Origin: Nitrosophilus kaiyonis
GTDB taxonomy: Bacteria; Campylobacterota; Campylobacteria; Campylobacterales; Nitratiruptoraceae
Length of the DNA stretch: 64,000 nt
NCBI RefSeq assembly: GCF_027943725.1
Contig: NZ_AP025696.1
Coordinates: forward strand, 1,341,501 to 1,405,500
Direction: 5' to 3'
This document shows, piece after piece, positions 1 through 64,000 of the stretch; the stretch's first letter is position 1; each line of letters starts with the position of its first letter. The translations under genes were made by a program, and so were the position numbers. The notes under the pieces are model-generated. The model did not search any database. It worked only from the letters and a program-made list of their open reading frames with translations, and was not told the origin of the DNA.

Positions 1-117
1 CATGGAAAAGAGAGAACAAAACTTCAACTGCTATTATCAAGAGGCAGTTCAATGTCTATATTTATTTTAAATCTTATTATTTTGTGGTATGCAGCAAATT
101 TAAGATCACTTCTATAA
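1..117 (+). CDS. C-terminal end of an unidentified membrane protein (partial)
   Basis: Frame 1 is open from the window edge to a TAA at 115-117, giving 38 residues. It has a basic stretch (HGKERTK) followed by a hydrophobic run (MSIFILNLIILWYAA), so it looks like the last transmembrane helix of a membrane protein that begins outside the window. Codon use (aga, tta, gca) matches the neighbours. I cannot name the family. The frame could be open by chance, since it is short. Confidence 0.4.
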   Translation, partial: HGKERTKLQLLLSRGSSMSIFILNLIILWYAANLRSLL

Positions 118-120
118 ATT

Positions 121-134
121 TTGATATTAGTCAA
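121..134 (+). promoter_or_regulatory. FNR/NnrR-type box upstream of the DUF2249 operon
   Basis: TTGATATTAGTCAA fits TTGAT-N4-GTCAA, the 5-4-5 inverted-repeat architecture of Crp/Fnr-family sites. A TAAAAT hexamer at 157-162 has its centre 32 bases downstream of the box centre, the same distance as at five other boxes in this window. The spacing fits a class II activator overlapping the -35 position. The regulator is inferred to be one of the two Crp/Fnr proteins encoded at 3606 and 14016. Confidence 0.7.
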
Positions 135-195
135 TGAAAAAAAATTTTTTTCTTCTTAAAATAAGAGAAAATTTATCTTAATTAAGGAGAAGATT

Positions 196-540
196 ATGCA
201 AATACCAGAAAATGCCCAAAAAGTGGAAGTTGAAGGTGCAACTGTTGATTTTTATAAATTCGAAAAAGATGGGATTACATATTATGCATTTGATACAAGC
301 AGATGTGGACCACCAGAACCTATGGTAAATGCAATGGCTGGACTAAAACTTGTTAAAAGTCCAAATGTAAAGCTAATAATGATAAATCATAAAATGCCAA
401 TGGGGCTTTTAAATAAGATTGAAGAAAATTTTAATATTGAAAAAGAAGATCTTCCTGATGGAAATGTTAAACTTGTTTTTAGTTATAAAGAAGGTGCTAG
501 CGAAAAAGCAAATTTAAATGATTCTCATTGTCACGGTTAA
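196..540 (+). CDS. DUF2249 domain protein
   Basis: This 114-residue cytoplasmic protein has the PPEPM motif near residue 38 and the following helix-strand pattern of DUF2249, a small fold of unknown function often found with nitrogen-oxide genes. The C-terminus carries a His/Cys cluster (DSHCHG) that might bind a metal. A clear ribosome site (AAGGAG at 184-189) precedes the ATG. It is the first gene of a five-gene run (DUF2249, membrane protein, SufT-like, small membrane protein, DUF1858-DUF2249) behind the FNR-type box at 121-134, which suggests a role under denitrifying or NO-exposed conditions. The actual function is unknown. Confidence 0.65.
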   Translation: MQIPENAQKVEVEGATVDFYKFEKDGITYYAFDTSRCGPPEPMVNAMAGLKLVKSPNVKLIMINHKMPMGLLNKIEENFNIEKEDLPDGNVKLVFSYKEGASEKANLNDSHCHG

Positions 541-557
541 TTTTTTAGGGAGGGGTT

Positions 558-1802
558 ATGTTTAATATCTCAAAAGAGTTTGCTCCGCCTTTTTCTCTTA
601 TTTCGCCATTTTTTATAGCTGGAGTAATTTTTTATCTATTATCTATGATAGCAATTCTTTTTTATACTCCAACTTTTCAATATCAAGAGTTAAATATTGC
701 AGGCTGGGTACATCTTTTTATGATTGGCTATGTAATGATGATCATTTTTGGTGCTATGGCTCAATTGGTACCAGTAGTTTTAGAAACTGGTCATTTTAGT
801 GTAGATTGGTATTATGTAATATTTCCACTGCTTCTTATAGGAACTATAGGGTTAATTATTGGTTTTTGGCTAAATCCTATAATTTTAAGTTTTGGCGGTA
901 TATTGGTTTTAGCTGCGATGATTATTTTTGCTATAGATGTTTTTTTAACGATTAAAAAGACAGAACTAAAAAGTATAACTGTAAAATCTGTAAAAGTATC
1001 AAATATTTTCTTACTTCTTGGAATTTTAAGTGGTTTTTTATTGGCTCTTACATTAAGTGGATTTATAGGGGTTGATATAAATGATATTTTAAGAGCTCAT
1101 GTATATGCAGTTATAGGTGGATATGTTTTAATTACAATATATGGAATAAGTTTAGTTTTACTTCCAATGTTTGGATTAGCTCACGGTTTTGATGAAAAAC
1201 CTATAAATTATGCATTAAAATTTATGATTTATGCAGTTATTTTTGTACTTTTAGGAAGTTTTCTAGGTATTTCTATTTTAAATATTGTTGGATATTTATT
1301 ATCAATTGCATCAGTTAGCTCATATTTTTATCAAATATATCTTATCTATAAAACAAGAGTAAGAAAAGAGTTAGATATCTGGTATAAATCTATGCTATTT
1401 GGATATTTTTCTTTTTTTATATCTTTAATTATAGGATTTCTCTATCTTTTGAGCGGTGCAAGTTTAGAAAATCTTTTGCATACATTTATTTGGTTTTTAT
1501 TTATCTTTTTTGCATTTTTAATAAATGGACATCTATATAAAATAATCCCATTTCTTGTATGGTTTCATCGATATAGCCATTTAGTTGGAAAACAAAAAAT
1601 TCCAATGTTACATGAAATGTATCCAAAAAAACAGGCAGAGTTTGAATTTTGGTTTAGTGCAATAGGTGCATTGTTAGTTGGATTTGGGCTACTTTTTGAA
1701 AATAGTGAATTATTTAAAGCAGGAGGAAGCTTTTTATTTATAAGTGCTCTGTTTTTAGCAACAAGTACAAGATGGATGTTAAATTTTGGAAAGGAAAAAT
1801 AA
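558..1802 (+). CDS. Polytopic membrane protein, distant haem-copper oxidase subunit I/NnrS-like
   Basis: The product has 414 residues and about 12 predicted transmembrane helices. Helix-embedded histidines occur in segments such as GWVHLFMIGY, RAHVYAVIGGY and INGHLYKIIPF, spaced as in haem-binding membrane proteins related to haem-copper oxidase subunit I. It lacks the Tyr/Glu active-site signature of true oxidases or NorB, and it lacks the usual NnrS motifs, so neither name is safe. The neighbours (DUF2249, SufT-like, DUF1858) and the upstream FNR-type box suggest a role in nitrogen-oxide or nitrosative stress physiology. The stop codon overlaps the next start (TAATG), indicating translational coupling. 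Confidence 0.5.
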   Translation: MFNISKEFAPPFSLISPFFIAGVIFYLLSMIAILFYTPTFQYQELNIAGWVHLFMIGYVMMIIFGAMAQLVPVVLETGHFSVDWYYVIFPLLLIGTIGLIIGFWLNPIILSFGGILVLAAMIIFAIDVFLTIKKTELKSITVKSVKVSNIFLLLGILSGFLLALTLSGFIGVDINDILRAHVYAVIGGYVLITIYGISLVLLPMFGLAHGFDEKPINYALKFMIYAVIFVLLGSFLGISILNIVGYLLSIASVSSYFYQIYLIYKTRVRKELDIWYKSMLFGYFSFFISLIIGFLYLLSGASLENLLHTFIWFLFIFFAFLINGHLYKIIPFLVWFHRYSHLVGKQKIPMLHEMYPKKQAEFEFWFSAIGALLVGFGLLFENSELFKAGGSFLFISALFLATSTRWMLNFGKEK

Positions 1803-2110
1803 TGGCAAAGGTTACAAAAGAGCAAGTTTATGATGCAATAAGAACTGTAATAGATCCTGAAGTTGGGTTTAACTTAGTTGATTTAGGTCTTATTTATGAT
1901 GTGGATATAGATGAAGAGAATAATGTCCATGTAAAAATGACACTTTCAACAAGAGGGTGTCCTCTTCATCAAATGATGCAACAATGGGTGAAAGAAGCTG
2001 TTGAAAGAATTCCTGATGTAAAAGAGGTAACTGTAGAAATTGTTTGGGATCCACCTTGGAATATCTCTATGGCAAGTGAAAATGTTAAAAAAGCTCTTGG
2101 GGCTGGATAA
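1802..2110 (+). CDS. SufT/MIP18-like DUF59 protein
   Basis: This protein of about 102 residues belongs to the DUF59 (MIP18/PaaD/SufT) family, which assists Fe-S cluster assembly or transfer. The family pattern is plain: the IDPEVGFNLVDLGLIYDV block near the N-terminus and the conserved cysteine in TLSTRGCPL. An upstream in-frame ATG at 1772 exists, but the ATG at 1802 has an AAAGGA ribosome site at good spacing and overlaps the preceding stop by one base, so I chose it. In this operon it may serve Fe-S enzymes needed in denitrification, which is inference from context. Confidence 0.8.
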   Translation: MAKVTKEQVYDAIRTVIDPEVGFNLVDLGLIYDVDIDEENNVHVKMTLSTRGCPLHQMMQQWVKEAVERIPDVKEVTVEIVWDPPWNISMASENVKKALGAG

Positions 2111-2111
2111 A

Positions 2112-2342
2112 ATGTTAAAAAGTATCAAAAGAGAATTGCGCCATCTATATGGTGCAGCAATTCTCTTTTTTTATTATATTAAATGGCCAGTTTTTATTGG
2201 TGTTCCTTTAATGTATGAATATTTAGGATTTAAAAAAAATATATATTTAAATATTTTATGGATATGGTGTGTAATTTTAATTGTTAAGGATTTTGTAGAG
2301 ATGGCAAGAAGATATAAAAAAGGTGAAAAAATATGGAAATAA
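2112..2342 (+). CDS. Small two-helix membrane protein, unknown
   Basis: Translation from the ATG at 2112, one base after the preceding stop, gives 76 residues. An earlier in-frame ATG at 2040 would overlap the DUF59 gene by 70 bases and is less likely. The protein has a basic N-terminus (KSIKRELRH), two hydrophobic segments (AAILFFYYIKWPVFIGVP and NIYLNILWIWCVILIV) and a basic tail, so it is probably an inner-membrane protein with both ends in the cytoplasm. Its end overlaps the following gene by 10 bases, so it is co-translated with the operon. No family is recognised. Confidence 0.55.
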   Translation: MLKSIKRELRHLYGAAILFFYYIKWPVFIGVPLMYEYLGFKKNIYLNILWIWCVILIVKDFVEMARRYKKGEKIWK

Positions 2343-2833
2343 CTCTTGAGACAAAAATATATGATCTTTTAAAAGAGTACCCATTTATGGAAGATAAACT
2401 TATTGAAATAAATCCAAAATTTAAAAAATTAAAAAATCCAGTTCTTAGAAGAACAGTTGCTAGGATAGCTTCTATTAAGCAAGCTGCTATAGTTGGAGGA
2501 ATGGATCCAGTTGATTTGCTAAATAAAATAAGAAAAGAGGTTGGATTAGAGCCTATAGATATAAAAATTGAAACCAAAAAAAGTGAAGAGATTCCAGATT
2601 GGATTACAAAAGAGCCTGTTGAAATTTTAGATGGAAATAAACTATTAGAAGAAGGCAAAAATCCTTTAGCTCATATAAATAAGATTATTAAAAATCTAAA
2701 AAGTGGTGAAATTATATTATTAAAAACAGACTTTAAACCTGAACCTTTAATAGAAGAATTTAGGAAAAAAGGTGATGAAGTTTATTGTGTAAAAGAGAGT
2801 GATAAAGAGTATTTAACATATATAAAAGCGTAG
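2333..2833 (+). CDS. DUF1858-DUF2249 fusion protein
   Basis: The product has 166 residues. Residues about 1-70 match DUF1858, with the typical PFMEDKLIEINPKFKKLKNP and later VARIASIKQAA blocks; this domain precedes many redox and NO-related proteins. The C-terminal part (about 85-166) resembles DUF2249, although its PEP motif is weak (LKTDFKPEPL). It closes the five-gene operon and shares the DUF2249 theme with its first gene. The biochemical role is not established. The stop at 2831-2833 is followed closely by the heptamer-repeat region. Confidence 0.7.
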   Translation: MEITLETKIYDLLKEYPFMEDKLIEINPKFKKLKNPVLRRTVARIASIKQAAIVGGMDPVDLLNKIRKEVGLEPIDIKIETKKSEEIPDWITKEPVEILDGNKLLEEGKNPLAHINKIIKNLKSGEIILLKTDFKPEPLIEEFRKKGDEVYCVKESDKEYLTYIKA

Positions 2834-2858
2834 GGAGTTTGGAGTTTTTTAGTTAAAA

Positions 2859-2938
2859 AGTCAATAGTCATTAAGTCATTAGTCATTAAGTTTATTTTAC
2901 CAATGTCTAATGACTATTGACTAATGTCTAATGATTAA
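2859..2938. repeat. Intergenic degenerate heptamer repeats
   Basis: The stretch is built of AGTCATT/TAATGTC-type units and their reverse complement: tandem AGTCATT copies on the left and CTAATGTC/ACTAATG copies on the right, so it can also fold as an inverted repeat. The right end runs into the minus-strand FmdE-like gene and supplies its stop codon at 2928-2930. Similar units fill eight other gaps in this window. Confidence 0.8.
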
Positions 2939-3527
2939 TTTTTATCATCTTTTCCCATAAATCTTTAGATAGAAGTATCTTTTCTACTCTTTCTTGCCAA
3001 ACTTTACCAAATTCATCTTTAACAGAACTATTTCCCATCATTAGTTGCTGCATCAGATTTTTCATATCTGGATTTGGAGGAACAATTGATGGGTCATAGC
3101 TAATATCAACAAATTTTTCATTATCAACTCTTTGTAATCTAACCTCTTTTGGAATATCTGCATTAAAAAAAAGCTTATTTGCCCTATTAAATTTCCCACC
3201 TATACCTTTAAAGCCAGCCTCATCAGTAACTCCACATATAAAAGCTATTGTATTTCCAATAACCCCTTCAACACCTTCATCTTTTTTCCCTTTGATAAAT
3301 ACTTTTACTTCTCCTCTAGTTGGCAGATTACCATCAAAAAGATTTTTTAGTCCTAATTTTGCCATTAAAAAGGCTCCTGCTACTGTTGGACAAGAATGGC
3401 CTGCAAATTTAACAACATCTAAATATGTTATTTCTAACTCACCATTTTCAAAAGCCCCTAGAAAATCTGAAAGTGGGTCATATAACTTTATAGGTTCAAC
3501 TTTATCAAAAAAATCTGGATATCTCAT
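2928..3527 (-). CDS. FmdE-like protein
   Basis: This 199-residue protein has the FmdE (formylmethanofuran dehydrogenase subunit E) domain signature: a GHSCP motif near residue 43 (FAGHSCPTVAGAFL) and a following alpha/beta region with GNTIAFICGVTDEAGFKG. Stand-alone FmdE proteins occur outside methanogens, often near molybdoenzyme genes, and are thought to bind metal or a cofactor. Here it lies on the opposite strand close to nap and next to a Crp/Fnr regulator. The C-terminus and stop codon lie inside a heptamer repeat, so the last residues may have been altered by repeat spread. Its molecular role is unknown. Confidence 0.65.
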   Translation of the reverse strand: MRYPDFFDKVEPIKLYDPLSDFLGAFENGELEITYLDVVKFAGHSCPTVAGAFLMAKLGLKNLFDGNLPTRGEVKVFIKGKKDEGVEGVIGNTIAFICGVTDEAGFKGIGGKFNRANKLFFNADIPKEVRLQRVDNEKFVDISYDPSIVPPNPDMKNLMQQLMMGNSSVKDEFGKVWQERVEKILLSKDLWEKMIKINH

Positions 3528-3605
3528 ATATAATCCTTAAAAATTTTTGCCAATTTTATCTAAAAATATATTTTGATATAATGACATTCATCAAAAAGGT
3601 GAAAT

Positions 3606-4268
3606 ATGATAAAAAAAGCTAAACCTGAAGATTTAAAAGACCTATTTTTATTTAAAGACCTTGACTCAAATCAGCTACAAGAACTATCTTCTTTTATTAA
3701 AATAAAACATTACAATGAAAAAGAGATTGTATATTATGAAAATGATTTAAAAAAGCAGCTTTATTATCTAAAATCTGGCCATGTAAAAGTTTATAAAGTG
3801 GATAGATTTGATAATGAGATATTTCTGTATGATATTGAAAGCGATAATATGATTACAAAGATTAGCTCTTTAGAAGAAAACTCAATAAATTGTTTTGGAA
3901 ATATAGAGTGTGTTAAACCTTGTGAAATTTTGATAATTGATTATGAAAGTTTCAAAAACTTTTGTTTGAAAAATCCTAAAATATTATTAAAGGTAGTTGA
4001 GATTTTTGCAAAAAGAAATCAACTGTTAGAGTGCCTTATAAATAGAGAACTTGTTTATGATGGTGTTGCAAAAGTTGCTTATACATTAGTAAATGATATA
4101 GATAGTTTTAACAAATTAAAAAAACAAGAAATAGCATATAGATTGAATATTCAGCCAGAAACTCTATCAAGAATATTAAAAAAACTTATAAAAAGAGAAC
4201 TTATCAAAAGTGAACATGGAATTATTGAGATTTTAGATGAAGAAGGGCTAAGAGAGATTTTTGAGTAA
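3606..4268 (+). CDS. Crp/Fnr-family transcriptional regulator
   Basis: The product has 220 residues: an N-terminal cyclic-nucleotide-binding-type beta-barrel (about 15-125), a long dimer helix, and a C-terminal winged helix with recognition segment QEIAYRLNIQPETLSRILKK. It has no N-terminal four-cysteine cluster, so it is not a classical FNR; it is closer to the NnrR/DNR/NssR kind that respond to nitrogen oxides. It is followed by the NarX-like receptor (gap 9 bases), so the two are probably co-transcribed. It is a candidate reader of the TTGAY-N4-RTCAA boxes here. The effector is unknown. Confidence 0.85.
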   Translation: MIKKAKPEDLKDLFLFKDLDSNQLQELSSFIKIKHYNEKEIVYYENDLKKQLYYLKSGHVKVYKVDRFDNEIFLYDIESDNMITKISSLEENSINCFGNIECVKPCEILIIDYESFKNFCLKNPKILLKVVEIFAKRNQLLECLINRELVYDGVAKVAYTLVNDIDSFNKLKKQEIAYRLNIQPETLSRILKKLIKRELIKSEHGIIEILDEEGLREIFE

Positions 4269-4277
4269 GGAAAATTT

Positions 4278-5603
4278 ATGAAAAAAATTACATCTCAAAT
4301 AAAATTCATTGGCGGTGCTTTATCCCTTACAATTATAGCAATTGTGGCTTCTGTTATTTATATAAATCAAAAAAGTAAAAACGATTCTATAGTTATTAAT
4401 ATTGCTGGAAAAGAGAGAATGCTTACTCAAAAAATTAGTAAAGAGATTTTTAGATTAAAAACGGCAAGGATAATAGAGTTAAAAGAGTTAAATGATGCAC
4501 AAAATCTTTTTGAAATAAATTTATACTCTTTATTAAATGGAGATAAAAAAAGAGGTATTTATCCACCTCCTACATTGGAGATAAAAGAGCAGCTTTTAAG
4601 GGTTGAAAAGTTATGGCTCCCTTTTAAAGAAAAAATTGAGATTTTTAAGAAAATTATTTTAAAAATAGAAAATGAAAAAAATTTTGTTTTTGACAATAAT
4701 GATTATCTTTTAAATATATCTGATAAAGTGGTAAAAACTATGGTTAAAACAAATGTTAAAGGATATTATATTGATAAAGCTGGAAGACAAAGAATGCTTA
4801 GTCAAAGAATGATGTATTTTTTACTTTTGTATTTAAACGAATCAGATCCAAGATATTATAGAATATTTTATGAGACGCTTCATCTTTATGATATGACACT
4901 AAAACAGTTTTATAACGATAAAGATTTAATAGAAATTAAAGAGTTAAAAGATATTTTGGAGAAAAATTATAGTTTTTGGAATGAATATATTTTACATGCC
5001 AAAAATCTAATTGAGATGCAAAGTAAATTAAATGATACAGTAGATTATATAAAAGAGTTTAACAATATACTGTTAAATGGAATGGACCAAGCTGTTTCTA
5101 TGTATACAATATATTCAGAAAGACAAAGGACTCTTCTTGAAAATATAGAATATATCCTAGCAATGATAGCAATAGTTATAATTTTTTATTCATTCTTTTT
5201 AATTATAAATATTCAAAAACATTTTGAAGAGTTTATGAAAAAATCAAAATCTCTAATCTCTTTTGATAAAGATGAATCTAAAATATGTGAACATACTGAT
5301 GAATTAACAATAGCATCTAAAAGACTTGAAAATTTTATACAAAAAGTTGATAGAATGATTATAGATGCACAAAATGCAATAAAAACTTCAGAATATCTTA
5401 CTAAAGAGTTAAGTGATGTTAGTGAACTTTTAGAAAAAAATGCCAAAGATATAGATAAAACTCAAAAAAAAGAGTTGGAAAAATATCTTGATACAAGTGA
5501 AGATATAGCAATACAGTCACTTGAAGATTTAGAAAAGAGTGCAAAACTACTGCAAAAACTTCATGAAAATCTTTCTAATATTTTAGAACAAACAAAGAAA
5601 TAG
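4278..5603 (+). CDS. NarX-like nitrate/nitrite receptor with two P-box-like modules and no kinase
   Basis: The product has 441 residues. TM1 lies at about 10-29. A periplasmic NarX-type (PilJ/type IV pili methyl-accepting-like) sensor follows, with a P-box-like motif INIAGKERMLTQKI at about 40-53 and a second copy IDKAGRQRMLSQRM at about 165-178. TM2 lies at about 293-311. The remaining ~130 residues are cytoplasmic and look helical or coiled coil. There is no HAMP-HisKA-HATPase region, no MCP signalling hairpin and no GGDEF domain, and the next gene does not supply one. In the known family the P-box arginine binds nitrate or nitrite. It may signal through the neighbouring Crp-type regulator or a distant kinase; that is inference. 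Confidence 0.75.
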   Translation: MKKITSQIKFIGGALSLTIIAIVASVIYINQKSKNDSIVINIAGKERMLTQKISKEIFRLKTARIIELKELNDAQNLFEINLYSLLNGDKKRGIYPPPTLEIKEQLLRVEKLWLPFKEKIEIFKKIILKIENEKNFVFDNNDYLLNISDKVVKTMVKTNVKGYYIDKAGRQRMLSQRMMYFLLLYLNESDPRYYRIFYETLHLYDMTLKQFYNDKDLIEIKELKDILEKNYSFWNEYILHAKNLIEMQSKLNDTVDYIKEFNNILLNGMDQAVSMYTIYSERQRTLLENIEYILAMIAIVIIFYSFFLIINIQKHFEEFMKKSKSLISFDKDESKICEHTDELTIASKRLENFIQKVDRMIIDAQNAIKTSEYLTKELSDVSELLEKNAKDIDKTQKKELEKYLDTSEDIAIQSLEDLEKSAKLLQKLHENLSNILEQTKK

Positions 5604-5780
5604 AGTCATTAAGTCATTAGACATTAGATATTGGCTGTTTCACTCTTTCATAGCTTATCCATTTTATTTTCTCCCTTTAACTTTTCAATTCAATTAACAT
5701 TATCAATTATTATTAATTCTTACCAATAACTTTATATCTATTATATAACATCAAATGCCAAAATAGTTTTAAGTTTCAAG

Positions 5781-5836
5781 TGCTAATTTCTAATTTCCAA
5801 TGACTAATGTCTAATGTCCAATGTCCGATGTCTAAC
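5781..5836. repeat. Intergenic degenerate heptamer repeats
   Basis: A run of CTAATTTC, CTAATGTC, CAATGTC and CGATGTC units, about 7 bases each, upstream of the nap promoter. A shorter patch of AGTCATT-type units lies at about 5604-5637, directly after the receptor gene. Confidence 0.75.
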
Positions 5837-5886
5837 AAATAGGATATAAATTATCTTAATTAAGATATTAAATTTTATTTATTATT

Positions 5887-5900
5887 TTGACTCAAGTCAA
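5887..5900 (+). promoter_or_regulatory. FNR/NnrR-type box of the nap operon
   Basis: TTGACTCAAGTCAA is a perfect TTGAC-N4-GTCAA inverted repeat. The TAAAAT hexamer at 5923-5928 has its centre 32 bases from the box centre, as at the other boxes. The position is about 84 bases before the napA start, which fits activation of the whole nap operon. Confidence 0.8.
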
Positions 5901-5983
5901 TGATGAATCAAATAAAAATATATAAAATTTTTAACGTTAATCTAATATTGCCTTGATAGGCAAAATTTTAAGAGGAGGCATAT

Positions 5984-8791
5984 ATGGCACTTAGTCGTAG
6001 AGATTTTCTAAAAAGCAGTGCGGCTGCAGCTGCAGCAAGTGCAGTGGGACTTTCAGTTCCAAAAGAGATGGAAGCTGCAAGTAAAGCTGCAGAAGCCGGT
6101 TGGAGATGGGATAAGGCAGTATGTCGTTTCTGTGGTACCGGTTGTGGTATTATGATTGCAACAAAGGATGATAGAATTGTTGCAGTAAAAGGTGACCCTT
6201 TAGCACCAGTTAATAGGGGACTTAACTGTATCAAAGGTTATTTTACTGCAAAAATTATGTATGGCGCTGACAGGTTAACTCAACCACTACTTAGAATGAA
6301 TGATAAAGGTGAATTTGATAAAAAAGGAAAATTTAGACCTGTTAGCTGGAAAAAAGCTTATGATGTAATGGAAGAGCAGTTTAAAAAAGCTTATAATGAG
6401 CTTGGACCAACTGGTGTTGCATTTTTTGGTTCAGGACAATATACTGTTCAAGAGGGTTATGCAGCAGCAAAACTTATGAAAGCTGGTTTTAGAAGTAACA
6501 ATATTGACCCAAATGCGAGACACTGTATGGCAAGTGCGGTTGCAGGATTTATCCAAACATTTGGTATAGATGAGCCAGCTGGATGTTATGATGATATAGA
6601 GTTAACTGATACGATCGCTGTTTGGGGTTCAAATATGGCTGAAATGCACCCAATTCTTTGGGCAAGATGTACTGATAGAAAACTATCTAACCCAGACAAA
6701 GTTAAAGTAGTTGTTTTATCAACATATGTTCATAGAACATGTGACTTAGCAGATGATGTTATCATATTTAAACCAAGTACTGACCTTGCTATTTGGAACT
6801 ATATTGCAAGAAGTATAGTTTATGATCATCCAGACGCAATAGATTGGGATTTTGTAAAAGAATACACTGTTTTTGCTACAGGATTTCCTGATATCGGTTA
6901 TGGTATGAGAAATCCAAAACATGCTAAAGAGCTTGGATACTCTTCTAAAGAGATGGAAACTGTTTCTCATCAAGCAGCTAAAAAACTAACTGAAGATGAA
7001 AAAGTAGCTCTTAAACCTTTTGGAAAAGATGTTGATGTTTTGAAAATGAAACATGCAAAAGCTGCAGGTAAACATTGGGCTATCAGCTTTGAAGAGTTTA
7101 AAAAAGCTTTAGAGCCTTATACTCTTGATTATGTTGCAAGAGTTGCAAAAGGTGATCCAGATGAAAGCTTAGAGAGTTTCAAAGAAAAACTTGTAAGATT
7201 AAAAGATTATTATGTAGAAAAAGGAAGAAAAGTAGTAAGCTTCTGGACAATGGGTATGAACCAACATACAAGAGGTACTTGGGTAAATGAGCAAAGCTAC
7301 ATGGTTCATTTTCTTGTTGGAAAACAAGCAAAACCTGGAAGTGGCGCATTTAGTTTAACTGGTCAGCCAAGTGCTTGTGGTACAGCAAGAGAAGTTGGTA
7401 CATTTGCTCACAGACTTCCAGCAGATATGGTTGTTTTCAATCCTAAACATAGAGAAATTAGTGAAAAAATTTGGAAATTACCAAAAGGAACTCTAAATCC
7501 TAAAGTTGGAAGCCATATTGTAAAAATAATGAGAGACCTAGAAGATGGAAAGATTAAATTTGCTTGGGTTCATGTATGTAATCCATGGCAAGATACAGCA
7601 AATGCAAATCACTGGATAAAAGCAGCAAGAACAATGGACAACTTTATTGTTGTTAGTGATGGTTATCCAGGAATCTCTGCAAAAGTAGCTGATTTAATCT
7701 TACCAAGTGCAATGATTTATGAAAAATGGGGAGCTTATGGTAATGCAGAAAGAAGAACTCAGCACTGGAGACAACAAGTAACTCCTGTTGGTGATGCTAT
7801 GCCTGATATTTGGCAATATGTTGAATTTTCAAAAAGATTTAAATTAAAAGAGGTTTGGAAAGAGTGGAAGCTTCCTGATGGAACAGTTCTTCCAAATGTT
7901 CTTGATGAAGCTAAAAAAATGGGATATAGCCCTGATGATACTCTGTATGATGTACTATTTGCAAATGATTATTATAAATCTTTCAAATGGCCTGATCCAA
8001 TTGGAGAAGGTTTCCAAAATACTGAAGCTGAAGGTGATAAAAGAAATGTTATAGGAGCTGATGGTAAACCATGGAAAGGATATGGTTTCTTTATCCAAAA
8101 AGCTCTTTGGGAAGAGTATAGAAAATTTGGTGCTGGCCGTGGCCATGATTATGCTCCATTTGATGTTTACCATAAAGTAAGAGGTCTTAGATGGCCAGTT
8201 GTAAATGGTAAAGATACACCTTGGAGATTTAATGTTAATTATGACCCTTATGCAAAAAGAGAAAAAGATAAAGGACATGTTAAAGGTGAATTTGCATTTT
8301 ATGGACATGCACTTAAAGCTATACCACAAGGTAGCTTAACTGGTCCAGATAAATCAAAACCAAAAGTTCATCTACCTAATAAAGCAAAAATATTTGCAAG
8401 ACCATATATGGAGCCACCTGAAACTCCAGATAATGAATATGATACTTGGCTATGTACTGGTAGGGTACTAGAGCATTGGCATAGTGGTACTATGACAATG
8501 AGAGTACCAGAACTTTATCGTGCTGTTCCTGAAGCTCTATGCTATATGCATCCAGAAGATGCTAAAAAACGTGGAGTAAAAAGAGGTGATCTCGTTTGGG
8601 TAGAAAGTAGAAGAGGTAAAGTAAAAGCTAGAGTTGAAACAAGAGGAAGAAATAGACCGCCAAAAGGTCTTGTTTTTGTTCCTTGGTTTGATGAAAGGGT
8701 TTATATCAATAAAGTTTGTTTAGATGCTACATGTCCTATCTCTAAACAAACTGACTATAAAAAATGTGCAGTTAAAATTTATAAAGCATAA
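5984..8791 (+). CDS. napA: Periplasmic nitrate reductase catalytic subunit NapA
   Basis: The product has 935 residues and reduces nitrate to nitrite in the periplasm using Mo-bis-MGD and one [4Fe-4S] cluster. A Tat signal (SRRDFLK, then an Ala-rich core) ends near residue 33. The Fe-S cysteines are Cys47, Cys50, Cys54 and Cys82; the Mo ligand is Cys181 in NARHCMAS. The length matches the long epsilonproteobacterial NapA. A strong ribosome site (GAGGAGG) precedes the ATG. It leads napAGHBFLD, the epsilonproteobacterial order, which lacks napC; electrons are expected to come from menaquinol through NapGH. Expression probably depends on the FNR-type box at 5887-5900. Confidence 0.97.
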
Positions 8792-8838
8792 AGGAAGGGA
8801 TTGTTTTGAACAATTCTAAAGTAAATAAGGGGGTGGGG

Positions 8839-9651
8839 ATGGATGAGAAAAAAGCTCCTAAAATAAGTGAGAGAAGAAGATTTCTTGTCCAGATGGCACA
8901 AAATGTTGCAATAGCAGCAGTTGGAGGTCTACTTTGGAGCGCTTATGTTGAAGAAGTTAAAGCAGCTCCATTAATTCTTAGACCTCCTGGTGCTAAAAAA
9001 GAAGAAGATTTTATAAGTTTGTGTATCAAATGTGGTTTATGTGTTGAGGCTTGTCCATATGATACATTAATGTTGGCAAAGCCAGGAGACAATAAGCCAA
9101 CTGGTACTCCATACTTTATTCCAAGAGATATTCCTTGCTATATGTGCGAGGATATCCCTTGTGTTCCACCTTGCCCAACAGGAGCATTGGATGAAGAAAG
9201 TGTTTCTGTTGTAAAAGATGGCAAGAGGGTCTTTGACATTACAAAGATGCAAATGGGTGTTGCAATTGTTGATATTAAAAACTGTATTGCCTATTGGGGA
9301 ATACAGTGTGATGCATGTTATAGAGCATGTCCGCTTTTGGACCAAGCAATTTTTATGGAGCTAAGAAGAAACGAAAGAACAGGAAAACACGCAAAACTGC
9401 TTCCTGTTGTTGATCCAGATTATTGTACAGGATGCGGGCTTTGCGAACATGCATGTGTTACTGAAAAAGCTGCAATAAGGGTTCTACCAAGAGAAGTAGC
9501 TCTAGGAAAGGTAGGAGAGCATTATGTTAAAGGATGGGAAAAGAGTGATGAATCAAGATTAAAAGGTAGCAAAGGTATTCAAACTACTGTTACTCCAAGA
9601 AGCAAAAAGAGTGCAGTAGAATCTTTAAATGAAGGAATTGATTTTGAGTAG
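8839..9651 (+). CDS. napG: Ferredoxin-type protein NapG
   Basis: NapG is a periplasmic polyferredoxin that with membrane-bound NapH passes quinol electrons towards NapB/NapA. The Tat signal SERRRFLVQMAQNVAIAAVG is near the N-terminus, followed by four cysteine clusters for [4Fe-4S] centres, for example CIKCGLCVEACP and CTGCGLCEHAC. I prefer the ATG at 8839, preceded by AAGGGGG, because it gives a normal Tat n-region; a TTG at 8806 behind AAGGAAGGG would add 11 residues. It follows napA by a short gap, and its end overlaps napH. Confidence 0.93.
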   Translation: MDEKKAPKISERRRFLVQMAQNVAIAAVGGLLWSAYVEEVKAAPLILRPPGAKKEEDFISLCIKCGLCVEACPYDTLMLAKPGDNKPTGTPYFIPRDIPCYMCEDIPCVPPCPTGALDEESVSVVKDGKRVFDITKMQMGVAIVDIKNCIAYWGIQCDACYRACPLLDQAIFMELRRNERTGKHAKLLPVVDPDYCTGCGLCEHACVTEKAAIRVLPREVALGKVGEHYVKGWEKSDESRLKGSKGIQTTVTPRSKKSAVESLNEGIDFE

Positions 9652-10477
9652 AATATGGAAAAAATATAGATTTTTAATCTTTAGAAGAATCACTCAAATA
9701 TCTATTCTCATCCTATATATTGGCGCTAATATTTGGGGATGGAAAATTTTACAAGGAAATTTAAGTTCATCCCTATTATTAGAAAAAGTGCCTTTAGCTG
9801 ACCCATATGCAGTATTACAAATATTTGCAACAGGTTCAATAGTTGCAATGGATGCAATATTAGGAGCAATAATAATAACTCTATTTTATATGGTAATAGG
9901 TGGGCGTGCATTTTGCAGTTATGTATGTCCAGTAAATATGGTAACAGACCTTGCTAACTGGATAAGAAGAAAGTTTAATTTAGATAAAGTAGAGAAAAAA
10001 TGGTGGGCAAGTAGGAATATAAGATATTGGGCTATTGGTCTATCATTTATTCTCTCTTTCTTACTTGGGACTGCTGCTTTTGAACTGGTTAGTCCAGTCT
10101 CTATGACACATAGAGGCTTGGCTTTTGGGATGGGATTTGGATGGGCAGCAATTGTTACCATATTTTTATTTGACCTATTTGTTTTAAAAAATGGTTGGTG
10201 TGGACACATATGTCCTTTAGGTGGATTTTACTCAATTATTGGAAGATTTAGTCTTTTCAGAGTAAAACACAACCAGCCAAACTGTACTTTATGTATGAAA
10301 TGCAAAGATGTCTGTCCAGAAAAAGAGGTCCTTTTTATGATAGGAAAAAAAAGTATGGGCATAAATATGGGTGAATGTACACTTTGTGGAAGATGTGTAG
10401 AGGTGTGCGATGATGATGCCCTAAATTTTGGTATAAGAGACTTTATAAAAAAAGGAGAAGAAAATGAGGCTAAATAA
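9629..10477 (+). CDS. napH: Quinol-oxidising membrane ferredoxin NapH
   Basis: This 282-residue inner-membrane protein has four main hydrophobic helices. It carries the two CxxxCP motifs typical of NapH/NosR-type proteins (SYVCPVNMV and GHICPLGGF) and two C-terminal [4Fe-4S] ferredoxin motifs (CTLCMKCKDVCP, CTLCGRCVEVC) on the cytoplasmic side. It takes electrons from menaquinol and hands them to NapG. The ATG at 9629 lies 23 bases inside napG; a TTG at 9644 preceded by AAGGA is an alternative start. The end overlaps napB by 14 bases, so the operon is tightly coupled. Confidence 0.93.
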   Translation: MKELILSRIWKKYRFLIFRRITQISILILYIGANIWGWKILQGNLSSSLLLEKVPLADPYAVLQIFATGSIVAMDAILGAIIITLFYMVIGGRAFCSYVCPVNMVTDLANWIRRKFNLDKVEKKWWASRNIRYWAIGLSFILSFLLGTAAFELVSPVSMTHRGLAFGMGFGWAAIVTIFLFDLFVLKNGWCGHICPLGGFYSIIGRFSLFRVKHNQPNCTLCMKCKDVCPEKEVLFMIGKKSMGINMGECTLCGRCVEVCDDDALNFGIRDFIKKGEENEAK

Positions 10478-11045
10478 ATTGAAAGGTATTGGCTTTTCAT
10501 TATTGGCAGCTGCACTTTTAGCTGCAGGATGTGGTGCTGCTTCACAAAAAGCCATTGATGAGACTGAAATTAGCTATAGAAATGTTCCATTGACTGATGA
10601 AAGCAAAATTACACCACCACCTGTAGAATATACAAAAGCAGCTCCTGGTACTGCAAAAAGATTTGAAAGAAGTTATGAAAATGCTCCACCATTGATTCCT
10701 CATAGTGTGGAAGGATTGCTTCCTATTACAAAAGAGCATAATGCTTGTTTAGATTGTCATATGCCAAATGTTGCATCAAGTGTGGGTGCTACTCCAATTT
10801 CACCAACACATTTTAAAGACTTTTTTGCATCTAATAAAGAGAAGTTGCATAAATATGCTGGAGCATCAAAAGTTCATAGTAATCCAAATGATATTGCTCC
10901 ACAAAGATTTAACTGTTCTCAATGTCATGCACCACAGGCAAATGTAAAACCTTTAGTATCAAATACATTTAAGCCTGAATTTAGAGATCCAACAAATAAA
11001 CATAAATCTACTCTACTTGATAAATTAAATGAGGGAGTAAAATAG
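10464..11045 (+). CDS. napB: Dihaem cytochrome c subunit NapB
   Basis: NapB is the small electron-transfer subunit of periplasmic nitrate reductase. The 193-residue protein has a signal peptide ending in a lipobox-like LLAAGC, which suggests it could be a lipoprotein, and two haem c motifs: CLDCH at 95-99 and CSQCH at 151-155. Conserved His80 (IPHS) and other histidines can serve as axial ligands. A good ribosome site (AAAGGAG) sits inside the end of napH. It is longer at the N-terminus than typical proteobacterial NapB. Confidence 0.95.
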   Translation: MRLNKLKGIGFSLLAAALLAAGCGAASQKAIDETEISYRNVPLTDESKITPPPVEYTKAAPGTAKRFERSYENAPPLIPHSVEGLLPITKEHNACLDCHMPNVASSVGATPISPTHFKDFFASNKEKLHKYAGASKVHSNPNDIAPQRFNCSQCHAPQANVKPLVSNTFKPEFRDPTNKHKSTLLDKLNEGVK

Positions 11046-11522
11046 GTGGAAAATAGAAGGGATTTTTTTAAAAAATTAATCCCAACAAAAAGAGAGGAAG
11101 AGGATATACACCTCTATCCTCCATATTTTAATGAAATAATTGATTTTGAAAAGTGTAAAGAGTGTGAAAATAAACCTTGTATAAAAGCTTGTGAGGAAGA
11201 GATAATTATTTTAAATAATGATAAACCATCTTTAGACTTTTCAAAATCTGGTTGCACATTTTGTGATGAGTGCGCAAAAGTATGTGAAAAAGATGTATTA
11301 AAGGTTGAATATAAAAAAGAGCTTCCAAAAGTAAAGATTGATATTTTAAAATGTGTGGCTTGGAATAAAACAATATGCAGTATGTGTAAAGATATATGCG
11401 ATGTAAATGCTATTGATTTTATGGCTCTTTTTAATCCTGAAATAAATGAAAAGTGTAATGGATGTGGATTTTGTATAGGAGTTTGTCCTACATTTGCAAT
11501 TGAAATCGGAGGGGAAATTTGA
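11046..11522 (+). CDS. napF: Ferredoxin-type protein NapF
   Basis: The product has 158 residues with four cysteine clusters (CKECENKPCIKAC, CTFCDECAKVC, CSMCKDIC, CNGCGFCIGVCP), as in NapF, a cytoplasmic Fe-S protein that interacts with the NapA precursor during maturation. The start is GTG at 11046, directly after the napB stop and behind GAGGGAG. The N-terminal NRRDFFKKL resembles a Tat motif but has no hydrophobic core after it, as is usual for NapF. Confidence 0.9.
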   Translation: MENRRDFFKKLIPTKREEEDIHLYPPYFNEIIDFEKCKECENKPCIKACEEEIIILNNDKPSLDFSKSGCTFCDECAKVCEKDVLKVEYKKELPKVKIDILKCVAWNKTICSMCKDICDVNAIDFMALFNPEINEKCNGCGFCIGVCPTFAIEIGGEI

Positions 11523-12472
11523 AAAAAATAATTATTTTACTTTTATCTATTTTTGCTTTTGCTTTTGCTGTAGATATTAAACCTTTTAAAAAGATAGATA
11601 TAGGTGCTGCTGTCCTTGATATAGCGATAGAAAATAGTAAAATTTATGTAGCAACTGATGCAAGTAAAGTATTGATATTAGATAAAGATTTAAATAGATT
11701 AAAAGAGATAAAAGTTAGAAAAGTAAAAGATTTTATGGGTGAACTTAATAATGCTGATATATACTCAATTGATGTTTTAGATAATACTGTTTTATATTTA
11801 GCTCAAGCAGAAGAGGGATATAGTGAGCTTTTTATATATAAAGATGGGAAAAAAGAAAAAGTTTTAGATAAATCAGCGATGATGTATGCAAAGGCTGCAA
11901 AATTTGTAGATAAAACAAAAGCTATTTTAGTTTTGATGAGCGATGAAGTAGTTTTATATGATATAAAAAACAAGAAAGTTTTAAAAAGAAAAAGGGCAGG
12001 AGAATATTTTTATTCAGTTTCTTCAATTGAAAGAGATAGAAAATATTTTGCTATTGGTGATGAGGGAGGAGAGGTAATTGTTGTAGATACCAAAACTTTA
12101 GAAAATGTAAAAGTTTTCAAAGATATAAATAAAGATAAAATATTATCAATTTTTATAAATAAAGATTTAGTAGCTGCTGGAAGTAGGGCTGACAAAACAT
12201 TTGCTTTATATAATATAAAATCTGGAAATTATAAAACTATTAAAAATCCTAAATTCTTTATATATGCAGTTGGATTATCTCCAGATAATAGATTAGCGAT
12301 ATATGGAGATAATGAGAAATTTATATTAAAAGGTATAGATACTTCATCATATGATTTAAAATATAGATTTATAGGTCATACTCATATTGTAAATGTTATA
12401 AGGTTTTTAGATAAAAATTTAATGATTACCGGAAGTGAAACTGGGGAAATTATATTATGGAGGTTAAAATGA
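11519..12472 (+). CDS. napL: Periplasmic beta-propeller protein NapL
   Basis: This 317-residue protein has a Sec signal peptide (KKIIILLLSIFAFAFA) and repeated WD40-like blades. NapL is found in the nap operon of Campylobacterota; its role is unsettled, but in Wolinella and Campylobacter it is not essential for activity. The start appears to be TTG at 11519, overlapping the napF stop, with GGAGGGG upstream. The final stop overlaps the napD start (ATGA). Confidence 0.88.
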   Translation: MKKIIILLLSIFAFAFAVDIKPFKKIDIGAAVLDIAIENSKIYVATDASKVLILDKDLNRLKEIKVRKVKDFMGELNNADIYSIDVLDNTVLYLAQAEEGYSELFIYKDGKKEKVLDKSAMMYAKAAKFVDKTKAILVLMSDEVVLYDIKNKKVLKRKRAGEYFYSVSSIERDRKYFAIGDEGGEVIVVDTKTLENVKVFKDINKDKILSIFINKDLVAAGSRADKTFALYNIKSGNYKTIKNPKFFIYAVGLSPDNRLAIYGDNEKFILKGIDTSSYDLKYRFIGHTHIVNVIRFLDKNLMITGSETGEIILWRLK

Positions 12473-12819
12473 CGCTTAGTAGTTGTGTAATTAGATGTAA
12501 TCCAAATGATTTACAAGATGTAAAAAAAAGAGTAGAAGAGTCAAATGTATGTGATATTCATATAGTAGATGAAAAAGGATATATAGTTGTTACCATTGAA
12601 GGTGAAAATACTGAAGAAGAGATAAATAAACTTAAAACTTTACAATTTTTAGAGGGAGTTTTAAGTGCAGATTTAATCTATTCATATAGTGAAGAGGAGC
12701 TTGATGCATTAAGAGAAGATTTAGAGATTCAAAAAAAGCCAATTCCAGAAATTTTGGAAAAAGATGTAAAAGCTGAAGAGATAGTCTATCATGGTGATTT
12801 AAAGAAAAAATATATATAA
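12469..12819 (+). CDS. napD: NapA maturation chaperone NapD
   Basis: This 116-residue cytoplasmic protein has the NapD ferredoxin-like fold pattern (start TLSSCVIRCNPNDLQDVKKR). NapD binds the Tat signal of NapA and holds it until the cofactor is inserted. I chose the ATG at 12469 because GGAGG at 12460-12464 sits at the right distance; the ATG at 12457 has no such site. It overlaps napL by four bases. The acidic C-terminal extension (after about residue 85) is typical of the epsilonproteobacterial form. Confidence 0.9.
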   Translation: MTLSSCVIRCNPNDLQDVKKRVEESNVCDIHIVDEKGYIVVTIEGENTEEEINKLKTLQFLEGVLSADLIYSYSEEELDALREDLEIQKKPIPEILEKDVKAEEIVYHGDLKKKYI

Positions 12820-12828
12820 AGGTATATC

Positions 12829-13359
12829 ATGGATATAACTTATGATATGTTTATTGAGACTGAAGTTCCTAAAGATGAATTAATTATTTCAAGAACAGAT
12901 TTAAAAGGAATAATAACTTATGCAAATGAGACATTTGCAAAAATTTCAGGATATACACCTGATGAACTTATAGGAAAACCTCATAGTATACTTAGACATC
13001 CAGATATGCCCAAAAGGGTTTTTACAGACCTTTGGGAAACTATAAAAAATGGAAAGATTTGGAGAGGATATGTTAAAAACTTAAGGAAAGATAAAGGATA
13101 TTATTGGGTATATGCAGAAGTAAGCGGAGTATATAAAGATGGAAAACTTGTAGAGTATAAATCAATGAGAAGTTTTGTACCAAAAGAAAAAAGAATTCAA
13201 ATGCAAAAAATTTATGATGAAATGAGACTTGAAGATAAAGAGAAGATACGTGAAGTTTCTTATATTTCATATGATGTTTATTATAAAATGGTTAGTAAAG
13301 CAAAAGAAGAAAATATTGAGCCTACAAAATGGTTAGAAAATCTTATTAAAAACTTATAA
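12829..13359 (+). CDS. Stand-alone Aer/CetB-type PAS sensor
   Basis: The product has 176 residues. Residues about 15-125 form a PAS domain of the Aer type, with GKPHSILRHPDMP and W(R)GYVKNLRKDKGYYWV, the regions that bind FAD in Aer. A helical tail follows and there is no transmembrane or output domain. In Campylobacter, CetB is a similar lone PAS protein that works with the membrane protein CetA in energy taxis. Here it follows napD by 9 bases, so it may report on nitrate respiration or redox state. The partner is not in the window. Confidence 0.75.
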   Translation: MDITYDMFIETEVPKDELIISRTDLKGIITYANETFAKISGYTPDELIGKPHSILRHPDMPKRVFTDLWETIKNGKIWRGYVKNLRKDKGYYWVYAEVSGVYKDGKLVEYKSMRSFVPKEKRIQMQKIYDEMRLEDKEKIREVSYISYDVYYKMVSKAKEENIEPTKWLENLIKNL

Positions 13360-13379
13360 AAGGACTTTTTTGTCCTTTT
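13358..13379. terminator. Bidirectional terminator between the PAS gene and the Crp gene
   Basis: AAAAGGAC-TTTTTT-GTCCTTTT forms an 8-base-pair stem with A/T runs on both flanks. It sits between two convergent genes and overlaps the stop codon of the minus-strand regulator, so it probably ends transcription both of the nap operon and of the regulator. Confidence 0.75.
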
Positions 13380-14016
13380 ACTCATAAATAGATTTCAACC
13401 CCTCTTTGTTTATTATTTTAAAGCCACTTTCACTTTTTTCAATAAGTTTCATAGTTTTTAATTTTTTTAAAATTCTTGAAAGCGTTTCAGGGGCCATATG
13501 CAGTTTTTCTGCAATTTGACTTTTTTTGAGTTTTGCAAATTCATGTTCATGTTCATAAATATATTTTGCAACTCTTGAGGTTGAGTTCATTACTACATTA
13601 TTTGTAATAACATCTTCAAGATATTTTATCTTTTTTGTTAAAGATTTTATAAATATAAAACAAAAATCAGGATTTCTTAAAAAATTTTTCTCAAACTTTT
13701 CATAATCAATTAAAACTGCTTGCCCATCAGTTATGAATTCTGCACTTGCAGGATATGGTATTTTTTCAAGATTTACAATTTCAGCAATTAAGGAGTTTGG
13801 AAAAAAATTATGAAGTACTATCTTATTACCTTTTTGATCTGTTTTGTAAATTTGAAGAACTCCATCTGTTAGTAAAATCAAAGATTTTGGCTTTTCACCT
13901 TCAAAAAAAAGAATACTTCCCTTTTTAAAATCAACTGTTTTAGATATTGAATGAAGCTTTTCAAGTTGATCGCTATTTAAATTTTCAAAGAGATAAAATT
14001 TACTTAAAGTTTCCAT
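13378..14016 (-). CDS. Crp/Fnr-family regulator (NssR/DNR-like)
   Basis: The product has 212 residues with an N-terminal cNMP-binding-type barrel (about 10-120) and a C-terminal winged helix with recognition segment SQIAEKLHMAPETLSRILKK. There is no FNR-type cysteine cluster. It is divergent from the nor-nir operon across a 254-base promoter region, the usual place for an NO-responsive regulator. It shares the ETLSRILKKL recognition sequence with the regulator at 3606-4268, so the two may bind similar sites. The effector (NO through haem, or another signal) cannot be told from sequence. Confidence 0.85.
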   Translation of the reverse strand: METLSKFYLFENLNSDQLEKLHSISKTVDFKKGSILFFEGEKPKSLILLTDGVLQIYKTDQKGNKIVLHNFFPNSLIAEIVNLEKIPYPASAEFITDGQAVLIDYEKFEKNFLRNPDFCFIFIKSLTKKIKYLEDVITNNVVMNSTSRVAKYIYEHEHEFAKLKKSQIAEKLHMAPETLSRILKKLKTMKLIEKSESGFKIINKEGLKSIYE

Positions 14017-14103
14017 ATGTTCCTCATATATTTTATTATAGAGAGTGATTATATATATTTTTTATTTAAAAACTTATTATCACAAATAGATAATATAATT
14101 TTT

Positions 14104-14119
14104 GTGACTTAAAAGTGAC
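14104..14119 (-). promoter_or_regulatory. GTCAC-N6-GTCAC direct repeat facing the Crp gene
   Basis: On the minus strand this reads GTCAC-TTTTAA-GTCAC, two half-sites with an 11-base period. The same motif in the same orientation relative to the gene occurs at 23690-23705 before nosZ. Direct repeats with an 11-base period suggest an OmpR/PhoB-type response regulator rather than a Crp dimer. The start of the minus-strand regulator is about 88 bases away. Confidence 0.35.
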
Positions 14120-14174
14120 AAAAAAATAAAATTAATTTTAATTTTTATGTAAAAAAGCAATTTAATTAAGTTTT

Positions 14175-14188
14175 TTGACTAATGTCAA
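14175..14188 (+). promoter_or_regulatory. FNR/NnrR-type box of the nor-nir operon
   Basis: TTGACTAATGTCAA is a perfect TTGAC-N4-GTCAA inverted repeat. TAAAAT at 14211-14216 has its centre 32 bases downstream. The box lies in the divergent region between the Crp gene and the nor-nir operon. Confidence 0.8.
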
Positions 14189-14270
14189 AGAAAAATCTGA
14201 AACTAAATAATAAAATTTTTTACAGTAAAGGTTTAATAAAAAATTAAACCTAATTTAAAAAGGAGGAGTC

Positions 14271-14609
14271 ATGGAATATTATATGCCAGATATTCCATAT
14301 ACTGATTTTTTATCAATTTTTGTTTTAGCAGCATTGGTAATATTATTTGGTACTGGATATGCTGGCTTTTTTACTTTAGTTAAATTAAAGTTAGTTAAAA
14401 GATATCAAATGATTTTTGCATATATTTCTTGGAGTATTCAAGCAGTATGTATGTATTATTTAGGATATCTTTTAAAGGTTGAGCCTTATACTCAAAAAGT
14501 GCTTGTTGGAGCAATGATTGGGTATCTTATTTTTCCACATATTGTCTATTTTATACTTGAACAAGTCCATAATAGATATGAAAAAGAAACAGAAATTAAT
14601 CAAATCTGA
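14271..14609 (+). CDS. Small membrane protein preceding norC, unknown
   Basis: This 112-residue protein has three predicted transmembrane helices (about 12-34, 44-64, 76-96) and a charged C-terminal tail. It is the first gene of the nor-nir operon, behind the box at 14175-14188, with AAAGGAGGAG before the ATG and 12 bases between its stop and norC. Its position suggests a role in assembling or supplying electrons to nitric oxide reductase, but I recognise no named family. Confidence 0.6.
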   Translation: MEYYMPDIPYTDFLSIFVLAALVILFGTGYAGFFTLVKLKLVKRYQMIFAYISWSIQAVCMYYLGYLLKVEPYTQKVLVGAMIGYLIFPHIVYFILEQVHNRYEKETEINQI

Positions 14610-14621
14610 TAAGGAGGTAAA

Positions 14622-15317
14622 ATGGAAAATAGACCAACATCTGTCTGGACTAGTAACCGTTTTTGGCGTAGGTCTGCGACGTGGGTAACTGGAGTTGCAT
14701 CTGTTCTTTTAGTTTTTTTAACATTTGATTCAATGGGTCAAATGCAAATGGGTACTGCCGATGATATTAAAAATAAGGTGGATAAAAGAATACCATCTCC
14801 ATTGGTAATAAATTATAAAATAGATTACCAATTAAATAAAATAAGAGGACATGAAGTTCCAATTATTGGTGGCATGGATGCAAATGGTAAAAGTAAATAT
14901 GAAGAAAAAGAGAAATTTTTTGGAAGAGATGATTATAGTGAAGAAGAAGCAAGAGCTTTAATTCATAAAGGAAAATTAACAATTCAAGCTAAAAACTGTA
15001 TGGATTGTCATACACTTCTTGGTAATGGTGCATATTATGCTCCAGATTTAACAAAAGCATGGTTAGATCCAGCTTGGGGACCTGAAGGTTCAATGCAAGC
15101 AATGACAGGAGCTAGTTCAAAAGAAGAGGCTATGGCAACATTTTTACAAAATCCTGATAAATATCCTACTCATGAAAGAATGATGCCAAATTTAGGAATT
15201 ACAGCTGAAGAAGCAAAAGCTGTTGTTGCTTATTTAAAATTTATGTCAGCAATTGATACAAATGGATTTCCAAGAAACTTTGGTAAGATAAAAGGAGCTG
15301 TAGATGCAAGGAAATAG
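14622..15317 (+). CDS. norC: Nitric oxide reductase cytochrome c subunit NorC
   Basis: The product has 231 residues: one N-terminal membrane anchor (about 20-36), a periplasmic linker, and a cytochrome c domain with CMDCH at 126-130 and a likely methionine ligand in RMMPNLG. It receives electrons for NorB. It is longer than the ~150-residue NorC of Paracoccus because of about 80 extra residues between the anchor and the haem. An AAGGAGG ribosome site precedes the ATG, and norB starts 14 bases before its stop. Confidence 0.93.
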   Translation: MENRPTSVWTSNRFWRRSATWVTGVASVLLVFLTFDSMGQMQMGTADDIKNKVDKRIPSPLVINYKIDYQLNKIRGHEVPIIGGMDANGKSKYEEKEKFFGRDDYSEEEARALIHKGKLTIQAKNCMDCHTLLGNGAYYAPDLTKAWLDPAWGPEGSMQAMTGASSKEEAMATFLQNPDKYPTHERMMPNLGITAEEAKAVVAYLKFMSAIDTNGFPRNFGKIKGAVDARK

Positions 15318-16728
15318 ATTGTATGAGGGACAAAAATTAGCTCTAAAATACTTTTTTGTGGCAATAGTTCTTTTTGGTGCCCAGTTACTATTTGGGCTTG
15401 TAGCAGCTATTCAATTTTTATATCCAGATTTTCTATTTAATACTTTAGATTTTTCTATTGCAAGAATGTTACACATAAATGCTTTGGTGGTATGGTTACT
15501 ATATGCAATGATAGGTGCAGTATATTGGCTTTTACCTGATGAAGCAGGTGTAGAAGTTGTTGGAGTAAAACTTGGTAATTTAGCATTTTATGTATTAACT
15601 GCAGCAGTTGCTGTTGTAGTACTTGTATATCTTTTCATTCAAGTTGGACCAGGAAATGAGACAACTTTATGGTTGATTACTGAAGGAAGAGAGTATATAG
15701 AAGCTCCAAGATGGGCTGATATTGGTATAGTAGTTGTTGTTTTAATATTCCTTTATAATGTATATGCAACAGTAATGAAAGGTAAGCATACTGGTATTTT
15801 AGCAGTATTGATGGCTGACTTAATTGCACTTGCAGGTTTATATCTTGCTGGAATGTTTTATACTGATAATATTGCAGTTGATCAATATTGGTGGTGGTGG
15901 GTTGTTCACCTATGGGTTGAAGCAACTTGGGAAGTTTATGTTGCAGCAGTTGGTGGTTATATTCTTATAAAAACTCTTAATGCAAATAGGCAAGTTGTTG
16001 AAATGTGGCTATGGATAGAAGTAGCTATGATGTTTGGATCAGGTATACTTGGTCTAGGTCACCACTATTTCTGGATTGGTACACCTGAATATTGGTGGGA
16101 AATTGGTGCACTTTTCTCAGCACTTGAACCAGTTCCATTAGTTGGTCTATTTGTTCATGTTCTTTATGATTGGGGTAAAGAGAGAGGTAAAGGAAACAAT
16201 ATAAAAAATACTCCAGCATTTGCATGGCTTACAGTTGAGACTTTTGGTAACTTTTTAGGTGCAGGTGTTTGGGGATTTATGCATACATTGCCACAAATAA
16301 ATCTTTACACACATGGTACACAATGGCCAGCAGCTCATGGTCACTTAGCTTTCTTTGGAGCATATGTTGCTATTATGATAGCAGCTATATATCTTGGAGT
16401 TCAAGGAAAAGCTGGACTAAAAGAGATGAGAATGACTAAAGCTGGATGGTGGGCAATTTCTCTAATTACAACTGGTGTTTTATTAATGAGTGTTTCTTTA
16501 ACTCTTGCAGCATACACTCAAACAATGGTAGAAAGAGGTATGTATGGTGCTACTTGGGAAGGATATTTTATAGCTCAAGCTAATCAATGGTTTGTACAAG
16601 GTATGGGATGGAGATTGGCAGCTGGTCTTGCAGTAGTTGTTGGATATGGATTTTTAGTATATGATCTATTAACTGTTGCTAAAAAACAGCCAGCTGAAGT
16701 AACTGAGGCAGCAGCCGCAACAGCTTAA
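15304..16728 (+). CDS. norB: Nitric oxide reductase catalytic subunit NorB (cNOR)
   Basis: This 474-residue haem-copper-superfamily membrane protein with about 12 helices reduces NO to N2O. The FeB-site signature HLWVEATWEVY supplies a histidine and the conserved glutamate; GHHYFWIG gives the histidine pair, and the HGTQWPAAHGHLAFFG segment carries the haem ligands. There is no N-terminal quinol-oxidase extension, so it is the cytochrome-c-dependent form, consistent with norC just upstream. The C-terminus is Ala-rich. The next gene is a 50-residue membrane protein 54 bases downstream. Confidence 0.96.
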   Translation: MQGNRLYEGQKLALKYFFVAIVLFGAQLLFGLVAAIQFLYPDFLFNTLDFSIARMLHINALVVWLLYAMIGAVYWLLPDEAGVEVVGVKLGNLAFYVLTAAVAVVVLVYLFIQVGPGNETTLWLITEGREYIEAPRWADIGIVVVVLIFLYNVYATVMKGKHTGILAVLMADLIALAGLYLAGMFYTDNIAVDQYWWWWVVHLWVEATWEVYVAAVGGYILIKTLNANRQVVEMWLWIEVAMMFGSGILGLGHHYFWIGTPEYWWEIGALFSALEPVPLVGLFVHVLYDWGKERGKGNNIKNTPAFAWLTVETFGNFLGAGVWGFMHTLPQINLYTHGTQWPAAHGHLAFFGAYVAIMIAAIYLGVQGKAGLKEMRMTKAGWWAISLITTGVLLMSVSLTLAAYTQTMVERGMYGATWEGYFIAQANQWFVQGMGWRLAAGLAVVVGYGFLVYDLLTVAKKQPAEVTEAAAATA

Positions 16729-16782
16729 TTAAGAAAAATTGAATATAAAGTTTAGTAAAATTGATTAATAAAAGGAGGAGTT

Positions 16783-16935
16783 ATGATAGAGCCTTGTCAT
16801 GATGTGGTATGTAGTTTTTGGTCAATGTTAAATCAAGGACCAATGACGCTAACAATTATACTTCACACATTGATAGTTCTGCCAATGGTTTGGATCTATT
16901 TTGATGAAAAGAAAAAGTTGCAAAGAGGTGAATAA
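16783..16935 (+). CDS. 50-residue single-helix membrane protein between norB and nirS
   Basis: A short reading frame with a strong AAAGGAGGAG ribosome site seven bases before the ATG. The product starts MIEPCHDVVCSFW, so it has a Cys-x4-Cys with an intervening His. One hydrophobic segment (about 22-38) follows, then a charged tail (YFDEKKKLQRGE). The size and layout recall small accessory subunits such as CcoQ. Its place between norB and nirS suggests a subunit or assembly factor of nitric oxide or nitrite reductase. I recognise no named family, and the function is inference. Confidence 0.6.
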   Translation: MIEPCHDVVCSFWSMLNQGPMTLTIILHTLIVLPMVWIYFDEKKKLQRGE

Positions 16936-16943
16936 CCTCTTTG
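16921..16943 (+). promoter_or_regulatory. Stem-loop over the end of the 50-residue gene
   Basis: CAAAGAGGT-GAATA-ACCTCTTTG is a perfect 9-base-pair stem that contains the stop codon of the small gene. No T-run follows, so it is more likely an RNA-processing or mRNA-stability element between norB and nirS than a terminator. Confidence 0.5.
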
Positions 16944-16992
16944 CTTTCATAGAGGGTGAGGGGTAAAACCAATACCTCAAAAGGAGATTAAG

Positions 16993-18657
16993 ATGAAATT
17001 AAAGATTGGTCTAAGTGCATTGTTAGCAGTGGGTTTGATTGGTACAGTTTCAACAACTGCTAATGCAGGTGTAAAACTATCAAAAGAGGAGATGAAAAAG
17101 GCTACTCAAATATATTTTGATAGATGTGCGGGTTGCCATGGTATGCTTAGAAAGGGTGCATTAGGTCCAAATTTGCTTCCTAAAAAAACAAGAGAGATGG
17201 GAACAAAAACTCTTGAATATATTATCTACAATGGTACTCCTGGTGGTATGCCTGACTGGGGTGCGAGTGGTGAGCTTACTAAAGCTGAAACAAAATTAAT
17301 GGCGAAGTTTATTCAAACTGAACCTGTATCACCTCCAGAAAAATCTTTGGCTGATATGAAAAAAAGCTGGAAAGTTTTTGTACCAGTAGATAAAAGACCT
17401 AAAAAGCCAGAAACTAAAAGAAATTGGGAAAACTATTTTGGTGTAGTTTTAAGAGATGTGGGTAAAGTTGCTATTATTGATGGTGATACTAAAGAATTAG
17501 TAAGTATAGTTCCATCTGGATTTGCTACTCATATCTTAAGAACAAGTAAATCTGGTAGATATATGTATGCTATTGGTAGAGATGGTAAAGCTACTGTTAT
17601 TGACCTTTGGATGAAAAAACCTAAAAATGTAGCAGAAATTAGAGTATGTAATGATGCAAGAAGTATAGATACATCTAAAGCAAAAGGTTATGAAGATGAA
17701 TATGCAGTTGTTGGATGTTACTGGCCACCTTCAATTGTTACATTAAAAGGTGATACTCTTGAGCCATTAAAAATAGTTTCAACAGCAAGTTATACTTATG
17801 ATACAGAAGAGTTCACAAGAGAAGCAAGGGTTGCTTCAATTGTTGCAAATCACCATAAACCTGAATGGGTTATAAATGTTAAAGAGACAGGTCAAGTATG
17901 GCTATATAATTATGCTGATCCAAACAATCCAAGAATTGCTATGCTTGAAGCTGAAAGATATCTGCATGATGGTGGATGGGATTTAACTAAGAGATATTTC
18001 TTAGTCGCAGCAAATGCAAGAAACAAAGTTGTAGCAGTTGATACTGAAGAGGGTGAAGTTGCTGCTATTATTCCAAGTGGTGGTACTAAACCACATCCAG
18101 GTAGAGGTGCAAATGTTAACCATCCAAAATATGGTCCACTTTGGGCAACTGGACATATTGGATCTAATGATATAAGCTTTATTGGTACTGATCCAACTTA
18201 CCATCCACAATATGCATGGAGAGTTGTTAAAAAAATATCTTTACCAGGAGTTGGTGGTGGTAACCTATTTATAAAAACTCATCCAGCTTGTAAATATATC
18301 ATTGCTGATAGACCGGTTAATCCAGATAGAAAACTTCAAACACAACTATATGTTATTGATAAAAAAACTCTTGAAGTTGTAAAAACTATCAAAATTCCAA
18401 AAAAATATATAAAAGAAAGAACTGTAAAAGTTAAAGGTAAAAAAGTTAAAGTTAAACCAAGAGGTCCAGTTCATATTGAGTTTAACAAAGAAGGTGATGA
18501 ATTTTGGGTAAGTGTTTGGGGTAATAAACTTGTTCCATCTGCAATCTTAGTATATGATGCAGAAACACTTAAACTTAAAAAAGCAATTGAAGGTGATTGG
18601 GTAAGAACCCCAACTGGTAAATTCAATGTATTCAATACAAAATATGATATCTATTAA
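16993..18657 (+). CDS. nirS: Cytochrome cd1 nitrite reductase NirS
   Basis: The product has 554 residues and reduces nitrite to NO in the periplasm. A Sec signal ends near TANA (residue 25). A cytochrome c domain has CAGCH at 45-49 and a methionine in GTPGGMPDW. An eight-bladed d1-haem propeller follows, with conserved histidines in VANHHKPEW, HDGGWDLTKRY and NHPKYGPLWATGHIG. A lysine-rich insertion near residues 476-492 is unusual. A ribosome site (AAAGGAG) precedes the ATG and a strong terminator follows, so nirS can be expressed with norCB or from a processed transcript. Confidence 0.97.
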   Translation: MKLKIGLSALLAVGLIGTVSTTANAGVKLSKEEMKKATQIYFDRCAGCHGMLRKGALGPNLLPKKTREMGTKTLEYIIYNGTPGGMPDWGASGELTKAETKLMAKFIQTEPVSPPEKSLADMKKSWKVFVPVDKRPKKPETKRNWENYFGVVLRDVGKVAIIDGDTKELVSIVPSGFATHILRTSKSGRYMYAIGRDGKATVIDLWMKKPKNVAEIRVCNDARSIDTSKAKGYEDEYAVVGCYWPPSIVTLKGDTLEPLKIVSTASYTYDTEEFTREARVASIVANHHKPEWVINVKETGQVWLYNYADPNNPRIAMLEAERYLHDGGWDLTKRYFLVAANARNKVVAVDTEEGEVAAIIPSGGTKPHPGRGANVNHPKYGPLWATGHIGSNDISFIGTDPTYHPQYAWRVVKKISLPGVGGGNLFIKTHPACKYIIADRPVNPDRKLQTQLYVIDKKTLEVVKTIKIPKKYIKERTVKVKGKKVKVKPRGPVHIEFNKEGDEFWVSVWGNKLVPSAILVYDAETLKLKKAIEGDWVRTPTGKFNVFNTKYDIY

Positions 18658-18697
18658 GATTTAGACCTGGCATTAAGCCAGGCTAAATCTTTTTTTT
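18657..18697 (+). terminator. Terminator after nirS
   Basis: The stem is AGATTTAG-A-CCTGGC / GCCAGG-C-TAAATCT with loop ATTAA, followed by a run of eight to nine T. It is a good intrinsic terminator, so the downstream NirN-like, nirJ and nirF genes are expected to be expressed at a lower level than nirS. Confidence 0.9.
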
Positions 18698-18711
18698 ATT
18701 ACTATAATGAT

Positions 18712-18749
18712 GAGTGAGAAGTGGCAAGAGAGCTTGCTATTTCTCACTC
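18712..18749 (+). promoter_or_regulatory. Long stem-loop in the leader of the NirN-like gene
   Basis: GAGTGAGAA-GTG-GCAAG pairs with CTTGC-TAT-TTCTCACTC around an AGAG loop. This gives a 17-base-pair stem counting G-U pairs. No T-run follows and the GGAGGGG ribosome site begins nine bases later, so it may protect the 5' end of a processed transcript or tune translation. Confidence 0.5.
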
Positions 18750-18767
18750 CTCAGATGGAGGGGTGAT

Positions 18768-20462
18768 ATGAATAAAATCTTAATTTTTCTTTTATTTATT
18801 TCTTTATCTTTTTCAAAAGAGTTTGATAGCTTCTATATACACTCTTTAGAATCAAAAAGTAATAATAAAATAGATGGTAAAAATCTTTATTTAAAATATT
18901 GTGCACTCTGTCATGGAAAACAAAAAGAGGGTATTTCTGCTCCTCCTTTACTTCCACAATTTTTAAAAAGAAAAAGTGATAAGAAAATATATACAATTAT
19001 AAAAAATTCTCTCCCTCAGACATTAATGCCCAAATTTGACTTTTTAAATGATAACGAAATAAAAGAGATTATAAAATTTTTAAGAAAGCCTCAAAGAGAC
19101 ATAAAATGGAATGAAGCTAATATAATAAATTCATATAAAAAATATAATAACAATAAAAAAGATTTAAATATAAAGGATATCGATAATGTAACTTTAGTTG
19201 TAGAAAGAGGTGCAAATAGAGTATGGATAATGGAAAATGAGAAAATTTTGGATAGATTTGATTTTAGAAATGTTCATGGAGGATTAAAATATACCCTTGA
19301 TGGGAAAAATTTTTATGTCCCTACAAGAGATGGTTGGATAGGTCATTATTCTTTAGAAAATGGGAGATTAGAAGATAAAGTTAGAGCTTGTATAAACTTA
19401 AGAAATGTTAGTCTGAGTCATGATGGAAAATATCTATTTGCAACTTGTTTACTTCCACAAATGGTTGTTGTTTTTGATAGAAAAACATTAAAACCAGTAA
19501 AAATTAAAAAAGTTAATGGGAAAATTAGTGCATTATATGAACTTTATAGTAAAGATGAAGCAATTTTTACTTTTAGAGATAAACCTAAACTTTATAAAGT
19601 AAATACAAAAACATTAAAATTTAAAGAGTATAAACTTGATAAGCCAATCGAAGATTTTTTTATTGATCCATTTGAAGAGTATATTATTGGGACTACTAGG
19701 CATGGAAAAGATTTAAGAGTTTACGATATAAAAACTTTAAAAGAAAAATTTTTCGCATCAATTGAAGGAATGCCTCATCTATTTAGTGCTACATATTGGT
19801 ATAAAGATGGAAAATTTTATTTTGCGACACCTCATTTAAGAAAACCGTATATCACAATTTGGCAGATGTATGATTGGAAACTAATTAAAAAAATTGATGT
19901 AGGAGGAGATGGATTTTTTGTAAAAACACATCCTCAAAGCGATTATCTTTGGGTAGATAATGGCTCAGATAAGCTTGTATTAGTTAATAAAGAAGATTTT
20001 TCTATTAAAAAATTGACTCCTCGAAAAGATAAAAGATACATTCATACCGAATTTAGTGGTGATGGGAAATATGCTTACCTTAGTATTTATGAAAATGATG
20101 GAGACCTTTTAGTCTGGCAAACAGATACATTTAAAGAGATAAAAGATTACAAAGCAGATGTTCCCGTTGGGAAATATAATTTTATTAATAAAAATAGAGT
20201 TTTTTATCCAAGACTATTTGGGCTTAGCATTTTTAAAGAGAAATGTTGGGGATGTCACCATCAGAGTGCTGAAGCTTTTGGACCTCCTTTTAGTAAGATT
20301 GCCAAAAAAAGGAATGAAGGCGAAATGATAAGCCAAATAGTTGATCCAAATCATACTTATAAAGAGTTAGGATATAAAAGAAATTCTATGCCAGCTTTTA
20401 AATTTAATGAAAAAGAGTTAAAATCTATAGTAGATTATATAAAATCATTTAAAGGTAAATAG
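18768..20462 (+). CDS. nirN: NirN/NirF-like d1-propeller protein with two cytochrome c domains
   Basis: Translation from the ATG at 18768, with GGAGGGG upstream, gives 564 residues and a clean Sec signal; an in-frame ATG at 18714 lies inside the leader stem-loop and is rejected. An N-terminal cytochrome c domain has CALCH at 45-49 (Met in TLMPKF). A cd1-type propeller spans about 115-470. A second cytochrome c domain follows, with CWGCH at about 493-497 and Met in NSMPAF. NirN, a dihydro-haem d1 dehydrogenase, normally has only the first haem. The extra C-terminal haem is unusual and could pass electrons on from the last step of d1 synthesis. An alternative is a divergent nitrite reductase, but the nirJ/nirF context favours a biosynthetic role. 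Confidence 0.7.
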   Translation: MNKILIFLLFISLSFSKEFDSFYIHSLESKSNNKIDGKNLYLKYCALCHGKQKEGISAPPLLPQFLKRKSDKKIYTIIKNSLPQTLMPKFDFLNDNEIKEIIKFLRKPQRDIKWNEANIINSYKKYNNNKKDLNIKDIDNVTLVVERGANRVWIMENEKILDRFDFRNVHGGLKYTLDGKNFYVPTRDGWIGHYSLENGRLEDKVRACINLRNVSLSHDGKYLFATCLLPQMVVVFDRKTLKPVKIKKVNGKISALYELYSKDEAIFTFRDKPKLYKVNTKTLKFKEYKLDKPIEDFFIDPFEEYIIGTTRHGKDLRVYDIKTLKEKFFASIEGMPHLFSATYWYKDGKFYFATPHLRKPYITIWQMYDWKLIKKIDVGGDGFFVKTHPQSDYLWVDNGSDKLVLVNKEDFSIKKLTPRKDKRYIHTEFSGDGKYAYLSIYENDGDLLVWQTDTFKEIKDYKADVPVGKYNFINKNRVFYPRLFGLSIFKEKCWGCHHQSAEAFGPPFSKIAKKRNEGEMISQIVDPNHTYKELGYKRNSMPAFKFNEKELKSIVDYIKSFKGK

Positions 20463-21565
20463 TGTTTAGATTATCTAATCTATTAAAATCAACTCTTGAA
20501 AATAAAAAACAAAGAGAGTTAAATGGCTCTATATTAATATGGAATTTTACTAATAGATGCAATCTTTCATGTTTGCACTGTTATAGCAAATCTTCATTAG
20601 ATGAAAAAGATACTTTGACTACACAAGATATCTTAGAAACGATTCCGAAATTAAAAAAAGCTGGGATAAAATTTGTTATTTTTAGTGGAGGTGAGCCATT
20701 AACAAGAAAAGATATCTTTGAAATTGCTCAAGCTTTTAAAGATGAAGGTATTATGACATATCTATCAACTAATGGTTTATATATAAATCCAGGAAATGTA
20801 AAAAAAATCATTGATACTTTTGGATATATAGGAATTAGTATTGATGGTGACGAAAAAACCCACGATAGATTTAGAGGACTTATTGGATCATATAAAAAAT
20901 CATTGCAAGCTATAGATTTAATTCATGAAAATGGCGGGAAAGTTGGTATAAGATTTACCATTACAAAAGAGACAAAAGAGTCATTAATGCATATTTTTGA
21001 TTTAGCAGAAAGTAAAAATATTGATAAAGTATATATTTCTCACCTTGTATATAGTGGAAGAGGACTTGATAATTTAAAAATGGATTTAAATAAGGAAGAA
21101 AGAGTAAAAGCAGTTAACTATATTATAGATAAAGCATTTGAATATTATGATAAAAATATCGATATTGATATAGTTACTGGAAATATGGAGATGGATGCAA
21201 TTTTATTTTTGGATAGATTTTCAAAAAAATATCCAAAAAAAAGTGATGAACTTAAAAATAGATTATTAAAATGGGGCGGAAATAGTGCTGGGAAAAATTT
21301 GTTAAATATTAATAGTGAAGGTGATGTAAAACCTGATCCATTTTTTCCAGTTACAATAGGAAATATATTAAAAAAAGATTTTGAGAAAATTTGGCTTGAT
21401 AAAAACAACGAGCTTTTAAATAAACTAAGAGAGCATCCAAGAAAAATTAAAGGAAAATGTGAAAATTGTGAATGGATTGAAATATGTAATGGAGGTAGTC
21501 GCCCAAGAGCATGGGCTATATATGGAGATCTTTGGCAAGAAGATCCAAGTTGTTATATCAAATAG
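20462..21565 (+). CDS. nirJ: Radical SAM haem d1 biosynthesis protein NirJ
   Basis: The product has 367 residues. The radical SAM CxxxCxxC cluster is Cys33/Cys37/Cys40 (RCNLSCLHCYS). A C-terminal SPASM-like cysteine set (CENCEWIEICNGG and the last Cys in DPSCYIK) indicates an auxiliary Fe-S cluster. NirJ converts the propionates of didecarboxysirohaem to the keto groups of haem d1. The start is GTG at 20462, one base into the preceding stop region and behind AAAGG, so it is co-translated with the NirN-like gene. Confidence 0.92.
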   Translation: MFRLSNLLKSTLENKKQRELNGSILIWNFTNRCNLSCLHCYSKSSLDEKDTLTTQDILETIPKLKKAGIKFVIFSGGEPLTRKDIFEIAQAFKDEGIMTYLSTNGLYINPGNVKKIIDTFGYIGISIDGDEKTHDRFRGLIGSYKKSLQAIDLIHENGGKVGIRFTITKETKESLMHIFDLAESKNIDKVYISHLVYSGRGLDNLKMDLNKEERVKAVNYIIDKAFEYYDKNIDIDIVTGNMEMDAILFLDRFSKKYPKKSDELKNRLLKWGGNSAGKNLLNINSEGDVKPDPFFPVTIGNILKKDFEKIWLDKNNELLNKLREHPRKIKGKCENCEWIEICNGGSRPRAWAIYGDLWQEDPSCYIK

Positions 21566-21567
21566 TT

Positions 21568-21680
21568 ATTAAAGGTGAGTTAGGTGAGTAAGATGAGTGA
21601 GAAAGTGGTTATTAGTTATTGATAAAAAATAGTATTCCAATATACTAATACACCAATAACTAATAACCTATGTCTAATAT
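21568..21680. repeat. Intergenic degenerate heptamer repeats
   Basis: The gap between nirJ and nirF is made of GTGAGTAAG-type units, then GTTATTA, then CCAATATA/CTAATAC/CCAATAA units, all near 7 bases. The order of unit types resembles that in the gaps at 33.9, 43.3 and 60.1 kb. Confidence 0.75.
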
Positions 21681-21692
21681 CAAAGGATGAAA

Positions 21693-22760
21693 ATGAAAAA
21701 AATAGTTTTATTAGCTTTTATAATTGTTTCTCTGTTTGCTACTGAAAAAGTTTTTGTTGTAGAGAGAGAAAATAGTGCTTTAGCTGTAATCCAGGATCAT
21801 AAACTAATAAATGAGATAAAAAATATGCATAACTTCAACCATGCAGTGGTTAAGTTTATTGAAAATGATGGATATGTTATTACAAGAGATGGCTATTTGA
21901 TCAAATTTGATCCAATAAAAGAAAAAAAGATAAAAGAGGTTAAAGCAAGTGAGAGTGCTATAGGTTTTACGCTTACTAAAGATTATGTTGCAGTAGCTAA
22001 TTATGCTAATAAAAATGTTCAAATATTTGATAGAGATTTAAATCTTTTACAAACTATAGATACTAATTCAAAAAATGTTGGTATAAAAGTTTACAAAAAC
22101 TATCTAGTTTTTGCCTGTATGGATAGTGATGAGTTATGGGTTATGGAAAATGTTGGTAAAAATACTCCAAAATTTAAATTGAAAAAAGTTATTAAAAATG
22201 CTGGAGAGGTTCCATTTGATGCAATGATAAATAAAAACCTTTATGTTGTTGGTTTTTTTAATTCACCTTTTGTTGGCGTTTTAAATCTTGATACTTTTGA
22301 ATATAAACAGGTTCCATTAAAACTTGAACATAAAAATATCGTTTTAAAGGTTCCTCATTTTGGATTTTGGTCTATAATGAAAGATAAATTTTTTATACCT
22401 GCTGTTGGTGATAATAAAGTTTTTGTTTTTGATAAAGATTTTAATTATATAAAAGCTATTGAAGTTGAAGGCAATCCAGTATTTACATCTCTTAGCCCAA
22501 AAAGAAAATATTTAGCTGTTACTTTTAGTGGAAAAAAGTTTCCAATTGTTCAAATAATAGATACTAATACTTTAAAAATAATAAAAAGATTTGATTTTGG
22601 CGGAATGGTCTTGCATGTTAGATGGAGTAATGAAGAACCACTATTATATATATCAAATAACCAAAAAAGTGAAGTTTTAGGAATTGATACAAATACCTGG
22701 AAAGAAGTATTTAAAATAAGTGTTCCAAAACCATCTGGTATTTTTATATTTAGAAAATAG
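21693..22760 (+). CDS. nirF: Haem d1 biosynthesis protein NirF
   Basis: The product has 355 residues with a Sec signal (KKIVLLAFIIVSLFA) and then a cd1-like beta-propeller without a cytochrome c domain, which is the NirF architecture. NirF acts in the periplasm in a late step of haem d1 synthesis. Histidines in HNFNHAVVKF and LKVPHFGFWS are in the positions expected for the propeller centre. I chose the second ATG (21693) because the AAAGG at 21682-21686 abuts the first ATG (21687). Confidence 0.85.
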   Translation: MKKIVLLAFIIVSLFATEKVFVVERENSALAVIQDHKLINEIKNMHNFNHAVVKFIENDGYVITRDGYLIKFDPIKEKKIKEVKASESAIGFTLTKDYVAVANYANKNVQIFDRDLNLLQTIDTNSKNVGIKVYKNYLVFACMDSDELWVMENVGKNTPKFKLKKVIKNAGEVPFDAMINKNLYVVGFFNSPFVGVLNLDTFEYKQVPLKLEHKNIVLKVPHFGFWSIMKDKFFIPAVGDNKVFVFDKDFNYIKAIEVEGNPVFTSLSPKRKYLAVTFSGKKFPIVQIIDTNTLKIIKRFDFGGMVLHVRWSNEEPLLYISNNQKSEVLGIDTNTWKEVFKISVPKPSGIFIFRK

Positions 22761-22762
22761 AA

Positions 22763-22776
22763 TTGATTAAAATCAT
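22763..22776 (+). promoter_or_regulatory. FNR/NnrR-type box of the methyltransferase gene
   Basis: TTGATTAAAATCAT differs from a perfect TTGAT-N4-ATCAA by one base. A consensus TATAAT at 22799-22804 has its centre exactly 32 bases downstream. This suggests sirohaem supply is induced together with the d1-dependent enzyme. Confidence 0.65.
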
Positions 22777-22831
22777 TTAAATATTTTTTTTAGTTTAATA
22801 TAATTTTTTAAATATTTTAAAGGAAAAATTT

Positions 22832-23569
22832 ATGGGAAAAGTATATCTAACAGGTGCAGGGCCTGGAGATATAGAACTTTTAACTTTAAAAGCTGCAAAA
22901 GTTATAAAACAAGCAGATATTATTATATATGATAGGCTTGCCAATCCAGAAATTTTAAAAATGGCAAAAAATGGATGTGAGTTTATTTATGTTGGAAAAG
23001 AGGATGGAAAACATATACTTCCACAAGATGAAATCAATGAAGTTATCTATAAAAGTGCATTAAAAGCTGATGTTGTAGTAAGATTAAAAGGAGGAGACCC
23101 TTTTGTATTTGGAAGAGGAGGAGAAGAGGGCAAATATTTACATGAAAGAGGTATAAAGTTTGAAGTAATACCAGGAATAACTTCAGCAATAAGTGTTCCA
23201 GCATATGCTGGAATTCCAGTTACTCATAGAGGAATCAGTGTTAGCTTTAGAGTAGTTACTGGTCATGAGGCTCCAAATAAAGAGACAAGTCAAATTCCTT
23301 GGGAGAATTTTAAAACAGATGATACTATAGTATTTTTAATGGGTTTACACAATTTAAATAATATTGCTCAAAAACTTATTGAAATTGGAAAACCAAAAGA
23401 TTTTCCTGTTGCTGTTATTTCAAAAGGAACAACACCTGAACAAAAGACTGTAGTTGGAACTTTAGAAAATATATATGAAAAAGCTAAAAATCTTCCCACT
23501 CCTGCATTAATTGTAGTTGGAAAAGTAGTTAATCTTCGAGAAGACCTATCTTGGTTTGAAAAAAATTAA
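22832..23569 (+). CDS. cobA: Uroporphyrinogen-III C-methyltransferase (CobA/NirE)
   Basis: The product has 245 residues and transfers two methyl groups from SAM to uroporphyrinogen III, giving precorrin-2. Family motifs are present: VYLTGAGPGDIELLTLKA at the N-terminus and RLKGGDPFVFGRGGEE in the middle. It has no CysG oxidase/ferrochelatase half; that activity is supplied by the gene at 34486-35067. The location between nir and nos genes and the upstream box suggest it serves haem d1 (NirE role), although it may also feed sirohaem or cobalamin. Confidence 0.93.
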   Translation: MGKVYLTGAGPGDIELLTLKAAKVIKQADIIIYDRLANPEILKMAKNGCEFIYVGKEDGKHILPQDEINEVIYKSALKADVVVRLKGGDPFVFGRGGEEGKYLHERGIKFEVIPGITSAISVPAYAGIPVTHRGISVSFRVVTGHEAPNKETSQIPWENFKTDDTIVFLMGLHNLNNIAQKLIEIGKPKDFPVAVISKGTTPEQKTVVGTLENIYEKAKNLPTPALIVVGKVVNLREDLSWFEKN

Positions 23570-23689
23570 TAAAATTAATTTTAATTTATAAGATAGTATT
23601 CTTAACTATTAAATTTTTATATTATAAGTATGATTGTATTTATTCGATAAAATAGGAAATTTTTAATATTTAAGTTGTATATAAAAAAT

Positions 23690-23705
23690 GTCACTATCTT
23701 GTCAC
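23690..23705 (+). promoter_or_regulatory. GTCAC-N6-GTCAC direct repeat before nosZ
   Basis: Two GTCAC half-sites with an 11-base period, 147 bases before the nosZ start. The same motif and orientation is found before the Crp gene at 14104-14119. This is a candidate response-regulator site, although two occurrences in AT-rich DNA are modest evidence. Confidence 0.35.
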
Positions 23706-23772
23706 TTAATTTAAGAAAAGAAATTTTAATTTATAAAAAACTCTCTAAATATTAAAAATATTTTATTTAAAT

Positions 23773-23786
23773 CTTAAAAAATTAAG
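23773..23786 (+). promoter_or_regulatory. Candidate nosZ promoter with a 5-4-5 inverted repeat
   Basis: CTTAA-AAAA-TTAAG is an inverted repeat whose centre is 32 bases before that of a TATAAT at 23809-23814, the same spacing as the FNR-type boxes. The half-site differs from RTCAA. It may be read by the other Crp-type regulator, or be a chance feature of AT-rich DNA. Confidence 0.3.
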
Positions 23787-23851
23787 CTATAAATAAGAGT
23801 ATCTAATCTATAATTTAATTAACACTTATTTAACATAAGAAAGGAGGCAAT

Positions 23852-26461
23852 ATGGAAGTTAGTCATATGTTTAAGAAGCTGCTCAGTACTGCTGCGGCTC
23901 TTTGTATGGTTTCAAGTTTTGCTACTGCACAAAGCGAACTTGAAAAAATAATGAAAGAAAGAGGGTTAACCCAAGATGACATTTTAGCAGCTGCTAAGAC
24001 CTATACACCATCTGGTGGTAGAGATAAATATATAGTATTTAGTTCAGGTGGTCAGTCAGGCCAAATAATGGTTTATGGCGTACCATCAATGAGAATTTTG
24101 AAATTTATTGGTGTATTTACTCCAGAGCCTTGGCAAGGCTGGGGATATGACGATGATACCAAAAAAGTTCTAAAAGAAGGTCATTGGTTTGGAAAGCCTA
24201 TAACTTGGGGAGATACGCACCATCCAGCAATTTCTGAAACAAATGGTGTATATGATGGAAAATGGCTTGTAATTAACGACAAAGCTAACCCAAGAATTGC
24301 GGTAATTGATTTAAAAGATTTTGTTACCAAACAAATTGTTGTAAACCCTGTATTTAAATCTGATCATGGTGGTGCTTTTTTTACACCGAATAGTGAATAT
24401 ATTCTTGAAGCTTGCCAATATGGGGCTCCGTATGATCTTGAATACCATCCTATGGAAGAGTATGCTGATGTTTATAGAGGCGGAGTGACATGTTGGAAAT
24501 TTGATCATAAAAATGGAAAAATTTTACCTGATCAATCTTTTACAATTGAGATGCCACCATATATGCAAGATTTAAGTGATGCAGGTAAAGAGATGAGTTA
24601 TGGATGGGGATTTACAAACTCATTTAACTCAGAAATGTATACAGGCGGTATTGAAAAAGGTTTACCTCCATTTGAAGCTGGTATGAGTAGAAATGATACA
24701 GACTATCTTCATGTATATAACTGGAGAAAACTTGCTGAACTTGCAAAAGATCCTAAAAATGTAAAAGTTATAAACGGAATGAAGGTTGTTCCTATTGAAG
24801 TTGCAGTTAAAAATGATTGCCTATTTTTAATTCCTGAGCCAAAATCACCGCATGGTGTTGATGTTAGTCCTGATGGTAGATATATAGTTGTGTGTGGTAA
24901 GCTTGATACACATGCTACTGTATATGATTTCAAAAAGATCATGAAAGCTATTAAAAATCATGATTTTGTTGGAAAAGACCCATATGGTATTCCAATTATT
25001 GATATGAAAAAAGCAATGCATTGTCAAGCTGAACTTGGTCTTGGGCCACTTCATAACCAATATGGTCCTAAATGGAAAACTGAAGGCGAAATCTATACAT
25101 CACTATATGTTGATAGCCAAGTTGTAAAATGGAGCTATTTAACTTGTGAAGTAAAAGATAGAGTAAATGTAAACTATAACATTGGTCACCTATGTGGAAT
25201 GGAAGGTAAAACTAGAGACCCACAAGGAGAATATATAATTGCACTTAATAAACTTGCAATTGATAGATTTAATCCAATTGGACCTCTTCATCCACAAAAC
25301 CACCAATTAATTGATATTAGTGGTAAAAAAATGAAACTTCTTTATGATATGCCAGTACCTTTAGGAGAACCTCACCAAGCTGTAGCTATTAGAGCAAGCA
25401 AACTTCATCCAGAAGTTAGATATCCTATGGGTACAAATCCATTTACAGGCAAAATTCATAGAGGTAAAACTCTAGCTGGACAAGAGAAAATTGTTAGAAA
25501 AGGAAATCATGTATATGTTTATGGTACTCTTGTTAGAAGTCATATAAACCCTGAACATGTAACAGTAAATAAAGGAGATATTGTAACATTCTATCTAACA
25601 AACCTTGAAAGAGCAGAAGATGAAACACATGGATTTACTGTTGACTGGTACAATGTTCATGCATCATTAGAGCCAGGAAAAACTGTTGCAGTTACTTTTA
25701 AAGCGGATCGTGAAGGTGTATTCCCATACTATTGTACAGAGTTCTGTTCTGCACTTCACTTAGAGATGATGGGATATTTGCTTGTAAAAGATCCAAATAA
25801 AAAATATAAATCTGTAAGAAAAATCAAACTCAAAAAAATGAGCAAAGAACAGTTAATGAAAGAGTACAAAAAAACAGTTGCTCTTAATGAGGCTACCAAA
25901 AAAGTTATTCAAAGTGTAGTTAAATTCTTAAAAGAAAATCACTATGAAAAATATCCTGTTGTAAAACAGCTTGTAGATGATGCAATGGATCAGTTCAACA
26001 AAGTTCCTGCTGAAGAGAAAAAAGCTGAAGAAGCACTTAAAAAAGGTGATATTGATACAGCTATTAACTTCCAATATCAAGCATGGCAATATCTTGTAAA
26101 AACTGCTGATGTTGGTATCAGAGCAAAAGATTTACTTGTTAAAAAACTTGCAACACCAATGAGTGAAGCTGCTAAGAGAGGTGAAGCTGCATTTGCTGAA
26201 GGTGGATGTAATGGTTGTCACGTTATTGGTAAAGTTAGCTCTGGACCAGACTTAGTTGGTGTTCTAAAAAGACATGAGAACGGTGAAAAATGGGTAGCTG
26301 AATTTATCAAAAACCCATCAAGCAAATATAATGATCCATATGTAAAAGCTATGATTGATTACTTCAATCTAAGAATGCCAAATCAACATATGAGTGATCA
26401 AGAGATAAAAGATATCATCGAATACCTAAAATGGGTAGATGAAAACGCTCATCTCTTCTAA
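23852..26461 (+). CDS. nosZ: Nitrous oxide reductase NosZ, clade II, with fused cytochrome c (cNosZ)
   Basis: The product has 869 residues and reduces N2O to N2 in the periplasm. The signal peptide is Sec-type (AAALCMVSSFATA) with no twin arginine, as in clade II enzymes. A seven-bladed propeller carries the CuZ histidines (DTHHPA, SPHGVD, LHNQYG, EPHQAV among others). The cupredoxin domain with the CuA motif YCTEFCSALHLEMMGY lies at about residues 626-645. A C-terminal cytochrome c domain has CNGCH at 786-790. The extra ~200 residues over ordinary NosZ match the Wolinella/Campylobacterota form. A GGAGG site precedes the ATG and a strong terminator follows. Confidence 0.97.
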   Translation: MEVSHMFKKLLSTAAALCMVSSFATAQSELEKIMKERGLTQDDILAAAKTYTPSGGRDKYIVFSSGGQSGQIMVYGVPSMRILKFIGVFTPEPWQGWGYDDDTKKVLKEGHWFGKPITWGDTHHPAISETNGVYDGKWLVINDKANPRIAVIDLKDFVTKQIVVNPVFKSDHGGAFFTPNSEYILEACQYGAPYDLEYHPMEEYADVYRGGVTCWKFDHKNGKILPDQSFTIEMPPYMQDLSDAGKEMSYGWGFTNSFNSEMYTGGIEKGLPPFEAGMSRNDTDYLHVYNWRKLAELAKDPKNVKVINGMKVVPIEVAVKNDCLFLIPEPKSPHGVDVSPDGRYIVVCGKLDTHATVYDFKKIMKAIKNHDFVGKDPYGIPIIDMKKAMHCQAELGLGPLHNQYGPKWKTEGEIYTSLYVDSQVVKWSYLTCEVKDRVNVNYNIGHLCGMEGKTRDPQGEYIIALNKLAIDRFNPIGPLHPQNHQLIDISGKKMKLLYDMPVPLGEPHQAVAIRASKLHPEVRYPMGTNPFTGKIHRGKTLAGQEKIVRKGNHVYVYGTLVRSHINPEHVTVNKGDIVTFYLTNLERAEDETHGFTVDWYNVHASLEPGKTVAVTFKADREGVFPYYCTEFCSALHLEMMGYLLVKDPNKKYKSVRKIKLKKMSKEQLMKEYKKTVALNEATKKVIQSVVKFLKENHYEKYPVVKQLVDDAMDQFNKVPAEEKKAEEALKKGDIDTAINFQYQAWQYLVKTADVGIRAKDLLVKKLATPMSEAAKRGEAAFAEGGCNGCHVIGKVSSGPDLVGVLKRHENGEKWVAEFIKNPSSKYNDPYVKAMIDYFNLRMPNQHMSDQEIKDIIEYLKWVDENAHLF

Positions 26462-26466
26462 TTAAT

Positions 26467-26494
26467 ATAAAAGAGGGATCTTCCCCTCTTTTAT
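26467..26494 (+). terminator. Terminator after nosZ
   Basis: ATAAAAGAGGG-ATCTTC-CCCTCTTTTAT forms an 11-base-pair stem with T-rich 3' side, directly after the nosZ stop. It separates nosZ from the accessory nos genes, which have their own box at 26620-26633. Confidence 0.85.
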
Positions 26495-26619
26495 AATCAA
26501 TCATAATTTATATTTAATAATGTTATTTTTTAATTTTTTATGACAAAAAAATAACAAACTATAATATTCTCTTAATAAATATAAATATATCAAATAATAA
26601 ATATAAATATAAATTATGA

Positions 26620-26633
26620 TTGATTAAAATCAA
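26620..26633 (+). promoter_or_regulatory. FNR/NnrR-type box of the nos accessory operon
   Basis: TTGATTAAAATCAA is a perfect FNR consensus (TTGAT-N4-ATCAA). TAAAAT at 26656-26661 has its centre 32 bases downstream. It lies 54 bases before the chosen nosB start. Confidence 0.8.
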
Positions 26634-26686
26634 TGTATAGTTGTAAAAAAGAGAGTAAAATAAAAAAAATATTAAAAGGAATAAAT

Positions 26687-27484
26687 ATGAACAGTTCAAG
26701 TGTAAAATATAGAGTGTTTGCACTTATTGCATTAGCAATTTTGCTGTATTGGTTTGTAATTCCAGCAGTTATTACTCACGATGTTCCAGATTTAGCAAAG
26801 GCTGGTAAAGCTGATAAAATACCTTCAATTGCATATAAAGTATGGGATTATTATCAAAAAGGAAGATATGTAAGTCCAAATACTCCTCCAGAAGCATTAG
26901 ATAAAAACAAAAATCCAATTTTAAAGAAAATGATAGAATATAATGCAGAGATAGGTGTGGCAAGTGCGCCAATATGGTATGTTTCATTAGAAGCACCAAA
27001 TTATCCTAAAGATGCTTTTCCTGAGGGTATTCCGGTTTATTATCATTTTGATGGATTTAGCGGTGATGTCCATGAAATGAATACTATCAATCACTTTATA
27101 GGTATGGATCCAATGGAAAGAGGCGCTCCATATTTGCGTGCTATTGCTCCATATGTATTAGTTTTACTTGCATTTGCATATGTACTCTTTATCTTATATG
27201 ATTGGAAATGGTTAAATTATATAATGTGGATTGCTGTAGCACTTCCATTAATATTTTTAGGTTTTTATGCATATTGGTTATATTGGTTTGGCCATCATAT
27301 GCATGATTGGGGTGCATTTAAGATTAAGCCATTTATGCCAACCGTGTTTGGAGATGGAAAAGTTGCTCAATTTACAACTCATTCATATCCAACAATTGGT
27401 TTTTGGCTTTTAATTGCTATTAGTGTATTTACACTTTTGGCAATAATTTCAAAAAATAAATATTTAAAGAGTAAAGCTGCATAA
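26687..27484 (+). CDS. nosB: Membrane protein NosB
   Basis: Translation from the ATG at 26687 (AAAAGGA upstream) gives 265 residues; an earlier in-frame ATG at 26633 lies in the regulatory box and is rejected. There is one N-terminal helix, a periplasmic region of about 120 residues, and three to four C-terminal helices with His-rich segments (WFGHHMHDWGAF). Its position directly after nosZ matches NosB of Wolinella and other clade II nos clusters, a membrane protein of undefined role in N2O respiration. The name rests mainly on synteny. Confidence 0.7.
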   Translation: MNSSSVKYRVFALIALAILLYWFVIPAVITHDVPDLAKAGKADKIPSIAYKVWDYYQKGRYVSPNTPPEALDKNKNPILKKMIEYNAEIGVASAPIWYVSLEAPNYPKDAFPEGIPVYYHFDGFSGDVHEMNTINHFIGMDPMERGAPYLRAIAPYVLVLLAFAYVLFILYDWKWLNYIMWIAVALPLIFLGFYAYWLYWFGHHMHDWGAFKIKPFMPTVFGDGKVAQFTTHSYPTIGFWLLIAISVFTLLAIISKNKYLKSKAA

Positions 27485-28710
27485 TGAAAAGGCTGATTTT
27501 GCTTTTAGTTTTTATGACATTACCAATGTTTGCTATGACACTGCAAGAGGTGATAGATAAAGCAAAAGCAGGATCAAAAATAGAATTGCCAGAGGGAGTT
27601 TTTGAAGGGAATATTGTCATCAATAAACCATTAATGATTGTAGGTAAAGGAGAAAAAACTGTAATCAAGGGAGATGGAAAAGGTACAGTTGTCAAAATTA
27701 GAAGTTCAAATGTTACCATAAAAAATTTAACTATTGTAAATAGTGGTAAGGAACATGAGAAAGTAGATGCAGGCATTTCTATAAAAGATGCCAAATTTTG
27801 TGAAGTTAATAATTGTAGCATTAAAAATTGTCTTTTTGGAATAGACTTGCAAAATGTACATAACTCTAAAATTATCGGAAATTATATTACATCAAAACCT
27901 TTTCCATTAGGAATAAGAGGTGATGGTATAAGACTTTGGTATAGCAATGATAATATTTTAAGAAAAAATTATCTATATAAAAGTAGAGATTTTGTTGTAT
28001 GGTATAGCCATGGAAATTTAATTGAAGAAAACAGAGGAGAATATGGCAGATATTCGCTTCATTTTATGTATGCAGGCAAAAATATAGTTAAAAAAAATGT
28101 ATATAAACATAATAGTGTTGGAATATTTTTTATGTATTCAAGAGATACAGAAGCTTATGAAAATGTTGTTATTAGTTCTTTAGGAACTACTGGCATTGGA
28201 ATAGGATTAAAAGATGCTTCAAATTTTATTATAAAAAATAATACAATACTTTATTGTGCTAAAGGATTATATATAGATAGATCCCCATTCCAGCCAGATG
28301 AAAAAAATTTTATCGAAAACAACAGCATACTTTATAATTCAATAGGTATACATTTTCATTCATTAAGTACAAATAATATTATTAAAAGAAACATATTTAA
28401 AGGTAATATGGAAAATGTTTATGATGATTCTGGACAAGGAAGAATTCATTCAGTAATGAACACTTGGAGTGAGAATTATTGGGATGATTATCAAGGTTTT
28501 GACAAAGATGGAGATGGCATAGGTGATATTCCATATAATCTTTATTATTATGCAGATAAGTTGTGGCTATTAAATCCTAATATAAGATTTTTTTATGGAT
28601 CACCTGTTATATCGATTTTGAATTTTTTATATAAATTGGCACCGATTTCAGAACCTATAAAACTATTAACTGATCCAAAGCCACTTATGCATGAAGGGGA
28701 GGTATCATGA
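27484..28710 (+). CDS. nosD: Copper-processing periplasmic protein NosD
   Basis: The product has 408 residues with a Sec signal (LILLLVFMTLPMFA) and a long right-handed parallel beta-helix made of repeated NNxI/KNN-type coils (carbohydrate-binding/NosD repeats), ending with a Ca-like DKDGDGIGD loop. NosD with NosF and NosY matures the CuZ centre of NosZ. It overlaps the nosB stop by one base and the nosG start by four, so translation is coupled. Confidence 0.93.
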   Translation: MKRLILLLVFMTLPMFAMTLQEVIDKAKAGSKIELPEGVFEGNIVINKPLMIVGKGEKTVIKGDGKGTVVKIRSSNVTIKNLTIVNSGKEHEKVDAGISIKDAKFCEVNNCSIKNCLFGIDLQNVHNSKIIGNYITSKPFPLGIRGDGIRLWYSNDNILRKNYLYKSRDFVVWYSHGNLIEENRGEYGRYSLHFMYAGKNIVKKNVYKHNSVGIFFMYSRDTEAYENVVISSLGTTGIGIGLKDASNFIIKNNTILYCAKGLYIDRSPFQPDEKNFIENNSILYNSIGIHFHSLSTNNIIKRNIFKGNMENVYDDSGQGRIHSVMNTWSENYWDDYQGFDKDGDGIGDIPYNLYYYADKLWLLNPNIRFFYGSPVISILNFLYKLAPISEPIKLLTDPKPLMHEGEVS

Positions 28711-29492
28711 CACCACAAGAGAAAAAAAGAAGAGATTTTATTAAAAAAATGGCTGGTCTAGGTGTATTGGGATTGGCTGCAGCAGCTGGTATTTATGGTG
28801 CAAAATATTATAAGCATCATGAATTAAGATTAAGACCACCTGGAGCAGTACCTGAAGATGAGTTTTTAGCCCTTTGTATCAAATGTGGCCAATGTCTTCA
28901 AGTATGTCCATATGATTCTATATTTTTAGAAGGAGTTGATGGAAAAGCTGGTGTTGGCACAGCTTATATTGATCCTCAAAAAAGGGGATGTTATTTATGT
29001 AAAGCCTTTCCTTGTATATTGGCTTGTCCAAGTGGTGCTTTGGATCATGAAAAAGATGATATTAAATTAGTGCATATGGGGATGGCTGTTATTGTAAATG
29101 AGAATGCATGTTTGGCACTTCATAATAAAAAAGTTCCAGATAGTGCAATTGATGCTATATATGATCATTCGCCTGCTTTGACTAAAAAAGAGATAAAAAA
29201 TAGAAAAATAGAGGATTTACCAAATCCTAGTGAAAAAAGAGAATTACAAGTAGAATTACTGAAAAAACTTGAAAAATTTAGAGGTAAAGATTGTACAATC
29301 TGTGCTGATTTGTGTCCTTATCATCCAGATCCTTCACTTGCTATAGGAATGGTTGCAAAAAATGGTGGATATCTTCCAGAAATTAGAGAAAAATGTGTAG
29401 GATGCGGTGCTTGTGTAGAATTGTGTCCAACAGATGTATTAAAAATTGTCCCTAGAGCTACTTATGAGCAAATATATGGGAAAAAGGCTTAA
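28707..29492 (+). CDS. nosG: Periplasmic polyferredoxin NosG (NapG-like)
   Basis: The product has 261 residues with a Tat signal (KRRDFIKKMAG, then LGVLGLAAAAG) and several [4Fe-4S] motifs, such as CIKCGQCLQVCP, CYLCKAFPCILACP, CTICADLCP and CVGCGACVELCP. It is the NapG paralogue of nos clusters in Campylobacterota and other clade II organisms, thought to pass menaquinol electrons from NosH towards NosC/NosZ. The start overlaps nosD (ATGA). Confidence 0.9.
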   Translation: MTPQEKKRRDFIKKMAGLGVLGLAAAAGIYGAKYYKHHELRLRPPGAVPEDEFLALCIKCGQCLQVCPYDSIFLEGVDGKAGVGTAYIDPQKRGCYLCKAFPCILACPSGALDHEKDDIKLVHMGMAVIVNENACLALHNKKVPDSAIDAIYDHSPALTKKEIKNRKIEDLPNPSEKRELQVELLKKLEKFRGKDCTICADLCPYHPDPSLAIGMVAKNGGYLPEIREKCVGCGACVELCPTDVLKIVPRATYEQIYGKKA

Positions 29493-29494
29493 TT

Positions 29495-30055
29495 ATGAAA
29501 TTTAGTTATTGGTTATTGGTTATCAGTATATTAGTTATATTTTCTGGATGTGAGAAGAAAGAAGAAAAAAAAGAGGTTGCTGCTAAACCTTCTCAGATAA
29601 AAATTACTGAGGGTGTAGTTAAAGAGAAAAAGGCTCAAGAAAAAGAGGTAGATAAAGGACAATTTTATTACTCTTATAAAGAAGCGAAAAAAGAAGAGAT
29701 TGAAGATGAGGGAAAATATACAAGACTTGGGGCATATAGACATGTTTTAAATAATTATCAAAAAGTGCAAATTTCACTGCTTGCAAATAAATTAAGCAAA
29801 GATTTTTTGATTTACTGTTCAGCTTGTCATGATGATTATGCAAATGGAATAATTGGACCATCACTACTAGATAAAAGTGGAGATTATATATATAAGCAAC
29901 TGCAAGATTTTAAAAGCGGTAAGCGAAAAAATGTTTTGATGGTCCAACTTGTTAGACGTTTAGATGATAAAAAACTGAAAGCTTTAGCAGATGAGATTGC
30001 AGAATTTAATAAAAAAGTAAAAAAAATAAAAGAAAATTTAAAGGATAAAAAATGA
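29495..30055 (+). CDS. nosC1: Cytochrome c NosC1, lipoprotein
   Basis: This 186-residue protein has a short signal peptide ending in a lipobox-like IFSGC, a Lys/Glu-rich linker, and a C-terminal cytochrome c domain with CSACH near residue 109. It is expected to carry electrons between NosGH and NosZ. Its C-terminal half (DFKSGKRKN and after) closely matches NosC2, so the two are tandem duplicates. The signal-peptide coding DNA (29504-29538) is built of the same heptamer repeats that fill the intergenic gaps. Confidence 0.85.
   Translation: MKFSYWLLVISILVIFSGCEKKEEKKEVAAKPSQIKITEGVVKEKKAQEKEVDKGQFYYSYKEAKKEEIEDEGKYTRLGAYRHVLNNYQKVQISLLANKLSKDFLIYCSACHDDYANGIIGPSLLDKSGDYIYKQLQDFKSGKRKNVLMVQLVRRLDDKKLKALADEIAEFNKKVKKIKENLKDKK
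29504..29538 (+). repeat. Heptamer repeats inside the NosC1 signal peptide
   Basis: Units AGTTATT, GGTTATT, GGTTATC, AGTATAT and TAGTTAT run in tandem with a 7-base period and encode the hydrophobic core of the NosC1 signal peptide. The non-coding gap at 63.1 kb contains nearly the same units. Confidence 0.75.
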
Positions 30056-30543
30056 TTAGACATATCATTGCTATTATAGCTGGTGCTTTAACAGTTGCTG
30101 CGATTGTTTATATGGCAAATTTAGATAAAGAAGCACAAAAATTTCAAAAAATAAAAGAGATAATAGAAAAATCAAAATTAGAAGTACCTGTTTCTAAACA
30201 AAAAGTTGAACAAGCACAACCTCAAAAAGAAGAAGAGAGTGAAGAAGAGAAGAAATTAAAGGTTTTAAAAGAGAAAGCTGGAAGAATGAGTGCTTTTGAA
30301 GTTAGTCCACTTTATAGAAGAAATTGTGCTTCGTGTCATGGTATAAATGGTGAAGGAGCAGTAGGACCTAAACTTGTAGGAAAAACTAAAGAAGATGTTT
30401 TAAATGCATTGAAAGATTTTAAAAGCGGTAAGAGAAAAAATTATGTAATGTTTGGTCTTTTAAATAATATGAAAGATGAAGATTTAGAGAGTTTGGCAAC
30501 TGAAATTGGTACTTTTGAACAAAAACTTAAAGCTTCAGAATAA
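30052..30543 (+). CDS. nosC2: Cytochrome c NosC2
   Basis: The product has 163 residues: an N-terminal membrane anchor or signal (HIIAIIAGALTVAAIVYMA), an acidic/Lys-rich linker and a cytochrome c domain with CASCH near residue 96. It overlaps nosC1 by four bases and shares the DFKSGKRKN region with it, also at the DNA level, so the pair arose by duplication. It probably passes electrons from the quinol-oxidising NosGH module to cNosZ. Confidence 0.85.
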   Translation: MIRHIIAIIAGALTVAAIVYMANLDKEAQKFQKIKEIIEKSKLEVPVSKQKVEQAQPQKEEESEEEKKLKVLKEKAGRMSAFEVSPLYRRNCASCHGINGEGAVGPKLVGKTKEDVLNALKDFKSGKRKNYVMFGLLNNMKDEDLESLATEIGTFEQKLKASE

Positions 30544-30551
30544 TAAACAGT

Positions 30552-30601
30552 AGGTGATCTTAGTAGTTAGCTACTATCACCTCCTAAATTTTAAAAGGAG
30601 G
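30552..30601 (+). promoter_or_regulatory. Possible RNA switch before nosH
   Basis: Two overlapping stems are possible. The first pairs AGGTGAT (30552-30558) with ATCACCT (30576-30582) and has an inner AGTAG/CTACT. The second pairs CCTCCT (30580-30585) with AGGAGG (30596-30601), the nosH ribosome site. They share 30580-30582, so they exclude each other, as in a translational switch. Confidence 0.4.
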
Positions 30602-30606
30602 GGAAA

Positions 30607-31518
30607 TTGGATAGATATAATTGGAGTGTAAAAGAACTTGTAAATGCACCTATTTTATCAACACTTTATTATAGAACTAAACAAGGAAAAATTAGGCCTA
30701 CATGGCGTTTTTGGAGATGGCTTAGTGTAATAGTTATAAATCTAGCCTTTTTTCTTTCATATTTTGTTGACATTCAATTTTTAGAAGGAACTTTAACAGG
30801 TTCAAGGCTTCTTGGTTTTCATCTAATCGATCCTTTTGCAGCATTAGAGATTTTAGCATCAGAACATCATATTCATACAAATATAATTATTGGAACCGCA
30901 ACTATAGTTGGTTTTTATTTTTTAGTTGGAGGAAAGGCATTTTGTGGATGGGTTTGTCCATATGGACTCCTTAGTGAAATAGGTGAATATTTTCATCAAA
31001 AACTAGTAAATAAAAGAATAATAAAAGAGAGAAGATTTGACCCTAGAGTTAGATATGTTTTTTGGGTAATTTTTCTTGCAGCTGCTGCTATTGATGGATA
31101 TTTGGTTTTTGAAATTATAAATCCTGTTGGAATTTTAAGTAGATTTATTGTTTATGGTTGGAGTTTGGCAATTGTTTGGGTTGTTGTTATTTTAGCTATT
31201 GAGATTTTTTTCTCAAGACGTGCATGGTGTAAATATGTTTGTCCTATAGGTACTACTTATAGTTTTATAGGTTGGATAAGTCCAATGAAAGTTCAATGGG
31301 ATATGGAAAAGTGTGACCATTGTGCGGCCTGTTTTATAGCATGTCCTGAAGAGCATGTATTAGAGAGATTTAAATCTAAATATGACAAAGAACGTGAAGA
31401 AAAAGGTATAACAAAAGAGTTTGTTAAAGATGGTGATTGTATAATGTGTGCAAGATGTTTTGATGTTTGTCATGAAGATGCATATAACTTTGAATTTAGG
31501 TTAAAGAACTTAGTATGA
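30607..31518 (+). CDS. nosH: Membrane ferredoxin NosH (NapH-like)
   Basis: The product has 303 residues with four to five transmembrane helices, two CxxxCP motifs (GWVCPYGLL and KYVCPIGTT) and two C-terminal [4Fe-4S] motifs (CDHCAACFIACP, CIMCARCFDVC). It is the quinol-oxidising partner of NosG. The start appears to be TTG at 30607 behind a very strong AAAAGGAGGGG. The candidate RNA switch at 30552-30601 covers this ribosome site. Its end overlaps nosF by four bases. Confidence 0.9.
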   Translation: MDRYNWSVKELVNAPILSTLYYRTKQGKIRPTWRFWRWLSVIVINLAFFLSYFVDIQFLEGTLTGSRLLGFHLIDPFAALEILASEHHIHTNIIIGTATIVGFYFLVGGKAFCGWVCPYGLLSEIGEYFHQKLVNKRIIKERRFDPRVRYVFWVIFLAAAAIDGYLVFEIINPVGILSRFIVYGWSLAIVWVVVILAIEIFFSRRAWCKYVCPIGTTYSFIGWISPMKVQWDMEKCDHCAACFIACPEEHVLERFKSKYDKEREEKGITKEFVKDGDCIMCARCFDVCHEDAYNFEFRLKNLV

Positions 31519-32153
31519 TAGAGATAAAAAATGCATACAAAAAATTTTTTGATGTTTTTGTTTTAGATAATGTTAATTTAACTATAAATGATGGTGACAA
31601 AATTGCATTAATGGGGCCAAATGGTGCTGGAAAAACTACCCTTGTTAGATCAATTTTGGGTTTTTATCATTTAACTAAAGGTGAAATAAAAGTAGAGGGA
31701 TTTGACCCTATAAAAAATAGAACAAAAGTACTAAATAATATCAGTTTTATACCTCAAACCCCACCTCCTATAAAGCTTAATATAAAAGAGTTACTTGAAT
31801 TTGTTGCCAAAAGTTCACATATTGAAATTAATAAAATTAAAGAAGAGTCTTCAAAAATGGATCTTGATATTGAGAAAAATTTAAATAAGCCTTTTTTTAA
31901 GCTTAGTGGAGGAATGAAACAAAAACTATTAATTGCAATAGCTTTAGCAAGAAATAGTAAGATTTTAATTTTTGATGAGCCTACAGCAAATCTTGATCCT
32001 AAAGCAAGAGAAAAATTTTATAATCTTTTAGAATCAATTGATAAAAATTGCTCTACTATTTATATTACTCATAGACTTGAAGAGATAGAGGGTTTGGTTA
32101 ATAGAAAAATTTATATGGATTTAGGAAAAGTGGTTGAGGATGAAAGGATATAA
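31515..32153 (+). CDS. nosF: ABC transporter ATPase NosF
   Basis: This 212-residue ATPase has Walker A GPNGAGKTT (about 34-42), signature LSGGMKQKL and Walker B LIFDEPTANLDP. With NosY it forms an ABC exporter that, together with NosD, supplies a sulfur species or acts on copper loading for CuZ assembly. The gene overlaps nosH (ATGA) and runs about 14-20 bases into nosL. Its stop codon abuts the first heptamer of the repeat that encodes the NosL signal peptide. Confidence 0.93.
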   Translation: MIEIKNAYKKFFDVFVLDNVNLTINDGDKIALMGPNGAGKTTLVRSILGFYHLTKGEIKVEGFDPIKNRTKVLNNISFIPQTPPPIKLNIKELLEFVAKSSHIEINKIKEESSKMDLDIEKNLNKPFFKLSGGMKQKLLIAIALARNSKILIFDEPTANLDPKAREKFYNLLESIDKNCSTIYITHRLEEIEGLVNRKIYMDLGKVVEDERI

Positions 32154-32595
32154 GTCATTAGTCATTAGTCATTTGATATTTTTATTTTTTATCTCTTTGG
32201 CTTTTTTAGGATGTGAGAAAAAAGATTATACAAAAGAGCCAGCTACAATGCACTGGGATAGAGATATGTGTGAACGGTGCAAAATGGCAATAAGTGAGAG
32301 AAAATTTGCTGTTCAAGCTATAGATGAAAATGGTAAAGTATATAAATTTGACGATATTGGTTGCTTAATCCTTTGGCAAAAAAAAGAACATCCTGAAATA
32401 CATTTTAAAAAAATATGGATAACTGATGCAAAAAGTGGTGAATGGATAGATGCAAAAGAAGCAGAGTATACAAGAGATTATATAACACCGATGGGATATG
32501 GATTTGGAGCGCACAAAAAAGGGACTGCTCCAAAAAATAAAAAAATATATTCATTTGATGATGTTAAAAAAATAATAGAGAAAATAGGAAGATAA
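32140..32595 (+). CDS. nosL: Copper chaperone lipoprotein NosL
   Basis: This protein of about 151 residues has a signal peptide ending in a lipobox-like LAFLGC and the NosL copper motif DRDMCERCKMAISERKFAVQ (family Cu(I) chaperone delivering copper to NosZ). The start is ATG at 32140 or TTG at 32134. The first part of the signal peptide is encoded by three perfect AGTCATT heptamers (32153-32173), the same unit that fills intergenic gaps. The gene lies between nosF and nosY, whereas Wolinella has nosL after nosY. Confidence 0.9.
   Translation: MKGYKSLVISHLIFLFFISLAFLGCEKKDYTKEPATMHWDRDMCERCKMAISERKFAVQAIDENGKVYKFDDIGCLILWQKKEHPEIHFKKIWITDAKSGEWIDAKEAEYTRDYITPMGYGFGAHKKGTAPKNKKIYSFDDVKKIIEKIGR
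32153..32173 (+). repeat. Three perfect AGTCATT heptamers inside the NosL signal peptide
   Basis: AGTCATT occurs three times without mismatch. It begins on the last base of the nosF stop codon and is read in the nosL frame as S-L-V-I-S-H. The same heptamer makes up the gap at 2.9 kb. Confidence 0.85.
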
Positions 32596-33422
32596 TGAAA
32601 AATCTTTTTTTAATTGCAAAACTTGATATCGCTGAATCAGCAAGAAGTAAATGGTTTTTTGTCTATTTACTTGTTTTTGGTGGTTTAATGGCACTTTTTT
32701 TCATAACTGGAATAACAGATAGTGTTGTTATGGGTTTTACTGGACTTAGCCGCCTTCTTTTAATCTATATGCAAGTAACAATTGTAATTTTGCCTATTTT
32801 TATTTTAATTACCACTGTAAAATCAATTTCGGTAGATAGAGAAAGTGCAATTTTAGAATATATGCTCTCTTTTCCTATATCTTTAAGAGATTACTATTGG
32901 GGTAAAATGGTTGGAAGATTTACAGTTGTATTTTTTCCAGTACTATTAGCTCTAATTTTAGGTATTGGTTGGGGAATATTTAAAGGTGGAGAGCTTCCAT
33001 GGAATATGCTTTTTATTTATAGCGCACTTCTTTTTTCATTGTGTGCAGTTTTTTTAGGAATAGCTTTTTTTATCTCTACTATTGTCAAATCTCATGATGT
33101 TGCTTTAGGAGCAAGTTTTGTTGTTTGGATAACACTTTTGGCTTTTATTGATATTGCTTTAATTGGACTTATGCTTCAAAATAGATTTAATGATAATTTT
33201 ATAATTGCTCTATCTCTTTTAAATCCAATGGAAGTGTTTAGAGTAGGAGCAATAAGTCTTTTTGACCCTGAATTAACAGTAATGGGACCGGTAGCCTATT
33301 TTTTACTTGATACATTTGGTCAAAAGCTTTTTATTACATATTCGATTGTTTATCCTCTATTTTTAGGAATATTCTTTTCACTTTTAGGTTTTTACTTTTT
33401 CAAAAAAAGAGATCTATTATAG
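32595..33422 (+). CDS. nosY: ABC transporter permease NosY
   Basis: The product has 275 residues with six predicted helices and the NosY pattern (start KNLFLIAKLDIAESARSKWF, and the ESAILEYMLSFPISLRDYYWGK loop that contacts the ATPase). It is the membrane part of the NosFY exporter needed for CuZ maturation. It overlaps the nosL stop by one base. Confidence 0.92.
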   Translation: MKNLFLIAKLDIAESARSKWFFVYLLVFGGLMALFFITGITDSVVMGFTGLSRLLLIYMQVTIVILPIFILITTVKSISVDRESAILEYMLSFPISLRDYYWGKMVGRFTVVFFPVLLALILGIGWGIFKGGELPWNMLFIYSALLFSLCAVFLGIAFFISTIVKSHDVALGASFVVWITLLAFIDIALIGLMLQNRFNDNFIIALSLLNPMEVFRVGAISLFDPELTVMGPVAYFLLDTFGQKLFITYSIVYPLFLGIFFSLLGFYFFKKRDLL

Positions 33423-33430
33423 GAGGGGTT

Positions 33431-33901
33431 ATGAAAAAGTTTTTATTTGTAATATTTTTTAGTATAGTTTATCTTTTGGCTGATACAAATTCTACTAAAA
33501 TATTAGATCCTGTTTATCATATTGATGTAAATAAATATCCAAAATTCCAAGCAAAAATTGTTTTAGCAAATGGTAAAGAGATACTTTTTTGTTGTCCTAA
33601 ATCTATGTTTAATGTCTACTTAAGACCTTCCGATTATCCTGAATATCATATAAAAGGTGAACTTGATTTTAAAAAGATTTTAGTTAAAGATTATTTGAGT
33701 GGAGAGTGGATAAAGGCTGAAGGCGCTTTATATGTTTTTGGAAGCAAACTTCAAGGACCAAAAGGTGATGATTTGATTCCTGTTAGAAACAGAGATGCTT
33801 TGAATATTTTTAGATTAAAATATGGAGGAAGCAAAGTTTTAACTTTTCCAGAAATCATACATAAAGGAATGGGACTTATAAAATATTTAGATATGCCGTA
33901 A
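33431..33901 (+). CDS. Second NosL-like periplasmic protein
   Basis: This 156-residue protein has a Sec signal (KKFLFVIFFSIVYLLA) and no lipobox. The core resembles NosL (YLSGEWIKAEGALYVFGS and LKYGG), but the metal motif is FCCPKSM in place of MCERCKM. It ends the nos operon. It may be a second copper chaperone, or take part in copper storage; the vicinal CC-x2-x-M motif is compatible with Cu(I). The assignment rests on similarity of pattern and on position. Confidence 0.6.
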   Translation: MKKFLFVIFFSIVYLLADTNSTKILDPVYHIDVNKYPKFQAKIVLANGKEILFCCPKSMFNVYLRPSDYPEYHIKGELDFKKILVKDYLSGEWIKAEGALYVFGSKLQGPKGDDLIPVRNRDALNIFRLKYGGSKVLTFPEIIHKGMGLIKYLDMP

Positions 33902-34112
33902 ATAGTCATTAGTCATTGATAATTAGTAATTGGTGTATTGGTTAATAGAATTAAGATTTAAGATTTAAGTGAGTAGTTTATGAGCGGGGAAGCTGTGAGG
34001 GAGTGAAGCGGAACAGTGGAATAGGAATATAGCGGAATAGTAAATTATGAGTGAAGCGCCCAATTCCAATTCCTAATTCCCGATGTCTAATGTCCAATGA
34101 CTAATGTCAAAC
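33902..34112. repeat. Intergenic degenerate repeats (211 bases)
   Basis: The gap after the nos operon holds AGTCATT units, then GTAATTGGT, AAGATTTAAG, GTGAGTAG, GGAATAG(C/T) (8-base) units, and finally CCAATTC, CTAATTCC, TAATGTC and CAATGAC units. No reading frame or terminator is evident. The same succession of unit types appears at 43.3 and 60.1 kb. Confidence 0.75.
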
Positions 34113-34115
34113 TTT

Positions 34116-34496
34116 TTACTTTGAGAAGAAAAAAGTTTCTACCCACTTTTTCTCTTTTTCATTTTTTAGCTCTATCTTTTTAACAATTTTTCCATTATCG
34201 TCTAATACTAAGAGTGTATTATTTTCGAGTTTTAGATGAGATTTACCCCATTTTTTTAGTAAATTATCAAAAGCTAAAAAAACTTTTTCATTTGCAATAT
34301 CTAAATCTTTTCCTGTTCTTTTATCTACAATATCAAGCCCACCAAACTCTTTTTGGATTTTATAAGGAAAGTAGGGCATTATGGCATTATATACTCTAAT
34401 ATTTTTCTTTTGTGGCATATTTGTTATAAGTGCTATTGCACTTAAGAAAATAAATATAAATAAGAATGCAAAAATTATTCTTTTACTAAACATCAT
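34116..34496 (-). CDS. Membrane-anchored periplasmic protein, unknown
   Basis: The product has 126 residues: an N-terminal membrane anchor (about 5-26), then a charged, probably periplasmic domain with DNGKIVKKIEL near the end. It overlaps the precorrin-2 dehydrogenase gene by 11 bases on the same strand, so it is the second gene of that pair. I recognise no family. It may be linked to sirohaem/haem d1 synthesis only by position. Confidence 0.6.
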   Translation of the reverse strand: MMFSKRIIFAFLFIFIFLSAIALITNMPQKKNIRVYNAIMPYFPYKIQKEFGGLDIVDKRTGKDLDIANEKVFLAFDNLLKKWGKSHLKLENNTLLVLDDNGKIVKKIELKNEKEKKWVETFFFSK

Positions 34497-35067
34497 CTAT
34501 CCTTTTAAAATATTTTTGAATATACTCTTTTGCTTTAGTATCTAATAGTTTCATTCTCTCTCTTCCTTTTGGGAGTTTTTCTCTAATATCTTTTAACTCT
34601 TTTAAAAATTTTCCAATATCATTTGGAATTATCTTTTCAATTGCTCTTCTTAAATATTTAGATAAAGCTGGAGAAGCTCCAGAAGTTGAAAAAGAGATAA
34701 TCAAATCATCTTTTTTAATGTACGATGGAAAAATAAAATCACAATATTCTATACTATCTACACTATTGCATAAAATCTTTTTCTCTTGACACTCCAAATA
34801 AATTCTTTTTTGTAATTCTATATCATCAGCAGCAACTATAACTATATAAAACTGATCAATATCTCCTTTTTTATACTCTCTATTTATATATTTTAAGCCA
34901 TTTTTGGTTATAAACTCTTTTACTCTATCATCAACTTTTGGAGATATGACCGTTATATTTTTTGTAAAATCTAAAAGATGAGAAATTTTATCTCCTGCAA
35001 TTTTACCACCACCAATAACTAATATATTTTTATTTTCAAGTTTTATATAAGCTGGGAAAAAACTCAT
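34486..35067 (-). CDS. Precorrin-2 dehydrogenase/sirohydrochlorin ferrochelatase (CysG N-terminal/Met8 type)
   Basis: The product has 193 residues. An N-terminal NAD-binding Rossmann fold (LVIGGGKIAGDKI) and the conserved SFSTSGASPALSKYLR segment identify the CysG-A/Met8 family, which oxidises precorrin-2 and can insert iron to form sirohaem. It complements the methyltransferase at 22832-23569. It is divergent from the sirohaem decarboxylase gene, and the box at 35114-35127 lies between them. A TATTAT hexamer at 35086-35091 on this strand also has its centre 32 bases from the box centre. Confidence 0.88.
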   Translation of the reverse strand: MSFFPAYIKLENKNILVIGGGKIAGDKISHLLDFTKNITVISPKVDDRVKEFITKNGLKYINREYKKGDIDQFYIVIVAADDIELQKRIYLECQEKKILCNSVDSIEYCDFIFPSYIKKDDLIISFSTSGASPALSKYLRRAIEKIIPNDIGKFLKELKDIREKLPKGRERMKLLDTKAKEYIQKYFKRIDDV

Positions 35068-35113
35068 TATTCTCCTTTGGAAGAAATAATATCATATATT
35101 TTTATAAACCTAT

Positions 35114-35127
35114 TTGATAGGTGTCAA
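35114..35127. promoter_or_regulatory. FNR/NnrR-type box shared by two divergent genes
   Basis: TTGATAGGTGTCAA fits TTGAT-N4-GTCAA. The hexamer centres lie 32 bases away in both directions: TAAAAT at 35150-35155 for the plus-strand decarboxylase gene and TATTAT at 35086-35091 for the minus-strand dehydrogenase gene. One dimer could therefore serve both promoters. Confidence 0.7.
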
Positions 35128-35179
35128 GGAAATAATTTTAAAATAAAAATAAAATTTTTAAAAATTAAAAAGGTTTAGT

Positions 35180-36169
35180 ATGGAAAAGGATTTTTTAAAT
35201 CTAATTCAAAAAGAGTTTCCTATTGAAGAGAGACCTTTTGAGATTTTAGCTAAAAAATTAAATAGTGATGAAGATAAATTGATAGAAATTTATAAAAAAT
35301 TAAAAGATGAAAAGATAATTAGACAAACTTCAGCCATTTTTGATACTAAATCTTTAGGTTATAAATCCTCTTTAGTGGCTTTTATGGTTGATGATATTGA
35401 AAATGCAGCAAATTTTATAAATACCCATCCAGGAGTTAGCCACAATTATGAAAGAGACAATGAATTTAATCTTTGGTTTACAATAGCAGTTGAGCCTGAT
35501 AGCAAATTGGGTTTAGAAAAGACAGTTGAATTAATGGCAAAAAAAGTTAATGCAAAAGATTTTATTGTACTTCCTACAATTAAGATGTTTAAAATAAAAG
35601 TACAATTAGATGTAAAAGGTGATAGAGCAAAAAAAGAGAAACTTGAAAAAAAGAAAAAAATTGAACTAAAATTAGAACCACTTCATTTTGAGTTGATAAA
35701 AAGATTACAAGAAGATATAGAACCTGTTAAAAAACCTTTTGAGAAAATAGTTAGGGATTTAAATATTGATTATGAAACACTAAAAAAAGAGGCACAAAAT
35801 TTACAAAATGCTGGAATTTTGAGAAGATTTGCCTCTATTTTGTATCATAGAAGAGCAGGTTTTAATGCAAATGCAATGGTAGTTTGGAGTGTTGATGAGA
35901 AAAATGCACTTGAAATTGGAGAGAAAGTTGCTAGTTTCACTGCTGTTAGCCACTGCTATCTAAGACCAACATACCCAAAATGGCCATATCCTTTATTTAG
36001 TATGATACATGGTAAAACTAAAGAGGAAGTAGAAAATGTAGTTAAAGATATCAAAAAAGAGATAAATCCAAAAGATTACAAATATCTTTATTCAACAAGA
36101 GAGTTTAAAAAGCAGAGAATAAAATATTTTAGTGATGAATTTAAAGAGTGGGAGAAAAAATATGCTTGA
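35180..36169 (+). CDS. Sirohaem decarboxylase, fused NirDL-NirGH type
   Basis: The product has 329 residues in two AsnC/Lrp-like halves (about 1-165 and 170-329), each with a winged helix and a ligand domain. Signature segments are GVSHNYERDNEFNLWFT in the first half and AVSHCYLRPTYPKWPYPLF in the second. NirDLGH (AhbAB family) removes carboxyl groups from sirohaem to give didecarboxysirohaem for haem d1. Pseudomonas splits this into NirD, NirL, NirG and NirH; here one chain carries both halves. Despite the AsnC fold it is an enzyme, not a repressor. The end overlaps the next gene. Confidence 0.9.
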   Translation: MEKDFLNLIQKEFPIEERPFEILAKKLNSDEDKLIEIYKKLKDEKIIRQTSAIFDTKSLGYKSSLVAFMVDDIENAANFINTHPGVSHNYERDNEFNLWFTIAVEPDSKLGLEKTVELMAKKVNAKDFIVLPTIKMFKIKVQLDVKGDRAKKEKLEKKKKIELKLEPLHFELIKRLQEDIEPVKKPFEKIVRDLNIDYETLKKEAQNLQNAGILRRFASILYHRRAGFNANAMVVWSVDEKNALEIGEKVASFTAVSHCYLRPTYPKWPYPLFSMIHGKTKEEVENVVKDIKKEINPKDYKYLYSTREFKKQRIKYFSDEFKEWEKKYA

Positions 36170-36515
36170 TTTTTTTAAAGAGGAAGCAGTTTATATCTAT
36201 ATAGCCCTATTTGTTTTTGGTATAGCTTTGTTTATTGTAACAAGGCCATTTATGCCCAAAAAAAGTAAAATCGCTCTTCCTATAGTAGCTATATTTTTAA
36301 TTTTGGGTCTTTTAGCGCACTATTTTTATAGAATAAACCATATAAAAGAGGTAGCTAAAGCTTTTAATGAAGGTAAAAATATTTTATGTATAGATAAAAC
36401 AAATAAAATAGGGAGTGTTTTAGTAAAAAAAGGTGAATGGAAACTAAAAGATGACACCTTTATACATCCAGAGTTTCCAAGGGGATATAATATAAGACAA
36501 TGTATAGTTGAGTGA
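36162..36515 (+). CDS. Two-helix membrane protein, unknown
   Basis: Translation from the ATG at 36162 (GGGAG upstream, overlapping the preceding stop by eight bases) gives 117 residues. Two hydrophobic segments at about 9-27 and 38-55 are followed by a soluble C-terminal domain of about 60 residues with two cysteines. Tight coupling to the sirohaem decarboxylase suggests a related role, but no family is recognised. Confidence 0.6.
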   Translation: MLDFFKEEAVYIYIALFVFGIALFIVTRPFMPKKSKIALPIVAIFLILGLLAHYFYRINHIKEVAKAFNEGKNILCIDKTNKIGSVLVKKGEWKLKDDTFIHPEFPRGYNIRQCIVE

Positions 36516-36517
36516 AT

Positions 36518-36655
36518 TAGAAAGTAAGAAAGTTAGATAGTGATAGAGTAAGAAAGTGAGAAGGATAAGTAAAGAGAGGAAGCAGTGAAGTAATTAATTT
36601 CATATTCCCAATATACCAATAACCAATATACTAATTACAAATGTCAAATGTCTTT
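36518..36655. repeat. Intergenic degenerate heptamer repeats
   Basis: GTAAGAAA, GTTAGATA and GTGAGAA units are followed by CCCAATATA, CCAATAA, CCAATATA and CTAATTA units, and by CAAATGT near the end. It lies between two convergent genes, and no gene or clear terminator is visible. Confidence 0.7.
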
Positions 36656-36662
36656 GATATAA

Positions 36663-39353
36663 CTACTTTTCTATTTTATAATAAAGATCAAATGAGTTTA
36701 CTTCAGGTGAAATAGTAATTTCACTTTGGAGATTTTTTTTGATTTTATATCTAATTACGATTGTTGAAATTTGATCATTTTTATAAAGAACTGTGATTTT
36801 TTCTGCAATTTTTTTCCCTATTTCAAAACCTATTCTATTTTCTGAAGTAATTAGTGAAAATTTATCAAGTTTTAGACCAAAAGACTCTATTAAATCCTTT
36901 ACAAAAAAATTGCTAAAAATACCTGTAAATTTTTCAGACCCTACACTTTTAAATAGCAATGAAGAGAGTTTTGAGTCAAAAAGTATTAAAGATAAGATAT
37001 CGTTTTGTGATAGATATGGTTCAGATTCAAATAAAATAATCGGATTTTGAAGATTATTTACAATTTTTATAAAGATCGTATATTCATCTTTTTCATATTC
37101 AACTAATAAATTTAACATAGGATTTTTTGGCGGACCATAAAAATCTATATCACTTTTTTTAATTTTAAATATTTTGTTTCCAAATGTATATTTTCCTTTT
37201 AAAACTTCTACCATACCAAGGAGTTGAAGATCCTTTTGATACTCTTTCCATATAGTAATATCGGGCAAAATTAAAGCATTTAAATCTTTGATATGATAAA
37301 AAAGAGGCTTTTTAGAATAGATATGTATATTAAGTCCTACAAAATTTTTAAAAAACATTGATTTAACTGGTTTTTCTTTATCTATAATTATTATATCTTC
37401 ATCCTCTATAGTTTTTATTCTTCTTGGATTATATGTGATTTGAGCATCTTTTATAAAAATATCTCCTTGAATGTAGATATTTTTTTTATTAATATCTGCT
37501 TGTAAATTTGTATTTACTTTTGCTATACCTTCAACTGAGGAGTATCTATAATCTTTTGCATTTATAAAAAATCTACCATCTTTAAAAAGATTGTAAAATC
37601 CTTCTATCTTTATCTTATCTTCAATCCAAAACTCTTTTACTTTAATATTATTTTGTGATATTTCAAATTTTGAGCTTTTTGTAGCAAAAAATGAGTGATT
37701 TGGCAGAGCCAAAGCATAATAATCAATAATAAAAGTTTTTAAATCTCCATTGAAATGGGCTAAAAGATAAGTTAATGCAAAATAGTTATATTTTTTATAT
37801 TCATATACAAGCCAAGGAGAATGTATTTTTCCACTGTATGTTAATTTTTTTATATTAAAATCTAAAGTAATATCTAATTTTGAATCTAAATACATATTTG
37901 GTAGAGGATAAAATACTTTTGCTTTTTTATAAAAATCAAAAAAAGATGGTATATCTAAATTAACATAGAGTTTTTCTTTCAAATTTTTTGAATATATTTT
38001 GATAAAAACTGTATCTAGAAGATTTAAATCTGCTTGTAATAATTTGTCATATTTAATTTTTGATGAAAAATAGCTATTTTTAATATAAACCAAAATGGTA
38101 CTATTTTGAAATTTTATATTTAAATCAATAGGAGAAAAATCTTTTTTAATATTATATTTCATAGAAAAATTGTCTGATAAAAATATTTTTGATTTTATAG
38201 TTTTATTTAAATATTCTCCTTTTATTGAAGCAATATTTGAGTTGATATTAAATTTAATATCTGCTTTTTTGAAAAATTTGGCATCTATATTTAATAAAAG
38301 ATAAATTTCTTTCAAGTCACTTGGATATTTTTTTAAAACATCTTTTATAAAAATTTTATCTGATTTTATATTTGCTACAAATTTATTTTTTTCTTTTTTT
38401 ATATTAAAAGATATAGGAAGGTTTTTGATTTTTCCTTCAACTTTTTTTTCATTGCCCAAAAATGAAATTTCTATCTTTTTATAAATGTTATCTTTTATAT
38501 TTTCAAAATTATAATTATTAGTGATTTTGCAAATCCCATTATATTTTAGACTATTTTTATAGTTTATATTTGAATCTATAAAAATATTTATATTTTTTCT
38601 AAAAAACTTGGCTTTTAATTTTGATGATAATTTTTTATCTTTAAAAATATATTTTCCTGCTAAATTTGCATTAATTTTTTTAAAATTGTAAAGATTTTCT
38701 ATTTTTGTGAAGCTATCAAAAGAGATTTTTGTTTTATCTATTACTATTTTTGATATTATTGGATTTAATTTTTCTAAAATATTTTCTTCTATTTTTAGAC
38801 TTTTTTTCAAAAAAGTTTTACTGTCTAAATAAGCTACATTTTTTTTGATTTTGCCTGAGCCTTTTAAATCAAACCAAAAAGTTGAAATTTTAATATTTTT
38901 AATCTTTGCATCTATATCTTTTTTGATTTTTATATCTGTAGCATATAGAAATATTTTGCTGTTTTTATTTTTAAATCTGTAGTTTGAATCAATATTTATC
39001 TTTTTTATAAAAATTGGTATGAAAAATTTAGAAGAGCTTTTTTGTGTTTTAATTTTAAATAGATTGTTGATATTTAAATTATCAATTTTTATAGATTTAA
39101 AGCCAATTACTCCATTTAAAAAATATCTATAATCTAAAAAAATATCAATTTTTGATGATAATGAATCTTTTTTGTATTTAATATTTTCAAAAATAAAATT
39201 ATCAATTTTATTCCATTTTATAGATGTTGAAATTTTATATTTTAAAAGCTCATATTTAATAAAATTTTCCAATATTTTTTCTTTGCTTTCTAATACAAAA
39301 AAAGTCAATATCACTAATAAAAATATCTCTATTATAAAAAAAACTTTTTTCAA
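36663..39353 (-). CDS. tamB: Translocation and assembly module protein TamB
   Basis: The product has 896 residues: an N-terminal inner-membrane anchor (FFIIEIFLLVILTFFVL), a long beta-rich periplasmic region typical of AsmA/TamB bridge proteins, and a C-terminal DUF490 (TamB) domain over roughly the last 300 residues. TamB with TamA links inner and outer membranes and helps outer-membrane protein insertion and lipid transport. It overlaps the tamA stop by four bases. It is strongly Lys/Asn/Ile-rich like its neighbours. Confidence 0.88.
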   Translation of the reverse strand: MKKVFFIIEIFLLVILTFFVLESKEKILENFIKYELLKYKISTSIKWNKIDNFIFENIKYKKDSLSSKIDIFLDYRYFLNGVIGFKSIKIDNLNINNLFKIKTQKSSSKFFIPIFIKKINIDSNYRFKNKNSKIFLYATDIKIKKDIDAKIKNIKISTFWFDLKGSGKIKKNVAYLDSKTFLKKSLKIEENILEKLNPIISKIVIDKTKISFDSFTKIENLYNFKKINANLAGKYIFKDKKLSSKLKAKFFRKNINIFIDSNINYKNSLKYNGICKITNNYNFENIKDNIYKKIEISFLGNEKKVEGKIKNLPISFNIKKEKNKFVANIKSDKIFIKDVLKKYPSDLKEIYLLLNIDAKFFKKADIKFNINSNIASIKGEYLNKTIKSKIFLSDNFSMKYNIKKDFSPIDLNIKFQNSTILVYIKNSYFSSKIKYDKLLQADLNLLDTVFIKIYSKNLKEKLYVNLDIPSFFDFYKKAKVFYPLPNMYLDSKLDITLDFNIKKLTYSGKIHSPWLVYEYKKYNYFALTYLLAHFNGDLKTFIIDYYALALPNHSFFATKSSKFEISQNNIKVKEFWIEDKIKIEGFYNLFKDGRFFINAKDYRYSSVEGIAKVNTNLQADINKKNIYIQGDIFIKDAQITYNPRRIKTIEDEDIIIIDKEKPVKSMFFKNFVGLNIHIYSKKPLFYHIKDLNALILPDITIWKEYQKDLQLLGMVEVLKGKYTFGNKIFKIKKSDIDFYGPPKNPMLNLLVEYEKDEYTIFIKIVNNLQNPIILFESEPYLSQNDILSLILFDSKLSSLLFKSVGSEKFTGIFSNFFVKDLIESFGLKLDKFSLITSENRIGFEIGKKIAEKITVLYKNDQISTIVIRYKIKKNLQSEITISPEVNSFDLYYKIEK

Positions 39354-41038
39354 AATGTTGCTCCTATTGCAATATTAAGAGCATTTTTTCTAAAATCTTT
39401 TGCATCAAATCCCATATAAAATCTTAAATCTCCAATTTTAGTTGGATATTTTGCACCAAATCCAATGCCATTGATTGGTTTATTGAAAAAACTATATTTT
39501 TTTACACTTAAAACTGTTCTATCCCAAAAAATAATTCCCAAAATTTTTTTATATACTGGATAAGAGAGCTCTATAGAAGTTTCTAAAATAGAATAACCAC
39601 CACTTTTGCATTTTGAATCTGTTGCATATAGAGAGTTATATGAATATGCTCTATTTGAATTAATTCCTCCAGCATAAAAAAGTTTTGATGGATTTAAATC
39701 TTTATTTGAATCGATAATGCCAATTTTACCTTTTAAAAAAAGAGAGAATTTATCAAAATCAAAATATATCCCAGCTTCATTTAAATTTTTTATATATGTA
39801 ATATCTGAAAATGTTTCAAGACTACCTTCAAAATTGCTTTTTATAATAAATCCATTTTTAGGAGATATTTTTGAATCTTTATTGTCTAATATAAATGTAA
39901 AAGTTGGATATATCATTTTATAAGTTCCATCATTATAACAAGAAGAGGTATCAAAAATTTTACTATTTTCTAGAAATAGACCTAAACTATATGAGAGTTT
40001 ATAATACTCTTTTATAAAATTTATACCAATTTGTTTAACTTTTTGAGAAAAATAGTCAAACTTTTCTTCATTTATAAGAATTTTATTTACTATATCATAA
40101 CTATTAGATAAGATTTTTACAGAAGGTATAAAAAATTTAGTAGAAATCTCTTTTTTATTATTTGAATAGATTGTATCTATTTTTATCTGTTTTTGAGATA
40201 TATTGATATTTTTCCAAGAAAAATTTATATGAAATCCATTTTTGCTTTCATATCCTATTCCAGTTTTATAGATATTTCTTTTTTTTCTCTCTTTTACTTT
40301 AATTTCGGATAAGATATTGTTATTTATCTTTTTTGAATAATCAATATTAACGCTTCTAAAATATTCAAGAGCATAAAGTCTTTTATAACTTTCCTCTATT
40401 TTTTCAAGGCTAAAATTATCCCCTTTTTTAAAATATATATGAGATAAAATTACATCATCTTTTATTGATTTGTTACCAGTAATATTAATTTTTTTAATTT
40501 TACAAATCTCACCTTTGTTAACATAAAATACAACATAAGCTTCATTTTTTTGAAGATAAAGATAGCTTTTTGGATCAAACTCATAACTGCAATATCCTTT
40601 TTTAAGAAGAGCCTTTTTTATATTTTCTTTGGTCTGAATGAATTTTTTTGTATTAAATTTAGCATTTTCTTTTAACTCAATATATTTTTCTATTGGAAAA
40701 TTTGAGGTTATTTCTATTTTTTTTATGATTACTGGTCTATTTTCATCTATAATAAAAATTGCTTTTTTTAGTTTTTTATCTTTTTTAAGTGTAATTTTTG
40801 AATGCCAATACCCTTCTTGTTTATAAAAAAGTTCAAGCTCTTCTTTTAATGAAGGAAGGATTTTTTCATCCACTTTTGGTTTTAATTTTTTAAATGTCAA
40901 AATCTGCCAAAAAGTTTTTTCAAAACCAAGTTCTTTATATAAAGTATTTTTATCAAATGTTTTATTACCTTTAAAATCTATACTATATTTTGCTGCAAAA
41001 AGAGTTAAAGAGAAGATAAATATAATTAAAAACCTCAT
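39350..41038 (-). CDS. tamA: Outer-membrane assembly factor TamA (Omp85 family)
   Basis: The product has 562 residues with a Sec signal (LIIFIFSLTLFA), about three POTRA domains (residues 20-255) and a 16-strand Omp85 beta-barrel ending in phenylalanine, the outer-membrane signal. It contains the Omp85 surface motif GGINSNRAYSYNSLYA (a variant of the VRGY/F loop). It is upstream of and coupled to tamB. An alternative would be a BamA paralogue, but the tamB partner and three POTRAs favour TamA. Confidence 0.88.
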   Translation of the reverse strand: MRFLIIFIFSLTLFAAKYSIDFKGNKTFDKNTLYKELGFEKTFWQILTFKKLKPKVDEKILPSLKEELELFYKQEGYWHSKITLKKDKKLKKAIFIIDENRPVIIKKIEITSNFPIEKYIELKENAKFNTKKFIQTKENIKKALLKKGYCSYEFDPKSYLYLQKNEAYVVFYVNKGEICKIKKINITGNKSIKDDVILSHIYFKKGDNFSLEKIEESYKRLYALEYFRSVNIDYSKKINNNILSEIKVKERKKRNIYKTGIGYESKNGFHINFSWKNINISQKQIKIDTIYSNNKKEISTKFFIPSVKILSNSYDIVNKILINEEKFDYFSQKVKQIGINFIKEYYKLSYSLGLFLENSKIFDTSSCYNDGTYKMIYPTFTFILDNKDSKISPKNGFIIKSNFEGSLETFSDITYIKNLNEAGIYFDFDKFSLFLKGKIGIIDSNKDLNPSKLFYAGGINSNRAYSYNSLYATDSKCKSGGYSILETSIELSYPVYKKILGIIFWDRTVLSVKKYSFFNKPINGIGFGAKYPTKIGDLRFYMGFDAKDFRKNALNIAIGATF

Positions 41039-41131
41039 CTTTTCCTTTCAAATATTTTCCTTTTTTATTGTCACATAAAAATCATATTGATTAGCTAAAA
41101 TTTTAGTAGAGGTTAAATAAAAGGAGTTTAA

Positions 41132-43261
41132 ATGCAGCTTCCTCTTCCAAAAGTTATTATTAAAAGAGATGGCTCTACTGAAGAGTTTAGAGCTTATAAA
41201 ATTGAAGATGCAATTAAAGCAGCTTTTGATAGTGTATTGGTTGAGTATGATAAAAGAGTGTATGAGAGTGTTTTGATAAGGATATCATTTTCTACTGTAA
41301 AAGCGGTTGAAGAGATACAAGATATTATCGAGTATGAACTTTATCGTGCTGGTTATTTTGATGTTATGAAATCTTTTATAACATATAGATTTTTACATAA
41401 GATTCAAAGAGAGCATATTTTAGGACTTAGTGATGATACAACTTTTATAAATTCTACTCAAAGTGTAGAAGAGTATATAAATAAAAGTGATTGGAGAATA
41501 AATGCAAATGCTAATACTGGATATTCAAATGCTGGACTTGTAAATAATTTAGCTGGAAAAGTGATAGCTAATTTTTGGCTTGATAAGGTTTATAGTAAAG
41601 AGGAGGGCTATGCTCATAGAAATGGAGATATTCATATACACGATTTAGACTGTTTAACAGGATATTGTGCTGGATGGAGTTTAAGAGTTTTATTAAATGA
41701 AGGATTTAATGGAGTAAGAGGGAGAGTTGAAAGCAGGCCTCCAAACCATTTTAGAACGGCTCTTGGTCAGATGGCAAACTTTTTGGGAATACTGCAGAGC
41801 GAATGGGCTGGAGCGCAAGCTTTTAGCTCTTTTGATACCTATTTGGCTCCTTATGTTTTTAAAGATGATTTAAATTATGATGAGGTAAAAGAAGCAATTA
41901 GAAGTTTTGTATATAACCTAAATGTTCCTGCTCGTTGGGGACAAAGCCCATTTACAAATATTACTATTGATTGGACAGTTCCAGAAGATTTAAAAGATCA
42001 ATTTCCTACAAAAAATGATAGACATCTTTTTGAAGATGTTAAAAATGATGAAAAACTTTTACAAAAGGCAAAAGAAAGAGGTGTAGATGATTTAACATCT
42101 CTAACATATAAGCATTTTCAAAAAGAGATGAATATTATAAATAGAGCGTATTATGAAGTTATGACTGAGGGAGATAAATCAGGACAACCTTTTACATTTC
42201 CTATCCCAACAGTAAATATTACAGAAGATTTTGACTGGTATGGAGAAAATACAGATATTTTATTTGAAAATACTGCAAAAATTGGAAGTAGTTATTTTCA
42301 AAATTTTATAGGTAGTCAATATATTATCGATCCAGTTACAGGAGAAAAAAAAGAAAATCCAGATAGTTACAAACCAAATGCTGTTAGAAGTATGTGCTGT
42401 AGATTGCAGCTTGATTTAAGAGAGCTTCTAAAGCGGGGGAATGGGCTTTTTGGAAGTGCAGAAATGACTGGTAGCATTGGAGTTGTAACAATCAATATGG
42501 CAAGACTCGGATATAGATTTAAAAAAGATAAAAAAGGGCTTTTCAAAGAGCTCACAAGACTTATGGATATAGCAAAATCCACTTTAGAGAAGAAAAGAAA
42601 ATTTGTAAATGAGATGTTTGAAAGAGGGCTTTATCCATATACAAAAAGATATTTGCCAAATTTTAATAATCACTTTTCAACTATTGGTGTTAATGGAATA
42701 AATGAGATGATTAGAAATTTTACTGATGATGCTTATGATATAACTGATGAGAGAGGAGTAGAGTTTGCATTAAATATTTTAGATTTTATGAGAGAAAGAC
42801 TAAAAAAATATCAAGAAGAGACAGGAAATTTATACAATCTTGAAGCAACACCAGCTGAAGGAACAACATATAGATTTGCTAAAGAGGATAAAAAAAGATT
42901 TCCAGATATTATTCAAGCAGGATTTGGAGAAAATATATATTACACAAACTCATCTCAAATACCGGTTGGATATACAGATGATCCATTTGAAGCACTTGAT
43001 TTGCAAGATGAACTGCAGTGTAAATATACAGGCGGTACAGTTTTACATCTATATATGAGTGAAAAAGTAAGTAGTGCTGAAGCTGCAAGAAAGCTTGTAA
43101 AAGCGGTTATTGAAAATTATAAACTTCCTTATATAACAGTAACGCCACTATTTAGCGTATGTCCAAAACATGGATATATAAGTGGGGAGCATGAATATTG
43201 CCCAAAATGTGATGAAGAGCTAATTCAAGAGTATTTGAAAGGTGAAAAAGAGTTGAGTTAG
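41132..43261 (+). CDS. nrdD: Anaerobic ribonucleoside-triphosphate reductase NrdD, lacking its glycyl-radical tail
   Basis: The product has 709 residues. An ATP-cone lies at about 5-95, then the NrdD barrel with conserved segments such as NVPARWGQSPFTN and SMCCRLQLDLRELLKRGNG, and a C-terminal zinc site CPKH...CPKC (residues 677-693). Normal NrdD continues from this zinc site straight into the RVxGY glycyl-radical loop; here the chain stops 16 residues after CPKC. The missing loop is encoded by the separate gene at 43447-43617. The stop lies where the heptamer-repeat region begins. Confidence 0.93.
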   Translation: MQLPLPKVIIKRDGSTEEFRAYKIEDAIKAAFDSVLVEYDKRVYESVLIRISFSTVKAVEEIQDIIEYELYRAGYFDVMKSFITYRFLHKIQREHILGLSDDTTFINSTQSVEEYINKSDWRINANANTGYSNAGLVNNLAGKVIANFWLDKVYSKEEGYAHRNGDIHIHDLDCLTGYCAGWSLRVLLNEGFNGVRGRVESRPPNHFRTALGQMANFLGILQSEWAGAQAFSSFDTYLAPYVFKDDLNYDEVKEAIRSFVYNLNVPARWGQSPFTNITIDWTVPEDLKDQFPTKNDRHLFEDVKNDEKLLQKAKERGVDDLTSLTYKHFQKEMNIINRAYYEVMTEGDKSGQPFTFPIPTVNITEDFDWYGENTDILFENTAKIGSSYFQNFIGSQYIIDPVTGEKKENPDSYKPNAVRSMCCRLQLDLRELLKRGNGLFGSAEMTGSIGVVTINMARLGYRFKKDKKGLFKELTRLMDIAKSTLEKKRKFVNEMFERGLYPYTKRYLPNFNNHFSTIGVNGINEMIRNFTDDAYDITDERGVEFALNILDFMRERLKKYQEETGNLYNLEATPAEGTTYRFAKEDKKRFPDIIQAGFGENIYYTNSSQIPVGYTDDPFEALDLQDELQCKYTGGTVLHLYMSEKVSSAEAARKLVKAVIENYKLPYITVTPLFSVCPKHGYISGEHEYCPKCDEELIQEYLKGEKELS

Positions 43262-43431
43262 GTGAGTGGGGTGAGTAAGTTAGTTAAGAGTTTATAGTGG
43301 ATTAGTGGAATAGAGGCGTAGCGGGATAGTGGAGAAAATGTTAAGGTTGAAGGATAAAAGTAAAAGGGTGAAGGAAAAAAATTAATTCCCAATTCCCAAT
43401 GACCAATGTCTAATGTCCAATGTCAAATTTA
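43262..43431. repeat. Degenerate repeats separating the two parts of NrdD
   Basis: GTGAGTGG/GTGAGTAAG units are followed by GTGGAATAG, GCGGGATAG and GTTGAAGG units. Then come AATTCCC, CAATGACC, CAATGTC, TAATGTC and CAATGTC units. The block fills the space between the NrdD stop and the ribosome site of the glycyl-radical gene. Confidence 0.8.
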
Positions 43432-43446
43432 CAAAAAGGAGACAAA

Positions 43447-43617
43447 ATGAGAAGAGAAGAGATTTTAAAAATGTTAGAACATAAAAGAACAAAATGTATG
43501 GTGTATACAAGAGTTATGGGATATCATAGACCAGTAGAAAGTTTTAATATTGGTAAAAAAGGAGAGCATAAAGAGAGAAAGCAATTTAGAGAGGAAAAAT
43601 GCAAAATAACAATATAA
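43447..43617 (+). CDS. Detached glycyl-radical domain of NrdD
   Basis: The 56-residue protein contains YTRVMGYHRPVESFNIGKKG, which matches the C-terminal glycyl-radical loop of NrdD (RVxGYxRPV..xNxGK followed by ERKxF); the radical glycine would be Gly25. The ATG at 43447 has AAAAAGGAG nine bases upstream, and the first ~16 residues form a new Lys/Glu-rich leader. It overlaps nrdG by 19 bases. The conserved motif, good ribosome site and coupling to the activase indicate a working gene, so the reductase would be assembled from two chains, as GrcA does for pyruvate formate-lyase. Activity is inferred. Confidence 0.85.
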   Translation: MRREEILKMLEHKRTKCMVYTRVMGYHRPVESFNIGKKGEHKERKQFREEKCKITI

Positions 43618-44300
43618 AAGTTTTTGATTTAACAACATTTACACTTCTTGATTTTCCAGATACTCCAGCAGCTATAATATGGCTTGCTGGATGTAATATG
43701 AGATGTCCATATTGTCATAATCCCGATATTGTTTTTGGTAAAAATAGTTTAAATTTTGATGAGGTGATAAAATTTTTAAACAAAAGAAAAAGGGTTTTAG
43801 AAGGAGTAGTAATTAGTGGTGGAGAGCCTACACTGCATAAAGATATTTTTAAAATATGTAAAAGTATCAAAGAACTTGGTTATAAAATTAAATTAGATAC
43901 AAATGGAAGTAATCCAGATATTTTAAAAAAGCTTATTGAAAAAGGCTATCTTGATTATGTTGCTTTAGATTTTAAAGGACCAAAAAAGAAATTTGAAAAT
44001 ATAGCAAAAATTAATAGTTATGAGCAGACTCTAGAAAGTATTGAAATTTTGATACAAAGTGATATTGAGTATGAAATTAGAACAACTGTGCATACTTTGC
44101 TTTTAAATGAAAATGATATAAATGAGATAATTGATATTTTAAAAAATATGGGATATAAAAAGAGATATTTCATTCAAAATTATATTCATATTGACAAAAC
44201 ATTAAAAGATATCGGTTTTCAAGAAAGATTTATAGAGGGTTCACTTTTAGAAAAAAAAATAGATATAGAATTTAGAAATTTTGAGTTTAAAAATGTGTAA
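43599..44300 (+). CDS. nrdG: Anaerobic ribonucleotide reductase activating protein NrdG
   Basis: This 233-residue radical SAM protein has the CxxxCxxC cluster at Cys32/36/39 (GCNMRCPYCHNPD) and a SAM-binding SGGEPTLHK motif. It generates the glycyl radical on the reductase. It starts 19 bases inside the small glycyl-radical gene, an arrangement that ties the activase to its substrate loop. It is of the longer, one-piece activase type. Confidence 0.92.
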   Translation: MQNNNIKVFDLTTFTLLDFPDTPAAIIWLAGCNMRCPYCHNPDIVFGKNSLNFDEVIKFLNKRKRVLEGVVISGGEPTLHKDIFKICKSIKELGYKIKLDTNGSNPDILKKLIEKGYLDYVALDFKGPKKKFENIAKINSYEQTLESIEILIQSDIEYEIRTTVHTLLLNENDINEIIDILKNMGYKKRYFIQNYIHIDKTLKDIGFQERFIEGSLLEKKIDIEFRNFEFKNV

Positions 44301-44844
44301 TTTTGATAGAGTATTAATAAAAACTTTTTCATTAAATGATAAATATTTTATTGATTTTCTATTAAAAAAGATTTCTGAAGTTTTAAAAATAGATGCTTAT
44401 TATCTTAATAATTCCCCTTTACCATATGATGCATATGATGGATTTAGAAAGCAGTTTTTAGCTGAAAAATTTTTAGAAAATCTTATTTTAGAAAAAAGTG
44501 AAGAGAGTGAAATAATTCTTGGAGTTACTTCAGTTGATTTATATGAGCCTGGACTAAATTTTGTTTTTGGTATGGCATCTCCTTTTTACTCTGTTGCAAT
44601 AATTTCTACAAAAAGACTTCACAATTTATTTTATGCCCTACCTGAAGATAAATCTTTGTTTTTTGAAAGAAGTTTAAAAGAAGCTATACATGAGATAGGA
44701 CACACATTAGGTCTTGAACACTGCCCAAATCCAAAATGTGTTATGCATTTTTCAAATTCAATTGTTGATACAGATAAAAAAAGCTATAATTTTTGTGATA
44801 ACTGTTGGGAAAAAGCAAAAGATAAACTTTGTATAAAGGTTTGA
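44293..44844 (+). CDS. Archaemetzincin-like zinc metalloprotease
   Basis: This protein of about 183 residues has the archaemetzincin zinc site HEIGHTLGLEHC followed by CVMHFSNS and a C-terminal CDNC motif, the extended cysteine-rich signature of AmzA. The family is common in archaea and patchy in bacteria; its substrates are unknown. I prefer the ATG at 44293, although a TTG at 44281 is possible; both lie within the end of nrdG. The following KaiC-like gene is one base away, so all are probably co-transcribed. Confidence 0.85.
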   Translation: MCNFDRVLIKTFSLNDKYFIDFLLKKISEVLKIDAYYLNNSPLPYDAYDGFRKQFLAEKFLENLILEKSEESEIILGVTSVDLYEPGLNFVFGMASPFYSVAIISTKRLHNLFYALPEDKSLFFERSLKEAIHEIGHTLGLEHCPNPKCVMHFSNSIVDTDKKSYNFCDNCWEKAKDKLCIKV

Positions 44845-44845
44845 T

Positions 44846-45712
44846 ATGTATCCCTCTTCACAAGTTCCAAAGATCAGAAAAGATAAAATATTTATCGGAA
44901 AAGAACTTATTTCAAAAGCTCCAAAAATTGAAGGAGTTCCTTCTGGTATAGAGGGTCTTGATGATCTATTTTTTATAATAGAAACAAAAAAGAAAAAAAT
45001 TGAGAAAAAATCACTTAAAGGAATTCCTAAATATTCAGTATTACAAGTCACTGGAGTAAGTGATACAGGAAAATCTATAATGGTTGAACAGTTTGCAGTT
45101 ACTCAAGCAAATAGGGGCGAAAAAGTAGTATTTATAACTGTTGAGACTCCAGCAATTTTTACAATTAATTCTCTAAAACTTAGAGCTGCTGCTCTTGGAT
45201 ATGATTTTAATAAAATCGATAAAAATCTTATTTTAATAGATGTAGCAACAGATAATGCTTTACGAGAAAATATTCCAGATTTAATTGCTACAATGAGCTA
45301 TGCTTTTGATACATATGATGCAAAATTTACTGTTATTGACTCAATTACAGGGCTTTTCGAAAATAAAGAGATGACTGCAAGAACAATAATAAGAAAGTTA
45401 TATAATGTTATGAAAGAGAATTTCCAAACTGCTCTTGTTGTTTCACAAAAAAGAGGAAGCCATGAAGAGCTTACTGCAGAAGCTGCAGGAGGTTATGCAG
45501 TAGGGCATATTTTAGATGGAACTTTGGTTTTAGCAAAAGAGCTTATAAACTCCTCTTATAAAGCAAATCTTTATCATAAAAAAATTGGAGAAATAATAAG
45601 ACTATTTAGAATAGATGGTTGCCGCTTAAGTGCTCACGATACAGATACCCACCATATGCAAATAACTGATACTGGTCTTATTGTAATCGGAGAATCAATA
45701 GTAGAACATTAA
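44846..45712 (+). CDS. KaiC/RadA-like ATPase
   Basis: The product has 288 residues: a RecA-fold domain with Walker A GVSDTGKS (about 70-77), a Walker B region FTVIDSITGLF, and VVSQKRGS-type strands as in the KaiC family. The N-terminus PSGIEGLDDLF is the usual KaiC/RadA opening. It is a single KaiC domain and lacks the Lon/zinc-finger parts of bacterial RadA, so it resembles the stand-alone archaeal KaiC-like ATPases. The role is unknown. It follows the archaemetzincin gene by one base. Confidence 0.75.
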   Translation: MYPSSQVPKIRKDKIFIGKELISKAPKIEGVPSGIEGLDDLFFIIETKKKKIEKKSLKGIPKYSVLQVTGVSDTGKSIMVEQFAVTQANRGEKVVFITVETPAIFTINSLKLRAAALGYDFNKIDKNLILIDVATDNALRENIPDLIATMSYAFDTYDAKFTVIDSITGLFENKEMTARTIIRKLYNVMKENFQTALVVSQKRGSHEELTAEAAGGYAVGHILDGTLVLAKELINSSYKANLYHKKIGEIIRLFRIDGCRLSAHDTDTHHMQITDTGLIVIGESIVEH

Positions 45713-45789
45713 GCATGTTACATTAATCTTTTATATATGAAGAATTTTAGATATATGTTTTTGGAGAGAAGATTAAAAAAATTTATAAT

Positions 45790-45866
<77 letters not shown>

Positions 45867-45875
45867 TCATTGAAG

Positions 45876-45950
45876 TGGCTGGGGTGGGAGGATTCGAACC
45901 CCCGAATGGCAGGACCAAAACCTGCTGCCTTACCACTTGGCGACACCCCA
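45876..45950 (-). tRNA. tRNA-Gln (UUG)
   Basis: On the minus strand the acceptor TGGGGTG pairs with CACCCCA, followed by GCCA. The anticodon loop TTTTGGT between GCAGG and CCTGC gives UUG, and the T arm GGGGGTTCGAATCCTCC is present. It lies nine bases upstream (in transcription) of tRNA-fMet and is probably co-transcribed with it. Length is 75 bases with CCA. Confidence 0.95.
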
Positions 45951-46095
45951 ATCTTAGGAAGTATCTCCTTCAAATTCGGCTGAAATTATAATACAAATTT
46001 TTTATATTGTCAAGAGTTTTTATATGTTCAATAAATATAGCATTTTTATAACAGATATAAATGGTATAATTACTTAAAAAAAATTTGGAGATTAA

Positions 46096-47118
46096 ATGCC
46101 TATCAAGAGAGTAAAAGAAGCGATTGAAGAGATAAAAAAAGGTAATATGGTTGTTATGATAGATGATGAAGATAGAGAAAATGAAGGTGATTTAGTATAT
46201 GCTGCAACTTTTAGTACACCTGAAAAAGTAAATTTTATGGCAAGTGCCGCAAGAGGTTTGATTTGTGTGGCAATTTCAAAAAATATTGCAAAAAAGCTCC
46301 AGCTTGAGCCAATGGTAAAAGATAATAATTCACAACATGAAACTGCTTTTACAGTTTCTGTTGATGCAAAAGAGGCAACAACTGGAATATCAGCATATGA
46401 AAGGGATTTAACTATAAAACTTCTAGCTTCTCCATTAAGCACATCAGAGGATTTTGTAAAGCCAGGACATATTTTTCCATTAATTGCAAAAGAGGGTGGG
46501 GTATTAGTTAGAACCGGGCATACTGAGGGTTCAGTTGATTTATGCAAACTTGCTGGATTAAGAGAAGCTGCTGTAATTTGTGAGATAATGAATGAAAATG
46601 GAACTATGGCAAGACGTGATGATTTAGAGACATTTGCGAAAAAACATAATTTAAAAATTGTTTATATTTCTGATCTTGTTGAATATAGATTAAGAAATGA
46701 GTCTTTGGTAAGAAAGGTTGATGAAAAAGATATAGAATTTTTTAATATAAAAGCAAAAGAGATAGTTTATGAAGATCATCTTAAAAATAGGCATACTGCT
46801 ATTATTTTTTATAATTTGAAAAAAACTGCAAATGTAAAATTTCATAATGTTATAAAAGATAGAGATCTTTTATTAAATCAAGATAGATTCAAATCTTTAA
46901 TAAATTCTATAGAATATATAAAGAAAAACAGTGGTGTTTTGGTTTTTATAGATAACCCTATGGGAGTAAGCGATCAAACAAAAGAGTATGGAGTAGGTGC
47001 TCAAATATTAAAAGATTTAGGTATAGAAAAAATAAAACTTTTAACATCCAAAAAAGGCAAAGAGTTTGTTGGTTTAAGTGGATTTGGTTTAGATATAATC
47101 GATGAAATTGAAATTTAA
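46096..47118 (+). CDS. ribB: 3,4-dihydroxy-2-butanone-4-phosphate synthase with degenerate GTP cyclohydrolase II half (RibBA-type)
   Basis: The product has 340 residues. The N-terminal ~205 residues are DHBP synthase with the DDEDRENEGDL metal/substrate motif and the RTGHTEGSVDL site, making the four-carbon unit of riboflavin. The C-terminal ~120 residues keep the GCHII fold pattern (RHTAIIFYNL, YGVGAQILKDLG) but lack the zinc cysteines (CxxGxxxxSxxCDC), so they cannot be a normal cyclohydrolase. Degenerate RibA halves are known in epsilonproteobacterial RibBA. Confidence 0.9.
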   Translation: MPIKRVKEAIEEIKKGNMVVMIDDEDRENEGDLVYAATFSTPEKVNFMASAARGLICVAISKNIAKKLQLEPMVKDNNSQHETAFTVSVDAKEATTGISAYERDLTIKLLASPLSTSEDFVKPGHIFPLIAKEGGVLVRTGHTEGSVDLCKLAGLREAAVICEIMNENGTMARRDDLETFAKKHNLKIVYISDLVEYRLRNESLVRKVDEKDIEFFNIKAKEIVYEDHLKNRHTAIIFYNLKKTANVKFHNVIKDRDLLLNQDRFKSLINSIEYIKKNSGVLVFIDNPMGVSDQTKEYGVGAQILKDLGIEKIKLLTSKKGKEFVGLSGFGLDIIDEIEI

Positions 47119-47151
47119 ATAGTTTTTTAAAGATTGCTTTGAAAGAAAAAA

Positions 47152-47973
47152 ATGAAAGTAGCAACTTTTATAAATGGCTCAATAATTTCAGAAAACTCCT
47201 CTTTTTATGCAATAAAATATGCAAAAAAGTTGAATTTGAAAGTTTATGCAATTTATATAAAAGAGAAAATTTCTACAGATGAAGTAAAAAAAAGTTATGA
47301 AAATATAAAACTTTATGCGGATAATTTGAGTGTTAAAATCGATTTTATTATTTTAGAAGATATATATCAATTAAAATCATTTATAGAAAAAGAGAATATT
47401 GTTCAAATATTTACTTCAACAAAACATAAACATACAATTTTTGAAAGTTCGTTTGCTAAATCTTTATTAAAAAAAGATTTAAAATCTGATATTGCTATAG
47501 TCAAAATTGTAAAGATTGGAGATATAAAAAATATAGATAAAATTATTTTACCAATAAGAGAAGATAAATTATCTGTAAAAAAATTTACTTTTTTTATGAC
47601 ATTTGCTTTAACACATTCTGCAAAAGCACAAATTTATTCAATTGATAAAGTTACAAGAAATTTTCTAGCTTTTTTAGATGAAAATCAAAAAAGTAAAAAA
47701 GTTAAAAATATTATTTTTAATCTTGGGCACTATTTTAATTTAGCTAAACTGATGAAATATGAATTAAGCATAAAACATGATTTTACAATGATGGAAGAGA
47801 TAGAAAAAGTAAATGCTCATATTGCAAAATATGGTTTTGATTTGGCTATTGTTGGAGGGCATCATAAAGAGAGTTTTTTTAATAGGCATCCTATTGATAT
47901 ATTGTTTACACTACCTATAATAAATACAATATATTTTATTCCTTATAAAGAAAAATATTATGAAGCCTTTTAA
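47152..47973 (+). CDS. UspA-like protein coupled to a P-type ATPase
   Basis: The product has 273 residues with the alpha/beta pattern of two universal-stress-protein-like domains (start KVATFINGSIISENSSFYAIKYAKK; end DLAIVGGHHKES, the typical USP nucleotide-loop region). No membrane segment is seen. It overlaps the P-type ATPase gene by 14 bases, so the two are translated together and it may regulate that pump. The direct function is not known. Confidence 0.65.
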   Translation: MKVATFINGSIISENSSFYAIKYAKKLNLKVYAIYIKEKISTDEVKKSYENIKLYADNLSVKIDFIILEDIYQLKSFIEKENIVQIFTSTKHKHTIFESSFAKSLLKKDLKSDIAIVKIVKIGDIKNIDKIILPIREDKLSVKKFTFFMTFALTHSAKAQIYSIDKVTRNFLAFLDENQKSKKVKNIIFNLGHYFNLAKLMKYELSIKHDFTMMEEIEKVNAHIAKYGFDLAIVGGHHKESFFNRHPIDILFTLPIINTIYFIPYKEKYYEAF

Positions 47974-50629
47974 ATTAAGTAAAGAGAAACTTTTTTTAGA
48001 ATTTAGGACATCCAAAAATGGATTGAGTAAAAAAGAGGTAAAAAAAAGGCTTAAAGATTTTGGATTTAATATTATTCAAACTAGGAAGAAAAAGAATTAT
48101 ATAAAAGAGTATTTGAAAGAGTATACAGAGTTTTTCCCCATTCTTCTTATAATTGCTGGTATTTTAGCCCTTATAGCAGACTATTTTCAGCCAAATGAGG
48201 GAAATGATATTTTAGCTTATGCAATATTTGGTGCAGTTTTTATAAATGCAAATTTTACTTTTTGGCAAAAATATAAAGCAGATAAGACAATGGAAGCTCT
48301 TTTACAACTTATGCCTACATATGTAAAAGTAAGAAGAGAGGGCAAAATTTTCAAAATTGACTCAAAAGAGCTTGTCCCTGGTGATATTATGATTTTAGAA
48401 GAAGGGGATAAGATTGCTGCAGATGGTGTTTTAATAGAAGTAAATAATTTTTATATTGATACATCAGCAATTGATGGTGAATCAAAACCGAAAAAAAGAG
48501 AAATTTATCCGGGAGATGCGAAAAGAGAAATTGATGCAAAAAATATGGTTTATGCTGGATGTGTTGTAGTTAGAGGAAGTGCAGAAGCAGTTGTTGTAGC
48601 AACTTCAATGGCAACAGAGTTTGGAAAAATTGCAACTTTAACCCAAAATGTACAAAAATCTTTAACTCCTTTAGAAAAAGAGATTATAAGAATGACAAAA
48701 ATTTTGACAATTTTAGCTCTTTTAGCTGGAGTTGTCTTTTTTGTTTTAGGGATTCTTTCAAATAAAGGATTTTTAATAGCATCCATTTTTGCTCTTTCAT
48801 TGATTGTTGCAAATGTCCCAGAAGGTCTTCTTCCAACTATTACTTTATCTCTTTCTTTAGCAGCTCAAAGAATGGCAAAAAGAAAGGCTTTGATAAAAAA
48901 TCTTGCTTCTGTTCAAACTCTTGGAAGTGTAACAACAATATGTACTGATAAAACAGGAACTTTAACAAAAAACCAAATGACTGTAAAAGAGATTTATTTG
49001 GCTAATGGTGATGATATAGAAGTTACGGGAGAAGGTTATGAGATAGAAGGAGAATTTATATTTAAAAATAGATATACAGATAAACAATTATTAAAAGATC
49101 TTTTGATTGCTGGATGGTGTAACTCAAGAGCTATTGTTGAAAAAGATAAAGCTATCGGTGATCCAACGGAGATTGCATTAGTAGTAGCTGCAAAAAAATA
49201 TAAGATTGATATAAAAAATTGTAAAAAGATAAAAGAGAATCCTTTTAGTAGTGAAAGAAAAATGATGTCAACTTTGGTAGAGATTGATAATAAAAAAGTT
49301 TTATATGTAAAAGGAGCACCTGAAAAGATTTTAGAAAGATCAACGCATTTTTATAATGGGAAAAATATTATAAAACTTGATACAACTGCAAAGAAAAGAT
49401 TTGAAAATAAGCTTGAAGAGTTAGAGAGTAGAGCTTTTAGAGTACTTACAATAGCAATCGGAAAAGAAGACAAAGAGGAGAACTTGACTATTTTAGGTTT
49501 TGTAGCTATGAAAGATCCTCCAAGAGAAGAGGTAAAAGAAGCAGTTGAAAAATGTTATCAAGCAAAAATAAAGATAATGATGATAACTGGTGATAATGCT
49601 ATAACTGCTAAGGCAATTGCTAAAGAGATAGGATTGCAATTTGATGGGGTTTTAACAGGTGATGAAATAGAAAAGGTTGATGAAGAAAAGTTACAAGAAA
49701 TTTTAAAAAATAAAGTATATATATTTGCAAGAATGGCAAGTGCACAAAAGTTAAAAATTGCGAGTGCTTTGCAAAAAAATGGGGAAGTAGTTGCAATGAC
49801 AGGTGATGGAGTTAATGATGCTCCAGCACTGAAAAAAGCAGATATTGGCGTAGGCATGGGAAGTGGTACAGATGTGGCAAAAGAGGCGAGTGATATGATT
49901 TTACTTGATGATAATTTTAGATCTATTGTTGCTGCTATAGAAGAGGGTAGGACAGTATATTTTAATATCAAAAAATTTGTAACATATATTTTATCTTCTA
50001 ATGTACCAGAAATTGTTCCTTATGTTTTATCATTTTTTCTTAAAATTCCAAATCCGCTATCTGTTATTCAAATATTATCTATAGATTTGGGTTCAGATAT
50101 GCTACCTGGTCTTGCTCTTGGAAGTGAAAAACCAGAAAAAAATATTATGAACAGGCCTCCTGTTGGAAAAAAAGAGAAAATTTTGGATTTTGAAGTATTC
50201 AAAAGAGGCTACTTTATGTTAGGTGTTATTGAAGCTAGTGCTGCAATGTTTGCATTTATTACCTTTTTATTAAATCATGGATGGCATTATGGAGAGGTTC
50301 ATATAAGTGATCCTATTTTATATAGACAGGCTATGACAATGACTTTACTTGGTGCAGTAACATGTCAGTTAGCAAATGTATGGACACTTAGAAGCTGGGA
50401 TTTTAATATATGGGAGATAGATTTAAAATCAAATAAATTGCTCTTTTTTGCTATGTTTGCGGTATTTGTATGGATTTGGGCGTTACTTAATGTGCCTGTA
50501 GTTCAAAAAATATTCAATACAGCTCATGTACCAATTCAAGATTTATGGGTGCTACTTCCTTTCCCTATTATATTGTTTATTACAAATGAAACATATAAAT
50601 ATATTAAAAAAAGAAAAATATTAATTTAG
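47960..50629 (+). CDS. P-type cation ATPase, Na+/K+-ATPase-like (P2C-related)
   Basis: The product has 889 residues with all P-type parts: the TGES-type loop (IDGESKPKKRE), phosphorylation motif DKTGTLT at Asp330, nucleotide domain KGAPE and hinge TGDGVNDAPAL. The membrane segments read NVPEGLL and IDLGSDMLPGLALGSE, closer to the PEGLL and IDLGTDM blocks of Na+/K+-ATPases than to the IPEGLP block of Ca2+ pumps. It is therefore probably a Na+ or K+ pump rather than a calcium pump. Transport specificity is inferred only. Confidence 0.85.
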   Translation: MKPFKLSKEKLFLEFRTSKNGLSKKEVKKRLKDFGFNIIQTRKKKNYIKEYLKEYTEFFPILLIIAGILALIADYFQPNEGNDILAYAIFGAVFINANFTFWQKYKADKTMEALLQLMPTYVKVRREGKIFKIDSKELVPGDIMILEEGDKIAADGVLIEVNNFYIDTSAIDGESKPKKREIYPGDAKREIDAKNMVYAGCVVVRGSAEAVVVATSMATEFGKIATLTQNVQKSLTPLEKEIIRMTKILTILALLAGVVFFVLGILSNKGFLIASIFALSLIVANVPEGLLPTITLSLSLAAQRMAKRKALIKNLASVQTLGSVTTICTDKTGTLTKNQMTVKEIYLANGDDIEVTGEGYEIEGEFIFKNRYTDKQLLKDLLIAGWCNSRAIVEKDKAIGDPTEIALVVAAKKYKIDIKNCKKIKENPFSSERKMMSTLVEIDNKKVLYVKGAPEKILERSTHFYNGKNIIKLDTTAKKRFENKLEELESRAFRVLTIAIGKEDKEENLTILGFVAMKDPPREEVKEAVEKCYQAKIKIMMITGDNAITAKAIAKEIGLQFDGVLTGDEIEKVDEEKLQEILKNKVYIFARMASAQKLKIASALQKNGEVVAMTGDGVNDAPALKKADIGVGMGSGTDVAKEASDMILLDDNFRSIVAAIEEGRTVYFNIKKFVTYILSSNVPEIVPYVLSFFLKIPNPLSVIQILSIDLGSDMLPGLALGSEKPEKNIMNRPPVGKKEKILDFEVFKRGYFMLGVIEASAAMFAFITFLLNHGWHYGEVHISDPILYRQAMTMTLLGAVTCQLANVWTLRSWDFNIWEIDLKSNKLLFFAMFAVFVWIWALLNVPVVQKIFNTAHVPIQDLWVLLPFPIILFITNETYKYIKKRKILI

Positions 50630-50637
50630 GAAAAAAA

Positions 50638-51006
50638 ATGAAAATAAGAGTATATTATGAAGATACAGACCTTGGTGGAGTTGTTTATTATGCTAATTAT
50701 TTGAAATTTTGTGAAAGAGCAAGGAGTGAGATTTTTTTTAAAAACAATCTTCTTCCTGTTAAAGATGGATGTCATTTTGTTGTTACTGAAATTAAAGCAA
50801 AATATATAAAGCCCGCTAGATTTGCAGACATTTTGGAGGTAGAAACTAAAGTATTGGAAATTAAAAGAGTATATATAAAATTAAAGCAGATTATTTATAA
50901 AAATAGTGAAAAAATTTTTGAAATGGAGATAAAACTAGCTTTTATTTGTAATGATAGACCATCTGCTATTCCTCAGGATTTTCTAAATCTGTTTGAAAAA
51001 TTATAG
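50638..51006 (+). CDS. ybgC: Acyl-CoA thioesterase, YbgC family
   Basis: This 122-residue hot-dog-fold protein has the family signature YYEDTDLGGVVYYANYLKF with the catalytic Asp, followed by ERARSE. YbgC hydrolyses acyl-CoA or acyl-ACP and is usually linked to the Tol-Pal envelope system, which is not seen here. It follows the ATPase by eight bases and converges on the next gene, overlapping its 3' end by 41 bases. Confidence 0.9.
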   Translation: MKIRVYYEDTDLGGVVYYANYLKFCERARSEIFFKNNLLPVKDGCHFVVTEIKAKYIKPARFADILEVETKVLEIKRVYIKLKQIIYKNSEKIFEMEIKLAFICNDRPSAIPQDFLNLFEKL

Positions 51007-52204
51007 GAGCTAAAATAAATTTTCCATATAATGCTTTATATAGCATTACATTATAATTGATTTGATTATTTTCAATATTTTCATCAAATACTCTTTTTTG
51101 CATTGTCTCTTTATTGAAAAATATATCTATTCCTATAGAAGTTGAATAATTTATCCAGTTAAATTCAATATCATTATTTATTAATGAATTATATTCTTCT
51201 AATATTTTTGAAGGGTGTATTATAGAATTTGCTATTATAAGATTTTCTCTATCAATAGGCTGAGTTAGATTAAACAGTAATGGATTATAATTTATTTGAG
51301 TTGATAAAATTTGTATAGGCTTTAAATCATAAAGGGTTAATTGTGAAAGTATTAATGAGCTTTTGACTATTGGGGTATTTAAAAAAATAGTACTGCTGTT
51401 TATATCTTCATTTTTATAAAAAAATTTCTTTAAGTTTGCAGCTTCATCTTGAACTTCTATCTCTTTAATTTTAGAACTATTCGATTCATTCTCTATTATT
51501 TTTGTCAATTTATATGCTAATGGACTTCTGTTTTCGTAAAAAATAATAATATTTTCATTTGCATAATCTAATAGCTTATCAATTTGTTCTTTATAATTAA
51601 TACCTCCAAAAATTATGTTACTATTTTCTAAAGGAAAAACATCATTTTTATTTATTGTTGGTATGAATATATTTAAATTTTCTGTATTTATATTTGCTAA
51701 ATTATTTGCTCCTTCTAATGTCAATGGAGCAATTATAAAGTTAAAATTTTCTTTCTTGATATTTTCAATAGTCTCAAGAATTGTTTCATAATTTTCATCT
51801 TTAATTTCAAATGTTTTTAGATGAAATTTTACATTTCTAAATAGAAGATAGGATATTATAGACCTTGTTGTTGATATTGCATAGCTTCCAATTTTTTTTG
51901 TTGGAAGAATCATTGCAATATTCATTTTTTTAACTGCTAAAAATTGTGGAGAGATATTTAAAGTTGATGATAGAAGCATATAATTTTCTTTTATTTTTTC
52001 ATTTTCACTATTTTTTGCTTTAGATAAAAATGAAAAAACTTTTCCATTTTCCAAATAGTCAAATAAACAATTATCATCACACTCTTGAAGTTCTATATCT
52101 AATACTTCACAGTTTGGAATTGGCAAAGGAGATAATATTATGCTTTTCGCAAAAATCGATAATTCAAACATTAATATTATAAAAATTTTTAATATTTTTT
52201 TCAT
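50966..52204 (-). CDS. Periplasmic PBP1-fold protein (LpoA/penicillin-binding-protein-activator-like)
   Basis: The product has 412 residues with a Sec signal (ILKIFIILMFELSIFA). From about residue 90 the sequence has the alternating alpha/beta pattern of a type 1 periplasmic-binding fold (MNIAMILPTKKIGSYAIST, then FNFIIAPLTLEGANNLA), as in LppC/LpoA-type and Leu/Ile/Val-binding proteins. It starts four bases before the stop of the glycosylase gene upstream. An outer-membrane or cell-wall role is plausible, but the family assignment is by pattern only. Confidence 0.55.
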   Translation of the reverse strand: MKKILKIFIILMFELSIFAKSIILSPLPIPNCEVLDIELQECDDNCLFDYLENGKVFSFLSKAKNSENEKIKENYMLLSSTLNISPQFLAVKKMNIAMILPTKKIGSYAISTTRSIISYLLFRNVKFHLKTFEIKDENYETILETIENIKKENFNFIIAPLTLEGANNLANINTENLNIFIPTINKNDVFPLENSNIIFGGINYKEQIDKLLDYANENIIIFYENRSPLAYKLTKIIENESNSSKIKEIEVQDEAANLKKFFYKNEDINSSTIFLNTPIVKSSLILSQLTLYDLKPIQILSTQINYNPLLFNLTQPIDRENLIIANSIIHPSKILEEYNSLINNDIEFNWINYSTSIGIDIFFNKETMQKRVFDENIENNQINYNVMLYKALYGKFILAPIIFQTDLENPEE

Positions 52205-52860
52205 AATAGACTCTTAATTTTTAATAGATCTAAATATGCCTCTTTTTTCTTTGAAGGATTTCTTAATAAAAAGCTTGGATGATATGTTGGAATTAAAATT
52301 TTATCTTTATATTTTACTATTTCTCCTCTTATTTTTGAAATAGGAGTGGTATCATTTGTCAAGTATCTATAACTTGTACTTCCTAATGCAACTAAAATTT
52401 TAGGATTTATAATCTCTATCTGTTTTATAAGATATGGCATACAGGTTTTTGCTTCTTCTTCAGTAGGGACTCTGTTATTTGGAGGTCTGCATTTTACTAT
52501 ATTTGCTATATAAACATCTTCTCTTTTGATTTCTAAAACATTTTCAATCATTTTTGTTAAAAGTTGCCCAGCCCTACCAACAAATGGCCTTCCCATCTCA
52601 TCTTCTGTTGCGCCAGGTCCTTCTCCTATAAACATAAGTTTTGCATGTGGATTTCCTTCGCCAAATACTACATTTTTTCTTGTTTTAGATAGGTCACAAA
52701 GATGGCAGTTTTTAACAATTTCTTTTAACTTTTCAAGTGAATTTGGCAAAGAGATATTTTTATGATTATTTTCGATATTAATTGGATCAATATATTGATA
52801 TCCAATCCATTTTTGATAATAAAGATTTTTTAAAAGTTTTGCTTTTTTGATTTTATCCAT
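52201..52860 (-). CDS. Type-4 uracil-DNA glycosylase
   Basis: This 219-residue Fe-S uracil-DNA glycosylase carries the family motifs GEGPGATEDEMGRPFVGRAG and YHPSFLLRNPSKK, plus IVKCRPPNNR. The four cluster cysteines are visible: NCHLC near residue 55, then C in KCRPP and C in EEAKTCMPY. It removes uracil arising by cytosine deamination, which matters in thermophiles. The stop overlaps the start of the PBP1-fold gene (ATGA). Confidence 0.9.
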   Translation of the reverse strand: MDKIKKAKLLKNLYYQKWIGYQYIDPINIENNHKNISLPNSLEKLKEIVKNCHLCDLSKTRKNVVFGEGNPHAKLMFIGEGPGATEDEMGRPFVGRAGQLLTKMIENVLEIKREDVYIANIVKCRPPNNRVPTEEEAKTCMPYLIKQIEIINPKILVALGSTSYRYLTNDTTPISKIRGEIVKYKDKILIPTYHPSFLLRNPSKKKEAYLDLLKIKSLL

Positions 52861-52896
52861 TTGAAGATATTAGCAAATATGAGATTAAATAGGTAT

Positions 52897-52918
52897 AAAA
52901 CGGGCAAGAGCCCGTTTT
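52897..52918. terminator. Terminator between superoxide reductase and glycosylase genes
   Basis: AAAACGGGC-AAGA-GCCCGTTTT is a 9-base-pair stem. On the minus strand it follows the superoxide reductase stop at once and ends in TTTT, so it terminates that gene; the plus strand also ends in TTTTT. Confidence 0.8.
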
Positions 52919-52920
52919 TA

Positions 52921-53304
52921 TTATTCAGTTACTTCTACTTTTACAGGATCGCTTTCCCATAAACCATGTTTTGTACAGTAACTCATTGCAGTTAATGTAA
53001 GATTTTTTTGTGGAATGATATAAAAATCAACTTCTACTTGGCTTTTTTCATTTCCTAAAGTTCCGGGAGTAAAAGTTGCTTGTCCAAGTAGTCTCTCACC
53101 ATCCCAAAGTTGAACATAAGCAATATAGTGATCAAAATCATCAGGATGTGAATATTCATTTCCAACTTTTACTTTTACTTTAAATTTTTCACCTTTTTTT
53201 GCACTACTTTCACAATGAACAAAAGGTGAATGTCTGTCGATATAATCTTTTTTAGACTCTCTTTCTACTTCACTGATATCTACATATCTGTTTATTTTTG
53301 GCAT
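52921..53304 (-). CDS. Superoxide reductase (class II, neelaredoxin type)
   Basis: The product has 127 residues with no desulforedoxin domain. The ferrous site is recognisable: His25 (DRHSP), His53 and His59 (HPDDFDHYI), and Cys110 and His113 (CTKHGLW). It reduces superoxide to peroxide in anaerobes and microaerophiles. The canonical EKHxP loop is changed to DRHSP: the glutamate that caps the iron is aspartate (Asp23) and the catalytic lysine is Arg24. SoxZ was considered because of the immunoglobulin-like fold, but the CxxHGLW site decides for superoxide reductase. Confidence 0.88.
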   Translation of the reverse strand: MPKINRYVDISEVERESKKDYIDRHSPFVHCESSAKKGEKFKVKVKVGNEYSHPDDFDHYIAYVQLWDGERLLGQATFTPGTLGNEKSQVEVDFYIIPQKNLTLTAMSYCTKHGLWESDPVKVEVTE

Positions 53305-53390
53305 TTTGGCCTCCTTAATTATTTTATTGCTCCAATATTTTACCTGTTAAATTATTAAATTAGGATAAAAATACTCTTATTTATTTTTTT

Positions 53391-54275
53391 TTAAAATTTA
53401 TATCCTAAACTTATATATGTTTGATCAATATCCATTTTAAGATCACTTTTATCAAAGTAAACTCCATATCCACTTATATCAATATCTAAATCTTTAAATT
53501 CCCATTTACTTTTTCTATATCCAGTTTGTATAAAAAATCTTGGAGATATTATAATTCCTAAAAAACTCTTTTTAAAAGTTTTTACTTGAAAGCGAATACC
53601 AATATTATATTCATAAAAATTTCCATTTATATTACTATTAAAATTTGCGTAATTATTTTTTATTTTTCCTGTTTGATATGCATAATTAAAATCTCCAAAG
53701 ATTGAAAAATATCTATTTAATGTTTTTTGAAATGATAATGTTGGACCGATTTTAAATGTTTTTATTTTAGTTTTGCTTCTTTCAAAACCATTTTTTATAA
53801 AATCGTTAGCATTATTATTGTCATTTTTTTCGCTCTCTATCCATGGAAGAGAGATTCCTCCTATTATTCCTAATCCTAAATAATTTCTATTGTCTTTTTT
53901 TAATACATCATATCCCAAAGATATTTGAGCATCTAAGCCCTCTATTTCATAATTTATATCTGGCATCGGGATAATTTGGCTATTTATACCAAAAGGATTA
54001 TTAGGAATATTTTGCGAATATCCAGTATTAAAATTTTGTTTTTCTTTTTGTATAGTGTCTGATTTTATATAACTTATTTTATAAGAGTAAAAAATATTTG
54101 ATTTTAATATATTTTGATGTTGTTCTTTAAAAGTTAAAATTTTAACACTGTCGCTCTTTTTCTTATTGAAACCTAAAAAGCCTCCCTCTAATGAAGCGTT
54201 TCCTTTTCCAATTTCAAATTCAGCAGCAGATAAAAAAGATATTGCAGATAAAAAAAGAAAAGTAGTTTTTTTCAT
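53391..54275 (-). CDS. Outer-membrane beta-barrel protein, unknown
   Basis: The product has 294 residues with a Sec signal (KKTTFLFLSAISFLSA), alternating hydrophobic beta-strands rich in Tyr/Gly/Asn, and a C-terminal strand ending YISLGYKF, where the terminal Phe is the outer-membrane insertion signal. It therefore looks like a small barrel of about 10-12 strands. No substrate can be inferred. It is separated from the sdh genes by the hairpin at 54289-54326. Confidence 0.6.
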   Translation of the reverse strand: MKKTTFLFLSAISFLSAAEFEIGKGNASLEGGFLGFNKKKSDSVKILTFKEQHQNILKSNIFYSYKISYIKSDTIQKEKQNFNTGYSQNIPNNPFGINSQIIPMPDINYEIEGLDAQISLGYDVLKKDNRNYLGLGIIGGISLPWIESEKNDNNNANDFIKNGFERSKTKIKTFKIGPTLSFQKTLNRYFSIFGDFNYAYQTGKIKNNYANFNSNINGNFYEYNIGIRFQVKTFKKSFLGIIISPRFFIQTGYRKSKWEFKDLDIDISGYGVYFDKSDLKMDIDQTYISLGYKF

Positions 54276-54288
54276 TTATAGTCCTTTT

Positions 54289-54326
54289 TTTAAATTTGAT
54301 GGGAATTATATCCCATCAAATTTAAA
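54289..54326. other. Perfect 16-base-pair hairpin after the sdh genes
   Basis: TTTAAATTTGATGGGA-ATTATA-TCCCATCAAATTTAAA is a perfect inverted repeat touching the sdhE stop. On the minus strand it is followed by A-rich sequence and the AAAGGAC ribosome site of the outer-membrane gene, not by T. It may protect the sdh mRNA 3' end or mark a processing site; termination is less certain. Confidence 0.6.
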
Positions 54327-55205
54327 TTAGACTATATTTACAGAAGTTACATTATGATTTAAGCCTAACTCTTCAGGAGTACATCCAAGAGCTAAACCTA
54401 TTAATTGAGGAAGATGAAGAATAGGCAGTTTTATATCTCTTCCTACCTCTTTTGAGGCTGCATGCTGTTTCACATCAAGGTTTAGATGACATAGTGGGCA
54501 AGGTGTTACCATCATATCTGCATCATTGTCTATAGCATCTACAAGAGCATTGCCGCTTAATCTATTTGCAGTATGTGGTGCTTGTAAATCTACATGAAAT
54601 CCACAACATTTGTTTTTATGTTCATAATCAACACTGTTTCCTTCTAAAGCTTTTATCAAATCATCAAGGCTTGTTGGATTATAGGCTGACTCTTTTGTTT
54701 TATTTGTATAATGATGAAGTTCACTTGGTCTAATATTATGGCATCCATAAAAAGGTGCAATATTAAATTGACTAAGTGGTTTTTCAACTTTTTCTCTTAT
54801 TTTATCAAGACCATAATCTTCAATAAGTGCATATAAGAAATGTCTAACTGATACTGTTCCTTTATATTCTAAGCCAACTTCAGCAAGTTTTTCATTTACT
54901 TTTGATTTCAACTCTTCATTTTCATCAAGTCTTTTTTTTGTTAAAGCTGTGTTTAATTGACAAGTATTACAGATTGTAATCATAGGAAGATCAAGTTTTT
55001 CTGCATAGCAGATATTTCTTGCATTTAAAACAAGGCTTAAAAAATCATCAAAATCTTGAAGATGGCTTGCTCCACAACAGCTTGCTTCGTCAAGTAAAAC
55101 TATCTCGATTCCAAGTTTTTTAGCAACTGCCAAAGTTGATTTTAAAAGTTCAGGGGTACTTTCTCTTGCCGTACATCCAGTATATAGTGCATATTTTAAA
55201 CTCAT
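54327..55205 (-). CDS. sdhE: SdhE/MfrE-like subunit with CCG domains
   Basis: The product has 292 residues and two CCG (cysteine-rich) motifs: DEASCCGASH with later CNTC, and KNKCCGFH with CPLC. These bind unusual [4Fe-4S] clusters, as in heterodisulfide reductase HdrB. In Campylobacterota this subunit replaces membrane-anchor SdhCD in the SdhABE/MfrABE enzymes and contacts the quinone or thiol side. It follows sdhB by 11 bases. Confidence 0.88.
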   Translation of the reverse strand: MSLKYALYTGCTARESTPELLKSTLAVAKKLGIEIVLLDEASCCGASHLQDFDDFLSLVLNARNICYAEKLDLPMITICNTCQLNTALTKKRLDENEELKSKVNEKLAEVGLEYKGTVSVRHFLYALIEDYGLDKIREKVEKPLSQFNIAPFYGCHNIRPSELHHYTNKTKESAYNPTSLDDLIKALEGNSVDYEHKNKCCGFHVDLQAPHTANRLSGNALVDAIDNDADMMVTPCPLCHLNLDVKQHAASKEVGRDIKLPILHLPQLIGLALGCTPEELGLNHNVTSVNIV

Positions 55206-55216
55206 CTTTTTTCCTT

Positions 55217-56176
55217 TTAAAATTTAGCTGTAGATGATATTTTTATAAGTTTTTTAATTTCATCAAGATTTTTAGATTTAGGCATATTCCAAGGAAAGAC
55301 TATTTTTCCTTTCTTAAACATTGCTAAAGCTTCTGGAATATGTTTAAATACTGCAAATCCTTCACTGTATGCTACTAAATGTCCTTCATCTAAAATACCA
55401 TGTTTTTCGATAGATTTTTTAAATCCAACAGCATGGCGACTTGCAACATTATGTTCAACTACGCCTTCTTCAAATAGTTGATTATGAAGTTTTGTTATTT
55501 TGCTCATAGGATCAAGTTCTTTTGGACAAGCTTCGGTACACTCAAAACATTTAACACAATCCCAAACACCTTGTCCAAGTTTATCAACAATTTCGAGTCT
55601 CTCTTTTTTATCATTATCTCTTATATCTGCATTAAATCTATAAGCTTTAACTAAAGCAGCAGGTCCAAAATATTGTTCATTAGCTTCATTTACAACAGGA
55701 CATGCATAATAGCAGCAACCACATTGAATACAATAATCAGCTTCTTCAAGTTTTTCTGCATCTTCAGGAGAAACTATATTTTCACTTTCTGGATGTTCAT
55801 CAATCTCTGCAACAAGATAAGGTATAATTGAGTCATGTTTTTCCCAAAAATCACTCTTATCTACAACCATATCTTTAATAACTCTCTTTTTAGAAACAGG
55901 CTCAAAAGTAAGCTCATTTCCAAAAAGCTCAATCATATCTACCATTCTCTCTTTACAAGCAAGGGTGCTTCTTCCATTTACTTTGATTGCACAACTTCCA
56001 CAGATTCCGTGTCTACAACTTCTTCTATATGTAAAGCTTCCGTCATGCTCCCATTTGATTTTATTTAAAACATCCAATACTACTTCATCTTCTCCAACAT
56101 CCATCTCAATTGTGTCGTAATGGGGAAGATAATCGGTTTCAGCATTAAATCTAAATACTTTTAAAGTTACTTTCAT
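55217..56176 (-). CDS. sdhB: Succinate dehydrogenase/fumarate reductase iron-sulfur subunit
   Basis: The product has 319 residues. The [2Fe-2S] motif SCRHGICGSCAIKV lies near residues 52-65 and two further clusters at CIQCGCCYYACP and CVKCFECTEACP. A C-terminal extension of about 80 residues is typical of the SdhB found with SdhE. It passes electrons between SdhA and SdhE. Confidence 0.93.
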   Translation of the reverse strand: MKVTLKVFRFNAETDYLPHYDTIEMDVGEDEVVLDVLNKIKWEHDGSFTYRRSCRHGICGSCAIKVNGRSTLACKERMVDMIELFGNELTFEPVSKKRVIKDMVVDKSDFWEKHDSIIPYLVAEIDEHPESENIVSPEDAEKLEEADYCIQCGCCYYACPVVNEANEQYFGPAALVKAYRFNADIRDNDKKERLEIVDKLGQGVWDCVKCFECTEACPKELDPMSKITKLHNQLFEEGVVEHNVASRHAVGFKKSIEKHGILDEGHLVAYSEGFAVFKHIPEALAMFKKGKIVFPWNMPKSKNLDEIKKLIKISSTAKF

Positions 56177-56188
56177 TTTTTGCCCCTA

Positions 56189-57901
56189 TTAATATTTTCT
56201 TTCTTGAGGTTCAAATTTACCAAGCACCACATCCATATAATCAAGATTTATATTTCCTTCTTCATCCATATAAGCTAAAGTATGTTTTAAGAAGTTTTCA
56301 TCATCTCTTTTTGGAAAATCTTCTCTATAATGAGCACCACGTGACTCTTTTCTAGCAATTGCTCCTTCAACAATAAAAGCTGCATAATCAAGCATATGTC
56401 CTAGCTCTATTGCTTCTTGAAGGTCTGTATTGAATGTTTTTGATTTATCATCTATTCTTATATTTTTATATCTTCGTCTAAGCTCTTTTAATATCTCTTT
56501 TTGTTTTAATAAAGATTCCTCTGTTCTAAAAACTCCAGCATTTTCAAACATACTATCTTGCAACTCTTTTCTTAATTGTGCAGTTCTTTCATTTCCGTTA
56601 TTTGTTAATACAAACTCCATCTCTTCAAGCATTCTGTTTGCTTCAAGCTTTTGGGCTTCATGACAAGAGATATTGTCTAAATCTTTAGCTATTGTCTCAC
56701 CTACATGTCTTCCAAAAAACAGAGCTTCAAGTAGTGAGTTTGCTCCAAGTCTATTTGCTCCATGAACGCTAACACATGCACACTCACCGGCTGCATATAA
56801 ACCTTCAGTTAATTCATCTTTATTTTTTCTTACATGTCCATCAATATCAACTGGGATCCCACCCATAGAATAGTGAGCAGTAACAGTAATCATAATAGGT
56901 TCTTTTACCATATCCTGGCCAAGGAATGTTATTGCTAAATCTCTTAACTCAGGTAGCCTTTCCATTATTTTTTTCTCACCAAGATGAGTAAGATCAAGAT
57001 ATACTGCCATTTTATCAGGTCCTACACCTCTTCCCTCTCTTATCTCATTTGCAATTGCTCTACTAACAACATCTCTTGGAGCAAGCTCCATCTTTTCAGG
57101 TGCATATTTTTCCATAAATCTCTCACCAAGAGAGTTATATAATCTTCCGCCTTCTCCACGAGCTGCTTCACTTATCAATATTCCACTTCCTGCAAGACCA
57201 GATGGGTGAAATTGCACAAATTCCATATCTTCAAGAGGAAGTCCATGTCTAGCAAAGATGCTCAGACCATCTCCAGTATTTGCGTGTGCATTTGAATTTA
57301 TTCTAAAAGCTCTTGCATAGCCACCAGTTGCAAACATAACAGCTTTTGCATTAAAAATAGCTGGTTTTGAATCTCTTAAATTAAATGCTACAACTCCATA
57401 AGCTTTTCCATCTTTATATAAAAGATCAGCTACATACCATTCATCCCAAAACTCAACCCCTTCTCTAAAAGCTTGTTCATATATAGTTTGAAGAAGAGTT
57501 AAACCTGTTCTATCTTTTGCAAAACAGGCTCTAGGCTTGCTTTGTCCACCAAAAGGCCTTTGAGCAATTTTTCCTTCTTCATTTCTACTAAATGCAGCTC
57601 CCATTCTTTCAATCCATCTAATTGTTTCAGGAGCTTTTGAACACATAAGTTCAACTGCGTTTTGGTCTGCTAAATAATCACTTCCTTTTACAGTATCAAA
57701 CATATGAAGATCAACGCTATCCTCTTCGCTCAAAGCTGCATTAACACCACCTTGAGCAGCTCCAGAGTGGCTTCTTAAAGGATGAAGTTTTGTTAAAACA
57801 AGCACATCTTTGCCTGCTTTTTTTAATTCTCTTGCAGCAGCACATCCTGCTAATCCTGCACCAACAATTACAACATCTTTTTTAATAATAGGTATTTCCA
57901 T
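56189..57901 (-). CDS. sdhA: Succinate dehydrogenase/fumarate reductase flavoprotein subunit
   Basis: The product has 570 residues. The FAD site GAGLAGCAAAREL is at the N-terminus, the flavin-histidine segment LRSHSGAAQGG near 42-52, and the active-site HANTGDG and APRDVVSRAI segments follow. There is no twin-arginine signal, unlike the periplasmic MfrA of Wolinella, so it acts in the cytoplasm. It leads the sdhA-sdhB-sdhE operon, which could run as succinate dehydrogenase or as fumarate reductase in a reductive TCA cycle. Confidence 0.93.
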   Translation of the reverse strand: MEIPIIKKDVVIVGAGLAGCAAARELKKAGKDVLVLTKLHPLRSHSGAAQGGVNAALSEEDSVDLHMFDTVKGSDYLADQNAVELMCSKAPETIRWIERMGAAFSRNEEGKIAQRPFGGQSKPRACFAKDRTGLTLLQTIYEQAFREGVEFWDEWYVADLLYKDGKAYGVVAFNLRDSKPAIFNAKAVMFATGGYARAFRINSNAHANTGDGLSIFARHGLPLEDMEFVQFHPSGLAGSGILISEAARGEGGRLYNSLGERFMEKYAPEKMELAPRDVVSRAIANEIREGRGVGPDKMAVYLDLTHLGEKKIMERLPELRDLAITFLGQDMVKEPIMITVTAHYSMGGIPVDIDGHVRKNKDELTEGLYAAGECACVSVHGANRLGANSLLEALFFGRHVGETIAKDLDNISCHEAQKLEANRMLEEMEFVLTNNGNERTAQLRKELQDSMFENAGVFRTEESLLKQKEILKELRRRYKNIRIDDKSKTFNTDLQEAIELGHMLDYAAFIVEGAIARKESRGAHYREDFPKRDDENFLKHTLAYMDEEGNINLDYMDVVLGKFEPQERKY

Positions 57902-58031
57902 CCAAATTTTCCTTATGATGAAATTTTTTTGATTATATCATTTCAAAAAATAAAAAAAATTAAAATATATTACAATAGTTGATTTAAGAGCCACTTTGTT
58001 ACAATATTTACCAAAAAAAATAAGGAATATA

Positions 58032-58850
58032 GTGAATAAAGAGAGTTTTTTTATAAGTTTATTTAATAATAAATTTGTAGGTGATGATGCAGCTTTTTTA
58101 GATAAATATATATATAGTGTAGATGCATTTAATGAAAATATACATTTTAAAAAAGAGTGGCTAAGTTATTATGAAATTGGCCAAAAAGCTATGATTGTAA
58201 ATATCTCTGATGCTATTGCTATGAATGCTAAGCCTCTTTATGCACTTTTAAGTATTGCTTTACCAAAAGATATAAAGCCTTATCAAATGGAAGAGCTGGC
58301 AAAAGGAATAAAAGATATTGCAAATAGATATAAAATAGAGATAATAGGTGGAGATACCATATCTGGAAAAAAAATTGATATATCGATAACTATAATTTCA
58401 AAAACAAAAAAGCCAATTTTTAGAAAGCCAATAAAAGATGGCTATTTATTGGCTTATACAGGTGAACTTGGTAGAGTAAAAAAAGATTTAGATAAGTTAC
58501 TTAGGGGTAAAAAGGTTGGAAAAAATTCAAAATTTAAAAAGCCAATTTTAAGAGATAAATTTATGCAAAAAGCAAGTAGATATATAAAAGCTTCAATGGA
58601 TATAAGTGATGGGCTTTTTGATGATTTGGGCAAACTATCAAAACTTAATAGAATTGGATTTAAATTTTTTAATAAAATAGATAAAAGAGTAGGGTGTAGT
58701 GGCGAAGAGTATGAGCTTTTATTCGCTTTTGATAAAAGAGATTTAAAAAAGATTTTACAAATTTCAAAGATTACAAGAACACCAATAACTGTTTTTGCAA
58801 AAGCTGTAAGAAAACCATATAAAAATATTTGCAAACCGCACCATTTTTAA
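58032..58850 (+). CDS. thiL: Thiamine-monophosphate kinase ThiL
   Basis: This product of about 272 residues phosphorylates thiamine monophosphate to the diphosphate. Family motifs are FVGDDAAFL, the NISDAIAMNAKPLYALLSIALP segment and MDISDGLFDDL. The GTG at 58032 is chosen because AAGGA lies six bases upstream; a TTG at 57996 would add 12 residues without a ribosome site. It is short for the family (about 300-330), as is common in this phylum. It is divergent from sdhA. Confidence 0.88.
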   Translation: MNKESFFISLFNNKFVGDDAAFLDKYIYSVDAFNENIHFKKEWLSYYEIGQKAMIVNISDAIAMNAKPLYALLSIALPKDIKPYQMEELAKGIKDIANRYKIEIIGGDTISGKKIDISITIISKTKKPIFRKPIKDGYLLAYTGELGRVKKDLDKLLRGKKVGKNSKFKKPILRDKFMQKASRYIKASMDISDGLFDDLGKLSKLNRIGFKFFNKIDKRVGCSGEEYELLFAFDKRDLKKILQISKITRTPITVFAKAVRKPYKNICKPHHF

Positions 58851-58859
58851 GATGATTTG

Positions 58860-58960
58860 TAAAGTATAATGAGCGAGCAGTAATTAATTATCAGTAATAA
58901 GCAAATAATTAGTGATAATCGGCAAATTTATCACTCATCACTTTATCACTAATCACCAAA
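58860..58960. repeat. Intergenic degenerate repeats
   Basis: The gap between thiL and truD holds AGTAATTA, TCAGTAATA, TTAGTGATAA and TCACTCATCACT/TCACTAATCACC units, in part an inverted repeat (TTAGTGAT versus ATCACTAA). No gene is visible. Confidence 0.6.
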
Positions 58961-58970
58961 AAGGAAACAG

Positions 58971-60053
58971 ATGGATAGACTATTTTTTTTAGACCATTCG
59001 CCAATAAATTTTTATTTTAAACAATCTCCTGAGACTTTTGTTGTAGAAGAGGTGCCTTTATATGAATTTAGCGGTGATGGCGAGCATCTTATTTTAAAAG
59101 TTAGAAAGAAAAATCTCACTACCTGGCAGATGTTGCAATCTATAAGCGAGCAAGTTGGAGTAAAAGTTAAAGATATCGGTTATGCTGGATTAAAAGATAA
59201 AAATGCTTTAACTTATCAATATATTTCAATAAATAAAAAATATGAAGAGAGTTTAAAAAAGTTTTCTCATCCAAATATTAAAATAGTTGAGACTACTAAG
59301 CATAAAAATAAAATAAGACTTGGGCATTTAAAAGGAAATAGATTTTTTATAAGGCTTAAAAAAGTTTTGCCTGTTGATGCAAAAAAGATAGAAGAGGTTC
59401 TAAAAATTATACTAAAAGAGGGGTTTCCTAACTATTTTGGATATCAAAGATTTGGAATTGACGGTGATAATTATATTTTAGGAAAAGAGATAGTTGAAGG
59501 AAAAAGAAAAGAGAAAAATAGAAAAAAAGAGAGATTATTTATCAATGCATATCAAAGCCATCTTTTTAATTTATGGTTATCAAAAAGAGTAGAGATTTCA
59601 AAACTTATATGCAATTTTAGTAAAAATGAGATAAAAACTTTGCTTGATTTTCCAAATGGAATAGTAGATGAGCTTCAAAAACAGTGTCAATTTTTTAAAA
59701 TTTTACCAGCAGATTTGGCAAGCCACTATCCTTTTGGAAAAATTTTTGAAGTTGAAAATGTAATCGATGAATCAAAAAGATTTCAAAATAGAGATATTTC
59801 AATTACAGGATTGCTTCCAGGTATAAAAACAAAAAGGGCTAATGGAATTGCTAGGATTTTTGAGCGAGATTTTGATGATGAAAATATAAAAACTTATGGA
59901 GATAGAAGATTTGCCTGGATTTTTCCTGAAAATTTAGAAGGTATTTATAAAGAGGAAAAAGCTTGGTATGAATTAAATTTCTTTTTGCCTAAAGGAAGTT
60001 ATGCTACAGTTTTACTTGAAGAGATAGCTCATAGGAAATTGAAAAGTGAGTGA
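58971..60053 (+). CDS. truD: tRNA pseudouridine(13) synthase TruD
   Basis: The product has 360 residues and makes pseudouridine at position 13 of tRNA-Glu and others. The catalytic region GYAGLKDKNALTYQYIS carries the aspartate, and the family segments LKGNRFFIRLKK, NYFGYQRFG and INAYQSHLFN are present. The ribosome site is AAAGGA. The gene stands between two repeat-filled gaps. Confidence 0.93.
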   Translation: MDRLFFLDHSPINFYFKQSPETFVVEEVPLYEFSGDGEHLILKVRKKNLTTWQMLQSISEQVGVKVKDIGYAGLKDKNALTYQYISINKKYEESLKKFSHPNIKIVETTKHKNKIRLGHLKGNRFFIRLKKVLPVDAKKIEEVLKIILKEGFPNYFGYQRFGIDGDNYILGKEIVEGKRKEKNRKKERLFINAYQSHLFNLWLSKRVEISKLICNFSKNEIKTLLDFPNGIVDELQKQCQFFKILPADLASHYPFGKIFEVENVIDESKRFQNRDISITGLLPGIKTKRANGIARIFERDFDDENIKTYGDRRFAWIFPENLEGIYKEEKAWYELNFFLPKGSYATVLLEEIAHRKLKSE

Positions 60054-60055
60054 GA

Positions 60056-60247
60056 GTTAAGAGCTAAGAATTAAGAATTAAGTGGGTAGAAAGTTGATTA
60101 GTGGAATAGGGCATAGTGGAATAGTGGATAAGGTTGAAGGTTGAAGGTAGAAAGTAGAAAGTAGAAGGTAGAAGGATTTAGTGATAGCTAAAAACTAAAC
60201 ACTAATTCCAAATTCCTAATTACCAATGTCCAATGTCAATTGTCAAA
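60056..60247. repeat. Intergenic degenerate repeats (about 190 bases)
   Basis: The succession is AAGAATTA, GTGGAATAG, GTTGAAGG and GTAGAAA(G) tandem units, then CTAATTCC, AAATTCC, TAATTACC, AATGTCC and AATGTC units. It is nearly the same layout as the block between nrdD and its glycyl-radical gene. No gene is seen. Confidence 0.75.
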
Positions 60248-60267
60248 TATTTAAAAAGGAGATTTTA

Positions 60268-60495
60268 ATGAATGCAGAATTTAAAGAAGAGTGTAGATAT
60301 GCAGATGAAATTCATGAAGATACAAAAGAAGTATTTGAAAAATGGATGAAAAGATATGGATGGGATATTCCAGAACTTGATCAAAATTTGGCTGCAAGAC
60401 TGATTTTAACTGAAATGCAAAAAGCATTGAGTGAGCTTGAGGTTAAATATTGTGGTGGAGTATGTGATACTGAGCCTCCTGAATGTGAAATATAG
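60268..60495 (+). CDS. Small Cys-rich protein paired with a diiron protein
   Basis: This 75-residue protein starts at the ATG at 60268 with AAAAAGGAG upstream. It is acidic and largely helical and ends KYCGGVCDTEPPECEI, with three cysteines that could bind metal. It lies eight bases before the diiron-protein gene, so the two are an operon. No family is recognised. Confidence 0.55.
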   Translation: MNAEFKEECRYADEIHEDTKEVFEKWMKRYGWDIPELDQNLAARLILTEMQKALSELEVKYCGGVCDTEPPECEI

Positions 60496-60503
60496 GAGAT
60501 AAA

Positions 60504-61310
60504 ATGAGATGGAATTATAAAGAGATTGATTATGAAAAAATAAATAAAAAAGCTTTAAAAGATAATGAATTTCTTTTTTATTTAATAACGAGCGCTTCAT
60601 TTATAGAGATAACAAGCCATGTATATGAAAAAAATTTAAAAGAGTTTTATAAGGGAGATGAGAGTTTAATAAAATGGCTTGAGAATGTTTGGGAGCCAGA
60701 AGAGATACAACATGGCAAAGCTTTGAAAAAATTCGTAAATAGTGTATGGAAAGATTTTGATTGGGATAGTGCATATAAAAGATTTTTAGAAGATTATTTG
60801 CCTCATTGTACTTTAGAAGAGTTTCAACCAACAAAAGCAAAAGAGATGTTGGCAAGAATGGTAGTAGAAACAGGAACAAGCACTTTTTATAGAGCAATAG
60901 AAAACTATTCAAAAGATTTAGATACTCCTATATTGGCACAAATCTCAAGAAATATTTCAAAAGATGAAGTATATCATTATGATATTTTTGAAGAAGCTTA
61001 CCAAAAATATAATAAAATAGAAAAGTTAAAAAAAGATGACATTATAAAAGTCATTTATAATAGATTAAAAATGGTTGATGGAGAAGATGCTAAGCTTGCA
61101 TTCAAAGCTATTTATGAAGAAAAAAATCTAAAAAAATTTGAAGATAAATATTATGAAGAGCATAAGAAAAATGTTGGAACATTTGCAAAGAAATATTATC
61201 CATATAATATGGCCATCAAAATGCTTTTAAGGCCATTAAATTTAAATAAAACTATAGAAAAGCTAACAATTCCGGTTATAAAAGGTGCTCTAAAAATTTT
61301 GGGAATATAA
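60504..61310 (+). CDS. Ferritin-like diiron protein (desaturase/oxygenase-like)
   Basis: The product has 268 residues, all helical, with carboxylate/histidine motifs of a ferritin-like diiron site: EPEEIQHGKAL, VVETGTSTFYRAIE and SKDEVYHYDIFEEA. The ExxH pairs in helices 2 and 4 resemble acyl-ACP desaturase-type and related diiron enzymes. Whether it is an oxygenase, desaturase or peroxidase cannot be told. The only neighbour on its strand is the small Cys-rich gene just upstream. Confidence 0.6.
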   Translation: MRWNYKEIDYEKINKKALKDNEFLFYLITSASFIEITSHVYEKNLKEFYKGDESLIKWLENVWEPEEIQHGKALKKFVNSVWKDFDWDSAYKRFLEDYLPHCTLEEFQPTKAKEMLARMVVETGTSTFYRAIENYSKDLDTPILAQISRNISKDEVYHYDIFEEAYQKYNKIEKLKKDDIIKVIYNRLKMVDGEDAKLAFKAIYEEKNLKKFEDKYYEEHKKNVGTFAKKYYPYNMAIKMLLRPLNLNKTIEKLTIPVIKGALKILGI

Positions 61311-61312
61311 AT

Positions 61313-61990
61313 CTATTTAAAGAAAAGTGAGCCAATTCTTACCATATTTGAGCCACATGCAATTGCCAATTCAAAATCATTGCTCATTCCCATAGAGCAA
61401 ATTTTTGCACCGTGTGGTTTTAAATTTTCAAATATTTTATATGTTGTTTCGAAACTTTTTTTAATCAATTCTTCATCTTCTGTATGAGCCCCTATTGTCA
61501 TAACACCTTTTAAGTTTATATGTTTTGTATTTTCAATAATTTTAAGATATTCATCATATGCTAGTTCAGGTAAAACGCCTGCTTTTGTCTCTTCTTTGGC
61601 ACTGTTTATTTGTAAAAGACAGTTAAGCTTTTTCCCTTTTGCTTCCAATCTTTTATCAATCTCTAAAGCCAACTCTAAACTATCTAATGATTGCATTAAA
61701 AATGGATCTAAATCAATTAAATGATTTATCTTATTTTTTTGAAGCCTTCCAATAAAGTGCCACTCTAATGGCAAATCATCTGTTTCTTCCATTTTTTGTT
61801 TTAAATCTTGTACTCTATTTTCCCCAAAGGCTCTTTGACCCAAATCATATAGCTCTCTAACCTCTTTACTTGAAACATATTTACTAACAGCTACAATTTT
61901 TACTATATGATATTCACTAATTTTAAGTCTTGCTCTTTCCACTCTATTTACAATTTCATCAAAATTATCTCTTAATCTATATTTATCCAT
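61313..61990 (-). CDS. yggS: PLP-homeostasis protein YggS (PLPBP family)
   Basis: This product of about 225 residues is a single-domain alanine-racemase-fold PLP carrier with the lysine segment IVAVSKYVSSKEV and the FGENRVQD, EWHFIGRLQKNK and GMSNDFELAI motifs. I chose the ATG at 61990, preceded by GGAG on the minus strand; the ATG four codons upstream lies deeper in rseP. The start overlaps the rseP stop by eight bases. Confidence 0.92.
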   Translation of the reverse strand: MDKYRLRDNFDEIVNRVERARLKISEYHIVKIVAVSKYVSSKEVRELYDLGQRAFGENRVQDLKQKMEETDDLPLEWHFIGRLQKNKINHLIDLDPFLMQSLDSLELALEIDKRLEAKGKKLNCLLQINSAKEETKAGVLPELAYDEYLKIIENTKHINLKGVMTIGAHTEDEELIKKSFETTYKIFENLKPHGAKICSMGMSNDFELAIACGSNMVRIGSLFFK

Positions 61991-63047
61991 TTGATACTCC
62001 AAAAATTCTATTTATATCATTATAAATTCCAAGTCCCATAAGCATTAGTAAAATCATCCAACCAAGAAGAGTTAGTTTATATATTATATCTTCACTTGGA
62101 ACTTTTTTTGTTATAAGCTCATATAGATTAAAAACTATATGTCCACCATCTAATGCTGGGATTGGCAAAAGATTAAGCACGCCAAGGTTTACTGAAATCA
62201 GTGCCGTTAATGAAAATAGGGCTGCTATTCCAACTTGAGATGCTTTTGCAGTAATATCCATTATTGATATTACTCCTCCAACCTCTTTTAAAGGAACAAC
62301 TCCTTCTATCATTTTTTCTATTCCTTTTATTATCATTAAGCTTGCCGCAACTGTTTTATCATAGGCAACTTTGATTGCTTCAATTGGTGAATAATAGACT
62401 TTTATTACATCGCCTGATGGAGATATACCTATCATTTTTCTTTTTACTTTTTCTCCAAAAATGTTTTTGACTTCTAAAATTTTTGGCTCAATTATAACAA
62501 TTTTTATTTGATTATTTCTTATTATTTCAACTCTTAAAGCACCTTGATATTTACTAATGGCTTTACTGATATCTTCCCATTTAGTTATAGGTGTATTATT
62601 TATCTTTACTATTTTATCTTTTGGCATCAATCCTGCTTTTTGAGCAGGCGAATTTTTCATAACTTCTCCAACAACTGGTGCTAATGTATTGCTTCCCATA
62701 ATTGAAATAATATAATATAGTAAAAATGCTAAAAAAAAGTTTGCAAAGGGTCCTGCAAAAAGTATTACTATTCTTTGCCAAGGTTTTTTAGAGTTGTAAC
62801 TATTTGGGTCACTGCTTCTCTTTGTGGGATCAAGATCATCTTGACCTTTCATTTTTACATATCCGCCAAGAGGGATAGCACTTATTGCCCATTCAGTTCC
62901 TTTAAAATATTTTTTTGCAATAATGGGACCAAAGCCTATACTAAATCTCTCAACTTTTACTCCAAAAAATCTTGCAGCTAAAAAATGTCCAAGTTCATGA
63001 AAAAATATTAAAAAAGATAAAACAAGTAAACTAACTATTATTCCCAT
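61983..63047 (-). CDS. rseP: Site-2 metalloprotease RseP
   Basis: The product has 354 residues with the zinc site HELGHFLAA in the first helix, a PDZ domain at about 105-190 (GLMPKDKIVKINNTPI), and the second metal motif LNLLPIPALDGGH near residue 290. It is an intramembrane protease that cleaves anti-sigma factors and signal-peptide remnants. It is coupled to yggS. Confidence 0.93.
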   Translation of the reverse strand: MGIIVSLLVLSFLIFFHELGHFLAARFFGVKVERFSIGFGPIIAKKYFKGTEWAISAIPLGGYVKMKGQDDLDPTKRSSDPNSYNSKKPWQRIVILFAGPFANFFLAFLLYYIISIMGSNTLAPVVGEVMKNSPAQKAGLMPKDKIVKINNTPITKWEDISKAISKYQGALRVEIIRNNQIKIVIIEPKILEVKNIFGEKVKRKMIGISPSGDVIKVYYSPIEAIKVAYDKTVAASLMIIKGIEKMIEGVVPLKEVGGVISIMDITAKASQVGIAALFSLTALISVNLGVLNLLPIPALDGGHIVFNLYELITKKVPSEDIIYKLTLLGWMILLMLMGLGIYNDINRIFGVSNG

Positions 63048-63062
63048 AAAATTCCTTAAATT

Positions 63063-63188
63063 AAAATTTGGACATTTGGTTATTAGTATATTGGTTATTG
63101 GTATATTGGGGATTATGAATATTACTTTTACTAAATCCTAAATCTATTTCCTTACCTCCAATAACTAATAACCAATATACCAATTACC
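63063..63188. repeat. Intergenic degenerate heptamer repeats
   Basis: TTGGTTATTAGTATA and TTGGTTATTGGTATA units occur at the left, then ATAACTAATAACCAATATACCAATTACC on the right as their reverse complement, so the gap can form a long imperfect hairpin. The units nearly match those inside the NosC1 signal-peptide sequence. Confidence 0.75.
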
Positions 63189-63198
63189 ACTTTTAATT

Positions 63199-63729
63199 CT
63201 ATTTCAAATATTCTTTGATATACTCATATCCACTATAAAGTGTGATAAACACAGCAAGCCATAAAAGCAGTGTTCCTCCTGGCCAGTTCATAATCAAAAA
63301 ACCTATAGCAAACATTTGTGTTATTGTTTTTATTTTTCCTAAAAATGATGCTGATATCTCTTTATTTTCACTAACTGCAGCTACTCTTAAACCTGTTATA
63401 AAAAACTCTCTTGTGAGTATTAGATAGATTGCCCATGGATTTGCTCTATCTAACATCATTAGACCTAAAAAACCTGCAAGAGTTAGCATTTTATCAGCAA
63501 GAGGATCAAGTATTTTTCCAAGTTGTGTTATTTGATTGAATTTTCTTGCAATATATCCATCAAAAAAATCTGTCAAAGAAGCAAAGACAAATAAAAATGC
63601 TGCCAAAAAATCAAGCCATGATGGATGAATATTTGCAAATAGATCCCTATTTACTAAAAACATAAACATAATTGGAGCAATAAAAAGCCTAATAAAGGCT
63701 AAAATATTTGGAATGTTTATGTTAGTCAA
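63199..63729 (-). CDS. pgsA: CDP-diacylglycerol-glycerol-3-phosphate 3-phosphatidyltransferase PgsA
   Basis: This product of about 176 residues has four to five helices and the CDP-alcohol phosphotransferase motif DGYIARKFNQITQLGKILDPLADK. It makes phosphatidylglycerol phosphate. The likely start is TTG at 63729, with AAAGGA five bases upstream on the minus strand (first residues TNINIPNILAF). An ATG at 63765 would lie inside the preceding reductase gene. Confidence 0.9.
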   Translation of the reverse strand: MTNINIPNILAFIRLFIAPIMFMFLVNRDLFANIHPSWLDFLAAFLFVFASLTDFFDGYIARKFNQITQLGKILDPLADKMLTLAGFLGLMMLDRANPWAIYLILTREFFITGLRVAAVSENKEISASFLGKIKTITQMFAIGFLIMNWPGGTLLLWLAVFITLYSGYEYIKEYLK

Positions 63730-63739
63730 AATTATCCTT

Positions 63740-64000
63740 TTATTTAAAACTGCTTCCACCATCAATTATTAATGTCTGTCCAGTTATCCAGCCAGCTTCA
63801 TCAGAGCATAAAAAAAAGCATGCTCCAGCTAAATCTTCAGGTTGTCCCATTCTTTTTATGGAAGCTCTTTTTATAGTTTCAGCTTTTACCTCTTCATAAT
63901 TTGGAAAAGCTCTTAGAGCATCAGTATCAATTGGTCCACCACTTACTGCATTTACTCTAATATTTTTCTCACCAAGTTCAGCAGCTGCATATTTGACCAT
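63740..64000 (-). CDS. FabL-like enoyl-ACP reductase/SDR (C-terminal part, cut by window edge)
   Basis: The C-terminal 86 residues of a short-chain dehydrogenase are visible. The block VNAVSGGPIDTDALRAFPN closely resembles the Bacillus FabL segment VNAVSGGAIDTDAL, and the end ITGQTLIIDGGSSFK is the usual SDR finish. FabL is enoyl-ACP reductase III of fatty-acid synthesis. The active-site Tyr/Lys and NADPH-binding region lie outside the window. The stop is 11 bases before the pgsA start. Confidence 0.8.
   Translation of the reverse strand: MVKYAAAELGEKNIRVNAVSGGPIDTDALRAFPNYEEVKAETIKRASIKRMGQPEDLAGACFFLCSDEAGWITGQTLIIDGGSSFK

Follow-up and report, generated by a model that had tools for sequence, protein, structure and literature searches.

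In two lipoprotein genes of a nos operon, NosL and NosC1, part of the signal peptide is encoded by tandem heptamers of a family that otherwise lies mostly between genes. We consider it probable (roughly two chances in three) that these arrays, which hug the edges of intergenic gaps, ran into the next gene at junctions without a gap and were tolerated there by the lipoprotein signal peptides. The sequence and position of the arrays, their polarity, their rarity in coding DNA and the presence of arrays at one shared junction in three genomes were observed directly. The two arrays and the genes around them are located as follows in the window, by which the whole 64,000-nt stretch of analysed DNA is meant:

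29490..29492, plus strand: stop of the NapG-like ferredoxin gene that lies upstream (28707-29492), from sequence and family match
29495..30055, plus strand: NosC1 gene, c-type cytochrome-like lipoprotein (ORF, lipobox FSGC)
29504..29538, plus strand: array of GGTTATT/AGTATAT-type heptamers within the NosC1 signal peptide, 19.5 bits
31515..32153, plus strand: NosF-like ABC ATPase gene, stop TAA at 32151-32153
32140..32595, plus strand: NosL-like lipoprotein gene, ATG at 32140, with a 14-nt overlap with the end of nosF
32153..32173, plus strand: AGTCATT x3 in the NosL signal peptide, 30.6 bits, rank 1 of 1,754 N-termini
32174..32180, plus strand: degenerate fourth unit TGATATT (profile segment 32146-32180)

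The operon (window 23852-33901) belongs to clade II and comprises a Sec-dependent NosZ, NosD, NapG- and NapH-like ferredoxins, two cytochrome-like proteins, a NosF-like ABC ATPase, a NosL-like lipoprotein, an ABC-2 permease and a second NosL. This second NosL-family protein (33431-33901) ends the operon and scored 54.2 bits against Pfam NosL, versus 23.1 bits, slightly below the cut-off of 24, for the NosL at 32140..32595. NosC1 homologues were present in 29 of the relatives searched. The genome of the window (G000) is a single contig of 1.77 Mb; the window has a GC content of 29%, and its only Rfam matches were two tRNAs. The closest named genomes by NosL include Nitratiruptor MAGs, and the nos genes clustered, with moderate tree support, with Nitratiruptor-like genomes (genus g3) and not with the genome's own congeners. 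Their position next to a different genus of the same family is suggestive of horizontal transfer of the operon.

NosL is the stronger of the two cases. Its array is in frame inside MKGYKSLVISHLIFLFFISLAFLGC and begins on the final base of TAA, the NosF stop codon, which in turn lies across NosL codons 4-5. The repeat-made part of the protein, SLVISH, lies between the n-region and the hydrophobic core; the core itself, LIFLFFISLAFLG, follows the three perfect copies, with only its first residues overlapping the degenerate fourth unit. At 25 aa, the signal peptide is no longer than in the array-free relatives G007-G009. A downstream NosL start, with the array as 5' UTR, was rejected given the GAGG upstream of the ATG at 32140 and the conservation of the n-region (MKGYK/MRGFK) in relatives.

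The significance of both matches was assessed using a three-unit heptamer model built from the intergenic arrays and scored on the first 90 nt of 1,754 called genes. Only NosL (30.6 bits) and NosC1 (19.5 bits, rank 2) exceeded 12 bits, the next 5' end reaching 11.2 bits, and the search of the proteome for repeat-encoded signal peptides suggested by the first-pass annotation returned these two alone. Codon shuffling of the 381 hydrophobic N-termini produced, per genome, 0.1 sequences that reached 12 bits and none that reached 14 bits, and no gene-interior window scored 12 bits or more. Since none of the shuffles attained 14 bits, against 30.6 and 19.5 for the two genes, both matches exceed chance, for NosL beyond reasonable doubt. 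The heptamers and reading frames earlier reported in the two signal peptides are as the first-pass annotation gave them.

The NosC1 array reads AGTTATT GGTTATT GGTTATC AGTATAT TAGTTAT, in frame within MKFSYWLLVISILVIFSGC, and holds no perfect unit copies. The gene starts 2 nt after the ferredoxin stop codon and the array 11 nt after the same stop, and most of the h-region (SYWLLVISILV) is spelled by GGTTATT-type units. When the 35-nt DNA was compared with the genome, 39 sites (self counted) matched at 25 or more of 35 positions, the best of them mostly intergenic and some in the specific GGTTATT-GGTATATT order, while shuffled queries gave 0-4. With the residues fixed, synonymous recoding attained an equal score in 4.9% of trials, and the evidence is therefore that of peptide and DNA jointly. 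The same figure favors the idea that NosL is real and NosC1 a coincidence, an AT-rich, LLVI-rich signal peptide resembling the repeat, as do the two-unit look-alike in NosL of G007/G008 (12.6 bits) and the length of the NosC1 signal peptide, 19 codons as in G006 and in G008, without the change expected of an insertion. We nevertheless regard a coincidence as unlikely, given that no codon shuffle of any hydrophobic N-terminus attained 14 bits, that the genome matches are numerous, the best of them mostly intergenic, and include the specific unit order, and that none of the 27 further NosC1 homologues read as DNA has an array or comes close (next best score −1.9 bits).

Across the genome, the degenerate heptamer RG[T/A/G][C/A/T]ATT forms ∼190 arrays. 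A refined ungapped profile counted 191 arrays of at least three units, as against 5 in a reversed-genome control, and 168/191 are wholly intergenic. Seventeen overrun the 3' ends of genes in sense, leaving tails such as SLVISH followed by a stop, and short C-terminal tails account for most in-gene overlaps apart from the N-terminal ones; at the threshold of a three-unit array, NosL is the only N-terminus with one. Placement follows a polarity rule, with plus-strand arrays at the left edge of a gap and minus-strand arrays at the right in 174 of 181 cases, irrespective of how the flanking genes are oriented, such that RGTCATT reads inward from the gap edge (binomial p ∼1e-42). Arrays on the stop side (69/181) begin a median of 0 nt from the stop codon, and those on the start side (112), all in a single orientation upstream of the ribosome-binding site, end a median of 20 nt before the start; gene starts were taken from a simple in-house caller and individual distances may be off, though the polarity pattern is too strong to depend on simple gene calls. 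Inverted pairs within 250 nt are of the +/− kind in 26 cases and of the −/+ kind in none. Elsewhere in the window, arrays are found at these positions:

2858..2891, plus strand: intergenic array, left edge of a convergent gap
2895..2936, minus strand: inverted partner of 2858..2891 on the right edge of that gap, into the stop of a minus-strand gene
5612..5632, plus strand: array directly after the stop of gene 4278-5603
5785..5833, minus strand: start-side array in the gap that also holds 5612..5632
21600..21620, plus strand: array after the stop of gene 20462-21565
21655..21675, minus strand: inverted partner of 21600..21620, just before the next gene start
33897..33931, plus strand: array at the stop of the final nos gene (33431-33901)
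34068..34109, minus strand: inverted partner of 33897..33931, stop side of minus-strand gene 34116-34496
43384..43432, minus strand: array just before the gene start at 43447
63076..63109, plus strand: GGTTATT/AGTATATT array of the kind matching NosC1
63158..63189, minus strand: inverted partner of 63076..63109

The first-pass annotation had placed the same units in the gaps near 2.9 and 63.1 kb, and the family was indeed present at 2.86–2.94 kb and 63.08–63.19 kb, in inverted pairs. The gaps at 60080-60190 and 36519-36562 hold other purine-rich tandem words of 7–8 nt (AAGGTAG, AGAAAGTA) that are not of the RGTCATT kind.

The array-bearing gaps look like mosaics of degenerate 7–9-nt word families (AGTGGATAGTGATAG, GGAATAGGGGCATAG, GAAGGTTGAAGG, GAGTTAAGAATTAAG) inside heptamer arrays, and in G000 the units vary by distance from the gene edge, with AGTCATT/AGACATT outside and AGGAATT/GGGAATT towards the gap interior. 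Alignments of at least 60 nt link the interiors of 68 of 146 gaps. Often situated between two heptamer arrays is an intergenic element of ∼180–200 nt (GAGCGAGGGCAAAGCGAAGCTTT...GCATACGAACAGCTGG...), present in ∼25 near-full-length copies in G000, including those at chromosome positions 1683213-1683417, 1019420-1019626, 1184346-1184552 and 1579338-1579544, outside the window. Among its predicted pairs, 15 of 42 have changed on both sides and 96% of cells pair; a search of Rfam gave no match.

The polarity was replicated in 0.8 Mb of G024, a genome of another family with 56% GC, where 28 of 29 arrays obeyed the rule and the unit is GGTCATT, compared with AGTCATT in G000. Tandem AGTCATT was found 65 times in G000 and 0 times in G024, and tandem GGTCATT 5 and 62 times, respectively, the G024 counts being those of its 0.8 Mb. 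Arrays of AGTCATT/GGTCATT are sporadic in distribution, with 204 matches in G000, 0 to 17 in four congeners, 150 in G024 and 64 in G045.

The DNA encoding the signal peptide was read in 25 further homologues of NosL and in the 27 of NosC1, and in none was the same DNA found; its presence in relatives is what the first-pass annotation had named as refuting its claim, and the claim survived this check. Two of the 25 NosL homologues, from G006 and G024, carry an array, in both cases after the NosF stop. In G006 the units AGATATT GGACAGT AGACATT AGATATT GGATAAT encode MREFRYWTVDIRYWII..., which against the array-free G019 (MREYRYWMYL) resembles an expansion of 7 residues, or 21 nt. The NosL signal peptide of G024, whose nos region is known from loci separate from its 0.8-Mb array count, is ∼27 codons longer than usual, and its insert consists of a GC hairpin and then GGTCACC GGTCACT GGTCACT GGTCATT. 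The arrays at the NosF/NosL junction match the unit type of their own genome (AGAYATT in G006), and trees place array-free genomes between the three that bear them. Based on these unit types and the array-free genomes in between, the simplest reading is that arrays were probably acquired three separate times, in G000, G006 and G024; a shared origin of the G000 and G006 arrays is possible. Among 80 named loci, no NosL N-terminus had an array, the best lag-7 score there being 7.5, versus 10.5–18 for G006, G000 and G024. That a single junction bears arrays in three genomes, in units particular to each, suggests that the thing that recurs is the site just behind a stop codon and not a sequence.

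The explanation that we favor begins with the placement of arrays, presumably by insertion or local duplication, at the edges of gaps and directed inward from the neighboring gene, usually either at its stop codon or just before its ribosome-binding site. The NosF/NosL overlap and the ferredoxin/NosC1 junction leave no such gap, and since NosL starts across the NosF stop and NosC1 2 nt behind one, a stop-hugging array would fall within the first codons of the next gene. The n- and h-regions of a lipoprotein signal peptide should accept many uncharged, fairly hydrophobic sequences, so that an in-frame array free of stops could be kept there, while intrusion elsewhere would spoil the protein and be removed by selection. 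Of all N-terminal sites, signal peptides seem to be the only kind in which a stop-hugging repeat is tolerated. The arrays would then be near neutral for export, and NosL and NosC1 are presumably still exported. Pure AGTCATT arrays contain TAG once per seven codons, which limits a coding array of this unit to about three copies, exactly the case of NosL; G-starting units and the GGTTATT kind avoid TAG. Against pure tolerance, two matches in one operon represent more clustering than 381 hydrophobic N-termini would predict.

Tolerance nonetheless fits the data better than recruitment, in which hydrophobic residues supplied by the repeat replaced or strengthened a signal peptide and were kept for better targeting. 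The first-pass annotation had proposed something similar, that the repeat donates ready-made membrane-targeting sequence, and this was borne out insofar as repeats encode part of both signal peptides and GGTTATT units suit NosC1, where the repeat-spelled h-region makes recruitment possible; furthermore, all units in NosL and NosC1 are of the more hydrophobic RGTYATY kind, and NosL carries arrays in three genomes. The general form of the claim did not hold. Array peptides cannot be called unusually hydrophobic, as the stop-free sense translations of all arrays had a mean hydropathy of 0.52 compared with 0.47 for shuffled arrays, and the recurrent TAG and the mostly non-repeat core of NosL also count against it. 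In addition, the lipoprotein signal peptides of relatives without the array are perfectly good, and the repeat goes unused in every other of the 381 hydrophobic N-termini, such that we consider recruitment as the general explanation rather improbable. Lastly, gain or loss of a 7-nt unit would shift the frame and introduce a stop within ∼10–20 codons in either gene, so that the repeat could act as a contingency switch turning NosL or NosC1 off, but phase variation of this sort is very improbable given that NosL has only three perfect copies and NosC1 has none, which is short for frequent slippage, and that almost no other gene admits arrays.

As a variant of intergenic heptamer repeats, the feature is ordinary in kind, and the parts worth following are the polarity rule and the arrays at the NosF/NosL junction of three genomes. 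A broader proposal, which we put forward only tentatively and with the odds somewhat against it, is that distant Campylobacterota share a repeat system directed to gene edges, strictly polar where gaps begin and end but built of different units, that it repeatedly enters coding DNA at overlapping junctions with signal peptides as landing pads, and that it has reached NosF/NosL independently three times. If true, some of the N-terminal variety among exported proteins would derive from repeats. The ∼190 arrays, N-terminal only in two signal peptides, amount to a clean natural experiment on where a genome admits repeats into proteins. The polarity rule, which holds at 29% and at 56% GC, makes ideas on how intergenic heptamers spread testable, as any mechanism put forward has to involve either recognition of gene ends or filtering by them.

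The short tandemly repeated repetitive (STRR) heptamers of heterocystous cyanobacteria are, like the arrays described here, tandem heptamers that are intergenic and sporadic in distribution. A search of plasmids for similar arrays gave no match, although a low-complexity filter may have hidden one, and no report of heptamer-encoded lipoprotein signal peptides was found in the open-licence literature. Direct repeats of the heptamer TAACTGA are known from Beggiatoaceae, Cyanobacteria and Bacteroidetes (MacGregor 2015, PMC4679880) and share with the G000 arrays their short tandem heptamers, mostly intergenic location, sporadic occurrence between relatives and orientation bias near start codons. 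Both are tolerated in ORFs mainly at the ends (for TAACTGA, the N-terminus of a corrinoid ABC permease is named; PMC4679880), and in both one orientation reads as a hydrophobic-looking heptad, LSVISYQ for TAACTGA. The G000 arrays differ in their degenerate units, in lying upstream of the ribosome-binding site on the start side, where TAACTGA repeats lie 1 nt from the start, and in their large mirrored stop-side set, 69/181 compared with the 12 of 170 sets listed towards a stop codon for TAACTGA (PMC4679880). That paper describes no signal peptide case, and tandem TAACTGA itself was absent from G000 and from the 0.8 Mb of G024. The Rickettsia palindromic elements, of 105–146 bp with terminal inverted repeats, occur in 19 reading frames of conserved proteins (PMC2229807). 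In contrast to such long palindromes, the G000 repeat is a 7-nt tandem unit at a junction of overlapping genes, and in NosL and NosC1 it forms direct repeats of 21–35 nt that lack inverted arms, unlike the G024 NosL insert with its hairpin. The two systems are nevertheless alike in being intergenic repeats that are also fused and tolerated in frame inside protein genes (PMC2229807).
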